From: Chlorophyllum brunneum
Taxonomy: Eukaryota; Basidiomycota; Agaricomycetes; Agaricales; Agaricaceae
Assembly: GCA_963576785.1 (NCBI GenBank)
Contig: OY756141.1
Coordinates: 2,542,001-2,606,000, forward strand
Length of the DNA stretch: 64,000 bases
Direction of reading: 5' to 3'
A program made the translations under genes and the position numbers. The notes below the pieces were generated by a model. The model ran no database searches. It saw only the letters and a program-made list of their open reading frames with translations, and was not told the DNA's origin. Shown piece by piece: positions 1 through 64,000 of the stretch. Position 1 is the stretch's first letter; every line of letters begins with the position of its first letter.

Positions 1-88
1 GCGCCAGAAGGATACTAACCAGCTCCGACTTTCAGCGCTCAACTACCGATTTGGAGGATTGGTTGAAGAGATGGAAAGCAAACGGTAA
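1..88 (+). CDS. possible 3' end of a gene entering from the left
   Basis: Two of the three forward frames stay open from the window edge, to stops at about 86-88 and about 95-97. The frame ending at 88 has a normal-looking composition (many Lys, Arg, Leu). It may be the last exon of an upstream gene, but I cannot recognise a family from fewer than 30 codons, and the edge makes any call weak. Confidence 0.2.
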   Translation, partial: RQKDTNQLRLSALNYRFGGLVEEMESKR

Positions 89-997
89 ACTCTAAGACTT
101 ATCGCTGTGATGATGGAATATGGAAAAAGGAAAATTTGTGGTCGATCTGGTACTGCGACGGCTGAATGTTTGTGAGGAGCAATAAGATTGTGGATCAGAA
201 TAAAGAGCCAGGATTTCATGAGATCAGACCGAGCAGACGCAGGGGCGGTCTGGATGGCCTTGAATTGGTTTGCATGTCTGTGTCCGCGGGGATCCCCTCA
301 GGGATGTTGCGGGCGTTGTGGTGAGTCATGGGGACGGAAGACCCAGCGGTGATGGGACCGTATCCATCATTGTATGTTATGAAACACTCGGAAACACATT
401 GTCACTTGGTGTGAAAACATGGCGTTGGCGAATACGACATATGTCTTGTGCCTGCTTCATCTTGGAAAGGCAAGGCTCCAAGGCATAGATGTGACAACCC
501 TCGGGCAACGGACGGATGAACACAGGCAAAGCATGAGCGCCTTGATTGGTTTGGCTGCGACCACTGAGGGTGCACGAGTTACACAGTAACTACACTGGTG
601 CTTATAATCAGCTACAATTTATGGACGCTCCAAAAAGCCGAGGTAACGAATGTGTTCAGCGGTAGAAGCAGCGGGCGGGGGCAATAGCGGGCTTGGTGTG
701 AAAAAAATAAAGAGGAGTTGGTCGCTGGAACGGTGATGAGATCGGGGCTGGTCGCAGGGGTGGCGGCATCAAGAGTGCGGAAATGCAGACGCACGCGGCT
801 AAATTTAAAGCAGCAGTGTTCTTTGCCCCGAGCAGGTCTTCGTGCTCTCCTCGTCGATGCAGTCGCAGAGTGCATCCGAGAGTGGCAGGGACGCAGTCGA
901 TAGAGTATTTCTGTGTATAGGAGTAGATTACATCAGCAAGGAAACCTCATCGAGTTGTGCTCGTCGACGACGTCAACGGCAAGCGCAGACGACAGCC
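89..997. other. no recognised gene
   Basis: Short open frames on both strands show no recognisable domain. The last part must hold the promoter and 5' leader of the cap methyltransferase that starts at 998. I see no clear TATA box, repeat or RNA gene. Confidence 0.4.
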
Positions 998-2824
998 ATG
1001 CCCGCGTTTGACCCGGTGCGGGATGCGGTGCTGAACTCGCCTGTCGAGCAGACAAATACGCCGAGTTTTGCACGGAGACCGCGCTCACCCATGCCCAGTC
1101 CGTCCTTGACTCGGCGGGCAACAGACCTGTCGATGCTGCTCAACACAGACTCCACTCCTCCCCACAGAGCACAGGCGTCTACGCTCTCCCACATTCTCCG
1201 CAGCGACGACGACAGGCTGGCAACGTCCCCTCCCTTCCGCCGGACATCCCATCAATTTGACTTGCCCAACTCCTGCTTTGCTTATCCACCCGAGCCCCAG
1301 CCCAGAGATCCCTCTCCGTCCCCAACCCGTCTCTTTCCAGACTCTCCTCGCTCAAGGCCCTCCTCCTCGTCCTCCCACGCCCCTCCACCACCCTCAACGG
1401 CCCGCAACACCTCGTCACCCATGCTTTCTCCCCATACCCCATCCACCATTCCCTACAACCCCGTCAAGAGGATAACCCCTGCCGCCTCCGTTCTGAAGCC
1501 CCTCACGCCGGCTGAAGCCCAGATGTTCAAGGGCTACTGTGGAAAAGGCGCCTCGCGTCTCCTCAAACGCAAACGCGCAGCAAGCGACGATCCAGAACAG
1601 CCTCCAGTAAAACGACATGCTGGTGACGTCGGGCTCGTCGTCAACCATTGTACGTATACCTTCTCCATGACTAAGCTCTATCTAGTCCTGAGTCCTGTCC
1701 TTGCAGACAACTCGCGGCCAGACGTGGGTGTTGTGCAACGGGGAGATTCACCCATCATCGGCCTCAAGAACTTCAACAACTGGGTTAAATCCGTCCTCAT
1801 CACCCGATTTGCACACCCTGCCCTCGTAAAGAGCGCATATGCCCAAGGACGAGCTAGAGGCAAAGTCCTTGACATGGGTTGTGGCAAGGGAGGCGACCTA
1901 ACCAAGTGGGCAAAAGCCCGAATCAGAGAGCTGTTGGGCGTCGGTGCGCATTCCATCTATCACCACCCCTCCACCAGTGTTCACGCCTCGCAAAGATATT
2001 GCCGCTGTATCAATAGATCAGGCACGAGACCGATGGAACACACTTCGAGGACAGAGATTCGACGCAACCTTTGCTGCTCTCGACTGTTATACGGAATCAA
2101 TATCCCGAGCATTCCCTCCAGCAAAACTAGCTCAACCTTTTGACGTGGTGTCTATGCAATTTTGTATGCATTATGCCTTTGAAAACATTCAGAAAGCCCG
2201 GTGTATGCTCGACAACGTCACCCATTTCCTACGTCCCGGAGGCATATTCATCGGTACGATACCTAACTCGGATACCTTAATGTACGCCATTTCATTTCTT
2301 CTCCGCTCCCCGTTGGCTCATGTGCACCAGAGAGCAACTGGATACGCTGCCTCCCACTCAGAGAGATCTAGCATTTGGTAATGACGTCTACACCATTCGA
2401 TTCGAAGAACGCGATAAAAAACCAATGTTTGGCCATAAATATACATTTTTCCTCCAGGACGCAGTGGAAAATGTACCCGAGTACGTCGTCAAATGGGATA
2501 ATTTTGTCCAGTCAGTCCCCACGTCGATCTATCATTGCACATGACGCGACTAATAATCATCGCATCATAGGATGGCGAGAGAATATAAGCTTGATCTCCT
2601 GTATAAGAAGGACTTTCACGAGGTGTTTTCCGAGAACCAGGAGGATCCAGAGTTTAAGCAGCTGCTGATTCGGATGAAGGTCGTGGATAAGGATGGTGAG
2701 AGTTCGATGAATGAGGCCCAGTGGGAGGCCGCAAGTACGTTCCCTGTTCAGGTCTCTTGCCCGTCGCCTAAGATATTTGAATTGTTCAGATCTATACATT
2801 GCCTTCGCATTCCAAAAACGATAG
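998..2824 (+). CDS. ABD1: mRNA cap guanine-N7 methyltransferase
   Basis: Transfers a methyl group from S-adenosylmethionine to N7 of the 5' guanosine cap of nuclear mRNA. The model has six exons: 998-1649, 1707-1943, 1996-2281, 2331-2510, 2571-2734 and 2790-2824. The first ~200 residues are a Ser/Pro-rich disordered region typical of fungal enzymes. The catalytic part starts with FNNWVKSVLI and the SAM-binding motif VLDMGCGKGGDL, continues after a splice with GVDIAAVSIDQARDRW, then FDVVSMQFCMHYAFE (cap pocket), GGIFIGTIPNSDTL, FGNDVYTIRF, and ends with LYIAFAFQKR, the usual end of this family. The chosen ATG is the first giving the disordered leader in frame. Splicing restores the family sequence at every junction, so the gene looks intact. 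Confidence 0.92.
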
Positions 2825-3412
2825 TGAACACCCTTCGACATTCGTGCCCTTCCACTATCTGATAACAAGATACTTCGAGGTTTTCCAGTTTGTGTCATGT
2901 CAGATCTCTACATGGCCACACTCCAATTAGTCATGCAACTGTTTTATGCTTAGTTGTTCTCATAAATTGCAGCTTAAGTTACCATTGTGCTTATATCGCC
3001 ACGCAAGTATGATAGCTAATAGACAATTTTGTCCGTATGCCTCAACTTCCTGTCGAAACCGAACTCAGCTTTGGGATTGGTTTGCTCTTTCAAAGTTTAG
3101 CAATATCCACTCCAAGATCTGATGGTGACACCGTCGGTTTTCCTCCGCCCAACGACGACACAGTGAGGTCAGATGGGAGAACGACAACTACTTGCGGCCG
3201 TGTATGATATCTCAGCGTGCTCTGGATAACCCATTACGCTACATTACTCGAGTGTCACAGTCTGGTTCGATGCAGGTCTACAAACCCAGGAAACGAGTTT
3301 AATTACGACTAGTCGCAGAATATATCGGAATGGCATGCACATTTCGACTACATGCGTACCACGCCGCGCGGTCATACAGCCTCTCCTGACTCTTCTTTCG
3401 GCGTTCCACCGG
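2825..3412. other. intergenic, nothing recognised
   Basis: 3' flank of the cap methyltransferase and 3' flank of the broken zinc-finger gene on the other strand. No open frame with a recognisable domain and no tRNA-like fold was seen. Confidence 0.4.
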
Positions 3413-4489
3413 TCATACAGCTAATCCTTGAGACTCCCCGCATGAGGTTTTCCTATAGTCACTTTGCTTGCATTGTCTGCATTTATGCTGGTAGTGACAG
3501 TTTGCTCTCCTCCGACATCCCCTCTTTGAATTGAACCACTTGCATATTCCCCTTCGCTTTTGGCCCGAGCTTTCCCTGTGGTATTCCAGCCCATTTGGGT
3601 CGACGATACAATCAACAAAGTATTCTCGAACCTCTTGATCGAGCAATGGATGGCTTTCTCCTCCTCCCACTGCTTCTCTCACAGCTTCGTCGAGGAGGAT
3701 CGGTCGTGCATGGGCGTCCGCGTTCATCCGGGAAAGCTTGACAAAATTAAATTTCCCATAGCGATCGAGTTCTAGTTTTCGGTTTGGGAAGACAAAGCTT
3801 GTCGCTTCGGCAGCGGCTGTCCAGGCAATCTGCCAATGGAGTCCTGTTTCGACTTTGTTCAAGACCTCAGTACCCTCCTGCATAGGTCCAAGGATGAATA
3901 TTCCTGCTAGGACACGGTGGAGGTTGACTGCTCGCCCCCTAAGGATACTGTCCCATTCCGAATCAGGGAACATCGGGGCGCCAGGTGCTGATCCGACCCG
4001 ACGCATTGCAGTTGATAAATCCCGGTCCGTGTAGTCCAAAATACCTTTTGTTTTGAGCATACTCTTGGTGGTTCCCCTTTTTTCAACCCAGGGGAATACT
4101 TCCGGCATTCCGAGGGAATCGAGTCCCTATGGCCTCAGTCCTCTGCAGGCCATAGTTTGTCTTTCCCCTCTATCGTCATCCGTTTCGCTATTATCATTCT
4201 CTCCCAGTATTTTGTCGGCTCGCCGATTCACTCGATTAAGTGCTTCAGCAAAGTCAGCGGCAAGACAGTCCCGTCCGATTTCAGAAAGTCGCCCAGCCGA
4301 GTCGGTATACTTTCCACCTTGCCTCAAAGCTCGGGCGTAGCTAACCTCTCCAATAGCACAAGCTCGGAGGAGCTCTCGGGGGGGGGGGGGGGGGTTGATG
4401 TTGACTGAAAGATTATTCCTTTTCTGCTGTTGAGACCGTACTGAAGAGGTCATTGTCCCCTCGAAGAGGAACCGACTCGTGAAGTCCAC
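3413..4489 (-). pseudogene. CCCH zinc-finger protein interrupted by an in-frame stop
   Basis: One reverse-strand reading frame of about 357 codons from 4489 to 3413 is broken by a single TAG at 4127-4129; both halves are in the same frame. The C-terminus carries CKWFNSKRGC followed by a CHYQH segment, giving Cys-X8-Cys-X5-Cys-X3-His, then KCRQC and a last Cys. The ~300 residues before it have an all-alpha look and match no enzyme I know. Agaricomycete genomes hold many multi-copy proteins that end in such a finger, often beside retroelements, so a mobile-element or Gag-like origin is my inference. A run of 17 G lies in the coding part (4378-4394), encoding a proline run. It may be a pseudogene, a spliced gene whose intron removes the stop, or an assembly error. 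Confidence 0.5.
4378..4394. repeat. poly-G tract (17 nt)
   Basis: Uninterrupted run of 17 G on the + strand (17 C on the coding strand of the broken zinc-finger frame, where it encodes prolines). Such runs are prone to length change and sequencing error. Confidence 0.95.
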
Positions 4490-4951
4490 TGGTAAATCCA
4501 GTCGACTGAAGAGGCTGGGTACGAGAGGGCAACCTCAGAGTTCTTCTCCCGTACTCAGGGTAGTAGACATGTTAGTGCACCTTCACCGGTACCGATCCCC
4601 GAAATTGCAATTGTCGGAACGGTCATTGAGTGCTTTCACAGGCTGGTAGAAACTGGATCATAGGGTCGCCCAAGTCACGAGGCTGCATTAGAAAATATGA
4701 GGGGAAAGAATTTGACATCCATGCAACAAGTACAGTAGGTTAAAATCGCCAACATGAAAATCGTATTATAACGTTTCGATATCAGAAGGATCAAGGAAGG
4801 GAACATCGGGTGGTCCTACAACCACCTATGGGTCGTGACTAACAATATCGAGGAATAAAAACACGATGGATACATAACATGAAAAGGTAAGGGGGGAGGG
4901 AAAGAAGCTAGGAGAGCACTAAAGAGATCCACAAATCATCACCCTAGATGT
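4490..4951. other. intergenic, nothing recognised
   Basis: Lies between the start of the broken zinc-finger frame and the 3' end of the Rsp5 gene. It should contain the Rsp5 terminator region. No coding or RNA feature was seen. Confidence 0.4.
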
Positions 4952-7900
4952 TTACTCTTGGCCGAATCCAACCGTCTCCCTGCGTTGCATGTCAGCGTCA
5001 CGAAGCCAAAACAAAGGGGTGAAACTCACTCTACAGCCAAAGTCAGCTTCTGCTCCAAACTTGCATAATCCTTATATGGTGGTAAATCAATCCTGTTAAA
5101 GCAAGTATGACTCTTTGGCAGCTGCGATGGGTCGCCAGACTTTTCAATCGTAAACCGTCGTGGTCCATCCGAGCCTTGCAAGTCCTTAAACCCATTGACC
5201 GGTATGCGCGACGTGCCAGTTGCGAATTGTAGAAGACGAGATTTTCGTTCCGGAGGCCATGAACGAACGCATTTCCAGAACCACTGGATGACCTCGTCGG
5301 TTTGTTCGTAGCCGCGATAGTCGGTGTATTTGGTCCAGTCATCACTAACATGAAAAATTCAGTACCCGCAGTGGCGGACAGGGAAGGAGAGGGACATACA
5401 CATCTATTTCAGACATACCACCGATAAGAAGCTCCAATTCCCTCTCGTCGAATACAGTGACCAAGTCTTGGGGGATAAGCTCACTGAACCCAGACATGAA
5501 TGCATCAAACTGCTCTTTGACACGTTTCGAGATACGATACTCGACCACAAGGTCGACATATTCTTTCTTGTTCTCCTGTGTTACTGGGACGTCCGCCCCC
5601 CCAGGTTTGAGGTCAACGGTCACCATTTCGCCAAACCGATCCTCCGTGGTCGTGAAGGTCTCGTCAATGATATCCGTGATGTCGTTTTCACTGTTTGTAT
5701 ATGCGTCAGTAAATGTGTAAAACGCCTCTAATCAGTCCATGACTCACAGCATCCATGTCAGACCCCGGTGCAGTTCCGCGTCGACGCTCTCTAGGTCTGA
5801 CAGTGTCACTTTCTTCTTCAAGATCATCTTGTAGAAGCTGACGATGAAGTACGCATCGAGGAAGCGGCGATGGAAGATACCCAGACCCAGGCATCTACCA
5901 ATAAACTTGAAGTAGTTCAAGTGTTCAGGGTTGACACCGGATGCTGGGTTGATCTGAAGGGTATAATTGTCGTGCGCAGAGTATTCAAAGAGACAGTAGA
6001 AGGGGTTGAACATTTCGTGTGAGAGGAGGAAGAAGAATTCTCTGTTCACCCGGATGCGTGAGTTGACTGCCACAACAAAAAGGCTCAAACAAGACGTACC
6101 TTGAGAGACCACCGTAATCCAGACCATCCTCACCGTCGAATTTGATCATCAAGCGTTTCTTTAGATCACTGGGTGTCTGCCTCATAATCTCCGCGTAACT
6201 ATCCTCGAAGATATGGTTACGCCTAACCTTTATCTGACAGTTACCAGGCTGCGCACGCATTGCAGGTTGGCTTCGGAAGTAGATCAGCTTCCGCCTGAAG
6301 TCTCGCTTGTACTGGGGTACATTAGAGTCGAGAGTCGATGGCAAGCGAGGATCGTCCCAGGTCGTAGTCTTGGTGTTGTGATCAACGAAATAGACTCGGG
6401 CGGTGGATGTAAGCCGCATTTCCCATCCTGAGGGTAGAGGACCCAGTTGTGAAATGGTCTGAGGCTGTGCTGATCCCTGCCCGTTGGGTCCCACGACACG
6501 AATGATTGTCTGTCGGCGGGGATCGACCCACGTAGTCGTCCGCGTGTTGTGGTCGACATAATAGGGTCGGCCCTCAGGCGTGTATCGTTCCTCCCAGCCA
6601 TTGGGCAGTGAACCTGTGCCGGCGGTTGTAGCGCCCCCAGTTGAGATCTGAGAAGGCGTTGACGTGGCTGGCGTGGTGGATCCTGGGCGATAGGAAGGAT
6701 TACTAGCCTCCAGCAAGTCGTCGGCGAGGATACGCCGAGAGTGCTGGTCGCGAGCAGCATTCGTTTCGTTGTCTTGAGCATTGTTATTTACGGCAGCGCT
6801 GGCAGAGGGTCGATTCCATGTCGTTGTGCGGGTGTTGTGGTCGACATAGTAGGTACGGCCGAGGGGATCAATACGCCTTTCCCACCCGGGCGGGAGCGGG
6901 CCGTACTGGTCGACATTAGGGTTGAAATTGCGCATATTCGGGGAAGTTGTACCCGCAGCGGGTGTTCCCTGGGGCTGCGAGAGTTGCGGGGGTGCTGTTG
7001 AGGTTGCTGTAGAGGTGGCAGAGCCAGAGATGGACGTGGGACGGGAAGCGGAATCGGATTGTTGCAAAGATGACTGTTGATCTGGCTCAGTAGAGGCAGT
7101 TACCGGAGGGGACACATTTGGGGCAGGCATATTCATATGCCCACCATCCCCTCCCGTGGCGTGAGAAGTCGCTGTAGAAGACAGTCCGCTGCTGCTTGCT
7201 GCTGCCTGAAGCGCAACGTTGGCCGAACTTGCGGTCGGTGAAGCACCGTCCAAACTCAAGTCTGCAACTCCGGCGCTCAGGCTTGACGTCGTTGCTGGGC
7301 CCGGATTCGTAATGGGCTGGCTGACATTTGTTGAAAGGTAGACAATCAATTTTCCATGTACGACCAGATTATCGTTAGACTTTTTGAGGTCCAATGTGAG
7401 CATTTCTGGAATACAATATGTTTGGTGCATACGCCAGAGGGGAAGTGTATTGATGATACGCACGGTGATTGTCCAGTTCCAAGTCAAGCACATCGGCAAC
7501 CCTGATATTCACAACTCCAAGGAAACCCTGATCCCGTCGCTTGAACTTGCGCTGGTCGAAGATCTGGACCGCGATTACGGACGGTTCTTTAACAGTTCTA
7601 TGGATTAGGAGAACGTTAGCATGCGGTGAAAGCAGTAGCAGAGGAGCGAGCTTACATATCGAAAGATTCGTTCCAGTACGGGTTCAGATTCTTCTTGATT
7701 ACACTTGTCGTATGCGTTTGCTCGGCGTCAACTGTCAGGACGGCAAAAGGGTCGGGAAGTCTGAACACATCGCGCTTTGATAGGCCATCCGCAGCAACGA
7801 CTGGATGAAAGGAAGGCCGAGAGTTAATGTCACTATTCAAAGCAGGATATGCAGCGGATGCCGCTAACCTGTGACCCGGATTCTCTTCTCTCTGGAAAAG

Positions 7901-7968
7901 CGAGTATGAGGGTGGAGATTGGCAAGGAACTAGCGAGAGACTCACAGCGGACGGGGAGGGACAGACAT
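4952..7968 (-). CDS. RSP5: HECT E3 ubiquitin ligase, Rsp5/NEDD4 family
   Basis: Ubiquitin-protein ligase that sorts membrane proteins to endosomes and regulates transporters and transcription factors. The domain order is complete: an N-terminal C2 domain ([31 protein letters not shown]), a Ser/Ala/Gln-rich linker, three WW domains ([29 protein letters not shown], each followed by [12 protein letters not shown] or a close variant) and a HECT domain with [14 protein letters not shown] and the catalytic Cys in SHTCFNR near 5103. The last exon supplies ETVGFGQE, the usual family end. The 5' end was built by splicing: exon 1 (7946-7968, 23 nt) and exon 2 (7869-7891, 23 nt) join to give [19 protein letters not shown], the expected start of the C2 domain. 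There is a CACGTG at 8104-8109 upstream. Confidence 0.93.
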
Positions 7969-9373
7969 TGGCAGTCAGAGCTGGAGGCGGAAAGGACTTG
8001 GGAGGGCTTGACCAAGCAAGCAGTGGTGGGAGGAGAGGGGCTGTCGGGTGAGGGAGTGGTCGAGAGCGAATTGTCACAAACATCGGTAAATCAGCAGCGC
8101 AGTCACGTGCGCTGCACTGCCCTCCCTTACTCATCGCCAGGCTAGACGGTCTCCAATGGACCAAAGCGCACTCGATACTCTTATGACAGTCGCTATGCAC
8201 AGCCTACGTACTAATCACCCTGCTGATGCCTATTTACAGATATCCCTATGTAGCTCTGGTCCCTATCTATGACCATGGAACTGCCGAGATGAGATATCGC
8301 CGAGTGTCTTGCGAAGACCATGTTTTCGTGCGCGTTGGCTTCTTCTTCTTCAAGTAACGCCTCTCCTCTCCTCTCTCCTCTCCCCTGTCCTTAACTCCAC
8401 TGGGATGCCGTTTTGCAAGACTGAACATGGTCCGTGTCGACTGCATGCCACCGGGTCAGCCATGTTGACATGCGAGAATTCGAGTGACATTACCTTGGCG
8501 GAGGAGTTGAATTCATCAGCATGTGAGTGAGCACACAACCACTCCTCTTCTTCCTATTTCATCCCGTGAGCAATGCACCATGCTAGAGCACCTTCCTGCT
8601 CACATCTTTAGCCCTTGGCTTCGATGAATACGTCAACTCGCGTCTTCTCTTGAGCAAAGCATTAAGTCCGGGCATGACTGCTGCCGCCAATAAGGAACCA
8701 GGCGTAATCTTGAGAAACCGGGACTGGCACTGGTGTCCCTCACAGTTAACCATTTTATACCTGACCATTCACGAGAAGGCTACCTGCCACTTACTCCTCG
8801 CCGCTTCGCAAGTTCTAACCGGTAGTTGACACTAAATATGTAACCCACCGTTTCCGGGGTTCTTAACATTGTCATGCTCCTTCCACGGGAAACCATTACT
8901 TTCGACTTGAGATCCATATGGGCCGCACCTTATCAGTCCGGGGGCTCATCCCAATTAATGAAGAAACAAGAAACTGTAGCCCAATGAGCCCTCGACGCTT
9001 CCATGCCGGGCATCGAGTAATTAACGCCTGCACTCCGCTTGACATCCGACTCCCGGTGAGAAAAAATAGTCCGACTGAGCTCTTCCACTGCGCAAAACCC
9101 TATTCATAGGCTACTTCCGCGTCGACCCCGAGAGTTAACGAATGGATAAAACAGCGAAACGAGGGCTGTAAATGAACAAGTGGAACCTCACACAAGAACC
9201 TAGAAGGACGAAGACGAGACGCACCCAGTGACCCATAATAGCAAACACTGCCATATCGGGCACCCTGACGCCCCTCCTACTGGCAGTGCAATTGTGCAGC
9301 GGAATGTAACTGGGACCCAACCCACCACCTTCCTCCCTCTGTCTGTCCCATCTTTTGCCGAAAAATTCGTTGC
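7969..9373. other. divergent intergenic region, no gene recognised
   Basis: Promoter side of both RSP5 and the MIT-domain gene. It contains a CACGTG E-box at 8104-8109. A short reverse frame around 8583-8755 (Leu/Ala/Arg-rich, ends in DVSRKVL) is open but unrecognised, and its ATG overlaps a TATAAAA, so I do not call it a gene. Confidence 0.4.
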
Positions 9374-11091
9374 ATGTCGTCGCCGATTGAGAACCCGATG
9401 AATGCCGTGAGCGATTCCTCACTTGAAAACCTACGGTGAAACTCATGGCAGTGAATACAAATTAGGCTCATAACCATGCTGCTAATGCGGAGGAACACAT
9501 AAACAATGGCCTTATAGTTCTCGCTATGGAAGAACACTTCAAAGCTGCAACAGCGTACATGGCTGCTGTCGAGCGAAGCCATGACGAATCAGTTCAGTTT
9601 TTTCACTATCCTGTCTCATATTTACGGAAAACTGAGCATTTCCCTAAGGCAAAACGTACCTTGCGAATGTTACACGGTGAGCAACTTAAAGCCGTGCGGG
9701 ACCTCCAACGACGAATCGAGAAACTAAAAGAAGACGGTCAAGATCCCTCGCAACCCCAACCTACATCCACCGCACCCATTACCAACGCTCAGCTCAGGAA
9801 TCCTGTCGTACTTGCACACAGGACGGTGAACCCGCTAACGCAAGTACCCGGTCGGATAGAGTCACCGCAGCCACTACAAAGAATGACGGACACGGTGGAC
9901 GAGTCGTTCATGCTCTTAGGGGGTCAACGAGTGAGTACTTGACCCCTTTCTGTGACTTTGCCCTATCACTGCTCGTTATATTCCGTCCATCTTATTAGTT
10001 GTTTCGTAGTCCGAACCCGGTGACCCATTTAATCAATTTTGGAATATAATGCAAGGGATGCTAGACACCCTCTCTTCACCGGTTGCGTTTGCCACTGCTC
10101 CCATCGGCAACCCAGAAACCACAGGCACCCAAAACTCGTCACCAAATGGATCAGCCGCGAACTTGAATTCCAGAACGCCTACGGCTTCGGGGTCCCTGAC
10201 CACAAGGGATCCGAGTTTTGGAAACGATGATACAGAAGTGGATGAGCCTATTTTAGCTAGGCTTGGCAGGAGATTTGGGAGAGCAAAGGAAAGCATTGGT
10301 GGGATCAGGCAGGAATATGTGCAGAAGAGCTCGCATACTGAGGACGATGACGAAGACTTTGATGACGAGTCTCTTATCGACGATGGTAGGTTCTTGTGAT
10401 GTCTATTCAAACGTTCGTGTTGTTCATCTCGTCAGGCGACGAGCTATCAGAGTCTTTTCTCGTCATTCCATCCGGCTCAGAACCGGGAACTTTCAAAAAG
10501 GAGAATGCAGCCTTGAAGCTCGAATTGGCTAACATGCAAAAGCAGCTGGAGACGGCAGAAAAAATGCTTCATCTACGCGAGAAGCAGGATCAACAGCTAC
10601 GAGATAGTATATACCAGGCGACGAAAGAGGTGTGTTGCCATCTTCCTCTTCTCCTATTAACCGGGCTCACTCGAGACGGTCACATAGGCACAAAGAGCCA
10701 TGGGTGCTTCGATGCATCAGCGAATAGGTCCAGATCTAAATACCTTGAACCTAAACGTCCCACCACTCCCACTACCTGGATTCACGCCTAACCGGGAGAA
10801 CCAATATCTACAAAGGATTAAGGAACTAGAAAACGAAGTCCGGCAGACTCGGATTGAAAATGAGAAAAATGTACGTATCCCGACCACTCGGCCCTGCCAA
10901 TAGATTTTGACTGCTGACACCTTATACAGCAAGCGATGATTAGGAAGTACCGAGAACGATGGGAGAAATTGAAGGAGTCTGCAAAACGGAAGAAAGAGGC
11001 AAAAGCTGCTGCGATTGCTGCTGCATCACCTGTAAGAGAAAGGATTGTAGAGGAACCCGAAGCTGAGGAGGAGTTGGACACTGCCTATTGA
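9374..11091 (+). CDS. MIT-domain coiled-coil protein, Atg38/NRBF2-like
   Basis: The start was rebuilt from a small first exon (9374-9406, MSSPIENPMNA) spliced to 9466, which yields AHNHAANAEEHINNGLIVLA, then AMEEHFKAATAYMAAVE, then (after an intron at 9592-9648) AKRTLRML and LQRRIEKLKEDG. This is a three-helix MIT domain of about 85 residues. Further exons encode DPFNQFWNIMQGMLDTL, an acidic stretch, ESFLVIPSG, and long C-terminal coiled coils (KKENAALKLELANMQKQLE; NQYLQRIKELENEVRQ) ending in a basic helix and EEELDTAY. An MIT domain followed by a coiled coil is the plan of Atg38/NRBF2, the autophagy subunit of the class III PI3-kinase complex. The family call rests on that plan and is tentative; the gene itself is well supported. 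Confidence 0.6.
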
Positions 11092-11221
11092 TTGAAACGA
11101 ACAGTTACTTGATGTGTGTTGTTGCACTTTTGTTGTACTTGTAATTATCATCCCCAAAAGTCCTCCCCGATCTTCGCTCCATAGATCATGTAAATTGCGC
11201 CCCCGGTTATGTCCCTCGCAT

Positions 11222-11872
11222 TTATGCAAAGAGTCCAAAGTCCTCGATGACTAGCGATTCAACAAACTCCTTGAAATCATTTGTGACTTCCTGGACCTGG
11301 GCCTCAGGAACTGCGCCCGTATCTGCTGATTTGACAGGAACATTGAAGGTTACGACCAGATCCGCATGCTTTTGCTCGACTCGATACAGCGCCATGAGTA
11401 TTTTGACTGTATCGAGTTCCTTGCTGTTAAATTTGCGCACAGTCTGGGTGCCATGAAGTACGATAGGGGACGGTGTCGCACCTCCCCTATCACCTGGTAC
11501 AATGCTTAGCTCCTGTATTTCAGAGACCTCTGCAGCATTGTCGTGTGCTAATGAGTCGAAATGGAACCTGAGGGTCTATAATTTTTGGCGCCTGTTGGAG
11601 TTGTAGAATTATGATGGGACTTGCCTGACGGCGTCGAAGTGGTCCTTCTGGTCTACGGCTTGTAATACCTCAACGACTATGCTGACACTACTTTGCGAAT
11701 ACATGAACACTTCTTGGTTATCGGGAACCTGACGGTAGTCACTGGCCACTTCTTGGTCAAGAGCTGTAGTTTACAGGGGAACAGACGGCTTACGATGCGT
11801 CAATGAGAGTTGCGGTAGTCTTTGCAGTAATGGCACGGCCGAAGAGTTCGCGAATCACATAAGGATCTGGCA
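11222..11872 (-). CDS. MOG1: Mog1, Ran-binding nuclear import factor
   Basis: Mog1 binds the GTPase Ran and promotes nucleotide release, supporting nuclear protein import. Three exons. Exon 1 (11794-11872) gives MPDPYVIRELFGRAITAKT and ALTLIDAS-like TLIDAS; splicing to 11741 gives DYRQVPDNQEVFM, the family hallmark. Exon 2 ends in a GC donor (GCAAGT) and joins VRFHFDSLAHDNAAE, then IVLHGTQTVRKFN and the end EDFGLFA. The length (~190 residues) fits the family. It is divergent from NDC80 with 116 bp between start codons and convergent with the MIT-domain gene (130 bp). Confidence 0.9.
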
Positions 11873-11988
11873 TGGTTAGAGATCCAAGTGCGGGGTTAAT
11901 GATGGGACTCTTATCGGTCACGGGACCACGTTGTCCGTTGATTCCCAAGGCACGTCGCGCTCTGGCTCTGACCATAATCTCTTCCGCG
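11873..11988. promoter_or_regulatory. shared divergent promoter MOG1/NDC80
   Basis: Only 116 bp separate the two start codons, so the promoters and 5' leaders must overlap. On the + strand the sequence is also open in frame with NDC80, but the NDC80 homology begins at the ATG at 11989. Confidence 0.6.
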
Positions 11989-14304
11989 ATGGACGCAAGA
12001 CGGCGCTCAGTTATGCAGCCAGCGGGCGACCCATACGGAACCCGGTCGAATCTTCCAGTCCCTTCCACAATTAAGAAACCCTCGACCAACCCACGGATGT
12101 CCCTTGCTGGTGCTGCTTTACGCGCTCCTAATTCCTCGTTATCACTCAATGTACCTGGGTCGGTCTCAAGACCTTCAATGATGCGGTCCCAAAACAATCC
12201 ATTACTCGCGAGCGTGTCAAAGTCGAACCACGGACGAACACCCTTACACAAGTACGCCGTAAATCCCGAATTCTTGCCAGAAAGAAATCAAAATGTTGAC
12301 GGAGTATATAAAAACAGCAGCACACGCAGACCATCTATATGGGGTGGTGTGGCCCAGATGCCGCCACACGGCAGTCAATCATTCAAAGATCCCCGACCTC
12401 TCCGCGACAAACAGTATCAGAGCAAGATGCGCCAGGAGATCTTCTTATTCCTCCAAAGTTCAGGCTTCGAAATCGCACCCTCGACCCTGAGTAATATTCA
12501 AGGCAAAGAGTACCGTGCCATCTTTGAATTCCTTGTTCTCAACCTTGACCCCGTGTATCCGTTTTCGGCTGGGAGATTTGAGGACGACTTTACCCCGGCG
12601 CTAAAAGCGCTGCGATACCCCTATGCACATAATATCGATAATAAATGGTTGGCGGCACCAGCGAGTATGCATTCATGGCCTCCATTACTGGGAGTTCTGC
12701 ATTGGTTGGTAGATATGTGTAAGGTGAGTTGCACGCCACGCATGAAATGGGTCCAGAATGCAGAATGTTTCATGCCATCATTAGCTCCGCGACGAATACT
12801 TTTCCAGTGGCCACCCGACACTCCAAGATACTTCTCGTATCCCGGACGAGTTTGACGACCCCATGGATCACCTGGCATTTGCGTTCCATTATTATGAACA
12901 TGCATATGAGATGTGGCTAGACCAGTTTGATGAGTTTGTAGAGGCGAACGAGGATCTAGAATCCCGCTATAGTAAGTCTGCCATCTCATCAGGAAACTCT
13001 ATACTTAGTAGACGTGGGTTAGCAAAGAAGAACGAGAAAGTCGAGAGTGACCTACAAGAACAACGGGAGAGACAAACAGATGCGATGACAGAGCTCAAGA
13101 AATTGAAGTCGTCGGAGGTAGGCCAGAATTCCTAAGTCGGAATTCTACTCAACCAACACTGTCAGGCCCCACTCAAAGAAGCGGAACGTGCAAATGCTAC
13201 CCTAGTCCGGGATCGCGAGAAATTTCTGGCCATTCTCAAGCGATACGAGTCACGAAAGGAGAAACTTAAAGAAACTATCAAGCATGAGAACGCTGAAGCG
13301 GAAGAATTTGGTACTCGCCAAATTTTCACGGAGATTGTTGATCAACTGACAGGGTCATTTAGGGACAAGGCTTGAAGGCTTGAAAGGCACTCTTCAGCGG
13401 CTGACAAGCATTGTTCGGGAACAAAACCTGTCGCCCGAAGAAGTTTCCAAGATGAATAGTGACCACGAACAGCTGTCGAAGAACCTAGACGAGTTGCGGC
13501 AGCGCTTAGCGGACACACATCGCAATCGCATGAACCTCGAAGTCAGCGTGGCAAATAAGACAGCGACAGCCGAAGACGCGCTTGAGAAGTATGCACATTT
13601 GTTGGAGTCGCTTGAGCTATATCCGACACTTCCGCCGCCACGACAAAACATTAACTTGGCTCTGGAGCTCAATCCTGCAGCATCGGCACTGCAAAACCTT
13701 CTTCAAGGCACAGACATTCGGAAGGTCATCAAACCAACACTGAGCGCTATTGCTGAAGATAAACGTGCAGAGCGCGCAAACCTGGAAAGCGAAAGGATCA
13801 AAGTCGAGGATGAGCTTGATCAAGTTATACAAGAGTGCGAGAATCTGGAGGAGGAACTTATGGAGTTAGAGAAAAAAGTCATGGGTGTCAACGACCAGGC
13901 CGAAGAGCTGCGTGATGTAAATTCACCCCTTGCGACTAATCTACGTTTCGCACATCTGACTCTTGAAACGTCAGGCCGCACAGCGAGATGCGTTTTTAGC
14001 AGCACAGGATATTCACAGTCTCGAGCGCAATATCGCACAGGCCAAAGCCGCCGCAATTGCAAATGGCACAGGGGTAAAATCTCGACTACAGACGCTAGAG
14101 CTCAGGTATGGTATCTTAATTGTTGGCTGTGACGTATCATTAATTGATTTGCTTGGCAGCTATCGGGAGCAGGTTGACAGAGTTTCACGGTTGAAGGAGG
14201 AGACCGTTCGTGCCATTATCAAGAATAGCCACGAGATCGCCATGTTCAAGGAAGAGGTGTCGCGACACCTCACTGAACTTCGCGATTTTGCAGAAGGGGA
14301 ATAA
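11989..14304 (+). CDS. NDC80: kinetochore protein Ndc80/Hec1
   Basis: Microtubule-binding subunit of the Ndc80 complex at the outer kinetochore. The N-terminal tail (MDARRRSVMQPAG, Ser/Pro/Arg-rich) is a typical Aurora B target region. The calponin-homology domain follows: DPRPLRDKQYQSKMRQEI, FLQSSGFEIAPSTL, LVLNLDPVYPF, LHWLVDMCK, then after an intron (12724-12784) LRDEYFSSGHPTLQD and RIPDEFDDPMDHLAFAFHYY. The rest is long coiled coil (LKEAERANATLVRDREKF, LEGLKGTLQRL, KVEDELDQVIQECENLEEEL) ending in HLTELRDFAEGE. About seven short introns; the first (12250 to about 12327) keeps the frame open if retained. The gene looks complete. Confidence 0.93.
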
Positions 14305-15424
14305 ACAGTCCGCTTCTTGTGTACTATCGATGATTATCACTTTCGGTTTTGTATCCCCCCGCTCAGCATGTACGATTAGCTCACCCCTTGTTTCAATGTA
14401 GGCCGGAGATTGTATATCCGTAGATTCGTCCTAATGTCATGAAGTCTTTTTGCCCACGACACTTGTAACAGGATGAGTGAGACGGCTACCAATAGCACAT
14501 GGCCAACGCCCAGTCAGCTAAAAGGTCCTCGGTGTGCTCGAGTTCAAAAAATAATAGGAGAACCCGCACACCACTCTCTCATGGTGACGTTCTCTCCTAA
14601 GCACTTTTATCTATCTCTGTGGATTTCCCTGGTCATCTTGTCCAACCCAACTCTAGATACTTCACGGCTGCCGACACATGTTACCTCTCCTTGCAAAACG
14701 TCATCAGTTTGACCGATTCCTGTAACTTCGGCCAATCACCATGGCACAAATGCTCAGTACTGCACCCTTAGGTTGCTTGTGTCTCTCACGCAGGATGACA
14801 GGGTGTATTCGGCAATTTACGAGTGGGTCGAACAGTGGCGTACACGTATCATTCAGAAGCCCTGAATGCTTGCTGTACCCTGCTGAACCATGCTTGACCT
14901 TAGCTGACTTGCTTCCATTTCTGGGACTTCCCCAATGGACATCTTTTTCCGTATTGAATCGCAAAGAAATCCTCTCCGACAGCAGGCGCCGCGATAATAT
15001 GGATGCCGAAAACCTCTCACTGCGGAACACTGCCCACCTTGCGCAACCAAGTTGAACTACGGCGCCTGTTTAATAATAACCAGATCTCCCGCTATGACGA
15101 TGGCCATCTGATACTCGCAACAGACATCTTCACTCGGCATTCCATGCTAAACCCTGTCAGATCTGACCCATGGACATCACTTTTGATGCGTCCCCCTCGA
15201 GACCCGACAGTCGGGGCTTGTACAATTTTTAATCCGCAACTTATCGCGGGGATGTGCCTGAGAATCTAATACCTTGCATCACGAATGCATGTGTACAGCA
15301 ACTTCTTGACTCTGGCGAAGAATATTTAAGCTGCTGTTTCGTATGCACCTACTCATCACCCGTCCCCAGTCCTCTCTGGCCTTCTGCTACCGCTTTATCC
15401 TGCAGATAGCCCTCTGCGCCCACG
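14305..15424. other. intergenic, nothing recognised
   Basis: 3' flank of NDC80 and promoter of the TmpA-like gene. Several open frames of 65-108 codons occur on both strands, but none shows a domain or a splice-consistent model. The AATATTTAAG at about 15328-15337 could serve as a TATA-like element for the gene starting at 15425. Confidence 0.4.
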
Positions 15425-17697
15425 ATGTCCAACGAGCCTCATACTCTTCACCTGCCGCAGGCTCTCGACCCAGAGAAAGGAAACTACGAGCCCTGGTCAT
15501 TCCAGATGGCATCTGACAAAGGTTCACTTCCAAGTACACCATCCTCGCAGACACTCAATCTCAAGAGTCCCCTGAGCTCTGTGTTTCCTCAAAAAGGGTC
15601 CCAAGAAATTAAACTCGAGGCGGAAACTTCCCCCAAGCCCAAACCAGCGTCAAAACCCCCAAAGAATAAGGTTTCTAGATGGATTATTTGGCGCCTGTGG
15701 TTCAATACCTACAGGTACGGGAGATCTATATCTGCATTTTGGAAGCACATAGTAATGGAACCACCTCTACAGAAAGTTCTTTGTCTTCACCTTCGGCCTA
15801 AACATGATCGGGCTTGGTCTTGCAGCATCTGGCCACTTCCCATATGCCGTCAGATATCCTGGCAGCATTGCTGTGGCAAATCTGAACTTTGCCATCTTGA
15901 TGCGCAACGAGGTGTTTGGCCGACTGCTGTATCTATTCTTCAACAACGTCTTCGCAAAGGTATGCCACTTTCTCTTACCTAAAGATATTGAGGGAGGTCT
16001 AATGACGACCAAGTGGCCTCCTCTGTGGTTCCGTCTGGGAATCACGTCTGCGCTCCAACATCTTGGTGGTATCCACAGCGGGTGTGCCCTTTCCGGAATC
16101 GCATGGCTTGTGTTTAAGGTTGTCAACAACTTCAAGAAGATAGACATCACCCACCCTGCCGTTCTGGCTTTAGGGCTCACGACTCTGGTTACATTGGTCA
16201 TTAGCGCCATGGCCGCAATTCCTTGGGTCCGAAACACCCACCATAAGTGAGTCCCCGTGGAATCTCCATAATGTTAGAAGATTAATAACCCCCAAGTGTC
16301 TTTGAACGCCATCATCGCTTTGTCGGCTGGACAGCGCTGGTCTGTACATGTGAGTCAATGTCTAGTAACCCCGATCTATGCCAGAAACCAATAATATGGG
16401 TATAGGGGCGTTTGTTATCCTCGGAGACCTATATGTCCCCGAAACCCAGTCATGGAATCTCAGCGGGGTTCATCTCATCAGACAGCAAGACTTCTGGTAT
16501 ACAATGGGCATGACTGTCGTGTGAGCCGCAACGTTATTCTAGAAATTCGTGAAATGCTCAGACCGGAGTATGCAGAATTGCACTACCGTGGTTCTTTGTT
16601 CGTAAAGTGCCCGTGGAAATTGAACTAGTAAGCCCCGGTCGGATCGCGGACGGGGAGGTTTGTGACTGATGGATATACGTTATTAAGCCCTCGTCCAAGG
16701 TTGCTATCATCAAGTTTAAGCGAGGAATGCAGCAAGGCCTTCTCGGGCGCATCAGTCGCTCACCTGTATGGGAATACCATCTTTTCGGCATTATCAGTGA
16801 AGGAACGGATTCTGGATGCCATTTCATGGTTGCTGGAGTACAAGGCACGTAGGCCCTCAAGATGTTATACCAGTGTCTTATATCTCCCTCCATCTTACAG
16901 GTGACTTTACCAAAAGTTTAGTCGCGAATCCTCCCAAAGCGCTCTGGACAAGAGAACTCAAGGCAAGTCCAAGTTAACTCCACCGTCATCATGCCGAGAA
17001 TGCGTTCTCTGCCGTTTCATCCAACCCTTCTCTTCTGATCTCAAGCTGATGTGGTCGCTATTCAGTTTTCCGGCGTCTCGAACTCATCAAGACTCTATAG
17101 ACGCGGCATCCGCATCTGTACTGGGACTGGTATCGGTGCCGCACTGTCGACCTGTCTACAATCACCGAACTGGTACGTCATACTCATTCACGCGGAATTG
17201 TGATACTGATATCATTATCTAGGTATCTTATTTGGATAGGTATGTTCACGGGAGCACGACATACTGTCGCTTCCTTATTAAAAGCCAACTTTTTAGGCTC
17301 AGATCAGGAAAAGACCTTTGGTCCGACAATATCTGGACTCATACATAAACATATGGAACCTGAACGTGTATGTCTCTGGGATACAAAAGCCCACGGCGGA
17401 CGACCAGATACAATGAAGATCCTCAAGGAAGCGTATGAATCGTGGAACGCCGAGGGTGAGGACCAGAGCAACATGTCTTTCGCTCCGGGTTACCTTTGTC
17501 GCATTTCATCTGACCTTGATATGTCACAGTGGTGTTCATTACCTCGAACTATATCGGCAATTCTGAAATTATGCAAGGATGCAAGGATGCAGGGATCCCT
17601 GCTTTCGGAACATTATGGGACTTTGTGAGTATACTCTTCTTCATTACACCTAAGGACAGACATCGAGCTCACATCTCGCTTACAATGCCTGCAGTGA
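15425..17697 (+). CDS. TmpA-like fungal integral membrane protein
   Basis: Related to fungal TmpA, a membrane protein with a reductase-like fold implicated in developmental signalling in Aspergillus, and to proteins annotated in mushrooms as NRPS-like 12. Residues after a ~75-residue hydrophilic leader form several membrane helices (VFTFGLNMIGLGLAA, VANLNFAILMRNE, LGITSALQHLGGIHSGCA, LTTLVTLVISAMAAIPWV). Then come VFERHHRFVGWTALVCTW, LPWFFVRKVPVEIEL, SKVAIIKFKRGMQQGLLG, a ferredoxin-reductase-like part RGIRICTGTGIGAALS, WYLIWIGSDQEKTFG, and VVFITSNYIGNSEIMQGC to GTLWDF. Many introns; two appear to use GC donors (near 16850 and 16961). By my splicing the stop codon TGA stands alone in the last exon (17695-17697). 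Substrate and role are unknown. Confidence 0.75.
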
Positions 17698-18047
17698 TTA
17701 CACTCATATAATTGACTTCATTTTCCTTCGAGCTCTTTTATCATTCATTACATCTCGGCGATTGCTAGCACACTTGATAGAAGGCTGTTTGCCTACCAAT
17801 TCATCTTAATATTTTCCGTACCCTTAGAGGGCGGTTTCATCATGTATTCGCAGCGGGACTCTCTGACCGTGTGTCGGCACAGAATGTTTCGTTACTGCCT
17901 TCGCAATTGTTTTCGGGTTTTAGATTACTCCTATATTCTTACTTACCCCTTGGAACGTCAGGATAAAAATACTGTAATCCATGCGCGCGCTTCGTGCAGC
18001 CTTCTAATATTTGCTTGCTGCTCCGCCCAATTTTATAAGTACGGGGT

Positions 18048-18075
18048 AACGACGCTTGATGCACGATGCGTCGTT
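18048..18075. other. inverted repeat / hairpin
   Basis: AACGACGC and GCGTCGTT are perfect inverted copies around a 12-nt loop. With one G:T wobble the stem extends outward to 11 bp. It lies about 350 bp downstream of the TmpA-like gene. It could be a binding site for a dimeric factor or RNA structure in a long 3' UTR; its function is unknown. Confidence 0.6.
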
Positions 18076-18714
18076 GCCTATATTATGATAGATCTATAAA
18101 TACACAGTCGCCTGCTTACCATCAGAGCGCATCACCGCCAGGCGGTTCCTATCACAGAAGGTAACCGGTTACCGATGAAACTGTGACCCAGAAAAAGCAA
18201 AGTTGCCAAGCAATTCCCGGGAACAAAAATACTCACTTCTCGTTTGTCCGATGGGAAAAAAAGGGGGGGGGACCAGAGGATCGGTGATCGAGCGACCTTG
18301 CCACTTCCATTTCGATCATCGCGGATTCCTGTGGCATGGATGGTTCTCCTAACGGCTCGCGCCTGTCAGAGCTATACAGCTTCTATCACAGTGTTTAGGG
18401 TACTCGTATATGTGTCTTTTTTGTAGACGAGGGTGTGGTCTTTGATGCATCCGGGTTGTTCGGTGGGCACAGATGGGGGCGCTTGGGGCTTCCCATTCTT
18501 GGTTATTGGAGAAAATAGATGCGTCCAGTACAACTAGTACTACACACAACATGAGTACCACCCTACAAACACTAATAACAACAACCACTACTGAAGACCG
18601 TATTGACGGCCCATCAGCGAGACTAAGGAACTACCATGAATCGAGAAGCTACGTATTTATGTACTATTTACGCTACGGAAGTACTGCTGGTACTTAACGA
18701 CTACTAAAAAGACA

Positions 18715-19090
18715 TCATCGGTGAGAGAGATGGTGCCATTGTCGGAGGGTAAGGCAAGCGAGATTGGGGGGTAAAGGTGCGGAATTATGGAATCGAGAGT
18801 CCAGTAAGTCTGGATAGGAGAGGAAGGAGAGGAATATAAAAGGAATCAGAGATAGGAGGTATAGGAGACAGAGTGGTGAGTGCAGAATCGCGTATGATGC
18901 AAGCCATTCAATCAAGGTCGAAAAGGGGACTGGATATCGAAGGTGAAACCAGAGATGTAAATCAAGAGGCGGGAAAACGAGAGAAGAGGAGAGGGCAGAG
19001 AATATGGTACACGGGAGGAAATTGGAGTAATACAAATCGAGGGACCGGCTCAACAACGCAAGAAACGGAGATAGAGGTGAGGACATGGGC
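18715..19090. repeat. purine/pyrimidine-asymmetric low-complexity tract
   Basis: The + strand is dominated by A and G (many GGAGA, GAGGA and GGAA blocks) over about 375 bp. There is no clean repeat unit. Such tracts can form unusual DNA structure and produce false long reading frames. Confidence 0.6.
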
Positions 19091-19193
19091 CGTAACGAGG
19101 GTGATCATGGAGAGAATCAGGGGGGCATAGGCGCAGGGAGGAAAATCATAGAACGTTGACGCTAAGATAATGGGGTCGGATAGATTCCGCTCG

Positions 19194-21145
19194 TCAAGAC
19201 ACGCAAGCCGCAGTCACACCCGCGCTGACACCAGGTACAACACCGACACTAAACGCATTAGCATGCCGCTTATGCCCCCTTCGCGACCTCCCAGAAGGTC
19301 TTTCAAGCATCACCCCGAAGACTGGCTCGCTGTCCAGCGATTCCGAAGCAACAGACATAGGCGATGCTGGCCTACTAACAGTCAACCCTGAGCTCGTCTT
19401 CGAACGGGACGGTGACCAGAATGCCGGCGAAACAGGTCGTGTTGCAGTGCCGAATTCATAAACCTGTGACCCGGCGCTGACAGCCGCAGTGAAACCCGAG
19501 TTGGGTGCTTGGTCCGTGGGGATCACAGTAGGCGTGGACGCTGAAGGAGACGGTAGGGTGGCAGGGCTACCGCGCTCGTCGAAACTCATGCAGAACTGTT
19601 CGAGAACTTCACCGCCTTTGCCCATCCAGACCCATTTGCGATCGGGTTTAATCTGGGTATTAGGTTTGAGCGAAACGCCTCGATTGCCCAGTTCTGTGAC
19701 GATCTTGGCAATGTTCCGTGTGTCCTGTTATAGCGGAAACGAATAGTTGTCAATAAACAGCATTTCAGGGCACGGGTCCGAAAAGGGGGGAAAAAGTAAG
19801 TGGGCACAAGCAACGGAAGCTATGAAGTGAGATAAGAATAGCAAAGTTGAATGATCATCATCAGATGGGGAAAGGGGGGAGAGAAGCTCAAGCGCCAAGG
19901 CGCTCAGAAGAAGGAATCTTTCCATGAGAGAGCATCCGTTCACATGGATAATTGGGAAGAGAATATAAAAAGCAGGAGGCAAGATGGTCAAGCGCAGGCA
20001 CGATAAGCGATAAGGAATGCCAAATGGAAACACCTACGTCGATACCACTATGCTGTCTTCCCTGGAATGTAGGCAAACCAAGCGCCTTGAGCTGAGCGGG
20101 GATGTTGAGAGATCGGCGGACGGGTGGGAAGAAGGTCTGTTCGGATTGATGGCGGCGTTGCGATGGAAGTCAATTTTGGGCCAGGGCCAGAGAAGCGCCC
20201 GCAACGACGAGAACGGAAGCCGCGTAAAGGGGTATTAAAATTTGCGTGATCAGGTGCATTTTTTTTTTTTTTTTTTTCGCAAGACCGTGAATAAGGGAGG
20301 GGGTGTGTGGGTGCGCAGTTGAATGAATAAATGAGCCTGTAGGAGTGTGGAGAAGAAATTGTACACGACATACCCGCGTGGAGCTATTCGGGTTACTGAA
20401 GTGGGAAGATTGGGAGTTGAGCCACTGCATTACAGTCATGCGGACGTCGAGGACGTCGCCTGTGAGCCATTCGGGCATAGAAATCTAGTCGTGTTGAACG
20501 CGTGTAGACAAAGCAACGTGGTGTGGAATGTACCTTGCTAATGAAACATTGCTTCACAACGAAATCGCGAATGTCAAAAGGGCCATCGCTACACCAGCAA
20601 AAGCGGACAAGCCGTTTGCCGGTGGTACCGTCGATGAGACCATTCTTGACGAGGAATGCGCGAACGGACTTGAGAACCTCAGGAAAAGGGGGTGCGCCAT
20701 TGACTTGGTCCTAGCGAGAGTACCAGTTGAGTGGGTGAAAGAAGGAGCAGGATAGCAAAGAGAGAGTAGACCTGGGTGATGCCGGTGAGCTCGGTACAAA
20801 AGCCAGAAAGGGTGGGCCTCCAGGAGGGCTGGACGAAGCTTCTGAACTCGTCGACGACCTGGAGTTTGCTTGCTTTCATGGCACGATCTCGGTCCTGCCA
20901 TTTCATTAAGCAGATAGGGAACTCCTGGGGACGGAAGGAGACAATGAGGATAGGGTATGTGAGTTACGTGAGGGGCGCACGATGATTTCATTCGGGTAAT
21001 TGAAGCCTGTTCCTTGAAAACAAGTAGCTTCGACGTCGAGGATGAGGAGAGCGTCGTAGGGCTGGGGGGCTTTGAAAGAGGGGGAGTGGGGACGACGCTG
21101 GCGGGGGTCTGGGGGATTGTCGGTGGGGAGGAGAGTGTAGCGCAT
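19194..21145 (-). CDS. ERI1/3'hExo-type 3'-5' exoribonuclease
   Basis: DEDDh exonuclease of the ERI1 family, which trims structured RNA 3' ends (histone mRNA, 5.8S rRNA, small RNAs) and in some eukaryotes limits RNA interference. The first Asp/Glu motif is LLILDVEATCFQGTGFNYP; then EFPICLMKWQDRDRAM, FVQPSWRPTLSGFCTELTG, the second motif SDGPFDIRDFVVKQCF, PEWLTGDVLDVRMTVMQW, and RRSLNIPAQLKALGLP with the last motif GRQHSGIDDTRNIAKIV. The catalytic Asp, Glu, Asp, His and Asp are all visible. An extra Ser/Thr/Ala-rich tail of about 120 residues follows the domain. Start at 21145 (MRYTLLPTDNPPDPRQ). No SAP domain is seen. A poly-T run lies in an intron. Confidence 0.88.
20259..20277. repeat. poly-T tract (19 nt)
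   Basis: Uninterrupted run of 19 T on the + strand (A-run in the sense of the ERI1 transcript), inside an intron of the exonuclease gene. Confidence 0.95.
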
Positions 21146-21212
21146 GGTGGAGGAGAGCAGAAAGGCTGCAAGGGCACGGAAAGGAAGACACCCTGTCCTG
21201 CACGTGCCCCTC
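21146..21212. promoter_or_regulatory. 67-bp divergent promoter ERI1/CMS1 with E-box
   Basis: The two start codons face away from each other with only 67 bp between them. CACGTG, a palindromic bHLH (Cbf1/USF type) site, lies at 21201-21206, 7 nt before the CMS1 ATG. Confidence 0.55.
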
Positions 21213-22221
21213 ATGGCAGACGACCTCACAGACGACTTCCCCCTCCACGACCTCCCCGTCGTCCACAGCCATGCCGACGCCCACGAACCACCAGCAACGT
21301 CTGTGAAGAAGCGCAAGCGGAGAGAAAAGGAAAAGGAAAACAGGGCCAAGGTCGCTGCCTCCGTCCTCCCCCTTTTCACAACTCACATCTCTTAGAAACG
21401 GAAACTCGCAGAGGCCGTAGACCCCGTCGTCCAGTCCATCGCAGACCAGCCTCCAACAGAACTCGCAACATATATTGCATCCGTGCAGGCAACGTCCTTC
21501 CCAGATCACTCTCCAATCGAACTGAGCGACCTGGAAATCCCTCGTATGCATCCCCATCCTCTCTCTTCCTCTCGCCCCAGCCCAACCGTGCCAGCCAGAC
21601 TCTTCCATCACCGATACCACCCTATGGACCGGTTCAAGGACCCTCGATCAACTCGTCCCCTTTATCACAAAAAGTTTGTCCAAGCGCTATCTCCACCGCG
21701 AAAATATCTGATGTCGCAATCTCAGTGCTGCCAACACTGCACACGCGCCTAGGGCAGAAGTCCAAGTCAAACGGCGCACCCACTCTCCTCTTCATTGCTG
21801 GTGCTGCGCTAAGGGTTGCCGATGTCACGCGGGTTTTGAAAGATAAAAAACTCAGAGGCGACAAGAGTGGAGAGGTCGCAAAACTCTTTGCCAAGCATTT
21901 CAAGCTCTCTGATCATGTATCTTATCTCAAGAGGACAAAGGTGGGTGCCGCCGTAGGCACACCTGGCAGAATAGGCAAGCTTTTGTGCGAGACTGGTGCG
22001 TTATTCTCTACGCCGCTGTGGCTCTTATGGATATCTTTGCAGACGCCTTGTCAATCTCCGCACTGACACACATTATTTTGGATATATCCTTCGTCGACGC
22101 CAAGAAGCGTACCCTGCTTGACATTCCTGAGACTCGGGATGAGGTGTTTAGGACCGTCTTAGGTGCACCCCAGATGCTGAAAGCGATCAGTGGAGGAAAC
22201 ATCCAGGTCGTACTCTTTTAG
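21213..22221 (+). CDS. CMS1: Cms1, 90S pre-ribosome associated protein
   Basis: Cms1/CMSS1 family protein with a degenerate DEAD-helicase-like fold found on the U3-containing 90S pre-ribosome. The start MADDLTDDFPLHDLP leads to a Lys/Arg-rich segment (VKKRKRREKEKEN, then KRKLAEAVDPVVQSIADQ), SFPDHSPIELSDLEIP, then after two introns TLHTRLGQKSKSNGAPTLLF, AALRVADVTRVLKDKK, VAKLFAKHFKLSDHV, VGTPGRIGKLLCETDALS and HIILDISFVDAKKRTLLDIP, ending in GGNIQVVLF. The order matches human CMSS1. The exon borders around 21665-21717 are the least certain. Its 3' end is only 50 bp from the convergent mL60 gene. Confidence 0.85.
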
Positions 22222-22271
22222 CTAGAGTCGCTGTTCTATTAACCTGTAATACATAACACAAAATAGAGAGA

Positions 22272-22738
22272 TCAGAAACCCGTCGGGTTTGTTCGAAGCG
22301 ACAGCTAGAAGCAACGTCAGTCAGATTCCAGAGCACCATCGTTCATCCACGTACCCTCGTCCATTTGGGCACTTTGTGAATACCTTTCCTGTATCCCCGC
22401 TCGTGTCGACTGAAGACAGTGTACTTGTCTTTTGCCGGCATCTCGTGCTCTTTGGGCAACTCCAGTGCCCTGTCCTGTGAATCCCGCCGTGAATACCCAG
22501 CCACAACAGAGAAACGGTCGCGATACCAGAGACTTGCACTCAACACCGCTAGCTCTAACGGCCTCTATCACGGCGTCCACCTTCTTTAGTCGGGCGCGTA
22601 CGTTGGCTTTGCGCGTCACAGAGAGCTTCCAGGGTGTTTTCCTGCCACACAACTCAGCCAAGCCACCAACACCACCCAAAGTACTCACCATAACAAACCG
22701 CTGGAGTTGACACTCGAGGCTCTGAACGCACCGAACAT
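22272..22738 (-). CDS. MRPL31: mitochondrial large ribosomal subunit protein mL60 (MrpL31)
   Basis: Small fungal mitoribosomal protein, rebuilt from four exons. Exon 1 starts at 22738 with MFGAFRASSVNSSGLLW and is spliced to KTPWKLSVTRKANVRARLKK and VDAVIEAVRASGVECKSL. Next come DRALELPKEHEMPAKDKY and TVFSRHERGYRKGIHKVPKW, then the final exon LSLRTNPTGF. This is the full mL60 pattern (FGxF start, SxTRKANVR, EMPAKDKYTVFS, RTNPxGF end) and the expected length of ~115 residues. Every exon is short, so no single reading frame shows the gene. Divergent from SF3A1 (107 bp between starts) and convergent with CMS1 (50 bp). Confidence 0.88.
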
Positions 22739-22845
22739 TGTCGAGGAGGACTGCAGCCGAAAACACTTGTACGTCTGCCCGAGAGCGTGGGAACTCGCGC
22801 GTATTATTCAGCTGTTGGCCCGTAAATTCTTGGACACACACCACC

Positions 22846-25509
22846 ATGGCACAGGCCCAGGCGCTCACTCTCACAAACGGCTCAGCTCTCGCACAGCCAG
22901 AGCCACTCCAAAATGGGTCCGCAGATCCTCACAGCATGGGTAACATCATCCGGTTCTCCAGTGGTTTGATTCTTCCGCCACCCGAAATCAAAGGTACAGT
23001 CCCTACTTTGCTACATCACCCAACACCTCTCGCTCAGCTTTTACTCCTCAGCTGTGATTGACAAAACCGCAACCTTTGTCGCCAACTCCCAAAACCCACC
23101 CCAGTTTGAAGACAAAATCCGGGAAAACCAGCGTTCGGATCCAAAATTCTCCTTCCTCAACCCTTTAGACCCCTACCATGCGTATTATCGACACCGTCTT
23201 GACAAAATCATGCGCGGAGAATCACTCAATGACGACGCTACTCCTGGTGTGGCCGGAGGAACTGGTGTTGACGGCATGGTGGATGGTGTACTAGGGGTTG
23301 GTCAGGACCAAATGGACGTTACAGATGTTGGTGTTGAGCCTCCTGCGCCAGAGTTCATTCTGGATATTCCAAATATCAGTACGATCGACTTGTGCGTCTC
23401 TTTCTTTCTCCCGTCCTCACACCAGTTTTATTCATGTTCAAGTAGAGATATCATGAAACTCACGGCCCTCTTTACTGCCCGCAGAGGCCACACCTTCCTC
23501 GCGACGCTTTCAGCCAGGGAAGGCCGAAACTACCAGTTTGATTTCCTCCGTCCGACACATTCTCTCTTCGGTTACTTTAATCGCCTTGTGGAGCAGTACG
23601 GTAAAGTTCTGTATCCAAACAGGGACGTGCTAGAACAGCTCAAAATAAAATCACAAGACGGAGGGAGGTGGAAGTTACTGGAACAGGCCAAGAGACACGC
23701 AAAGTGGCAACGAAATAAACGGGAAAAGGACCAGAAGAGGCAGGACGATCAGGAGGCTGAGCGGAGTGAGTAACATTAGGTTCTCTCTCGAGCTACGTTA
23801 TTAATCCTACTGCAACTAGTCGCGTTTGCCGAAATCGACTGGCATGATTACGCCATCGTACAAACCATCGAGTTCACGGCTGCTGACGCAACCTCAGAAC
23901 TCCCACCACCAATGAGCGTCCAAGAAGTCGAAAATATGACCCTCGCACAAAAACGCATGGCAGCAATGATCATGGAAAACACAGTGGAAGAAGTCGAAGC
24001 TCACCGCGCCCGTCAAGCTGCTGCTGAAGCTGAGGCTGTTAGAACTGTGGGCAAGGTGACGGTAATAGATGAGGATGAGGAAGTGGCTATGATGGAGAGT
24101 GATGATGAAAAGGAGGAAGAGAGGAGGAAGAAGGAGGAAGAGGAGACCCAGAAAGAGGTGGCGAGAGCACATGCTTTGCAACCCACTGTTGGTCCTATGA
24201 AAATCCGGACCGACTATGTACCCAAGAGTGAGTGTTTCACCGCCTTTTTCCATGCTGATTACTTCAACATGCCTCTACAGTCGGTTCAAAGAATGCCAAG
24301 CCAACTACGACAACTTGTTCTATCTGTGGCCAGCAAATCCCTGTCGACGAATTACAAGAACACATGCGCATCGAGCTTCTCGATCCGAAATGGAAGGAAC
24401 AGCGCGACGTTCGCGAAGCGCGCAAAGCCCAAGCCTCGGAACTCCAACGCGGTGCTAATGTCGTCTCCTCGCTCAGAAATCTCGCGCGAACACGTGTGGA
24501 TATCTTTGGTACGGAGACAGACGAGGAGCGGAGGAAACGTGAGGAGGAAGAGGAGAGAGAACGAAGGAAGGAGAGGGAGAAAGTCGTTTGGGATGGACAT
24601 ACGGCTTCGAAAGCTAATACGCTTGACAAGTTTTCGACGAATGTCAACTTTGACGAGCAAATTGCTGCTATTCATCGTGCCAAGGGTCTTGGACCGTGAG
24701 TACAGCTGCTTTTCTGGAGATGCAGTACTGACATACTTCACAGAGCCGAGGTTAATGCAATAGGGCCCGGAATAGGTCCAGCAGCAATTCCACCTCCACT
24801 GACCTCGCTTCCACCACCCCCAGCCTCCCTGCCTGCACCCCCAATCCACACCAACGCACCGTCAACAGCCACAATCTCTTCAGGTCCAACACCGGCATCG
24901 ATGCTCCCAGCATCGACACCCGTCATGCTCCCACCGCTCCACTATCAAGGTCTGGACGCAGCACAACCATTCGGTTATTCACCACCTCCTAATGGTGGGG
25001 CAGCAGCAGCTGGTGGATCTGGAATGACAAATCGTCAAGCAGCACTAGCAGCTGCAAATGCTCAGGCTCAACAAGTTCAAGCTGGGATGGTACGGACTGC
25101 AGACCAGATGCTCGCGGATGGTGAGATGCCAGGGCAAGATGATATTATCCCGCCTGCTAAACGACAACGGGTGGCTAAACTTCCCGGTGGAGGGCTTTAT
25201 CCTGAACAAGACTGGATTGGGATGCACCCGCACCCGATCTCACTGCAGGTGCAGCTACCTAATGACCCTTCAAAACCGGAATGGAAGTTGGATGGGACTG
25301 TGATTCTGGTTCCAGACCTGCCGATGATGTTGTTGGTTAGTACGTTGAGAGAAAGGATTAGGATTGTTATGGGGAGCGCGCTGCCCGCGTCAAAGATGAG
25401 GATATCATATCTGGGGAAGATGTTGACAAACTCGACAACAATTGGGAGTTATAATCTGGAGGATGAGGACATGCTAGTGTTGAGCGTGAGTGAGCCCAAG
25501 AGGAAGTGA
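22846..25509 (+). CDS. PRP21: splicing factor 3A subunit 1 (SF3a120/Prp21)
   Basis: Subunit of SF3A in the U2 snRNP, needed for the active pre-spliceosome. The ATG sits in CCACCATGG. Two SURP modules are visible: VIDKTATFVANSQNPPQFE with FLNPLDPYHAYYRHRLDK, and DIMKLTALFTARRGHTFL with FDFLRPTHSLFGYFNRLVEQ. They are followed by VAFAEIDWHDYAIVQTIEF, an acidic charged region, a zinc-knuckle-like TTTCSICGQQIPVDELQEHM, ELLDPKWKEQRD, a Pro/Ala-rich stretch, PPAKRQRV, and a C-terminal ubiquitin-like domain (VLVPDLPMMLLVSTLRERI to EDMLVLSVSEPKRK). About seven exons; the gene is complete. Confidence 0.95.
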
Positions 25510-26448
25510 TTGTATTTTACTACTTGGTGGTGATTGTATATACTGGCTAGAATTCCAAGTCTACACATACTTATCTACGGAGGGACAGAAGTGAGGCACA
25601 TGTGACACCCAAGAACCCAAAATTAAACAGAAAGGAACATGAAAAACCCCGAGAAGAGAAAATGGAAGCAATCAAGACAAGCGTAGCCGAGGAAGCGCTT
25701 GGAAGGAATCCGGAAGTGGGGATCAGAGTTTGATGAAGGATGTCGCTATCCATCTTCACATCCGCACCCGCCTGGCCTTCTAAACCCACTGACCCTAACG
25801 AAGAGGCGATACCTCTGCGTTGGAGGTGATAGCCTGGGAGGGACTGCTTGTCGCGAAATACGGTAGATTGGAATCCGAGCACATGCGAGCACGCGAAGGG
25901 AATCTGGGCTGTCCAACATCGGAAATCGACTGGCTGGACACCTGATACCGGGAAGGCATGCCAAGAGGGGAGTGGGGCTGCGACAGTGAACGAGAACGGC
26001 CGGGGCAGTGAAGATCGCGGTGATTTGAAAAATTGCTTGGATGATGTGGAGGGTGTTGATTCAGGCCTTGGCTGTTCGCGCATGCTCGGGGTGAATGGGT
26101 GGGGTGGTTTACAACGATTGGGGGCGAGTGGGGTGCTGGATGGTGTGACTCGATGGGATGTTTGGGGGGCACGGAGTGGAGAAGAGAGCCCGATGAGGCG
26201 GGGGATGAAGAGGGAAGAGGGACGGTGTCCTGGAGCCAAAGCTCGTCCTGTTCTGTGGGGGCATGTGGGGCAGAAAAGTCATGTTTGAAGACGGGGGAAG
26301 AGAGGTAGGGGGACTGGACGAGCGAGGGGGGGACGGGGACTGGGTGGGTGTCGAGGTGGAGAGAGAAGGGACGGTGGGCAGGCATTGGGGACGGGAGAAC
26401 TCGAGGAGAATATATATCTGGGACTATAAATACGATGTCTTGTCTCGG
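25510..26448. other. 3' flanks of SF3A1 and the UBE2J gene; doubtful reverse frames
   Basis: The + strand is G-rich, and two overlapping reverse frames stay open for about 200 codons (25795-26385 and 25571-26239). Both translate to Pro/Ser/His-rich low-complexity sequence with no recognisable domain. The first begins only 64 nt after the UBE2J stop. They may be a 3' UTR or an unrecognised disordered protein; composition alone explains the lack of stops. Confidence 0.35.
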
Positions 26449-27413
26449 CTAAAGGAAGCGGCGGCAGAGGAGAGCAAACACCACCACCAACACGACACAG
26501 ATCGCGCCGTCCAGTCCAGCAGGCGGCCGGCCCACACCCTTCGCCTCACCCATCCCCGACCCCGACTCCGACTCCCGCTCCTCCGGGGGCCCCTCCCTCT
26601 TCTCCTCCCCCGGCCCTCCGTCCGGAAGCAGGTCTGCGGTCCGCTGCAGACATTGCGGACACACCCAGTCTCGCGATCTGCGCACTCCGCCGTCAGTCTC
26701 GCTACCAATCTCCGCGGACCCACTCACCGCGCAGCCAGTCTTCTCCGTTCCGCTGTCGGGTACTCTATGGAGCCCACACCGACTGCCGCCTCGCCCTTGA
26801 GCGGAAAGAAGCCCTGCAGTCCAATTATGGCTGCACACATCAGCACCGTGAAACGGCCAAGACACCCAACTCACCTGTCCGAACGCCCCACGCAGGCTGC
26901 CACAACTCTTCATGGTCTGTGTGTGATGGATAAGCCAAACCTAAGACAAAATGCCCAGCAACCCACAATTTGTGAAACTAATACAAATCTATTGGCATAT
27001 CAGTCTTATCAGCCACCGCAACAGATCGGGCGCTGACACATACCTTCGTATTCAACTCAAACCGCCCGTTCGGTGTCAGCATCATGATAGACGGCGGGCG
27101 GAATGGATATTCCGCGGGTAGCAGAATCCGGAAATGATATAGCCCGCCCTCAAACTCGGTACCCGCCGGTCCACGGAGTGTGCAATGCCATTCCTACCAT
27201 AGTCAGTTCTTTTTCAGTGCGCGGTGTCATCCAACTCACAAAGATGTCATCCTCCAATGGTGCTGCCGTGTAGTCTGTGCTAGGGTCGTTGGCTAGTTCT
27301 CGGGCCTCTTGCATTATCCGCTTCACAGCTACCCCACCGTGCTTCAGTCTCCTACGATAAGGCCGCAAAGGGCTACATGACTCACCAGAGTTGTTCTTGT
27401 TCAGAGCTGGCAT
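26449..27413 (-). CDS. ER-anchored ubiquitin-conjugating enzyme, UBE2J/Ubc6-like
   Basis: E2 of the ER-associated degradation pathway. MPALNKNNS is spliced to AVKRIMQEARELANDPSTDY, then AAPLEDDIFEWHCTLRGPAG, EFEGGLYHFRILLPAEYPFR and PPSIMMLTPNGRFELNTK. The catalytic Cys is encoded by a 22-nt exon (26967-26988; KICISFTN), followed by YHEELWQPAWGVRT, IIGLQGFFPLKGEAAVGVGS and YPTAERRRLAARSRDWVCPQ. A disordered Arg/Gly/Glu stretch ends in a hydrophobic tail anchor (AICVVLVVVFALLC) two residues before RRFL. The HPN-like motif is replaced by MLTPNGRF and WQPAW is present, both typical of UBE2J rather than canonical E2s. Divergent from mS37. Confidence 0.9.
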
Positions 27414-27578
27414 GGTAGATGGTGTCCTGGGTGTAAGAGAGCTAGTCAACGTGGAATCATCATGCGCCAGTAACTATAACTAGTCACAGGTGTCAGCTGC
27501 GACACAATCATGTCCCGGTCACGTGACCAGTGACCCATAGCCAACTTTTGCCGACACTTCTCCTCCAGCCTCAAAAAC
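27414..27578. promoter_or_regulatory. divergent promoter UBE2J/mS37 with 12-bp palindrome
   Basis: 165 bp between start codons. GGTCACGTGACC at 27517-27528 is a perfect palindrome containing the CACGTG core, 51 nt before the mS37 ATG and 104 nt before the UBE2J ATG. In fungi this core is bound by Cbf1-type bHLH factors; binding here is inferred. Confidence 0.6.
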
Positions 27579-27924
27579 ATGACCATCCACATCAAGAACC
27601 TCAAAGTTCGTCAGCGCAAGGGTACGTCTCTCTCTCTCCCCTATCCTCTCTTCTAAACGCCCTACAGCCGCCGTGAATGTCATGTGTGCACCTCAACTAG
27701 CCAGCATGCTCGGGTGTTGGGCTGCATCCAACGATCTCAAGTCTGTCGGTCAGTGCAAAGAAGCTGCGGAAGCTCTGTTTCACTGTATGCGAACTACAGT
27801 ATGTTCTACCCGCTCTTCCACCCTACATCCCGTTTATTCGCTCCCCCCATAGCCGTTGCCCAAGAGAGGACATAGACCTACCATTAATTACCACCTTGCA
27901 AGACTGGGCAAGCAGATTCAATAG
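27579..27924 (+). CDS. MRP10: mitochondrial small ribosomal subunit protein mS37 (Mrp10)
   Basis: CHCH-fold mitoribosomal protein imported through the Mia40 relay. Three exons: MTIHIKNLKVRQRK, then AAVNVMCAPQLASMLGCWAA and SNDLKSVGQCKEAAEALFHC, then a tail starting PLPKRGHRPTINYHLARLGK and ending QIQ. The twin Cys-X9-Cys motifs (CAPQLASMLGC and CKEAAEALFHC) are clear. The total of about 85 residues fits the family. The last exon follows a GT-AG intron ending at about 27851. Confidence 0.88.
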
Positions 27925-28355
27925 AACAGAGGTCACACGCGAGTGTACTATGTCGTGGCACAATATCCATTAATTTAAACAGTCCTGGTCCGCTCCAAGC
28001 CACCTATCCACCCTACACCACCCCCTCACCTATCCCCTCGCTACATGGTCAGAACCTTCTGTGACGAGCAATGCATCTTGCGCTATCCCTTGAAATAAAC
28101 GGCGCGTCCAGCTGTCACACTGCCATTAGACGAACACCGAGTGTTGGCACGAAACGCGAAAAGTTGTCGGGCGGCGAGCTACCTGATGGAACTATATCCT
28201 GTAACAATGTGCAGGCTGTCAACACCCCTCCCGCTTTGCCAAACTAACCTGAAGGTATCCTCGACTGGTGTTTTAGACCTGAGTATTGATCAATGAACTT
28301 GACACTGTGATCATGGATGCCGGGTGGAACGCACCGGCTCTCGAGATATACATAG
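27925..28355. other. convergent 3' flanks, nothing recognised
   Basis: Lies between the stops of mS37 (+) and the T5orf172 protein (-). No recognisable coding sequence or stable repeat was seen. Confidence 0.4.
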
Positions 28356-29961
28356 TCATACATACAAGTCTACAAATCGGCCCCAACGTTCAACGACTGG
28401 TTTCACAATTTGTTCCCACTCTTGTCCCTTGTGCTTGCCCTTCTCCCACCTCTGGAACTCGAATATCTCTTTGTGCATGCTACCGCAATCAGGACATGGT
28501 TTGTTGGACCCATTTCCCGCCCCATTCGTCTTTACTTTCACCGAAGTAGGGGTGGGCGAAGGTGTCTCTATCCTGGGCCAGCCAGTTTCCAGGTATATGC
28601 ATGTTGACGCCAGGTCAGCAAGCTCAATATGAATAAGACGTTCTGATAAACGGGTCAACCCATAGGCAATTACTACTGAATCAAAGAACAAACCCAATCG
28701 ATGACACCAAACCGCCTTCTCGCCGGCCTGAACACGGCCTTTCATTAGGCTACTCTCATCTTCTTCAACATTTCCAGGATAGAAACCTCTTAGGACCTGT
28801 TCTTTAGAACCGCACTGCTTGCCCCATTGATCAATCCTCTTGACCAGATTCACAGCTCTTCCAACCTTCAGTTTGATGGTCTTGGAAGCATCTGGATCTG
28901 GCTTTATGGTGAGTTCAGGGTCTACACCGTCATTATTTTTTCGTACCTCGGATTTCAAACGTATAGATGTAACCCGGCACGTCCCGAGCCGATTTTGCTT
29001 TCTCCATTTCTGCTCGGAGGGATGCCTGAGTAGACATCTGTAAATATGGAGGGATCCAATCTGTGTAAGAGTTTACGTTAGAGCAAGGTAACTACGTTCG
29101 AAGGTGAGTTACCCCCAAACTCGACCCAAATGCCGCTCTTCCTCGAATAATAACCAGAGGGTAGGAGAATTTCGGTGGTGTGTTGGTAACAGAAACGCGC
29201 GACATTCTCCTCTTCATCCGAAGCCTCGTCACTCGCAGGATCGATCTTCACCTGTCTTGTACATCGTTTTCCTGCTTTCGTAATTCCGGCACACTGCACC
29301 TGACCAGCCTTACGAGATGGAGTAGATGGCTGATCTGGAGAACCACTGCCCGATAACAAAGGTTTCAATGGTTGTACTGATTGACTTGGAAGTCTGGGAC
29401 TAGTAGGAGGTGATAAACTGGCGGAGGCATCGGGCCTATGCGAGGAACTGTTGGATTGTGGACGTTTCTGCGGAGTTGAAGGTACTGAAGGTATGCCAAC
29501 AAAATCACCATAGTCTGGGCGCATAGCGATTTGCATTGTCAAAGACTGCTGTCCTGGGGAAGGGACGTGGGGTATTGGCATCTTGGATGGCCGAGAGTTC
29601 GAAGGAGAGCTCAATACTGGGGCCGAGAGGGATGCTCCGGCCAGGTTGAAACCTCCTATGAAACCCGGATCTATTTGTGCAGGAGCCGGGGTTGAAGGAT
29701 TTGATATTGAGAGCCCATTGAAAGCAGTTGTAAGATGATTAACTTGGGGCGTGGTGGGTCCATAGGCTGATAGAGAAGGGTTGGGAGGCTTCGTGGGAGG
29801 CTTGGGTGGAACAGATGGTTTACTCTGAGCAAAAGGAGAAGGAATCAGAGACGGCGACGCCCAGAACAGCCTCCCTCCCGCACCTTGGACTCTTCGTAGA
29901 AGTCAATGAGCTTGTCGAGTAAGTGCCCAGCTTTCCCTTTGATGCCCCGAGATTCGGACAT
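28356..29961 (-). CDS. T5orf172 / DUF1766 (GIY-YIG-like) protein
   Basis: Start MSESRGIKGKAGHLLDKLID spliced to a long Ser/Pro-rich region. It is followed by a small Cys/His-rich module (VQCAGITKAGKRCTRQVK ... ARFCYQHTTEIL), then DWIPPYLQMSTQASLRAEME and KAKSARDVPGYIYTFEIRD. A roughly 49-nt intron joins this to TIKLKVGRAVNLVKRIDQW and GKQCGSKEQVL. GYIYTFE and KVGRAVNLVKR correspond to the two beta-strand signatures of the GIY-YIG superfamily (T5orf172 branch, which includes fission yeast Mug113). The C-terminus has RLERLIHIELADLAS and PCPDCGSMHKEIFEFQRW. Nuclease activity is not shown; the cellular role is unknown. Confidence 0.72.
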
Positions 29962-30176
29962 TTTGGCTGAAAGAAACTGGTAATGAACGAACTTTGCACG
30001 GTCTGTATGGATATAGCCTGCAGCAACTCTTTATTGGTAAAGGCTGAGCGGTCAACCAGGTATACTCTGTCGTTGGATTGGGGCACTTGCAGTGCAACCA
30101 GAGATGGCAGTCATGCTTCTACTTATTATATAAGCCGCCCCTTATAATCAGATATCAAGTCACACGCAGTCAAAAA

Positions 30177-30367
30177 ATGCTTTCTTCCTCCTGCTCAATT
30201 GGTAACAAAGGTATGAGTCAACTCTACTCATTCTTGAAGAGGATGAAACGCACTGGGCTCTGAGGCAGACCCTTGATGCCATGCACTACGCTCTCTGGAG
30301 CGGCGGCTTAGAAACCCGTTACCTGATCGCGATCATCGAATTCGTGTTTGATGATGTCGTGTGCTGA
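30177..30367 (+). CDS. possible small two-exon ORF (about 50 codons)
   Basis: An ATG at 30177 follows a TATATAAG at about 30126-30133. Joining MLSSSCSI across a short (38 nt) putative intron gives a well-composed frame, EDETHWALRQTLDAMHYALW to a stop at 30365-30367. The intron is shorter than its neighbours and I recognise no family. It might instead be 5' leader of the LCP5 gene. Confidence 0.2.
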
Positions 30368-30396
30368 TTTTTTCTACTTTCACCAGAATCACGACC

Positions 30397-31635
30397 ATGG
30401 AGGACGGCATTGTGATAGAGGAGATACGCCCTTCCTTGCAAGTCATGACAAATAGTATCTTGTCAGTTCGACAGACTATTCGGGGACTCCTTGACAAGTG
30501 AGTTTGTGTCAAACCTCAGTTTAGCAAACAAATAAATAACCCTGACCGTCTCGATGAAGCCCTCAAAATCTTAATGTGAAGGAGGGGATTTCCTTATTGT
30601 CAATCAAGCACCACGTCCTACTATCTTATCTTCGCTCTCTCGCCCTCCTATCCCCCCGCAGAATACTTGGCGACACTCTGGCCGAACGACAGGAACCCAA
30701 AGGCATTTTCAGTAGTCATGAGCGAGGAAGCAGAGGGTCTGGTGCGGGAGATCTAGTGGACTCCATGATCGAAGGGCGCATTGTCCTTGAAAAAATACGG
30801 GCACTGGAGGGAAAACTCAAGTACCAAATTGAGAAGCTTGTGCGACTCGCGAGAGAACCCGAGAAGTCCCAAGTTGCAACTAATGGTGGGTCATTATTTT
30901 TGGCTGGGATAGTATGCGATATCTAAACTGGTTTCAGACCCCTTGGCGTTTAGACCCAATCCGCAAAATTTCGAGGGCAACGGTGACGGCGATGAGTCTG
31001 ATGCCTCTCTTGACGATACTTCCAATCGTCGTCAACCTGCTGATGGCATATATCACCCCCCTCGTCTCGCTCCAGTTCCCTATACTGAAGCTCCTAGATC
31101 AAAGTCTCGTAGGGAACAGGCTCCTGTTCCATCCGCTTTAAACCATCTCGCTGCTGATCCTTCGCGTCCTCATGTTGAAACTACATCGGGTTTGGGTGGC
31201 ATTCCACAGCTGGGCTCCAAGCGTGCAGCTTACCTCAAGCGCCTGCAGGAGTTCGAAGAAGCAAACTTTACTCGCGTTGTGATGAAGAAAAGTGAAGCTA
31301 GACGCCGTCTTCGTGACGAGGCCGATCTAGCTCTTGGCGGTGACCTAGGTGGACCATACAATCCACGTGCTCGGAGACGGGCTGGGGGATTGGAGGATGA
31401 GTTTGGTGATGTCCTCCGGAGTGTAGAGAGGAGACATAACGGGGGTGACGGATATGAGGAACTTCGCAAAAAGGGAAAGAAGGCAGACGTTCTCAGTCGG
31501 AGCAGAGATCCCTCCATGAAGAAACGGAGCGAGTCTTTTGATGATAATACTGAGGAGGCTCGCAGGATGAAGAAACGCAGTAGGTTTGAGCTGGAAGCTA
31601 AAATTGCCAAAAAGAAGATGTCGCGCAAAAGGTGA
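30397..31635 (+). CDS. LCP5: Lcp5/neuroguidin, Sas10-Utp3-C1D family
   Basis: U3 snoRNP-associated factor for early 18S rRNA processing. MEDGIVIEEIRPSLQVMTNS leads to LDNPQNLNVKEGISLLSIKH and HVLLSYLRSLALLSPRRILG, the all-helical Sas10/Utp3/C1D domain. Then come EKIRALEGKLKYQIEKLVRL and DPLAFRPNPQNF, an acidic stretch, and the conserved C-terminal block PRLAPVPY ... ANFTRVVMKKSEARRR, ending in a Lys/Arg-rich tail (AKKKMSRKR), likely nucleolar targeting. At least three introns. Divergent from the T5orf172 gene across 435 bp. Confidence 0.88.
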
Positions 31636-31976
31636 TTAGGTACTCAATTCACTTGTACTCTCCACCGTACCCGAGAAGAAAACCATCCATCTGTGTTTGA
31701 TCCGTTTCGGGGAGGTATAACAACAGCAAATATCATTCCTAATATAGGAACAATAGTCGTGGGTGCTGCCGCACAACTACATTGTCTTCAGGAAGCTATA
31801 CAAACCTGCACGACATGGTTAGGTACCCTTACTTGGCCTTGGCAGTCGCCAACTAGCAACCTCTTTCTTCCTTTCCTCCTCTTACTTTCTTCCCGGCTGG
31901 TGCCCTTTTCCTGCGTTCCCTGGTGGATGCCTTTCCAGCTTCATACCAGTGCCATTTTTCGACTTGTGTCAAGATC
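31636..31976. other. intergenic, nothing recognised
   Basis: Short spacer between LCP5 and the membrane-protein gene, pyrimidine-rich near its end as often seen before fungal transcription starts. No gene seen. Confidence 0.4.
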
Positions 31977-33026
31977 ATGACGGACGAATCTCCCCTTTTT
32001 CTACGCCTTAGAAACATTGCTTTCAGTACGTGGCATCCCACTTTGTATCCAACCGTCTGTTCACAGACTTAAAAACAGGCTGTGTCATCTTTTTTAGCTT
32101 GCTTTTGGTTATCTTATATTCTATTGTCATATTCTTGCAATGGGACCTCATGGATAGATCTGAGAGTGAGTCAAGTATCTTGGTCCCTTAGTATAACATT
32201 CTGAAGGAAGTATTGCAGGGTCACTAGTCGCTGTCATGCTAGTAGTCAATGTCACGACTTTGATAACCCTTCTGATCTTGTAGGTGTTGATGTCCCATGG
32301 TATTCAGCAAGCTCTCATTGGTCCACAGGTTGGTGGTTGAATTCCGCGTTTGGCTGGATGTTGCAAGGATGTTTTTCTTGTTCCTTGCACAAATAGGTGA
32401 GTATCTACTATCTCAACAACCGAGTCCGATGAGGGATTAATAGTCCTATTTCAGGTACAGCGGGTGCATTCGTATATTGGAGACCACGATTTCGTTGCGA
32501 GGAGAAACGTACGTCATTTTCAATCAAATCCACGTCAATATTAATTTGTCCCTATCACCAAGTTGGCGACCAACAAGGCGTTTGTGACATGATCTCGCTT
32601 TACATTCTGGTAACTAGCTGGGTTGTCCCCGTACTGTGTACGTTCGCTTTGGGAAATAATTCAATCCATACTGATTTAATGCCCTTCGCAGTACTCACTT
32701 ATCTCGTTGGCCTTGCAATTAGGTCATATCGATACCGCGCTGCAAATTTTCATGTTGGTTCAACCTCAGACACAGAACAAGGGAACGCGGCACTAAAGGA
32801 AGGCCCACATTCTGGAAGGCCATCGCTTTTGCCAATCATGTCCGCCTTCCCAACGCCCGCATCTTTGGTCTTCCCACCGGATATTCACAAGGCCAGGCAA
32901 TCTGTCAATGCCAAACGTAGTACGGTGACTGCGTCTTCCAGGTATTCTTCACTTCCAGCAACCCCTTTTACCAGTAGTAGTCCAGGACGCTTAACAAAAC
33001 GATCCCCTTTGGTTGACTTTGTATAA
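31977..33026 (+). CDS. four-helix membrane protein of unknown function
   Basis: Six or so exons splice in frame to about 245 residues. MTDESPLFLRLRNIAF joins NLKTGCVIFFSLLLVILYSI (helix 1), SLVAVMLVVNVTTLITLLIL (helix 2), VVEFRVWLDVARMFFLFLAQ (helix 3), a Tyr/Trp/Arg loop, and MISLYILVTSWVVPVLLLTY (helix 4). The hydrophilic, Ser/Thr/Pro-rich C-tail ends in KRSPLVDFV. The layout resembles the uncharacterised 4-TM (MARVEL-like) proteins common in Agaricomycetes. I assign no function. Confidence 0.65.
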
Positions 33027-33419
33027 ATGATCAATTTGTATAATCAGTGTATTTTTATGTATTTTATTTTCGACTGAACCTTGGCCAAGCATCGCCACTG
33101 ACTGTGACCACGCGCTGGACGTCGTAACGCATGTCACCGTCGGAGGGTGTATGGCGAGCAGCTTGTTCTTCTATCTCGTACCCTTTGATCTAGTACCTAC
33201 TTGGTAGCTTTCAGAATCACCATTGCCTTCAGCGCAAACCCGGCCACGTGGACGAATCAGTCTAACCAATTTGTACAAAGTCGCAATCCTCCAACCCCTT
33301 TGAGTGCAGGCCACACCTCAACGGAGAACTATCTCCGACCAGCTCTCTACTCTACCACGGTAGCAATTTTCAGTCTTCTATCCATCTACAAAGACGAAGA
33401 CGCTTCCTTATGACAACTT
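33027..33419. other. intergenic, nothing recognised
   Basis: Spacer before the IST1-TBC gene; contains CACGTG at about 33244-33249. No gene seen. Confidence 0.4.
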
Positions 33420-36400
33420 GGGAACCAACGTCTGCCAAGGTGCGCAGTGTATAGATATTCTTCATTCAATTGACGCCCACCGCGATTACAGACACAAATA
33501 AGATCCACTATCCAGCGCCTGGGACAGCTGCAGGCAAAGAAAGATGCAGACGCAGCTATTACTCGCAAGGACATCGCAACGCTGCTTCAACAAGGGAGTG
33601 TTCCGCTGGCTCGCAGCAAGGCGCAGAAGCTAATACAGGAAGATTCACTGGCTGATTTGTTGGAGGTCTTGGAGCAGCAAGTCGGGACTTTGTTGGACCA
33701 CTTCTCGGAGTTGGATCAGAGGTTCGTCCCCTCAGCTTTTCGTGGCTACTTTACGTATGCTCAAAAAATGTTAGGTCGTCACCCAGCCCGACTCTCCTTG
33801 AGGCATCTTCGAGCATTATCTTTGCTGCACCGCTTACTCAAATTCAAGGTCAGTTCATATTTTTCTTCTCCTGTTTCCTTGTCAACCTACAGGTGTAGAC
33901 CTCAGAGCTTTAAGCAACTTGATATCCGAGCGGCTGGGACCAGATATCACGCGCTCTGCCAGGGACAACAAGGACAGCTCTGTATCACCTCGAGTGCTGC
34001 GAGCCGCATCACGGCCGATTGCGACTGTCACTCAGCTGGATGCCTATCTTGAAAAGCTTGCAAGAAGTTATGGAGTATTGTGGACGGCCGGGCCTCAACG
34101 GCAAGACTTGTACGTTTTGTGCAGACTCCCACGACTCCGAACTAATCTCAGCCGGCAGTGTCGACCCATTATCCGAAGTCCTGGACCCTGACACAACATC
34201 TTCGATAGACATGACACGGTTACGACATCTCTGCATTCAGGGTATGTGGCACATCCTTGGCTACTATCTTGTCCTCATAAGCGCCTTAGGTATTCCTGAT
34301 GAACCCAGCTGGCTTCGTCCCAGACTCTGGAAGTAAGCCGTTGTTTTCCCTGACTGATATTACCATACTAAATTCATGATAGATTGCTCATGGGTGTCCT
34401 TCCGGCCAACAAAGCTGCTTGGAAGAAAGAAATCACAAAACAACGAGATGCTTACTATGTACGTCCGCCCGTTTTGTTACCCGTCAGAGTACTCAATTTC
34501 TTGTAGGATCTTATACGACAGCTGCTACGGCCTATCACAGAACTTCCGCCTCCTACCTTTCCTATCTCCGGACAGGACGAAACGCTCCTTGAAGTTTACA
34601 AGCATCTAACACGTATACCTACCGAACTATTTGACCAATTGGATTCGGAGCCCGAGGACCTGGACACCTGTCCATTACACCGAAGTGCTAATGAGGAAAT
34701 TCACATACCATTCGCAAACTGCTTGGACATGCGGTTACACCTTATACGATGGTTAAATGAAAGCGATCAAAAACGTCCTACGCTTTCCCCTACGCCAGAA
34801 ATTAGACTGGAAGCAGACAATATGACACCCACAATCTCACTCACGGAACCTAATGCCCTTCCTAATGACAACAAGACACCCACCACTCTACTATCTCCCA
34901 AATCTATTACTCTTGGCAATGCAAGTCAGAGACACGCCTCTGCACTCCTCCGTTTGCTATATATACACGCATCAATTAATCCCGGAAACCTTTCACCCTA
35001 TGTTCCCTCACTGCTGGTGCCGTTGTACACTGCTCTGGTGCAAGAGATAGAGCCCGAAGATCTAGCACATGCTGAGGCTGATTCGTTCTGGCTTTTCGAA
35101 GCATTTGTTGCTGAGTTCGCTGAATTGGAAGACGAGGAGGGTTTGGATATCTGGATGAAACAACTTGGTGCAAGGCTAGGACAAAAAGACCCTCGGCTCC
35201 TAGAACAGTTGGTGCGTTTCATGCTTATGACCCCTCGAGATGGTTATTAATCATGTCACTCCCAGAATGATCTAGGATTACATCCCTCATCACCCCATTA
35301 CTCACGGTGAGCGGAATATTTGCCGACCTGTTGTCTTTGCTGATTTTATGTAGTCGATGGCTCTCCTCATTACTAACACACACACTACCGTTACCTGCTA
35401 TTTACCCAGTTTGGGACATAGTGTTGTCTCGCCTAGGTCGGGAACGTGGCAAACACCCACGCCTTCAATCACTAATTGAGATCTGCACTGCTATGTTGAT
35501 CGCGGTAAAGCCACTCATTTTCAAGTGCGTGTCGCTTCTTCATGCCTTGTTTCACATTTGACATTCAACCATTAGGCAACAGAAAGCCTCTGGTCTCTGG
35601 GATGAAGACCATCTGAATCCCCGTGTACAACTAGGCGAGGGATTTCTTGAGGCCCTCGCGATCCTCCAATCATATCCCATCGACCTATTAGGTGGAATAG
35701 ATACCATTCTTCAGCTTACGGTAGATTCGGACCGCCACCAGCCACCACGCTCGACGAATAGCGCCGGAAAGATGGGTCAATCGGGAATAGGCGCTCGCAT
35801 CAAAGTTACAATGTGGAAAGGGTTTACAAATCAAATTGACTCTCCCGCACAATCTGACGATGACGAAGACAGTGATGAAGAAAGTGAAAGTGACAGCGAG
35901 GAAGATATGGACGACGGTAATGATACGGAAACTCCTAGCAGGGACTCACAGGCCAATAGCTTGACCTCCCGAATCGCCACTACAGTTTGGAGAGGAATCA
36001 CTAATCAATCTTCGATGGATGCTCCACCTTCCCCCATCCTTAACCCATCGCCAGACGCATCACGACCTCCTGCCTCAGTCAGGGGACACACGGAGCCGTC
36101 GTTATCTCCCGGTCCTCCGAAGGAGAGCTCCAACTCTGCCCCTGCGAGCTTATGGACGTACACGGAGAAACTGAAAGATTCCGATACCATGGCGGCGCTA
36201 TCCAAACTAAGCAGCAACTGGCGAGCGAAGGCGATGTTGTCTCCTTGGGGTCGGCCAAAAGAACAGGATTCTGCGCCGCTTGCCCCTCTTCCCCAGGAGA
36301 CCCAGAGTGCGATGACCAGTCCTGTACAAAGGAATGTCGACTCGGAATTCAAGCGAAGCTCATTGCCGATCTATGATCATACTGGTGCACTCTACACTCC

Positions 36401-37562
36401 ACCGCCACGGCCTAGCTTCTTCCGCAATCCTCGCGATAGTTTTATACCTGTTGAAGCAGCAATCTTGTCATTTTCCCCGACAGAGGTGTCGCAGAAGGAC
36501 GATTCTACCACAAGCGAGAAGTCGAGCGGAGGACTGCTTGAAAAAACCCGCAATTTGCAGTCATCTTTGATGTCCTTGGCGAGGACGCCTTCACCCAGAC
36601 CACCACCGCCTACAACTCCCAAAGCCGCACCACGACCCCTTCTCCTGAACTCATCTTCTCTAATCACTTCTCACGTTAGTGGAAGATCGAAAAACGACGG
36701 TGGTGAAGACTGGACTGATGTGATGAAGCTCCGTAACTCACACCTACATAGGGACTCGACGTCATCTCTATCTTCTCTCTCACCCTCTGACGCAATCCAC
36801 CGAAGCCAAACTCGCTCTGAATACGACTCAGACGCCGGTACCAGTAGAATTGTCCCTCTTAACCGAAGATCTGTTTCACCTATGGCACTCGCATCCAAGT
36901 CATATCACCCTCGTCCCCCCTCGAGCACTTCAACAGCTTCGTCTGAACAGACGGTGCCTCCAACGCCAGCAAAAGACATCTCAACTGAACGTCAAGACAT
37001 AGTTAATGTCGCATCACCCAAGGACGAAGAAATCACACCCAATGGCAAAGCTGACCCCTCTGTTCCCTCAGAACACGCCTCGCTGGTGCGTAAATCATAT
37101 CGAAGGAAGCTTGAACCCGCCTTCAGTCTCCCAGGTGATACATCGGACTCTTCTGTTGGGGGCATAGGCTCTCGGACAGTGCGATTGAGAACTAAGCGCT
37201 ACCCACCCCGACTGGACGCCCTCCAGATCGACAACACCCCCCAGAACGAAGATAACAGAGTGGCAAGTCCGTCGAACCTAGTGGTCCCATGGCCTAGCGA
37301 AGACCAGGAAACAGCTACTACGCCAAGGGCGACCTCGTTCGATACCAGCGTTCCACCATCTTCACCACTCAAATCACCCAAGGCCAAGGACGAGAGACCC
37401 AGGAAGATCTCCAGCAATTCTCGGCACCGCAAACTTTCGAATAACAACCGAGAAGGCGTACGTCGGAGCAGGGCGGACAGTGCAGCGGAGGATGGGGACG
37501 ATGAGGGCTATGATGATCTACTAAGCGCGTATGAGAGTGAAGAAAACAGCTCTACTGTCTAG
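33420..37562 (+). CDS. IST1-domain / TBC-domain fusion protein with long disordered tail
   Basis: Exons splice to MTTWEPTSAK and TQIRSTIQRLGQLQAKKDAD, then ITRKDIATLLQQGSVPLARS, KAQKLIQEDSLADLLEVLEQ, SPSPTLLEASSSIIFAAPLT, LISERLGPDITRSARDN and SPRVLRAASRPIATVTQLDA. This is a complete IST1 (Vps4 regulator, ESCRT-III-like) domain. Without any intergenic gap the frame continues through DPLSEVLDPDTTSSIDMTRL and GIPDEPSWLRPRLWKLLMGV to KEITKQRDAYYDLIRQLLRP, then HASALLRLLYIHASINPG, ADSFWLFEAFVAEFAE and LPLPAIYPVWDIVLSR: a TBC Rab-GAP-like domain, closest in feel to Oca5. The last ~600 residues are acidic and Ser/Pro-rich. IST1 and TBC are normally separate proteins; two abutting genes, or a mis-drawn intron near 34111-34160, are alternatives. 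Confidence 0.65.
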
Positions 37563-38379
37563 TCAGGTTATCTGTGCTTTCAAGTTCTGGTTGAGGTTAT
37601 TGCTTTCGTTCCGTCGGACAATAGTGTGAGAATTATCGATGCAATTTCTATTCCTGTTTATTTAGGTACCGGGTCTGTTCGCTATGCGTCGTACGTGTAT
37701 TTAGGGTGCGGATCTATTAAGGTTTAAACCCCGATCCATCCGGGTGTGGCGATCTGAGGTTGCTGTACCGACACTGGCTCTCTGCATCTCGATACCTCTG
37801 ACGACTTGTTTCTCGGTAGGCTCTGCTGCTGGGAGCCGAAATATGACTGACCGTAGCCCTGCAGGTTTGAAGGAATGCTCATTCCAGCCCCACTCCATCG
37901 ATCTCACGTGCCATAAGCAAGGACGGGTCTGAACGTCCTACACTGGGATTTCCGGTTTGCCATCTGCCGTGAATGGTACTTACAAGAACTGGGGTACAAC
38001 GCAGGACGGAGATTATCCGCCAGGCGCAGCAATCTGGAAGGACAAAAAAGTCAGACCCATAACGAACGGGGAACATGCACAGGCGCTTGAGACAGCTGCG
38101 CCTCATAGGACAATGCACTGGTAATGCACTCTACATAGATTTGGTATGACTCTAACTCCTACCTGTCTAGGCCCTTCGTAGTTCTAACCTGCGATCACCC
38201 TACTTGACGATCTCATGCCATACTCCGCCTCTACACGCGGGAATCGACCCCTTACCGTCCACAATCAAGGCACATGTTTGCGGTATGGAATTCGTACTCA
38301 GACCACGGGTACTGGCGCTTATACGTCGTATATCAAGGAGGTGTATAACCATCCAACGAAAAACGAAAGAGGGTCCATC
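37563..38379. other. intergenic, left border of the NYN array
   Basis: About 800 bp without a recognisable gene. It contains CACGTG near 37906 and should hold the promoter of the first NYN gene. I searched by eye for a NYN or LOTUS remnant and found none. Confidence 0.45.
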
Positions 38380-40238
38380 ATGCAACAGGAGCCAGCAGTA
38401 GCAATTTTCTGGGACTTTGGCAAGTACACTTTGAGTTTACTACTGCACATCAATTGTTGATGACACCGGCCTGATAGAGACCGCGAGAATTAAGGGCCCG
38501 GTTTCTGGGTATCAAGTTGCCAGAAGCCTGGCCGACGTGGCCAGTACCTTTGGTATCGTGAGGTCGTTTCGAACCTACCTGGATGTAGTGAACCAGATCG
38601 ACCCTGCCTTCGCCTCTGTACGGAGGGAGCTGCATTCATCTGGCGTCACGATCATTGATTGTCCAAGTAATTCAAGAAAGGATATCGCCGACAAGGCGAT
38701 GATCGGTGAGCTCACATAGAAGTTTAATGAGGTGTTCTCCGGCTGAAGTGACTATGACAGTCGACATGCTAAGTGTAATAATGGACCACCCTCCTCCATA
38801 TACAATTGTCGTTGCCACGAGTGATCGTGATCTTTCCTACACTCTCGCCACCCTCCGTCTGCGGCGGTACAAGGTCGTACTAGTATGCCCCTCCTACACG
38901 GACGAGGGCCTAGTTATGCAAGCTGATGAAAGTGTTGACTGGGGCAGCCAGGTTCTCGGCATCAGTGACAATGATGGTTCATCTTTGTCGTCGTCTTCCT
39001 CCTCCTCCTCCTCGTCCACTGGGGCTCTTTCTTATGCGAGTTTCACCCCCCGCGATAACTCCCAAAGATCGACTGCAACTCACCGAGGAAACCCTCGTAC
39101 CACTTTGAAGGGATCCAAGCCCCGCCACGCTCCTATTCCAGAACGCCAAGCGCAGAAAGGCGAAAAGATTCACATCCGGTCGAAACCTCAAGATGGAAGA
39201 GATGAGGCTAGTGTGCTCTCAGAAGGGTCAGCTCCCGCTTCGCCAAGGGCCTCCACGCCCAACCCCCTCCTCCGCCCGGGTTCTTCCACAACCAGGAGTG
39301 ATGGGGCCACCACCTTTACCCCGTCACCCCTTCTTAATAAGACTCCTGCTGAAATGCAGACCGGAAAGGGGGCCACGGCCACTGATTTGAAGCTTCGAGC
39401 TCGATCTGGAACAGTTTCTGGCTCTTTCTTCCCTCCGGTGCCGAGTTTTCCTCTCGAATCATATCCTCTAGCCAATGCCACAACTACCATGGAGCACAAG
39501 AAGAATTCTCCATCCTCTCAGTCAACAGAGGACTTCTTGGTTGTGGATCACCCAGCCCCTCAACACACGAAGGATGGGCCACCAAACCCTGCAGAGGGTG
39601 GCTCTGGCCGCGTCGCTCCGATTACCCTATCGGGTTCTCGAGTCGCTGAACCCACCAACCCTCCAACTGTAAATCCGACGACTTCCCCTGGGTCTTCGCC
39701 TCACTTGGTTCCTGTTCCGGCTGGTACATTTGTCGTAACGAGCCGGACTCCAACCATGCAGGCGCCACCTGCTGTACCTTCTCAAAGTAGCGTTGTACAT
39801 CGTGCTCCAATCACAGCGGCACCTATCGTTGATGTTCCTGCGACCGCTGTGTCTTCTCCGGTCCCTACACCGGCGCGGATGGCCACTGCACCAGCATCCT
39901 CCTCTGTGGCGGGCGCTGTCCCGCCACTGCTGACTGCCCAGACGACTCTCCCCACGCCTGCCATCGCACCGCCGCTAGCAGCACGGACATTTACCCCACA
40001 AACCGAAAAATACCGTATATTAGTCAGATGCCTACAGGCCTATCGCCGTAACGGAGAAGCTTGGCCGAATCAGTCTGGTGTCGCAGCAGCAATCGTTCAT
40101 GAAAACAACCACTTCTACCAGTCTGTACGAGTGACTAAATGGGGTCAGTATGCTTCTCAGGCCGTTACAGACGGCATCATTATCAAAAAGGGAGACAAGA
40201 TATCCCTTACAGAGGATTGGGTAAATGGAATTGTGTAG
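38380..40238 (+). CDS. NYN-LOTUS protein A1 (MARF1-like)
   Basis: First of six tandem paralogs, about 580 residues. Exons 38380-38419, 38478-38705 and 38761-40238; intron 1 uses a GC donor (GCAAGT). N-terminal NYN domain: VAIFWDFET, YQVARSLADVASTFGIVRSF, RRELHSSGVTIIDCP, DIADKAMI, then VDMLSVIMDH and ATSDRDLSYTLATLRLRRYK. All three acidic positions expected for a PIN/NYN RNase (D in FWD, D in ADK, first D in SDRD) are present. A ~350-residue Ser/Pro/Thr-rich linker includes a polyserine run. The C-terminal ~75 residues (ILVRCLQAYRR ... VTKWGQYASQAVTDGIIIKK) look like an OST-HTH/LOTUS winged helix. An RNA-cleaving or RNA-guided role is inferred from MARF1. No signal peptide or membrane helix. 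Confidence 0.8.
38986..39022 (+). repeat. TCC/TCG triplet tract encoding polyserine
   Basis: A run of TCN codons (mostly TCC and TCG) in the A1 linker encodes about 12 consecutive serines. It is an in-frame microsatellite, absent from the other five paralogs. Confidence 0.8.
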
Positions 40239-40930
40239 TTTCCGGCTGTCCAACGTTTTATAGTTTTATAGTTCCTGTGTGATTCCTTGTACCAAGGTTT
40301 GTGCCTCAGTGCAGAGCTTCAGTCATTCTCTGCTTCGGTGGAAGAATACTAACGTATGCATGGGACCTCACATAATTATTCCATGAAGGTTGAATGACTC
40401 TAAGTCCCACTGCGAAAGTTTTCACGATCGAAATGTTCAAATCCTAACGGACCTTGATCAAGTGATGACTGACTCCAGCAGGGAAGACATAAACACACGA
40501 TGACAAATAAGTTTTCTGGTTTATGTTGCAGTTCTGCTCATCTGTACAGCATTTACTCTCGGCAAAAGTACCCGTTCACGGCGCACTTGGCCCTATTCCA
40601 GCCCCTATCAGCAGCAGGCCTATCTATCCAATCGTGTTTGAATGCTGGGAAGGTGCATATTATTATAACGTCCTTGGGTCGACTCTCAGTAAAAGCAAAA
40701 CAAAGTCGGGATAGGCTCTTTGCGCCACATGGAGAGCTTCCTTGAAAAAGGTATCCTTGAATGCACGAACTACGTGTTGAAATAGACAGCTGTGGGAAGG
40801 AGGGCGTCCATCAACTCGGAAGTTGAGCGGCGCAAGGTAGGTGCAGTCAAGGTGATCAAGAACAAAGAACCACAAGGTTACACGCCCTTTACTGGTGTTT
40901 GTGGGCGCTCGTTTTACTTTGACCTTGACC
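40239..40930. other. spacer between NYN genes A1 and A2
   Basis: About 690 bp, the longest spacer in the array. No NYN or LOTUS remnant was recognised. An 89-codon reverse frame (40663-40932) overlaps the A2 start and has no domain. Confidence 0.45.
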
Positions 40931-42347
40931 ATGCACGAGCGTTCCGATAATGTTGCGATTTTCTGGGATTACGGTCTGGAAACGATTTCCTTCGTTACTT
41001 CGCCCATTCTGATGATTTGTTTTTATTAGAAAATTGTCCAGCCCCAGCGGGTACTTCTGGCTGGGGGATCGCGAAGGAGATTCGTCAGGTGGCTCAGGTC
41101 TATGGTAGCATCAAGTCTTTCCGGGCCTACCTAGAACTACCCGAGCAATCCGGTTCTCCCGAATCAAGATCGTTTCAGCTCCGTTCTGAACTCCAAGCCT
41201 CCGGCGTATCTCTGACAGATTGCCCACACAATGGACGTAAGGATGTTGCGGACAAGATGATACTCGGTTCGTAGTATGGTCCCCTCAGTTATACGCTCAG
41301 TCGCTCAGACAACATTGGCTAGTTGATATGATGGCCCATGCCATTGACAATCCCGCCCCATGGACCTATCTTCTGATTACGGGGGACAGGGACTTCGCCT
41401 ACGCCGTCTCTGTGCTGGGGCTCCGTTGTTACCAAGTCGTTCTGGTTTCACCTCGGACTGCTCACATCAGCCTGAAATCCCAGGCCTCGACCTGTTTAGA
41501 CTGGAGTCATATTCTGGAGAGATTGACAATGGGATCGTCCCGTAGGCCGGGCCAGGCTCAGGAGCCCCAATCTACCTCTCAACTTACCCCTCATGGTGCA
41601 CCAATTGAAAGGCCGCCACCCATCAAAAGTCCGCCCAGAGGAAGAAATCTATCGTTTTCGGATCATGACGACTACAACAGCAACGGGGAAATAGACTCAA
41701 ACCATTTCAGACCTGTCCGACGGTGCCGCGGCTTATCAATGTCATCGTCAGATGGCTCACAGAATGGGACCCTCGAATCTCGCGGTTCTACGACGCACAC
41801 GGCATATTTCTCTGCACGAGATACACCCGTACCTTCTCCGCCCCCTGTCCCCACGGTGAAACCTACACGTAGTGGCTCTTCTGCGCCTGGCCTACTAATC
41901 AGTCGGCAAGTAGCGAGCACAATGCCTGGAGATTTCTTACCTACAAGACCACTCACCTTCGGCACCACAAGCGGCTTATCAGCAGCAGCACCCACATCCA
42001 AAGCTTCCGCTCAAGTCGGTTCATCACCTCCCTCCCCTGCAAAACATACAGCAGCTACTGTTCACTTGTCCCCTCCTACTCCGAGTCGGCCTGCTATCCC
42101 AAATCCACCCAGTCCGAAACCCATTCCATATATTTTCCAGCCGCTAGTTGTACTCCTTAGAGAGTATCAGATAATGGGCTTTTGGCGCCCTTCGCGCGCG
42201 GCTATCGCCCAAGTATTAGACCAGTACGCTCAAATATACCCTCAGGCCAAGGTCGAGCGCTTCGGTCAGTACATTGCTCTGGCGGAAAAACACAAAATTG
42301 TCACTCAGACCGCGGAATGGATCGCATTGAGACCCGAGTGGTCTTGA
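40931..42347 (+). CDS. NYN-LOTUS protein A2 (MARF1-like)
   Basis: About 434 residues; exons 40931-40973, 41030-41266 and 41323-42347, with intron positions and phases as in A1. Its NYN domain is the most canonical of the six: VAIFWDYENCPAPAG matches the FWDIENC start of MARF1, followed by SIKSFRAYLE, LRSELQASGVSLTDCP, DVADKMIL, VDMMAHAIDN and ITGDRDFAYAVSVLGLRCYQ. All three catalytic Asp positions and the Asn after FWD are kept. The shorter linker is Ser/Pro-rich. The LOTUS-like end is FQPLVVLLREYQIMGFWRPS through VERFGQYIALAEKHKIVTQT. Best candidate in the array for an active nuclease. Confidence 0.82.
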
Positions 42348-42712
42348 TATATACATTATGGGATATGTTGTCGAATCTATTGCACCTCTTCTGGATACTA
42401 TACGTCATTTATACTCGCCTGGGATTTCGAGATTCCATCCTATCTACTAACAGAGTGTCTTATACTCGGATAAGTAATTAAGTAGTTGCATCTGATTAAG
42501 AAGGGCGTCCGCGCCAATTGACGAAGTCTACCTGTCATCGACTCCGCCTTCCTTGGGCGCTGAAACTTTTCTTGTTCTCAGGCTCTTTTCCCAGAGTGCT
42601 CAAGCGCTCAAGGCTGTGATGAACCACTGAACACCTAGACCCGCTATCTACTATCACATTACTCGAGTACCACACTGCCGCATGGCAATAGCACGCTTTG
42701 CCTCCACCCACC
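42348..42712. other. spacer between NYN genes A2 and A3
   Basis: 365 bp, with an AT-rich first part after the A2 stop and a pyrimidine-rich stretch before the A3 start. Nothing else recognised. Confidence 0.45.
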
Positions 42713-44590
42713 ATGCCTAACAAGACACACGGGGATGTGGCGGTTTTCTGGGATCTGGGTCAGTTCATTGGCATTCTATACTGACCACAATTACAGGGAT
42801 TTTGAGCTTAAGGATCCCCCAGATACGTGTTCTATCCACGGGTCCAATTCGGGCTATGAAGTTGTTGACAAAATCCGTGTTTTGTCCCAACAATTGGGCA
42901 CTGTGAGGATTTTCAGGGGTTATGCGGATCTGACAGACTTGAGGCCACCAACCACACTTCAGCTAAGGTCAGAGCTCCAATCGTCTGGAGTCTCCTTAGT
43001 TGATTGCCCGGCCGTGGCGCGCAGGAGCATCTCAAGCAAAACCATGATAGGTGAGTGTTACTTCACGTTACAGCCCATACGACTTACTCCGAGCTGTTAG
43101 TTGATATGCTAACTCACGCCGCGGACAACCCTCCCCCCACGACCTTTCTCGTTATTGCCGGCAATAATGACCTTGCCTATGCGATATCCGTACTACGGTT
43201 GCGACGATATGATGTTGTTTTGGTCTGCCCGAAGAGTCGTGTGGGCCAGCATTCTCAAGCGTCGCTGTATCTTGACTGGTATCATGACGTCCTCGGTGCC
43301 GATTCGACGGTCGCTGATGATTCGCTACATTCCGCTAGAGATTCACAACGTCCTCAACCCTCCACTAGCGGCGCTACAGAGACTCCAACGACCCCACCCG
43401 ATCGAATCAAGGCTTCATCAACCCCTGAGCAACCTCAGGAGCAGAAACCGGCAGCAGGCAACGACCCTCTCGAACCAGCTGTCCGTCGAGACCCAGATGG
43501 GCCCATACCCCTTGCAGAAATTGTCAACGACTGGCATGAGGATGAAGATACAGACACTCCACCGCCTGAAGAACTTGTTTTACATAGTCCTCCAGCAACA
43601 CAGGATGCCCCGCCATTCCGGGAGAAGGATGGACTGGAATATCTACGCTCGCAGTCTTTGACTCCAAATAGGGTTCCTGAGATTCAGCGTCCGTTGTCGG
43701 CGCCTCCCTCATATTCGAGTTTTTCACCCGCACCAAGTCCAGTATCGGAGGATATATGCGGGCCGCCAGCGTCCCGACCTTTCGATCCACCCTGGTACAC
43801 ACAGGAAGAACCCTTCGACGAGACTGTGGACGAGTCTTCAGACTTCCACTACCCAACTTCACAGCCACAAACTCCTGGAAGTACTTCTGCGAGTACGGTT
43901 ACTCCCCGAAACGGGAGCTTCGCGGCGACTCGTGTCTTTTTCCCTGCTCCCATTTCTGAAGTCACTGTACCACCCAAGTTACCAACGAGTATGGCGGCGT
44001 CTGCATTACTGGGCTTAGGGTCGCTTCCTCCTTCCACTCAACCTATATCATCCACCACCCAGACACACAACGTACTCCCACCATTGAGTTCTAAACAGGC
44101 GGTATCAGTGTCCTCAAAAACTCTGCCGTCCTCACCTGCGTTGTCGTCGGATACTGTGGGGCCGCCATCTTTTCAACAGGAGCCGACAGTGCCACGAGTG
44201 CAAACCCCTTCAGCGGAATCATCACCAATGCCTACTTCAACACCTGTGCCGATACCATCGAAATCAATATCACCCATGACAATGGCATCCCCACAGCCAC
44301 CCCCCACGCGAGTTCGTCCCCCAGCACCAGTAGTCGTGCCTAATCACTTCAAAGCTCTTGTCGCAAAGTTACAGGAGTGCCGAGCTCAAGGAGATGTCAA
44401 ACCTTTCCGACCCGGCCTCGCGGCCGAAATGGTCAGCTCCCATGGTGCCGACTTGCGTGAAGTTGGCGCTTCGACTTTTACAGGGTACGCGCAGGCAGCA
44501 GAACAAGCGGGCATTGTAGAGTTGCCTGGACCGGGAGAAGGGATGTGGGTCGCTCTGCGTTCCGAGTTTTATGACTACCCAGCTTCGTAG
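42713..44590 (+). CDS. NYN-LOTUS protein A3, altered active site
   Basis: About 590 residues. Start MPNKTHGDVAVFWDL joins, across an intron with acceptor CCCCAG near 42834, DTCSIHGSNSGYEVVDKIRV. Then GTVRIFRGYADL, LRSELQSSGVSLVDCP, SISSKTMI and VDMLTHAADN, IAGNNDLAYAISVLRLRRYD. Compared with A1 and A2, the ADK Asp is replaced (SSK) and the catalytic Asp of GDRD is Asn (GNND), so cleavage activity is doubtful. The linker is long, Pro/Ser-rich and partly acidic (DEDTDTPPPEEL). LOTUS-like C-terminus: FKALVAKLQECRAQGDVKPF to TFTGYAQAAEQAGIVELPG. Confidence 0.78.
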
Positions 44591-44773
44591 GTGGTACTAG
44601 AATCTGGGTGAATGGATATTTTGTATCTCTGATTTATGTAATCTAGCTGTGTGTATTTTCATATGTTTTAGTTTGTGTACCTCTTCCAACACCGGAATAG
44701 CTGCCGGATTGCCGTTCAGACCTCGTTGCATACTTGATCAATTGTCATTCAGCCCAATACTTTCGTCCGAGTA

Positions 44774-46138
44774 ATGCCTCAGCCTAAGATCAGGGTGTTC
44801 TGGGACCTTGGTATGTTTGTAAACGACTTTGATCGAATGGCGCACAACGAACCGTGACACCAACATCAATCCACACCTTAGATACCTGTTTACCGCCTAC
44901 TTCCCATGCATCTCCCCGGGAGATTTTGAACGACGTCCGGTCGTTTACCAGTCATTTCGGCGTCGTTACGAACATCAAGGCGTATTGGGACAGCAACAAA
45001 CCCGAGGTAACTTCGGAGGGTCTTCGAGTTGCAATGGCCTCCATAGGGGTGACACTTGTAGACTGTTCCTTAACGCAAGGGTATACAGGGAACGCCTTAA
45101 CGCGCACATTGATTGGTGAGACCGATTGTTTGACCATGTTAAACGATTATCTAAATATCAATACTAGTGGATGTTTTGGTCTCAGCGATTGACGAGGCAG
45201 CAAGTACAGGCACACCAACAGAAGACATTATCATGATCTTCTCTGGCGATGAAAGTATTCTCTACCCGATCTCCCTCCTCATGTTCCGCAATTACACTGT
45301 TTTCCTTGTGGTCCCGGACGAAAATCAGCCATTCCAAGCTACCCAGATATTTAACTGGCATAGGGATGTCTTGGGTATCAAGCCTGAAAAACCTATTCCC
45401 CCTCCCAAAACCACCGAAACTGCGCAGACTCGAGAATGGATTGTGTATGGAAAACACGTACCTCAAAGACCAGTGACATCGGACCCTACTCCTGCAACGC
45501 CGAGGAGTAGTTCCAGATCCCTGCCTTCAACTGAATCGTCATTAGCATCTCGTGCGTCTTCGGCTCTGGGCTCACATCCGGCCAGGGCGGCTTCGAGAGG
45601 GTCCCACACAAGGGATGTTGCATCCACCTTGAGGGTTGGCGTAACCAATGACCGCACGCAAATGTTCGGTCAAATCCTCCCACAACCAGAGCCTGAGGGA
45701 TATACCAGAAGCGATCCAGGGGGACGTGGGGGTTGGAATGCGAATGGCATCTGGACTGCGGGTGGATGGGAGGTGGATGATGATAGTTTGCTTCGAGAGC
45801 CGAGAACCCGCAAGAACAAATCAAATCCGGAGGTCGAGTGGAACCCCAAGGGGCCAAGACAGTCACCTCAACGCGAATTGGACCCACCGCAGGAAGTACC
45901 TCTGGCAGTGTTTGAACCACTTCTGCGGGTTTTGCAAGAGACCAAAAGACGGACTATGGGTAGAGCTAGATTGGCGGAGGAGATGGCGAGGCACAAGAGC
46001 ATATACAAGGAAGCTGGTGTGAAAGGCTTTGCCGAATACATTGCCCTTGCGGTCACAAGAGAGCTTGTCGTCGCTGGGGGGGTCGATAACAATCTGTATG
46101 TCAAGCTGCATCCAAAGGTGAGGAGGGAACGAGGGTAG
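44774..46138 (+). CDS. NYN-LOTUS protein B1, altered active site, GW-rich linker
   Basis: First gene of the second subfamily. MPQPKIRVFWDL splices to DTCLPPTSHASPREILNDVR, FGVVTNIKAYWD, VAMASIGVTLVDCSLTQGYT and GNALTRTLI, then VDVLVSAIDE and IFSGDESILYPISLLMFRNY. The second acidic position is Asn (GNAL); the GDES Asp remains. The linker holds a Gly/Trp cluster near 45718-45780 (GRGGWNANGIWTAGGWEVDD). LOTUS-like C-terminus: FEPLLRVLQETKRRTMGRAR to GFAEYIALAVTRELVVAGG. Introns match A1-A3 in place and phase. The shared opening MPQPK(I/L) with B2 points to recent duplication. Confidence 0.78.
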
Positions 46139-46294
46139 CTAGCTGCGGGCTGGATGCATGTCGATTTTTTGTGTAGCGCATGTAGTATTCAGGTCTTCGC
46201 GGGTCTTGCCGTCTGGTGCACATCACGGTGTGAAGCTCATCTGAGTCCTGCCACCCACTCTCTGGTCAGCTCCCTCATCCCCTTGCTTTCCATC

Positions 46295-47823
46295 ATGCCT
46301 CAGCCCAAGCTCAAGCTGTTCTGGGACCTGGGTGCGTGTCTGCCTCGCGGTTGCGAATAGTGAGTTCTAACCATTGCAACCGTAGTCTCCTGTCCGCCGT
46401 CAATGTCCTATACGTCTCCGGCAGAAGTTTTGAAGGATGTCAGGTTGTTTACGAGCAGTTTCGGCGTTGTTACTAGCATCAAAGCTTATTGGGATCAGAA
46501 CAAAGCCCAGCAGCCAAATGCCGTTCTGCGTGCAGCAATGCCCTCCATGGGCGTCAACCTCATTGACTGTTCGTCTATGCAAGGATACACCGACGACGCT
46601 CTCATTAAAATGCTGACAGGTGAGTCCAGATCCCGACTCGGTACAAGGGTCCTCCTGATCGAGTCTCGCTCTCAGTGGATGCCCTGATCTCCGCCATGGA
46701 TGACCCAATAAACCCCGAGACAGCGGAAAAGGACATCATCATGATCATTTCAGGGGACGAGAGTGTTTTATACCCAATTTCCCTCCTCATGTTTCGCAAT
46801 TATACGGTCTTTCTCGTGGTACCGGATGGAGGCAACGGCTTACAGCCGTTCCAGGCCACTAGAGTCTTTAACTGGTACCAGGATGTTTTGAGCTTCAAGT
46901 CGAACTCGAACCCAGAGCCTGTGTCCAACCCTGCTATGGCGTCCTTAACCCCCCAAGGATGGATCACCAATGGAACGCAAGCCTCCCAATCCAGTCCCAC
47001 TTCAGTCCTGATGTCGCCGTCTAGCCCTTCTGTGACTTCGGCACCTTCAGCCTACACCCCTCCTTTGAGACCAGTTACTTCAGCTACTACTCCTGGAACG
47101 ACGTCGGGGAGCATGAGCGGGTCCCTCCCCTCCGAACCACCAGTTTCTCGCGTGCCTTCAGCTTTGAGCTCATATTCCGAAGCTCCTGTTACCAGGAGCC
47201 TCGGAATTGCCCATGATGAAGGTGTCGCTGCCACCAATACGAGAACTAACATTTCAAGTGCCTATTCTGAAACGCAGCCGATTCCGGCCCATCAGCCTGT
47301 CCCTGAAGAAACTACCCCAAGCAGTAACGCGGATGACTGGGGGGCAAGTAGTGGTTGGGGTGCCAATGGCGGCTGGGAAATGACGAGTGCGAACTGGGAT
47401 CTTGATCCCGTAGCACCAGCGCCAAAGCCCAGGGAGTCGGAATCGAAGAAGTCAGATGTCATACCGAAGCAAGAGTCCCGCTCGAAACGAGAAACCAAGC
47501 CGGCGCAATCAACGGCGAAGAAAGACCAGCCTGGTCGAAGCTCTCAAACCCCCAAAATGCCTGCAATGAAAACCGAGCCCGCTGCGCCAACCGATCCCCC
47601 CATGTTTATATTCGACCCGCTTTTGCAAATTTTGCGGGAGGCCGAAAAGCAGTCGATTAGGAGATCGCAGCTGGGGGAACTTTTGGCGAAGCGTAAAGGC
47701 TTGTACCAGCTCGCAGGAGTGAGCGGATTCGGCGAGTTCATCGCCCTCGCTGTGAAGAAAAATCTCATCACTGTGTATGGCATTGATAACCACCAGCAGG
47801 TGAAGCTCAGAAAGAGGAATTGA
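46295..47823 (+). CDS. NYN-LOTUS protein B2, GW-rich linker
   Basis: MPQPKLKLFWDL splices to VSCPPSMSYTSPAEVLKDVR, FGVVTSIKAYWDQNK, AMPSMGVNLIDCSSMQGYT and DDALIKMLT, then VDALISAMDDP and IISGDESVLYPISLLMFRNY. By eye all three acidic positions are kept (FWD, DDAL, GDES), unlike B1 and B3. The Ser/Thr/Pro linker includes a Trp-rich block at about 47330-47406 (DDWGASSGWGANGGWEM, then SANWD). LOTUS-like C-terminus: FDPLLQILREAEKQSIRRSQ to GFGEFIALAVKKNLITVYG, ending in KLRKRN. The spacer before it is only 156 bp, so its promoter is compact. Confidence 0.78.
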
Positions 47824-48296
47824 ATTCTCTGTCAAGTGCGAGGTCATAGATATAGCCTCCAGGCTCTCAGTACGGAGGTCGTGGATCGTCTTTTCGGCCT
47901 ATCGACATTGGTTTCTTCTACCTTTCTGAGGTGTTTAGGTTGAATTTATCTCTTCCGTGACATGCCCGACCCTCTCTCAGTGGTCTCACTTGTTTTGTTT
48001 CATTCATCGAGGCTTCTTTGGACTGCATGAGTGTTCTCTGTGATTATTCAATAATACTTATGCCGTTGCCGTTTTTGATCCGTCCAAGTCACCTCAGTAG
48101 TTCTATCCCAAGCTTCAAAGCTTCAAGGTTCGCCCTGATACAGTGTCCATACCGCCAGCGCAGCGAGAGTTCTGGTTAAGTGCCCAGCACCCATGGTTTG
48201 ATGTTGCCTCGGGAATGCCCGATGTTCGCATCGATGACCCAGCCAACACCACTGGCTCTGACCGTCCCGACCCATTTGGTCCCTGGTGACGCATTG
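47824..48296. other. spacer between NYN genes B2 and B3
   Basis: About 470 bp. Contains a CTTCAAAG direct repeat (CAAGCTTCAAAGCTTCAAGG, near 48110-48129). No gene or paralog remnant recognised. Confidence 0.45.
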
Positions 48297-49914
48297 ATGC
48301 CTCAACGGCCTCAACCAAGGATAAAGATATTTTGGGATATCGGTAGGGAGCCCAGTGTATGCGAATCGCGTAGCTTCACTGACGACTACCTTTTTAGAGT
48401 CTTGTCCCCCACCAGCATCTTATCTGGGGTCACCATGGGATCTTCTTAAGGCAATCAGGCTATTCATAACTCGCTTTGGAATCGTCACCAGTATCAAGGC
48501 ATACTGGGATGGGATCGATGCCCCGGACTCGGAGGCAATTACTGGCCCTCTCCGCGTTGCGATGCCTTCCATGGGCATCAGCCTTGTGGATTGTTCTTTG
48601 GTAAAAGAATATAGTAGAGACGCACTCCCGAGAACATTATCAGGCAAGTCCCAAGTCCTTTGCCTTTGGACCCTTTCGATAAGTATTGGCCTAGTGGACG
48701 TGCTGGTGTCGGCTATCGATGATCCGATTAGTCTCGATACACCAGGAAACGACGCCGTGGTTATCCTCTCCGGTAATAAAAGCATCTTACACCCAATTTC
48801 TCTCTTGATGTTCCGCGGTTACACTATTTACTTGGTCGTTCCGGACGAAACCAACATTGAACAATCCCGAGCTAATAAAGTCTTCAAATGGCATGCAGAT
48901 GTCTTGGGCCTCAACTCCGATTCCAGCCCAGAGCCAACAACTGTTTCCAGCACAGAGTGCTCAACCCCCGAGGGACTGAGCTTGAACAGGCCACGAGCTT
49001 CTCGAAACCTTCGTGATCATCTTGCGGGCTCTCTACCCATGTCGCCGCAACAGCCGTCCAGCAGTCCGCCCACTCCGCATCCGCCTACATCGAGTGATGA
49101 GGTTTCTTATTCAACGTCTCCGCCCCAGCCGCCCAGAAAATTTACCCCGCTTTCTCCGAGGAAGGTGCCTGTTAACACACCATCTTTTCATCCCATGTCA
49201 CCCAGCATGTTCGCCTCAGCCACTACCCCAGCAACAACGCCAAAAACCAAGTCTAGGGATATACCTGCATTCGAATCTTCAGGCTCTCGTGCACCTTCAG
49301 CCTCTCCCTTCAATCCGAAAACGAACGCTCTCGATAAGGTTCAAGGTACTTGTGCCAGTTCCAGCAAGTCACCAGACGGCCGTGCCCAGATGTTCGCGCA
49401 GATGCTGGGCTCTCCATCGCCAGCGCAGGAAGAAATGCACAGAGATGTGGATAATGACTGGAGAGCAAGTAGCGGTTGGAATGAGAATGGCGGTTGGGAG
49501 ATGTCCGCATCAAGCTGGCTAACGGGGCCGGAACCAAGTGCAATAGGACCTAGTCAAGAGGCTTCACCGCCACTTCAACCTAGGCCATGGCCTGGATCAA
49601 GAGCTCCCTGGACCGCTGAACCCAGGGTTGGACATGCACCAGGGGTTAACCAACCTATGCCTGGGTGTCAGCCAGAGACGTCAGCGGCTGACGTTTCTGT
49701 GTTCATTCCCTTACTACAAACCTTACAAAAAGCTCGGGCTGACGGTAAAAACGAGGTACTGAGATCCGTAATCGGGGCGGTAATGGCGAAGGATAAAACC
49801 ATATATGAAGTGGCTGGTGTAACAACATTCAATGGGTATATTACTTTAGCTGCGCAAAAGGGACTCGTCGTTCTCGGTGGTGTTGGCGGCAAAGCCTGGG
49901 TAGGGCTGAGATAA
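48297..49914 (+). CDS. NYN-LOTUS protein B3, altered active site, GW-rich linker
   Basis: Last gene of the array. MPQRPQPRIKIFWDI splices to ESCPPPASYLGSPWDLLKAI, FGIVTSIKAYWDGID, VAMPSMGISLVDCSLVKEYS and RDALPRTLS. Intron 2 has a GC donor (GCAAGT at 48652) and, if retained, stays open. Then VDVLVSAIDDPISLDT and ILSGNKSILHPISLLMFRGY: the catalytic Asp of GDES is Asn, as independently in A3. Linker Trp block near 49450-49520 (NDWRASSGWNENGGWEMS). LOTUS-like end: FIPLLQTLQKARADGKNEVL to TFNGYITLAAQKGLVVLGG. Likely catalytically weak or inactive; RNA or protein binding may persist. Confidence 0.76.
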
Positions 49915-49967
49915 CAGGTTCTAGGGTTTCTGTCTATCGTTTCCAGCACATATATTTTTGGAAGAAA

Positions 49968-51185
49968 TCAAAGCTTGTCTGTAGTTGTCCAGATGTTCAA
50001 TGTATCCTCGTCGGCCCATAATCTGTCCAGTAGCTTCGTCAGCTTCTCTTGTACTTCTTCATCCAGAGAGGAATCATTAGGACTCTCGGCTATATATGTA
50101 ATCTTGCGTTTTTGCAATTCGGTAGAAGGATGCGCGGAAACGGCTTCTGTTAATTGTGCAACGCACTCCGGTGGGCAGTACAACTACACGCGTGCCACAA
50201 ACATAAGTTCGAAGGAGAAGATGATTATGAGGGTGTCATGACAAACCTTAATGAATTGTTTCCCCTCTTCGTCTGCTTCCCCGATATCAAAATCCTCCAT
50301 GCCATTCGCGAGAGCAACTTCTAGCATTTTGTCTTGTTCATGGGTGGTCGAAGGGTCTTGGGGTTTGGGAAACTTCACATCCACACGACCAACCTTCTTG
50401 AACATCCACATGACAGAGGCCTTCTGAACACTGGACATCAATAGCATTAGCGATGAAAACGAGCGCATACAGTAATCAGGTACCGGACCCATGGTCATTG
50501 AATATTTCCCTCAGGTTGGCAATTGTGCGGTTGAGGTTATCCGACAAGGATTCACTAATATGGAATTGGTCAATCATATGAGACGATTTAGAGGACGAAC
50601 GTGCGTACATGATGATCCCCACCGATTCAAATGCCAACGCCTCGTACGTCACGATTTCACCTTGCTTATTCTTGCCTTGCGCCTTGTATCCATTTGAGTG
50701 GAGTGTGGCAATGAGGGCGGTATGAGGTTGCGTACTCGTTCAATTGCCCGTTCAATATTGTCTTTCGGCACATCCTGATCCTTGGCTTTCTTCATCACGG
50801 CAGCAAGCTGTGAATTGAGATTTGGGTCCGCGGAACCACCGCCTGGAGAGCGCCACTTGATATCAGAGCTACCGAGAATGTAGAAGAGTACGTACTGCGG
50901 ATCGCGATTACAATATCCTAACCACAAAACTTAGCACCTGGTCTGCAATACGTGGAAGCTGAACGCACCCGTGCAACACGGCTGAGTAATTGGCCTCTCT
51001 GCGCGTCATTCACGCCCTTCTTTTCCTTAATTTTCGACCACTGATTCACTGAGCGATCAATCTCCGTCAGGGGCGTATTAGGAATACACCTTTACTTTAT
51101 TGTGACCTGCGAGAACGGGCTGTGTTGTCGCAAAGGGACGTCGGCAACATGACGAACGGAAAGCCGGTGACGCGAGTCTGTACAT
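49968..51185 (-). CDS. TACO1/YebC-family mitochondrial translation factor
   Basis: YebC/PmpR family; the human member TACO1 supports translation of COX1 and relieves ribosome stalling at polyproline. The start MYRLASPAFRSSCCRRPFAT is a basic mitochondrial presequence. Splicing gives AGHNKWSKIKEKKGVNDAQR, the family start, then DIVIAIRSGGSADPNLNSQL, AAVMKKAKDQDVPKDNIERA, EALAFESVGIIMYA, NLNRTIANLREIF, SSVQKASVMWMFKKVGRV and a third domain ending in AEDTLNIW-like DEDTLNIWTTTDKL. About six exons. It lies just right of the NYN array on the opposite strand, so its 3' end faces B3 with 53 bp between stops. Confidence 0.9.
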
Positions 51186-51329
51186 CGGAAAGGAATGATT
51201 CTGCAAAATTCGCACGTGCTTGCTATCTCCCCGCGTTCCGATTGCGTGGGAAGATCCGGGGTTACGGGAAAGTACATATCCAAGACCACAATTTACATTC
51301 AAGCTTCATACGCCGACCGCATTACCCGT

Positions 51330-52427
51330 CTACCATGCGTGATGGCCACCATTGACCATAATACTGGAAATATTGGAAGGTTAGCGGTGTATCTCGGTTC
51401 TTTTTCGCAATTCGACGTACTCGCTGCCTGTGCAAAAGGAAGATGCATCGCTAGCCAGCCATATGATTACTCCACGCAGCTCATCCGGGCGCCCAATACG
51501 GCACATTGGGTTCAAGTTCGACCACTTCTCCAAAAGGTGAGGTTCCTTATCAAGATATGCTGCTGTCATCCTGATCACAGCCAGTCAGTCTAAACTTCTC
51601 GCTCCTAAGAAAGATCATTCACTTCGTGTAAATGTGCCCTGGAGAAAGCGTGTTCACGCGGATGTTTTTCGGGCCGAGCTCACAAGCCATGCTTCGAGCC
51701 ATCTGAAGAACGGCAGACTTGCTGGTGTTGTACGAAGTCCAAGCATGGTCCTGTGACAGGGAAATCCGTTGGAAAAACTAGGACTTCTTTTGAGCTTCCA
51801 CGTACCCTGTTCGTGATTGATCCCGACATGGATGCAATCAAGATTATACTTCCCCCATTTCCAAACCTAGCCATCTGCCTTCCAGCTGCTTGTGCGGTGA
51901 ACAACACACCGCTGACGTTAACATTCAGAACCTATTTCTGACATCAACACAGATTCCTTACTCGTGGAAACTGGAGATATGCTCACATCCTGGAACTGCT
52001 GCGCAGGATATTCCAAACAATCGGTGTGGCTCTTCAATATACCTGCTGCAGCAACGCAAACATCCATCCTCCCCTCTTTGTTCCCAATGTCCTCGCCGAT
52101 TCTCCACACCCTCTGTTGATCTGTCACATCAGCACTTGCATACTCCAACCTCGATCCATTTCCCAACTTGTCCACAAATTCTTTCGTCTTGACCCAATCC
52201 TCTGAGGGCTTCTCGGGTAAATCCAAGCAATAAATTGCTTTTGCACCAGCTTCGCAGAGTGCCAAAGCCATTTCAAGACCGAGTCCACGGTTACCTCCTG
52301 AGACGATACCAACTCGGCCCGTCAGTGCGAACTCTTCGAAGATTTTGGGACGGGCTTGAGCCGACCCTGCTTCTAGAGCAGCGTTTACACCGATGGGTGC
52401 CAGACGTGATACAGATTGAGCTTGCAT
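51330..52427 (-). CDS. short-chain dehydrogenase/reductase
   Basis: NAD(P)-dependent oxidoreductase of the classical SDR type. MQAQSVSRLAPIGVNAALEA precedes FALTGRVGIVSGGNRGLGLE, where the cofactor loop GGNRGLG is a clear TGxxxGxG variant. Then YASADVTDQQRV, CVAAAGIL, VSGVLFTAQAAGRQMARFG, SIILIASMSGS and the catalytic YNTSK (Tyr-X3-Lys), followed by IRVNTLSPGHI, LIGRPDEL-like GRPDELRGVIIWLASDAS and, across the final intron, TGSDIMVNGGHHAW. Closest in style to fungal L-xylulose, sorbose or mannitol reductases; the substrate cannot be fixed from sequence. Confidence 0.88.
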
Positions 52428-52799
52428 TGCTACGATGGGGAGGGATGCTTGATCGATGACCGTTCGTGTGTTACTTTGCAGTATATATACGTGAACCGTG
52501 TGCGACGAAAATGGTAGAAAACTGCTCAGCTGACTAGTGCTGACTACCAGTCACCAGCTCTTGATGTTGAGAAGGCTTCTCGCCCATATCGCATCAGATA
52601 TTTGTGGAGACCATGAGACTTGAGAAAGATTGAGAGTTGTGATTATATTTCCATAAAGTGAGCGGCTATAAATAAGTACATAATTCCAATACAATATCGG
52701 TAAAGAGCTACATATCAGGACACACCCAGAGTACGAATAGGAAGTACATACGAGTAGCGGAGTATTCGATTATACGAGGAAAGCGGCAGATAGGGACCC
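52428..52799. other. intergenic, nothing recognised
   Basis: AT-rich spacer holding the SDR promoter and the 3' flank of the NTF2-like gene. No gene seen. Confidence 0.4.
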
Positions 52800-53691
52800 T
52801 CAACGAGATAATTTGGGAACGCGCATCAACCAAGGGGTGATTTTGGCAGAAAGTGTTCGAATTAGCGAACGAAGCTGCCATTTACTGTCTTCCCCCTGCC
52901 ACTCATCAGATAGATGTATAATCTTGCCCTCTTCGTCCAAATCAACAACGATAACCGACTCTACAGTCTATTGAATATATATAAGCTCAGAGCGACAAGG
53001 TCAAGAGAGTGGCCATACCTTTTTGTCACCAAGGAAACGACCCGTGTATTCTTGGACCTGATAGTATATAAGGCGATTCGGGGAATTCGTCGACGACATG
53101 ACTCGGGTTGATTTGTTTACCGACCTTGAAAATAATTTCGGCTGCAGGAATATAAGCATGTGTGGCTTTATCAATAAAATAGTGGCTGTACCATTGCAAA
53201 CCACTACAAATCGTTAGGAAAATAGTAAGATGTTGGACAACGTAGAGCGTACCTGAGCAGCGTATTCATCATAGCCTTTACAAGTAGTAAATGGGTCCTG
53301 TCACACGTCAGGAATGGGTCATCACCAAGCAGATGAATATGGCTACCTCGAAAACCGCGTCTTTTCTCCATGACCTTTCGAATATTTCTGCTGTGGGGCG
53401 ACAAGAGTAAAGTTCAATGAGGTCTTTCATGACGCGTGCGTGATCGTGCTTTAGGTCTGTATGATTTTCGTGGCCAATGCTGCTGCTGCTCCTACGCCGA
53501 TGATGCCCAGAAGCAGAGTCCAGCTTGACTCCAGAATAATGCGCAGCTCCAGCTACTGACTCAATAAGCGAAGGTGTCGGAATAACATGGGGCAGAATCT
53601 GTGGGTGATAGGTGATAGACGGTGGCGAGGGTGAACGGGGAGGGGGATAACTGTGAGCGTCTGTCGAGGCTTCAGGACAGGGAGAGAGCAT
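52800..53691 (-). CDS. NTF2/SnoaL-like fold protein
   Basis: A Ser/Pro-rich leader (MLSPCPEASTDAHS ...) is followed by HARVMKDLIELYSCRPTAEI, FERSWRKDAVFE, DPFTTCKGYDEYAAQWFAM, PKLFSRSVNKSTRVMSSTNS, NRLIYYQVQEYTGRFLGDKK and TVESVIVVDLDEEGKIIHLS, DEWQGEDSKWQLRSL, ending in ITPWLMRVPKLSR. The helix-then-curved-sheet pattern with DPF and a conserved WQG/D region is that of small fungal SnoaL-like proteins. Five exons by eye. It starts 175 bp downstream of the STRAP stop on the same strand. No catalytic function can be assigned. Confidence 0.7.
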
Positions 53692-53866
53692 TTTGGAAGG
53701 GTCAGAGCGAGCGGTGGACAGATAAGGAACGGAACGTAGGCCTATGGCGGTGACGTCACATCTTCGTGACCGAGGAGCGCAGTAATGGATGCTGACATTA
53801 TCATAGGTACTAAAGCACAGAACAGCCAATAATCTCTCGAACATACAACATACCTCCACTCCGTTC

Positions 53867-55039
53867 TCAGAGGCCGTTGGATGCCCCTTGCCATAGACCG
53901 TATGTTTTCCCGGGTGTGGTCTGCCACAGACGGATGGTCCCTGTGCTCGTTTGAGTTGATGATGGCATTTATAATCATGGTCCGACTCACCATCCTCTGT
54001 AAAAAAAGAATCAGTCCGGCATCGGAGTGAGAAAGACGGCGGGACGTACCACTGCCACTTGCATACATCTCGCCATCGGGGCTGAATTCTACGCAGTGAA
54101 CAGGACCATGATGACCCTTCAGCACTTCCCGCTCCTCACCATCCATTCCATGTACCCGGACCCACTCGTCCCCAGAGTTGCCTGTAACAAACCGGTCTTG
54201 CAGAATAGGGTGAATTGAAGCAGAGGAAGGGGAATAAGGGAGAGTCAAGGTATATGTTCCGACTCCGTCGTGGCCGGTCGGAAGGACAGGTATGAAGGAA
54301 ACGGTTTTGCCAGATGTGACGACCAAACGAGAGGTCTGGGCGGAAAGTTCCATCGATGTGATTGGATTTGGAAAAGAAAGGCTTGTTGTCAGTTTACGTG
54401 TGCGCAGATCCCACCACCTAATCTACCATCAGTACCATGTGGGCCGAGCGGGAAGTTTGTCACCCACTTGATCTTGCCATCTTCACCAGCCGTTACGCCA
54501 GTGTGATCTCCCGCCCAGACAACACTTTTGACGACTCCGTCATGAGAGAGCAGGCCATTGTCGACCAGAAATTCTGGGTCGGCATCAGGGCGACTGAGGT
54601 CGAATATCCTAACTTTCTTTTCTTGGCCACCAGTGAGGATGCGTGATGATGTGGGTGAGATTGCGACGGTGCGAACGATGTGATTGTGTGGGAAGGAGTG
54701 CAGGACGGCACCTGTATACGAATCCCAGACTTTTCTGAGTGATTATAAGTAAGAGAAGGTGTAGCGAAAAAAAGAATCAAGCACTCACGCGGTGAAGTCG
54801 GCACTGCCAGTGACGGCCCTGGCAGCGTCGGGAGAGAGTTTGGTGCTCCAGACAGCACCCTTGTGGCCTAAGAAAGTGCCAATCCAGTCGCCTGTCCATT
54901 CCCGCAGCATTGGGTTTCCATCTTTACAACTTGAGACCAGCAAGAAAGCTCCGTCGTCTAGAACCGGGGAAAACGAAAGGTGAGTGACGGGGCGGGTGTG
55001 ACCTGGAGCCACGAGGGGGGTGGACTTGAGAAGAGACAT
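53867..55039 (-). CDS. STRAP/UNRIP-like WD40 repeat protein
   Basis: Seven-bladed WD40 protein of the serine-threonine kinase receptor-associated protein (STRAP/unrip) family, which in animals joins the SMN complex and TGF-beta signalling. [20 protein letters not shown] is followed by [87 protein letters not shown], and a last blade [20 protein letters not shown] plus [20 protein letters not shown]. The [21 protein letters not shown] block is the family signature. About six exons; complete. Confidence 0.9.
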
Positions 55040-55674
55040 TAGTGTGTAGCATAAACGGAGGATTGGGATCGTGAGTCGTGATACAGGCGCACTGCGCACT
55101 GGCCTGGAGGACAAAACGGAAGAGTCGAAACAGGCAAGAAGCGCCCGAGCCTCGTGCCTGCCATTTCCAGCCAGCACCGCAACGCACACGTATTATTAGA
55201 TCACAAGAGGTAGCTGGAATCAATGGGTCAGAGCACAACGAACATTCATCGATGCGTCATAAACATAATTCTGTCATCGGGAGCGAGGGCTCCCGTCACA
55301 GATCGCCACATCATACAGCCAGTCACCAGGTACACGGACATTAACCCCCCGGCAGTCGCGAAAAAAATGCATCTTGGAAATATCCATGTGTTGCCAAATA
55401 TAGTATCCACCTCATCCTATTGCGCCATCCAACCTTGATATGACAACACCAATGGATTACTCCTGGCTGATTCACGTCCAACTAAAGCCTTACCAAACAT
55501 TCCATTTATCACCGTCTCCTCTTCGCCTCAACTTCCCAGTAACCACCTAGTTCTGCACTGAACCTGGCCCAAATTGGGCTCGACTTCCCCAGCTCCATCG
55601 AAACAGAATCTCGATCTACTTGGATATAAAACATCGGTTCCCCGCCAACTTTCGTTCCCCACCACCAATCCACC
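55040..55674. promoter_or_regulatory. divergent intergenic region STRAP/SulP with TATA box
   Basis: TATAAA at 55625-55630 lies 45 nt before the sulfate permease ATG and is a plausible TATA box for it. The remaining ~580 bp show no recognisable gene; conserved sulfur-regulator sites could not be identified by eye. Confidence 0.5.
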
Positions 55675-58446
55675 ATGGTCCTCGACACGGTCAAGAAGGC
55701 CACCAAAAAAATTGTCGACTATCCTGAACACGACGTCCAAGTCGTCTCCACCAACGACTGGCTATCTCGCTTCTGGACAAATCCCCTTCCTCATGTAGGT
55801 TACTCCCTCCCGTCTTCCCCCTACCTCGTCGAACTTTTTTGTAGATCAAGTCATACCTTCTCGGCCTCTTCCCGATCTTGACTTGGATTACTCGGTACAG
55901 TAAGCCCCATCCCCTACTGTGCCTCTCTGCGAACAACGGGTGACCAAGCACGTACCCTCAGATATTGGCTGGCTTTCAGGCGACATCATCGCAGGCTTGA
56001 CAGTCGGCATGGTCCTCGTTCCACAAGGAATGTCGTACGCCCAGGTACCCTCACTTGCCGACGTTCATATCTGTCATGCGCAACATTCTAATATGGAAAC
56101 AGATTGCAACATTGCCGCCACAATACGGATTATACTCCTCCTTCATTGGAGTGCTACTGTACTGCGTACGTCCTAATCCTATTTTATTTACTCCATGAAT
56201 CTCATCAACAGCTGACAGTTCTTTGCCACTTCCAAAGATGTGTCTATCGGGCCTGTTGCTGTCATGTCCCTTACTGTTGCGAACGTCATCAAGCATGTGC
56301 AGGATCATCATCCTGGGGAATATGATAGCCCTACCATTGCAACCGCCTTGGCGTTCGTCTGTGGCTTTATCGTCCTTGGCATCGGTCTCTTACGCATTGG
56401 GTGGATTGTGGAATTCATCCCTATGCCGGCCGTGAGTGGCTTCATGACCGGTTCTGCCATCAGCATCGCCGCAGGACAAGTCCCAGGACTAATGGGTATC
56501 AAAGGTTTTGAGTAAGTCAAGTGATCCCGTGAGCCTGACGATAAGAATTAATGGTCGTTTCTCAGCACTCGAGCCGCAACTTATTCCGTTATCATCAACA
56601 CCTTAAAGGGTCTGCCTCGCACCCAATTGGACGCTGCATGGGGCTTGACAGGCCTTGTCACACTCTATGTTATCCGACAAGCCTGTATTTGGGGTACCAG
56701 AAAGTGGCCCCGTCGAGGTGCGCCTAATAGCTTCAAGACTCCCGTCCAAAACTGACATAAAAATAGCCCGCTTGTTCTTCTTCCTTAGTGTCATGAGGAA
56801 TGCTTTGGTTATTCTTATCTTGACCATCGCTGCTTGGTTGTACTGCCGTAAGCGAAGAGATGCGAACGGTGACTTCCCCATCAGGATATTAAAAGACGTC
56901 CCTGCTGGCTTCAAGCATGTTCGTCGGCCTCAAGTCGACAGCACTCTCGTGTCTGCAATGGCACCAGAACTACCTGTGGCCACAATCATCTTACTTCTGG
57001 AACATATCGCTATTTCTAAATGTACGTGGCTCAGGACTATCGCAGGGATCCTAGGTTAATTTGCGACTTGTGCCCGTAGCTTTTGGTCGCCTGAACGGCT
57101 ACAAAATCAATCCAAACCAAGAGCTGATTGCCATTGGTGTCACAAACACAATTGGGTCCTGCTTTGGTGCTTACCCAGCTACTGGTTCCTTTTCTCGTTC
57201 GGCACTCAAGTCCAAGTCGGGTGTCCGTACCCCTCTGGCTGGGACGATCACGGCAGTGGTCGTCATCGTTGCACTCTACGGTCTCACGGATGCCTTCTAC
57301 TGGATTCCGAATGCCGCCCTCTCTGCCATCATTATCCACGCCGTGGCCGACTTGGTCGCTTCTCCTGATCAAGTCTTCAGGTACTGGCGCGTCTCTCCCC
57401 TCGAATTTGTCATTTGGCTTGCAGCAGTCCTCATCACCATTTTCTCTTCCATCGAGAATGGTATCTACACCTCCATCTCTGCCTCCATCGCGCTTCTACT
57501 CATACGCCTTGCCCGTCCCCGTGGTTCATTCCTGGGGAGAATATCTCTGGAGTCTGAATCAGGCAGCCAGAAAGAAAAGAGAGAAATATTCGTCCCTATC
57601 AAACAAAATGGGATTAACAATCCCCACATCAAAGTCGTGCCACCAGCACCTGGAATTTTGATTTACAGGTTCGAAGAAAGTTACCTATACCCCAACTGCT
57701 CAGTGGTCAACTCTGCCCTCGTTGACTACGTGAAAGAGAATATGCGTCGGGGCAAGGACCTCAGCACGATTAAGCTTCAGGACCGCCCTTGGAATGAAAA
57801 TGGCCCCCGTCGCGGCTCAGCACAGGAGCAAGTTATGAATGAAAAGAAGCCGTGGCTTCATGCAATCGTACTCGACTTTTCTACTGTGTACGTGATATAT
57901 TTGACGCGTGTTCGGCCATAGCTAACAACTAGTCCTAAATATAGCTCGCATATTGACACCACAGCTACTCAGGCCCTCATTGATGCACGCAGTGAGATTG
58001 AAAGATGGACCGACTATCCCGTGGAGGTGAGATGCGGTCCTTCTGAAACTCCTTGCTCCTGATGCTGATCTTATTCGTCGTAGTTTCACTTCGCCACTGT
58101 CCTATCACCATGGATCCGTCGTGCCCTGGTTGCTGGAGGTTTTGGCTATGGCATGTCACACTCAAAAGTCCCTCGCGAAGTTGCTGCTGTCGTCCCCTAC
58201 CGTGATGGAAGACTTCCTGACGATACTTCGAGTCGACCTGCGAGTGATATTGAAACCGGTGACATCAAGACGACAACTAGGAGCTCGGAGAATACCGTCG
58301 AGGCTAGGAGTTGGGAGCCCGTTATACCTGAAAAAACACCATTCATCCACATTGACCTTACATCCGCCGTTCGTGCTGCAGAAAGTGGGCTGAGCAGAGT
58401 GTCGGGACTAGGCGAGAAGTCGCGTGAAGGTGTCTCAGGGGACTAG
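55675..58446 (+). CDS. SulP-family sulfate permease
   Basis: High-affinity plasma-membrane sulfate/proton symporter type. MVLDTVKKATKKIVDYPEHD, SYLLGLFPILTWITRY, NIGWLSGDIIAGLTVGMVLV and PQGMSYAQIATLPPQYGLYS form the first transmembrane part with the SulP signature. Then VSIGPVAVMSLTVANVI, RIGWIVEFIPMPAVSGFMTG, ELPVATIILLLEHIAISKSF, GSCFGAYPATGSFSRSALKS and AALSAIIIHAVADLVASPDQ, about 10-12 helices overall. The C-terminal STAS domain is split by an intron: LHAIVLDFSTV / SHIDTTATQALIDA. It ends with an ~80-residue acidic/Ser tail. About eight introns; complete. Confidence 0.93.
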
Positions 58447-58921
58447 AATTCGCTTTCCATTTGTGCCTTGTTGATTTGTAATGTAATACCGTATGTTTCT
58501 CTGTCACATAGTTTCATCAGTCCGCATTTGTATTTGTAGGTTCTTACCACAAGAGCTAACCCGGTTAATAACAATCCTTGATTTTTGCGCGCATCAGATA
58601 TGAATAAGCTCTCCCGTAGAGGTGTCGGCATGGGAGTTTGCAAACTGATTGAAGAAGGCTCCCGATCAGGCATATTACCGAAGTCCGACATAATTCCATT
58701 TATCATTCATAAAACACAGTGGACACTCCAAATGCATGATAGGTGCCCGGCGTAGAGTAATACAATTGGTGACTTCACGGCAGTTGCAACCGAAAGAACC
58801 CCCTGGTCTCCAGGTAAACTGAGACGACGATGGGCATGGCCTGGGATGGGAAATATCACGAGGGTGAGTTGTTGGGACTCGGAGGCACCTGAACGAGGGT
58901 GTTGATTCGAAATTGAGCCAG
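58447..58921. other. convergent 3' flanks, nothing recognised
   Basis: Between the SulP (+) and CMC2 (-) stops. A reverse frame of 87 codons (58443-58706) is open but shows no domain or start context. Confidence 0.4.
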
Positions 58922-59261
58922 CTATAGAGCCCGGAAGTCCTTGAGAGCTTGGTCCGCTTTGGCCTTTCTCTCTTTTGCTGCTTCTCGATTGCGAGCTGAG
59001 CGAGCAACGCGCTTTATTGGTGGCAACTGTCAGCTAACTTGGGATGGCCGCGGATTCGTAGAACTTTACTTCGGTCCGGAGGCAGTGATTCAACTCGTCT
59101 TTCTGCCTGTTGCAAGCACCCGTCAACTTCCGCCAGGTGCTACCGTGGCATTCCTCAAGAGCCTTGATAAATTCCTGGCAGGCTGGGCGGGGGTGAGAAA
59201 GGACGGTGGAAAAGGTTGAGAAGTGCTGACCGGTTCTCTTATCCGAGAGCTGCGGGTGCAT
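58922..59261 (-). CDS. CMC2: Cmc2, twin CX9C cytochrome oxidase assembly protein
   Basis: Intermembrane-space protein needed for cytochrome c oxidase assembly. MHPQLSDKRT is spliced (intron with acceptor CCCAG near 59186) to ACQEFIKALEECHGSTWRKL and TGACNRQKDELNHCLRTE, then after a second intron RVARSARNREAAKER to ALKDFRAL. The two CX9C motifs (CQEFIKALEEC, CNRQKDELNHC) and the MHPQL start are diagnostic. The product is about 75 residues. Without the first intron the frame stays open but inserts ~14 residues not found in the family. Confidence 0.9.
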
Positions 59262-59452
59262 GGGAGGGAAGGTTGAGAGGTCCGTACGAGGACGGAGGCC
59301 AGATTTGGTAAGGGTCGCACGTCCAGAGTTCGGTTTGGCACGGAACGATCAAGGCCGTGTTTGCAGATTAGATGCGATGCTAATCTGTCGCTCAATAAAT
59401 AAATCACCCCGGCCTTTTCTCTACTCTGCACCCCTTCCCTCCTTTCTCCACA
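59262..59452. promoter_or_regulatory. divergent promoter CMC2/transketolase
   Basis: 191 bp separate the starts. AATAAATAAAT at about 59394-59404 could act as a TATA-like element for transketolase, followed by a CT-rich stretch (CCTTTTCTCTACTCTG) typical of strongly expressed fungal genes. Confidence 0.5.
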
Positions 59453-62265
59453 ATGGCCTTCACCCATACCAACACTGACGATGTTGCGATCGCAACCATC
59501 CGTACCCTCGCTGTAGACACCGTCGGCAAGGCCAACTCTGGCCATCCTGGTTCGTCCTATTGTTTGTCGATGGCAGAATATCTCCTCATTATTCTGCAGG
59601 TGCCCCCATGGGCATGGCCCCCGTCGCTCACGTTCTCTTCTCCCGGTAAGCCTACTTACTCTAGCGAAGGCTAACTTTTGTTCGTCCTAACCGACGCCCT
59701 GCTCAAGCTTCATCAACGCCAACCCTCAAAACTCCAAGTGGTTCAACCGCGACCGTTTCGTTCTTTCCAACGGGTTTGTACCTTGACCGCCCTCCCAGCA
59801 TTCTCCTCACCGATCACCCCGCTTTATCTAGTCATGCGTGAGTCTATTCCTGGAGCGATCATGGTATCTTAGTCGAACCCTGCTATCAGCTGCGCTTTGC
59901 AATACGTCCTCCTGCACCTCCTCGGATACAAGCTCGCCTTGGACGACCTCAAAGCCTTCCGCCAAGTCGACTCAAAGACTCCCGGCCACCCCGAGGCTGG
60001 CCACACCGATGGTAGGTGTAAAGTAGTACACCCCCATGCATCCTTCTGACGGGAATCTACTCCCCAGGCATCGAGGTCACAACTGGTCCCCTTGGTCAGG
60101 GCTTTGGTAATGGCGTTGGTCTTGCCGTCGCTCAGGCTCACCTCGCTGCTTTGTATAACAAGGAAGGTTTCGATTTGATCAACAATTACACTTATGGTAG
60201 GCGACCGCACTTCATTTTCTTTGGCAAGTTACTTAATTTGGGTTGGAGTTTTCACGGGTGACGGCTGTCTCATGGAGGGTGTTGCCTCTGAGGCTGCCAG
60301 TCTTGCTGGTCACCTCCAGCTTGGCAATCTCATCGTCGTAAGTCGCCACAGCACTTCTAGTTTTCGCTGGCCTCATTCAATCCACCTCATAGATCTATGA
60401 CGACAATCGTGAGGAACCCTGTCCTCAGCTAGTCAAGTAGTTTATACCCATTTAGATATCTCCATCGATGGCGACACTGCCTGCGCATTCACCGAAAACG
60501 TTGAACAGCGCTTTTTGTCATATGGATGGCAAGTCCTTTATGTCGAAGATGGTGATCAGTCAGTATTCTTTTCTCTGGGACTGCACCCCAACGCAAGCCT
60601 GATCCGAACTGCCTAGCGACCTTGCCGGAATCTACAATGCTATCGCCGAGGCTCGCCAAGAGAAGAACAAACCCACGATCATCCGTCTCAAGACCACAAT
60701 CGGTTTTGGTTCCAAGCAACAGGGCACCCATGGTGTTCACGGGGCTCGTGAGTCGAGTGTGTTGTGTTTGGATAATTTTTTGTGCTCATCGCTCCGAATT
60801 TAGCCTTGAAGGCTGACGACATCGTTCAACTAAAGCAAAAGTTCAACTTCCCTGCTGATCAGCAGTTCTATGTTCCCCAGGAGACTTACAGTTCTTACGC
60901 TGACATCGGCAAGCGCGGTGCTGCACTCGAGCAACAGTGGAACGCCTTGCTGGCTGCCTACGGCCAAAAACACCCCAAGGAGCACGCCGAGCTCGTCCGC
61001 CGCATTGAGGGCAAGCTCCCTGAAGGATGGGAACAAACTCTTCCCGTTTACAAGCCTGCCGACGCGGCCCAAGCTTCTCGCAAGCTCTCGGAGATTGTTT
61101 TGACTGCTATCACTCCCGCTCTCCCTGAGCTGATGGGTGGTTCCGCAGACTTGACCGGCAGTAACTTGACCAAGGTCAAGGGCAGTGTTGACTTCCAACA
61201 TCCTAGCACCGGATTGGGTAACTACACTGGTACCTATATTCGGTATGGTGTCCGTGAGCACGGTATGGGTGCCATCGCGAATGGTCTGCACGCCTATGGC
61301 GGTATCATCCCCTTCGTTGCCACTTTCCTTGTGAGTAGCAGCGCTGCATCTCTGGCCTCGGAAGCTGATGTTCGCTCGGTAGAACTTCGTCTCTTATGCC
61401 GCTGGTGCTGTTCGGCTTTCTGCCCTGAGCAAGCACCAGGTCATCTGGGTTGGTGAGTGTAACTGTTGAGATACATTGAGGGACAACTCTGATGAAACAT
61501 ATTAGCCACCCACGATTCCATTGGTCTAGGTGAGGACGGACCTACCCACCAGCCCATTGAAACCTTGATCCACTTCCGTGCCACCCCCAATCTCGCCTTC
61601 TGGCGCCCTGCCGATGGAAATGAGACCTCTGCTGCCTACCTCGTCGCCCTTAAATCCAAGTCGACCCCCTCTATTCTGTCCCTCTCCCGTCAGAACCTGC
61701 CCAACTTGGAAGGTTCTACCGTTGAAAAGGCCAGCCGCGGTGGCTACGTTCTCGTTGAAGAACAAAATGAGGACCTCACTATTGTCAGTACTGGTAGTGA
61801 AGTTGCCATCGCCGTCGATGCCGCCAAGAGGCTTAAGGCGGAGGGCGTCAAGACCCGTGTTGTCAGCTTACCGTGCTGGCTCACCTTCGACCAACAGGAC
61901 GAAGAGTACAAGCTGAGCGTTTTGAGGAGTGGTGCACCTGTCCTGTCCCTTGAGGCCGCTTCTACCGCCGGCTGGGCGAAGTATAGTCATGAGGTATGCA
62001 CATATGAAATCGCTATTGGGAGACGATACTGACCCCAACTGGTAGCAATACGGCCTTCCCGCGTGGGGTGCTTCAGGTCCGTACCAGAAGGTGTACGAGA
62101 AGTTTGGTCTTACTGGCAGCAGTGAGTGGTTCACAGCCGAGTTGCTTTGGTTTGTTGCTAACATTCGTCATAGACATCGCCGCCGTTGGAAAAAAGGTCG
62201 TCGAGTTCTACAAGTCAAATAACATCCCCGCTGTCTCGCCCCTCCTTAAAGCTGTCCACTTGTAA
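59453..62265 (+). CDS. TKL1: transketolase
   Basis: Thiamine-diphosphate enzyme of the non-oxidative pentose phosphate pathway; moves two-carbon units between sugar phosphates. [20 protein letters not shown] leads to [10 protein letters not shown] / [50 protein letters not shown], the ThDP motif [53 protein letters not shown], the pyrimidine-binding part [13 protein letters not shown] (catalytic Glu), [20 protein letters not shown], and the C-terminal domain [18 protein letters not shown] to [15 protein letters not shown]. About eleven short introns. All key residues are present and the length is ~680. Confidence 0.95.
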
Positions 62266-62509
62266 AGCAGACTTCGCTTAAAATGACGACTGTAGAAAAT
62301 ACCCAGTCTACCTTACCAGACAGGATAACGACTCGCTAGAAGTTACCATAGTGTAAAACCAATTGAATTGCTTTGCGCTCCTCTATGAATATGCCAATTT
62401 CTTGAGCAAATTTCCCAGTCGGTAGGGGTAGTGGAAGGATTTCTGAATGATTAAGATTGAAGGATGTACGATTGCTGCGCGTGTGGTAGGTCTATGCGAC
62501 GTAAAGGAT

Positions 62510-63060
62510 CTACTTTCTCTCGACAACAACGGAGTCCCACTTTTGCCTCTCGGCCTCCTCCTTCAAAACGTCGAGAACGTGCGGCCTGAGGTATCTGACA
62601 TCCTGTTGTATGTACATGGGCAACATATTCCAAGGGTACGGAAATTCTCGCGACATACCTCGCTCTCTGGTGTCCATTCGTTTTTCTCTAGTGGCTTGTG
62701 AAGAACACTAGCCTGAGATGCACGTTTGAGGCGGAAAGCACGGTCATAGTGCTCGTGAGGAGCCAAACGCCTGATAGCCTGAGGAAAAAGTGCGATTGAG
62801 ATTCAAAATCAATGCTACGAGTGTTGAATGGCATTCATACTCTTTGCATCGGGTCGTTCTCTTCCATCACTACACAACATTTAAGCAATTGCGGATACCT
62901 CAACCCAGCAGAGGAACGCACAAAGGTCATCGTACTTGAAGCCATACTTCCTGTAACCGGCAGCATTGGCATACCAGTTAGCAAGGGGCTTTACCCAGCT
63001 CATGAGGGTCTTCGAGGACTGGATGTAGGGAGCCAAGGAGAAGCCTAGGGGGCCGAACAT
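62510..63060 (-). CDS. QCR7: cytochrome bc1 complex subunit 7 (14 kDa)
   Basis: Matrix-side subunit of respiratory complex III. MFGPLGFSLAPYIQSSKTLM, SWVKPLANWYANAAGYRKYG and FKYDDL are followed after introns by AIRRLAPHEHYDRAFRLKRA, SQASVLHKPLEKNEWTPESE, RYLRPHVLDVLKEEAERQKW and DSVVVERK. RLAPHEHYDRAFRLKRA is the family signature. About 125 residues. Divergent from the NDK gene over 242 bp. Confidence 0.93.
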
Positions 63061-63302
63061 GGCTACAAGATTCTAAGGAGAGATGGTCTATTGAGAGTTT
63101 CGAGTTGGGCGAGTGTGCTCTGCTCCGCTCACCCGGAGGGTTCCGAGCAGCAAGTTGTATGGTCGTGTTTGGACCGTCTGTACCAATCTCGATAGCTGGT
63201 GATGGGCCGTCGATAATGAATTTGAGGGTATAAAATCTGAAAAGATTGGATTTGATCTGCAAATCTGTCCTTCTTCTCTTGCCTTCCTCCTAAAACCACA
63301 GT
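63061..63302. promoter_or_regulatory. divergent promoter QCR7/NDK with TATA box
   Basis: TATAAAA at 63229-63235 lies 68 nt before the NDK ATG, followed by CT-rich sequence (CTTCTTCTCTTGCCTTCCTC) before CCACAGTATG. A TATA box plus CT block fits a strongly expressed gene. Confidence 0.6.
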
Positions 63303-64000
63303 ATGTCCAACACCGAGCGTACCTACATCATGATCAAGGTACATCGTCGTTTTATCTAATCGCGTTTTTGACGTTGGTTCGCTAATCGCGCGTTTTGTTG
63401 TTGTTCGTGTAGCCCGACGGTGTCCAGCGCGGACTCGTCGGCAAGATCATCGCCCGCTTCGAGGAGCGTGGATTCAAGATCATCGCTCTCAAGTTCGTCC
63501 ACCCCACCGAGGACCACCTCCGAAAGCGTAAGTTTGGCCCTAATCGATCACCGCGCCCAGACCCCTGACGCGGGTTGTGCTTGTCCGATAACATAGACTA
63601 CGCTGATCTCTCCAACAAGCCCTTCTTCCCTGGCTTGGTCAAATACATGGCCTCTGGTCCCGTCGTAGCCATCGTCTTCGAAGGTCTTGATGCCGTCAAG
63701 ACTGGTCGTGCCATGCTCGGTGCTACGAACCCATTGGCTTCCCCCATTGGTACGCATACATAAGCTCTTAACCGTTGGAGGGGTGTCCTGATCGGTTGAT
63801 GGTGATAACTAGGCTCTATCCGTGGTGACTACGCCCTTGCTGTCGGCCGCAACATCATCCACGGATCCGACTCCGTTGAGAGCGCCAACAAGGAGATCGA
63901 GCTGTATGTTTCTCACGTCACTGTGCCATCACGAAGTAGGGCTGACTGGATCTTTGACAGGTGGTTCCCTGAGGGCGTCACCTCCTGGACGAGTGTCTTC
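63303..64000 (+). CDS. YNK1: nucleoside diphosphate kinase (3' end outside window)
   Basis: Transfers the terminal phosphate from ATP to other nucleoside diphosphates via a phosphohistidine. [12 protein letters not shown] is spliced to [116 protein letters not shown] and [13 protein letters not shown] at the window edge. The active-site His is in NIIHGSDS. Four introns are visible. The family ends within about 10 more residues, so nearly all of the gene is present. Confidence 0.95.

Follow-up and report, generated by a model that had tools for sequence, protein, structure and literature searches.

A mushroom tandem array of six NYN-domain genes appears to combine probable RNA endonucleases with catalytically altered paralogues

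In the window analysed here, a 64,000-nucleotide stretch of the Chlorophyllum brunneum genome, six adjacent genes (g1–g6) encode proteins with an N-terminal NYN domain, a long linker and a C-terminal winged helix. On balance, we consider it probable that the array comprises one or two RNA endonucleases (g2 and probably g1) together with dead RNA-binding paralogues (g3–g6) that act as competitors or adaptors. All six spliced models lie on one strand (+), as the initial annotation had proposed, and each has three exons: g1 at 38380–40238 (exons 38380–38419, 38478–38705 and 38761–40238; 581 amino acids), g2 at 40931–42347 (40931–40973, 41030–41266 and 41323–42347; 434 amino acids), g3 at 42713–44590 (42713–42758, 42823–43050 and 43101–44590; 587 amino acids), g4 at 44774–46138 (44774–44810, 44882–45115 and 45168–46138; 413 amino acids), g5 at 46295–47823 (46295–46331, 46386–46619 and 46676–47823; 472 amino acids) and g6 at 48297–49914 (48297–48342, 48398–48643 and 48695–49914; 503 amino acids). 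Splice sites were picked by hand from splice signals, and the models are predictions. Every gene has two phase 1 introns of 50–71 bp at positions equivalent across all six; intron 1 of g1 (GCAAGT..GATAG, with an alternative GT donor 4 bp downstream of the GC donor) and intron 2 of g6 are of the GC-AG type, and the donor of g2 intron 1 is weak. Duplication by assembly error was ruled out because pairwise identity between the NYN domains is just 26–64%, and neighbouring copies recur in other species. A mating-type, tRNA or mobile-element context was likewise dropped: no tRNA was found, and of ten hand-chosen flanking open frames three had no Pfam match, the other seven falling into ordinary Pfam families.

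The Pfam NYN model (PF01936) matched all six spliced proteins at 34.7–77.9 bits against a cut-off of 24.2 (E-values from g1 to g6: 3.4e-16, 1.5e-21, 8.3e-13, 5.9e-10, 3.2e-8 and 1.5e-8), and a PIN-like fold of the MARF1 type was present in the structure computed for a homologue. The proposed NYN/PIN-like N-terminal domain followed by a long linker was borne out, the linker being of low confidence. The FWD opening occurs in all six proteins, and the further motifs described initially are roughly kept, with exceptions in g1 (GVTIIDC, and KWGQY in the winged-helix block), g2 (GVSLTDC and VDMM) and g6 (GISLVDC). NYN was the sole Pfam match above cut-off in g1–g6, with no RRM in any of them. The label MARF1-like holds for the NYN/PIN fold but not for orthology, because the proteins are without an RRM and have a single winged helix each. 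Arabidopsis DNE1 has two LOTUS domains, and we know of no array of dead paralogues for it. Its layout of NYN plus C-terminal LOTUS parallels the NYN domain and putative LOTUS-like winged helix of g1–g6, and it is described as an endoribonuclease in which LOTUS domains are fewer than in MARF1 (PMC10226599). Human MARF1 (limkain b1), in contrast to g1–g6, carries two RRMs and eight LOTUS domains (PMC6294520). Anantharaman, Zhang and Aravind (2010; PMC2848206) reported proteins of bacteria and eukaryotes that combine an LK-nuclease domain (DUF88/NYN, limkain-b1 type) with OST-HTH; the fungal set differs from these in its long linker, in a winged helix too distant for the Pfam model, in its tandem arrangement and in the absence of the ADK-site aspartate from four of the six NYN domains.

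The C-terminal winged helix was found at 39972–40235 (g1), 42093–42344 (g2, the top sequence in the alignment used for modelling and searches), 44318–44587 (g3), 45890–46135 (g4), 47581–47820 (g5) and 49660–49911 (g6), all on the + strand, and in 153 of the 166 family proteins examined, g1–g6 included. Its initial comparison to OST-HTH/LOTUS stands as far as the winged helix goes, and for LOTUS itself the support is indirect: Pfam OST-HTH (PF12872) matched none of the six. With hhalign, the domain aligned end to end with a cleaned set of bacterial OST-HTH sequences (71–72 columns, score 27–30) at a probability of 59–70%, below 95% but also above reversed and shuffled controls. The MarR and Fe_dep_repress sets gave less than 1% (score 12–13); these two amount to about one control because they match each other at 98.7%, and OST-HTH against MarR gave 4.6% (score 17.6). 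This difference in score, and an N-to-C domain order identical to that of bacterial NYN plus OST-HTH proteins, argue against an unrelated DNA- or protein-binding winged helix, which we regard as possible yet clearly the lesser prospect. Pointing towards such a domain are the first hhalign runs with a rougher OST-HTH set, which reached 37–42%, and the consistent silence of PF12872, which at E ≤ 1 matched neither the 71 homologues scanned (of 160) nor anything in the fungus's own genome. NCBIfam models gave no match to the domain in the 45 homologues scanned of 160, and a profile of 38 C-terminal domains retrieved three PDB sequences (E 0.56–1.6), none a LOTUS chain. Foldseek with the C-terminal model returned winged helices in general, with no match under E 0.48 and no LOTUS chain among the best 50 matches listed, a result compatible with a LOTUS fold.

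The active-site residues divide the array. Asp426/427 are required in human MARF1 (PMC6294520), and the ADK site aligns with Asp427. Both g1 and g2 keep the catalytic aspartates at the FWD, ADK and GD sites; g2 has acids at FWD, KD, ADK, GD and RD, and the position of mouse Asp215 holds Glu in g2 and Asp in g1. Judged by these residues, g1 and g2 look able to cut RNA. All of g3–g6, whose NYN domains are predicted to be inactive, are without the ADK-site aspartate (S, T, I and P replace it), g3 and g6 have lost the GD aspartate as well, and g3 has S, S and N in place of the KD, ADK and GD aspartates. The ADK aspartate is missing from 19 of 19 readable g3- and g4–g6-type proteins, whereas 133 of 134 others have it. 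The altered NYN domains are nonetheless 63–74% identical between species, against 31–43% for the linkers. Because the cutting residues have been lost yet the proteins are conserved across related species, the pattern suggests that g3–g6 do a different job from cutting. The initial annotation saw an expansion of six RNA-control factors; the tandem expansion is upheld, but the array probably does not consist of six nucleases, because four lack the ADK-site aspartate. An alternative in which every copy is an active ribonuclease with a shifted active site, so that the array simply expands dosage or target range, would agree with the retained NYN fold, the FWD opening in every copy, the GD aspartate kept in g4 and g5, the KD-position aspartate in g5 and g6 and an aspartate at the mouse Asp215 position throughout g3–g6. 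We hold this to be unlikely, given the complete loss at the MARF1 Asp427 equivalent and the absence of the GD aspartate from six of six g3-type proteins.

The array has counterparts in other mushrooms. Gene g2 belongs to a widespread mushroom family annotated as 'NYN domain-containing' or DUF537, and its NYN domain is 78–79% identical to those of two orthologues; g1 sits on a long branch, with no orthologue identified among the homologues compared. Genes of the g2, g3 and g4–g6 types bear consecutive locus tags in several species; in Leucocoprinus leucothites, five consecutive tags comprise one g2-type, one g3-type and three g4–g6-type genes. The g4–g6 type, with its changed ADK site and tryptophan-rich patch, was confined to Macrolepiota, Leucocoprinus and Leucoagaricus among organism-named matches. 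The remark that no such fungal cluster was known agrees with our searches of the open-access literature, which turned up no description of one, but neighbouring copies are not peculiar to this genome. The recurrence of the neighbours in several species is unlike a young selfish locus, and orthologues are well conserved; both make it very improbable that this is a conflict or toxin-antidote system of the gamete-killer or nucleic-acid-parasite-defence type. In such a system active copies would cause harm or cleave foreign RNA, with the dead ones holding them in check. Speaking for it are the tandem, divergent mixture of active and dead paralogues and the limkain-b1-type NYN domains present in two pollen-killer proteins of Arabidopsis (PMC11761171). 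That g3–g6 are relics persisting by chance, as their lost active-site residues might imply, is scarcely credible in view of intact frames, equivalent introns in all copies, the between-species identity of their NYN domains and, for g4/g5, dN of 0.24 against dS of 2.26 (near saturation, and the single pair with a usable dS, the remaining five having none).

Under the favoured reading of active enzymes beside dead paralogues, g2 and probably g1 would be metal-dependent single-strand RNA endonucleases working like MARF1 and DNE1, the winged helix selecting RNA and the NYN domain cutting it. Genes g3–g6 would derive from such nucleases, having lost the metal-binding aspartates and been kept as RNA-binding pseudonucleases that most likely pair with or compete against the active paralogues, or serve as adaptors. 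The computations themselves establish the fold (in a homologue), the common intron layout, the pattern of residue loss, the conservation and the array found again in other species, whereas cleavage and binding of RNA, and any partner, are inferences. SMG5 belongs to another PIN subfamily and has another domain architecture. Its PIN domain resembles g3–g6 in having the PIN-like fold with catalytic acids missing, and is without RNase activity (PMC6294520). For g4–g6, the tryptophan-rich linker patch (GW/WG) is the proposed adaptor surface; it occurs in 22 of 23 g4–g6-type proteins and 1 of 124 other family members, and its tryptophan columns have the highest mean conservation. The patch and the ADK site set g4–g6 apart from the mushroom 'NYN domain-containing'/DUF537 proteins, with which they share the C-terminal winged helix. 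The linker is judged to be poorly ordered because pLDDT is low in a homologue that does not carry the patch. Tryptophans conserved within such a linker are a trait that g4–g6 have in common with GW/WG proteins of the Argonaute-hook or CCR4-NOT-binding kind. Piwi-domain matches lie at several places in the fungus's own genome. A PAM2 motif in the linkers was considered and dropped (2 of 71 homologues, E 0.07 or weaker). Tentatively, and with rather low confidence, g4–g6 might be mushroom-specific dead-nuclease adaptors whose NYN domain and winged helix hold RNA while the patch brings in either Argonaute or a deadenylase complex. If so, an RNA-cutting enzyme would have lost its cutter, gained a recruiter and become a GW182-like silencing adaptor, encoded beside its active parent enzyme.

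Research on animals and plants has treated MARF1-type proteins with NYN and LOTUS domains as nucleases of the germ line or of mRNA decay, and fungi are hardly covered in the literature we found. Many mushroom genomes hold relatives labelled just 'NYN domain-containing' or DUF537. In this conserved row, four conserved, apparently dead paralogues stand beside one or two probable nucleases. The arrangement offers a natural experiment on non-cutting roles of the NYN fold, and the tryptophan-rich patch supplies a concrete and testable partner hypothesis.

Positions 38380–49914 of the + strand hold six genes head to tail (g1–g6, numbered along that strand), each with an NYN domain, a linker and a C-terminal winged helix, which bears out the six adjacent same-strand genes of the initial annotation. 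Exon models built from splice signals gave intact proteins of 413–587 aa, with two phase-1 introns per gene (50–71 bp) at equivalent places in all six. GC–AG introns are uncommon and easily missed by gene callers; 2 of the 12 introns are of this kind, with donor GCAAGT (g1 intron 1, 38420–38477; g6 intron 2, 48644–48694), and a GT donor 4 bp downstream in g1 intron 1, which may serve as an in-frame alternative, makes that exon end provisional. Exon-by-exon searches of the genome (38.9 Mb, 14 contigs), which very divergent copies could escape, found no copy outside the array: all matches to the NYN profile (3), g2 (9 at E ≤ 1), the g5 NYN domain (9) and the g5 C-terminal part (4, both at E ≤ 1) lay inside it. 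The flanking frames with Pfam matches belong to ordinary families, namely WW domains (5988–7508), Ist1 (33474–34049), TACO1/YebC (50652–50930), short-chain dehydrogenase (51921–52550), WD40 (54788–55192), sulfate permease (57055–57918) and transketolase (60776–61453); the frames at 32433–33023, 34507–35247 and 35562–37559 had no Pfam match.

Excerpts of published work place the acidic cluster of human MARF1 at Asp358, 426, 427 and 452, report that changing both Asp426 and Asp427 to Ala strongly lowers RNase activity and impairs silencing (PMC6294520), and name D178, D215, D246 and D272 as required in mouse MARF1 (PMC10226599). Our alignment placed human Asp358, Asp427 and Asp452 at the acidic positions that we call FWD, ADK and GD, respectively; Asp426 (mouse 246) fell on the Ala preceding the ADK Asp, with a one-residue shift possible, and the mouse Asp215 position is Glu in g2 and most ordinary members and Asp in g1 and g3–g6. 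Eight positions were tabulated in 166 proteins (the six window genes and 160 homologues), the readable rows including the doubtfully aligned fragments P0131, P0138 and P0146. Outside the homologue groups named after g3 and g4–g6, 133/134 readable proteins had the ADK Asp (the exception, P0008, is partial) and 135/136 the GD Asp. In the g4–g6 type (24 proteins), 0/14 readable rows had the ADK Asp, most of the others being fragments without the exon in question, 0/24 had the RD Asp and 22/24 kept the GD Asp; the g3 type had neither the ADK Asp (0/5 readable) nor the GD Asp (0/6). When only rows with all eight positions filled are counted, 122/125 others have Asp at each of FWD, ADK and GD, versus 0/14 of the g3 and g4–g6 types. 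Because g1 and g2 carry all three and g3–g6 do not, two of the six would be expected to cut RNA and four not to, or poorly. SMG5, whose PIN domain is described in part of PMC6294520 as lacking these acids and RNase activity, offers a precedent for an acid-less PIN domain. The less likely alternative that all six are active nucleases with altered sites draws on the three acids kept in g4 and g5, the Asp215 position included.

The array appears to be common to several species, gene order there being read from locus tags alone. Consecutive Leucocoprinus leucothites tags run from the g2 type (D9756_001857) and g3 type (001858) into three of g4–g6 type (001859, 001860 and 001861); of these, 001860 and 001861 are closest to g5 and g6, and 001859 fits g4 or g5. 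Leucoagaricus SymC.cos AN958_02368, 02369 and 02370 are of g2, g3 and g4–g6 types, and L. birnbaumii NP233_g3048 and g3049 of g3 and g2 types. The nearest relatives among organism-named protein matches are from Leucoagaricus, Leucocoprinus and Macrolepiota; a taxonomy look-up places Macrolepiota fuliginosa and L. leucothites in the Agaricaceae. This conservation across species argues against a conflict locus, an idea prompted by two Arabidopsis pollen-killer proteins with limkain-type NYN domains (excerpt of PMC11761171). Outside the Agaricaceae, Hohenbuehelia grisea (Pleurotaceae) has HGRIS_013278 and 013279 with consecutive tags, and paired copies with tags 5–36 numbers apart occur in Ganoderma sinense, Grifola frondosa, Pleurotus pulmonarius and Athelia. 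In HGRIS_013278 (P0152) some of the acids are eroded, GD having become E and RD having become G, and ADK is retained. This gene probably neighbours the active-type 013279 and may mark a separate origin of such a pairing outside the Agaricaceae. Searches gave 351 g2 homologues at E ≤ 1e-3, the organism names among the best 120 being Agaricomycetes as far as recognised, and no g1 orthologue was identified among the homologues compared. The g4–g6 profile found 21 proteins, the organism-named ones from Macrolepiota, Leucocoprinus and Leucoagaricus, in a search that needs shared short exact words and scores best candidates only, so that distant members may escape. Pleurotus and Hohenbuehelia relatives (P0145, P0010, P0027, P0147) carry three or four C-terminal winged helices, which brings them nearer to the multi-LOTUS architecture of MARF1.

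Across species, the NYN domain is 72–73% identical for g3, 69% for g4, 70–74% for g5 and 63% for g6, beside 78–79% for g2, with 31–43% in linkers and 54–76% in C-terminal domains (eight pairs, as for NYN). The g4/g5 pair gave a dN of 0.24 versus a dS of 2.26, the latter near saturation, and dS was unusable for the five remaining pairs. Such conservation indicates that g3–g6 are kept and contradicts their being decaying relics. Of the 166 proteins, 146 had an NYN domain of suitable length, and these were reduced to 69 for a tree. It recovered the g3 type (99/98) and the g4–g6 type (100/100) as single groups and joined them (96/81), so that a single loss of the ADK Asp would be enough; the bootstrap was still unsettled, and the stems of both groups are long. 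A quick tree without the catalytic columns still needed one change (support 74).

The g4–g6-type linkers, otherwise poorly conserved, hold a tryptophan-rich GW/WG stretch (W patch; in g5, DDWGASSGWGANGGWEMTSANW). Linkers were measurable in 153/166 proteins: at least three W within 45 residues occurred in 22/23 of g4–g6 type (exception P0127), which are not 22 independent cases because the profile defining the set included this region and many members are close kin, in 0/6 of g3 type and in 1/124 others (P0157). All nine whole g4–g6-type proteins, namely those of three window genes and six from named organisms, have the patch. Across 14 aligned g4–g6-type linkers, five W columns average 0.86 conservation against 0.24–0.57 for other residue types; full conservation is also seen in some individual T, S, P and F columns. 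GW/WG-type patches are known binders of Argonaute or CCR4–NOT. In the C. brunneum genome, 18 exon matches to the Piwi domain fall at about six well-separated places on five contigs (C13, C12, C7, C6 and C3), so this fungus probably has several Argonaute genes. The W patch suggests a partner-recruiting surface in g4–g6, but may also be an unspecific sticky motif. A further stretch of these linkers is conserved, approximately S-R-x-P-S-x-L (the five named residues form conserved columns; linker-bearing exons g4 45168–46138, g5 46676–47823 and g6 48695–49914), and could be another short binding motif.

Proteins combining NYN and OST-HTH domains are already known. As far as searches of the open-access literature show, the conserved tandem array in mushrooms is new, and so are the clade whose conserved NYN domains lack the ADK Asp and its W patch. 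The earlier label of MARF1-like is fair for how g2 may work, but the genes are not MARF1 orthologues. The reading we favour, with moderate confidence tempered by the Asp246/247 and Asp215 caveats (mouse numbering), is that g2, and probably g1, are RNA endonucleases and g3–g6 dead RNA-binding paralogues; beyond fold and residue conservation, we infer its steps. In g2, and probably g1, the winged helix would choose single-stranded RNA, which is then cleaved, as reported in excerpts on MARF1 and DNE1 (PMC6294520, PMC10226599). The g3–g6 proteins would retain the RNA-holding parts without the cutter, with the W patch of g4–g6 recruiting partners, and the dead copies may form dimers with their active paralogues, compete against these or redirect them.
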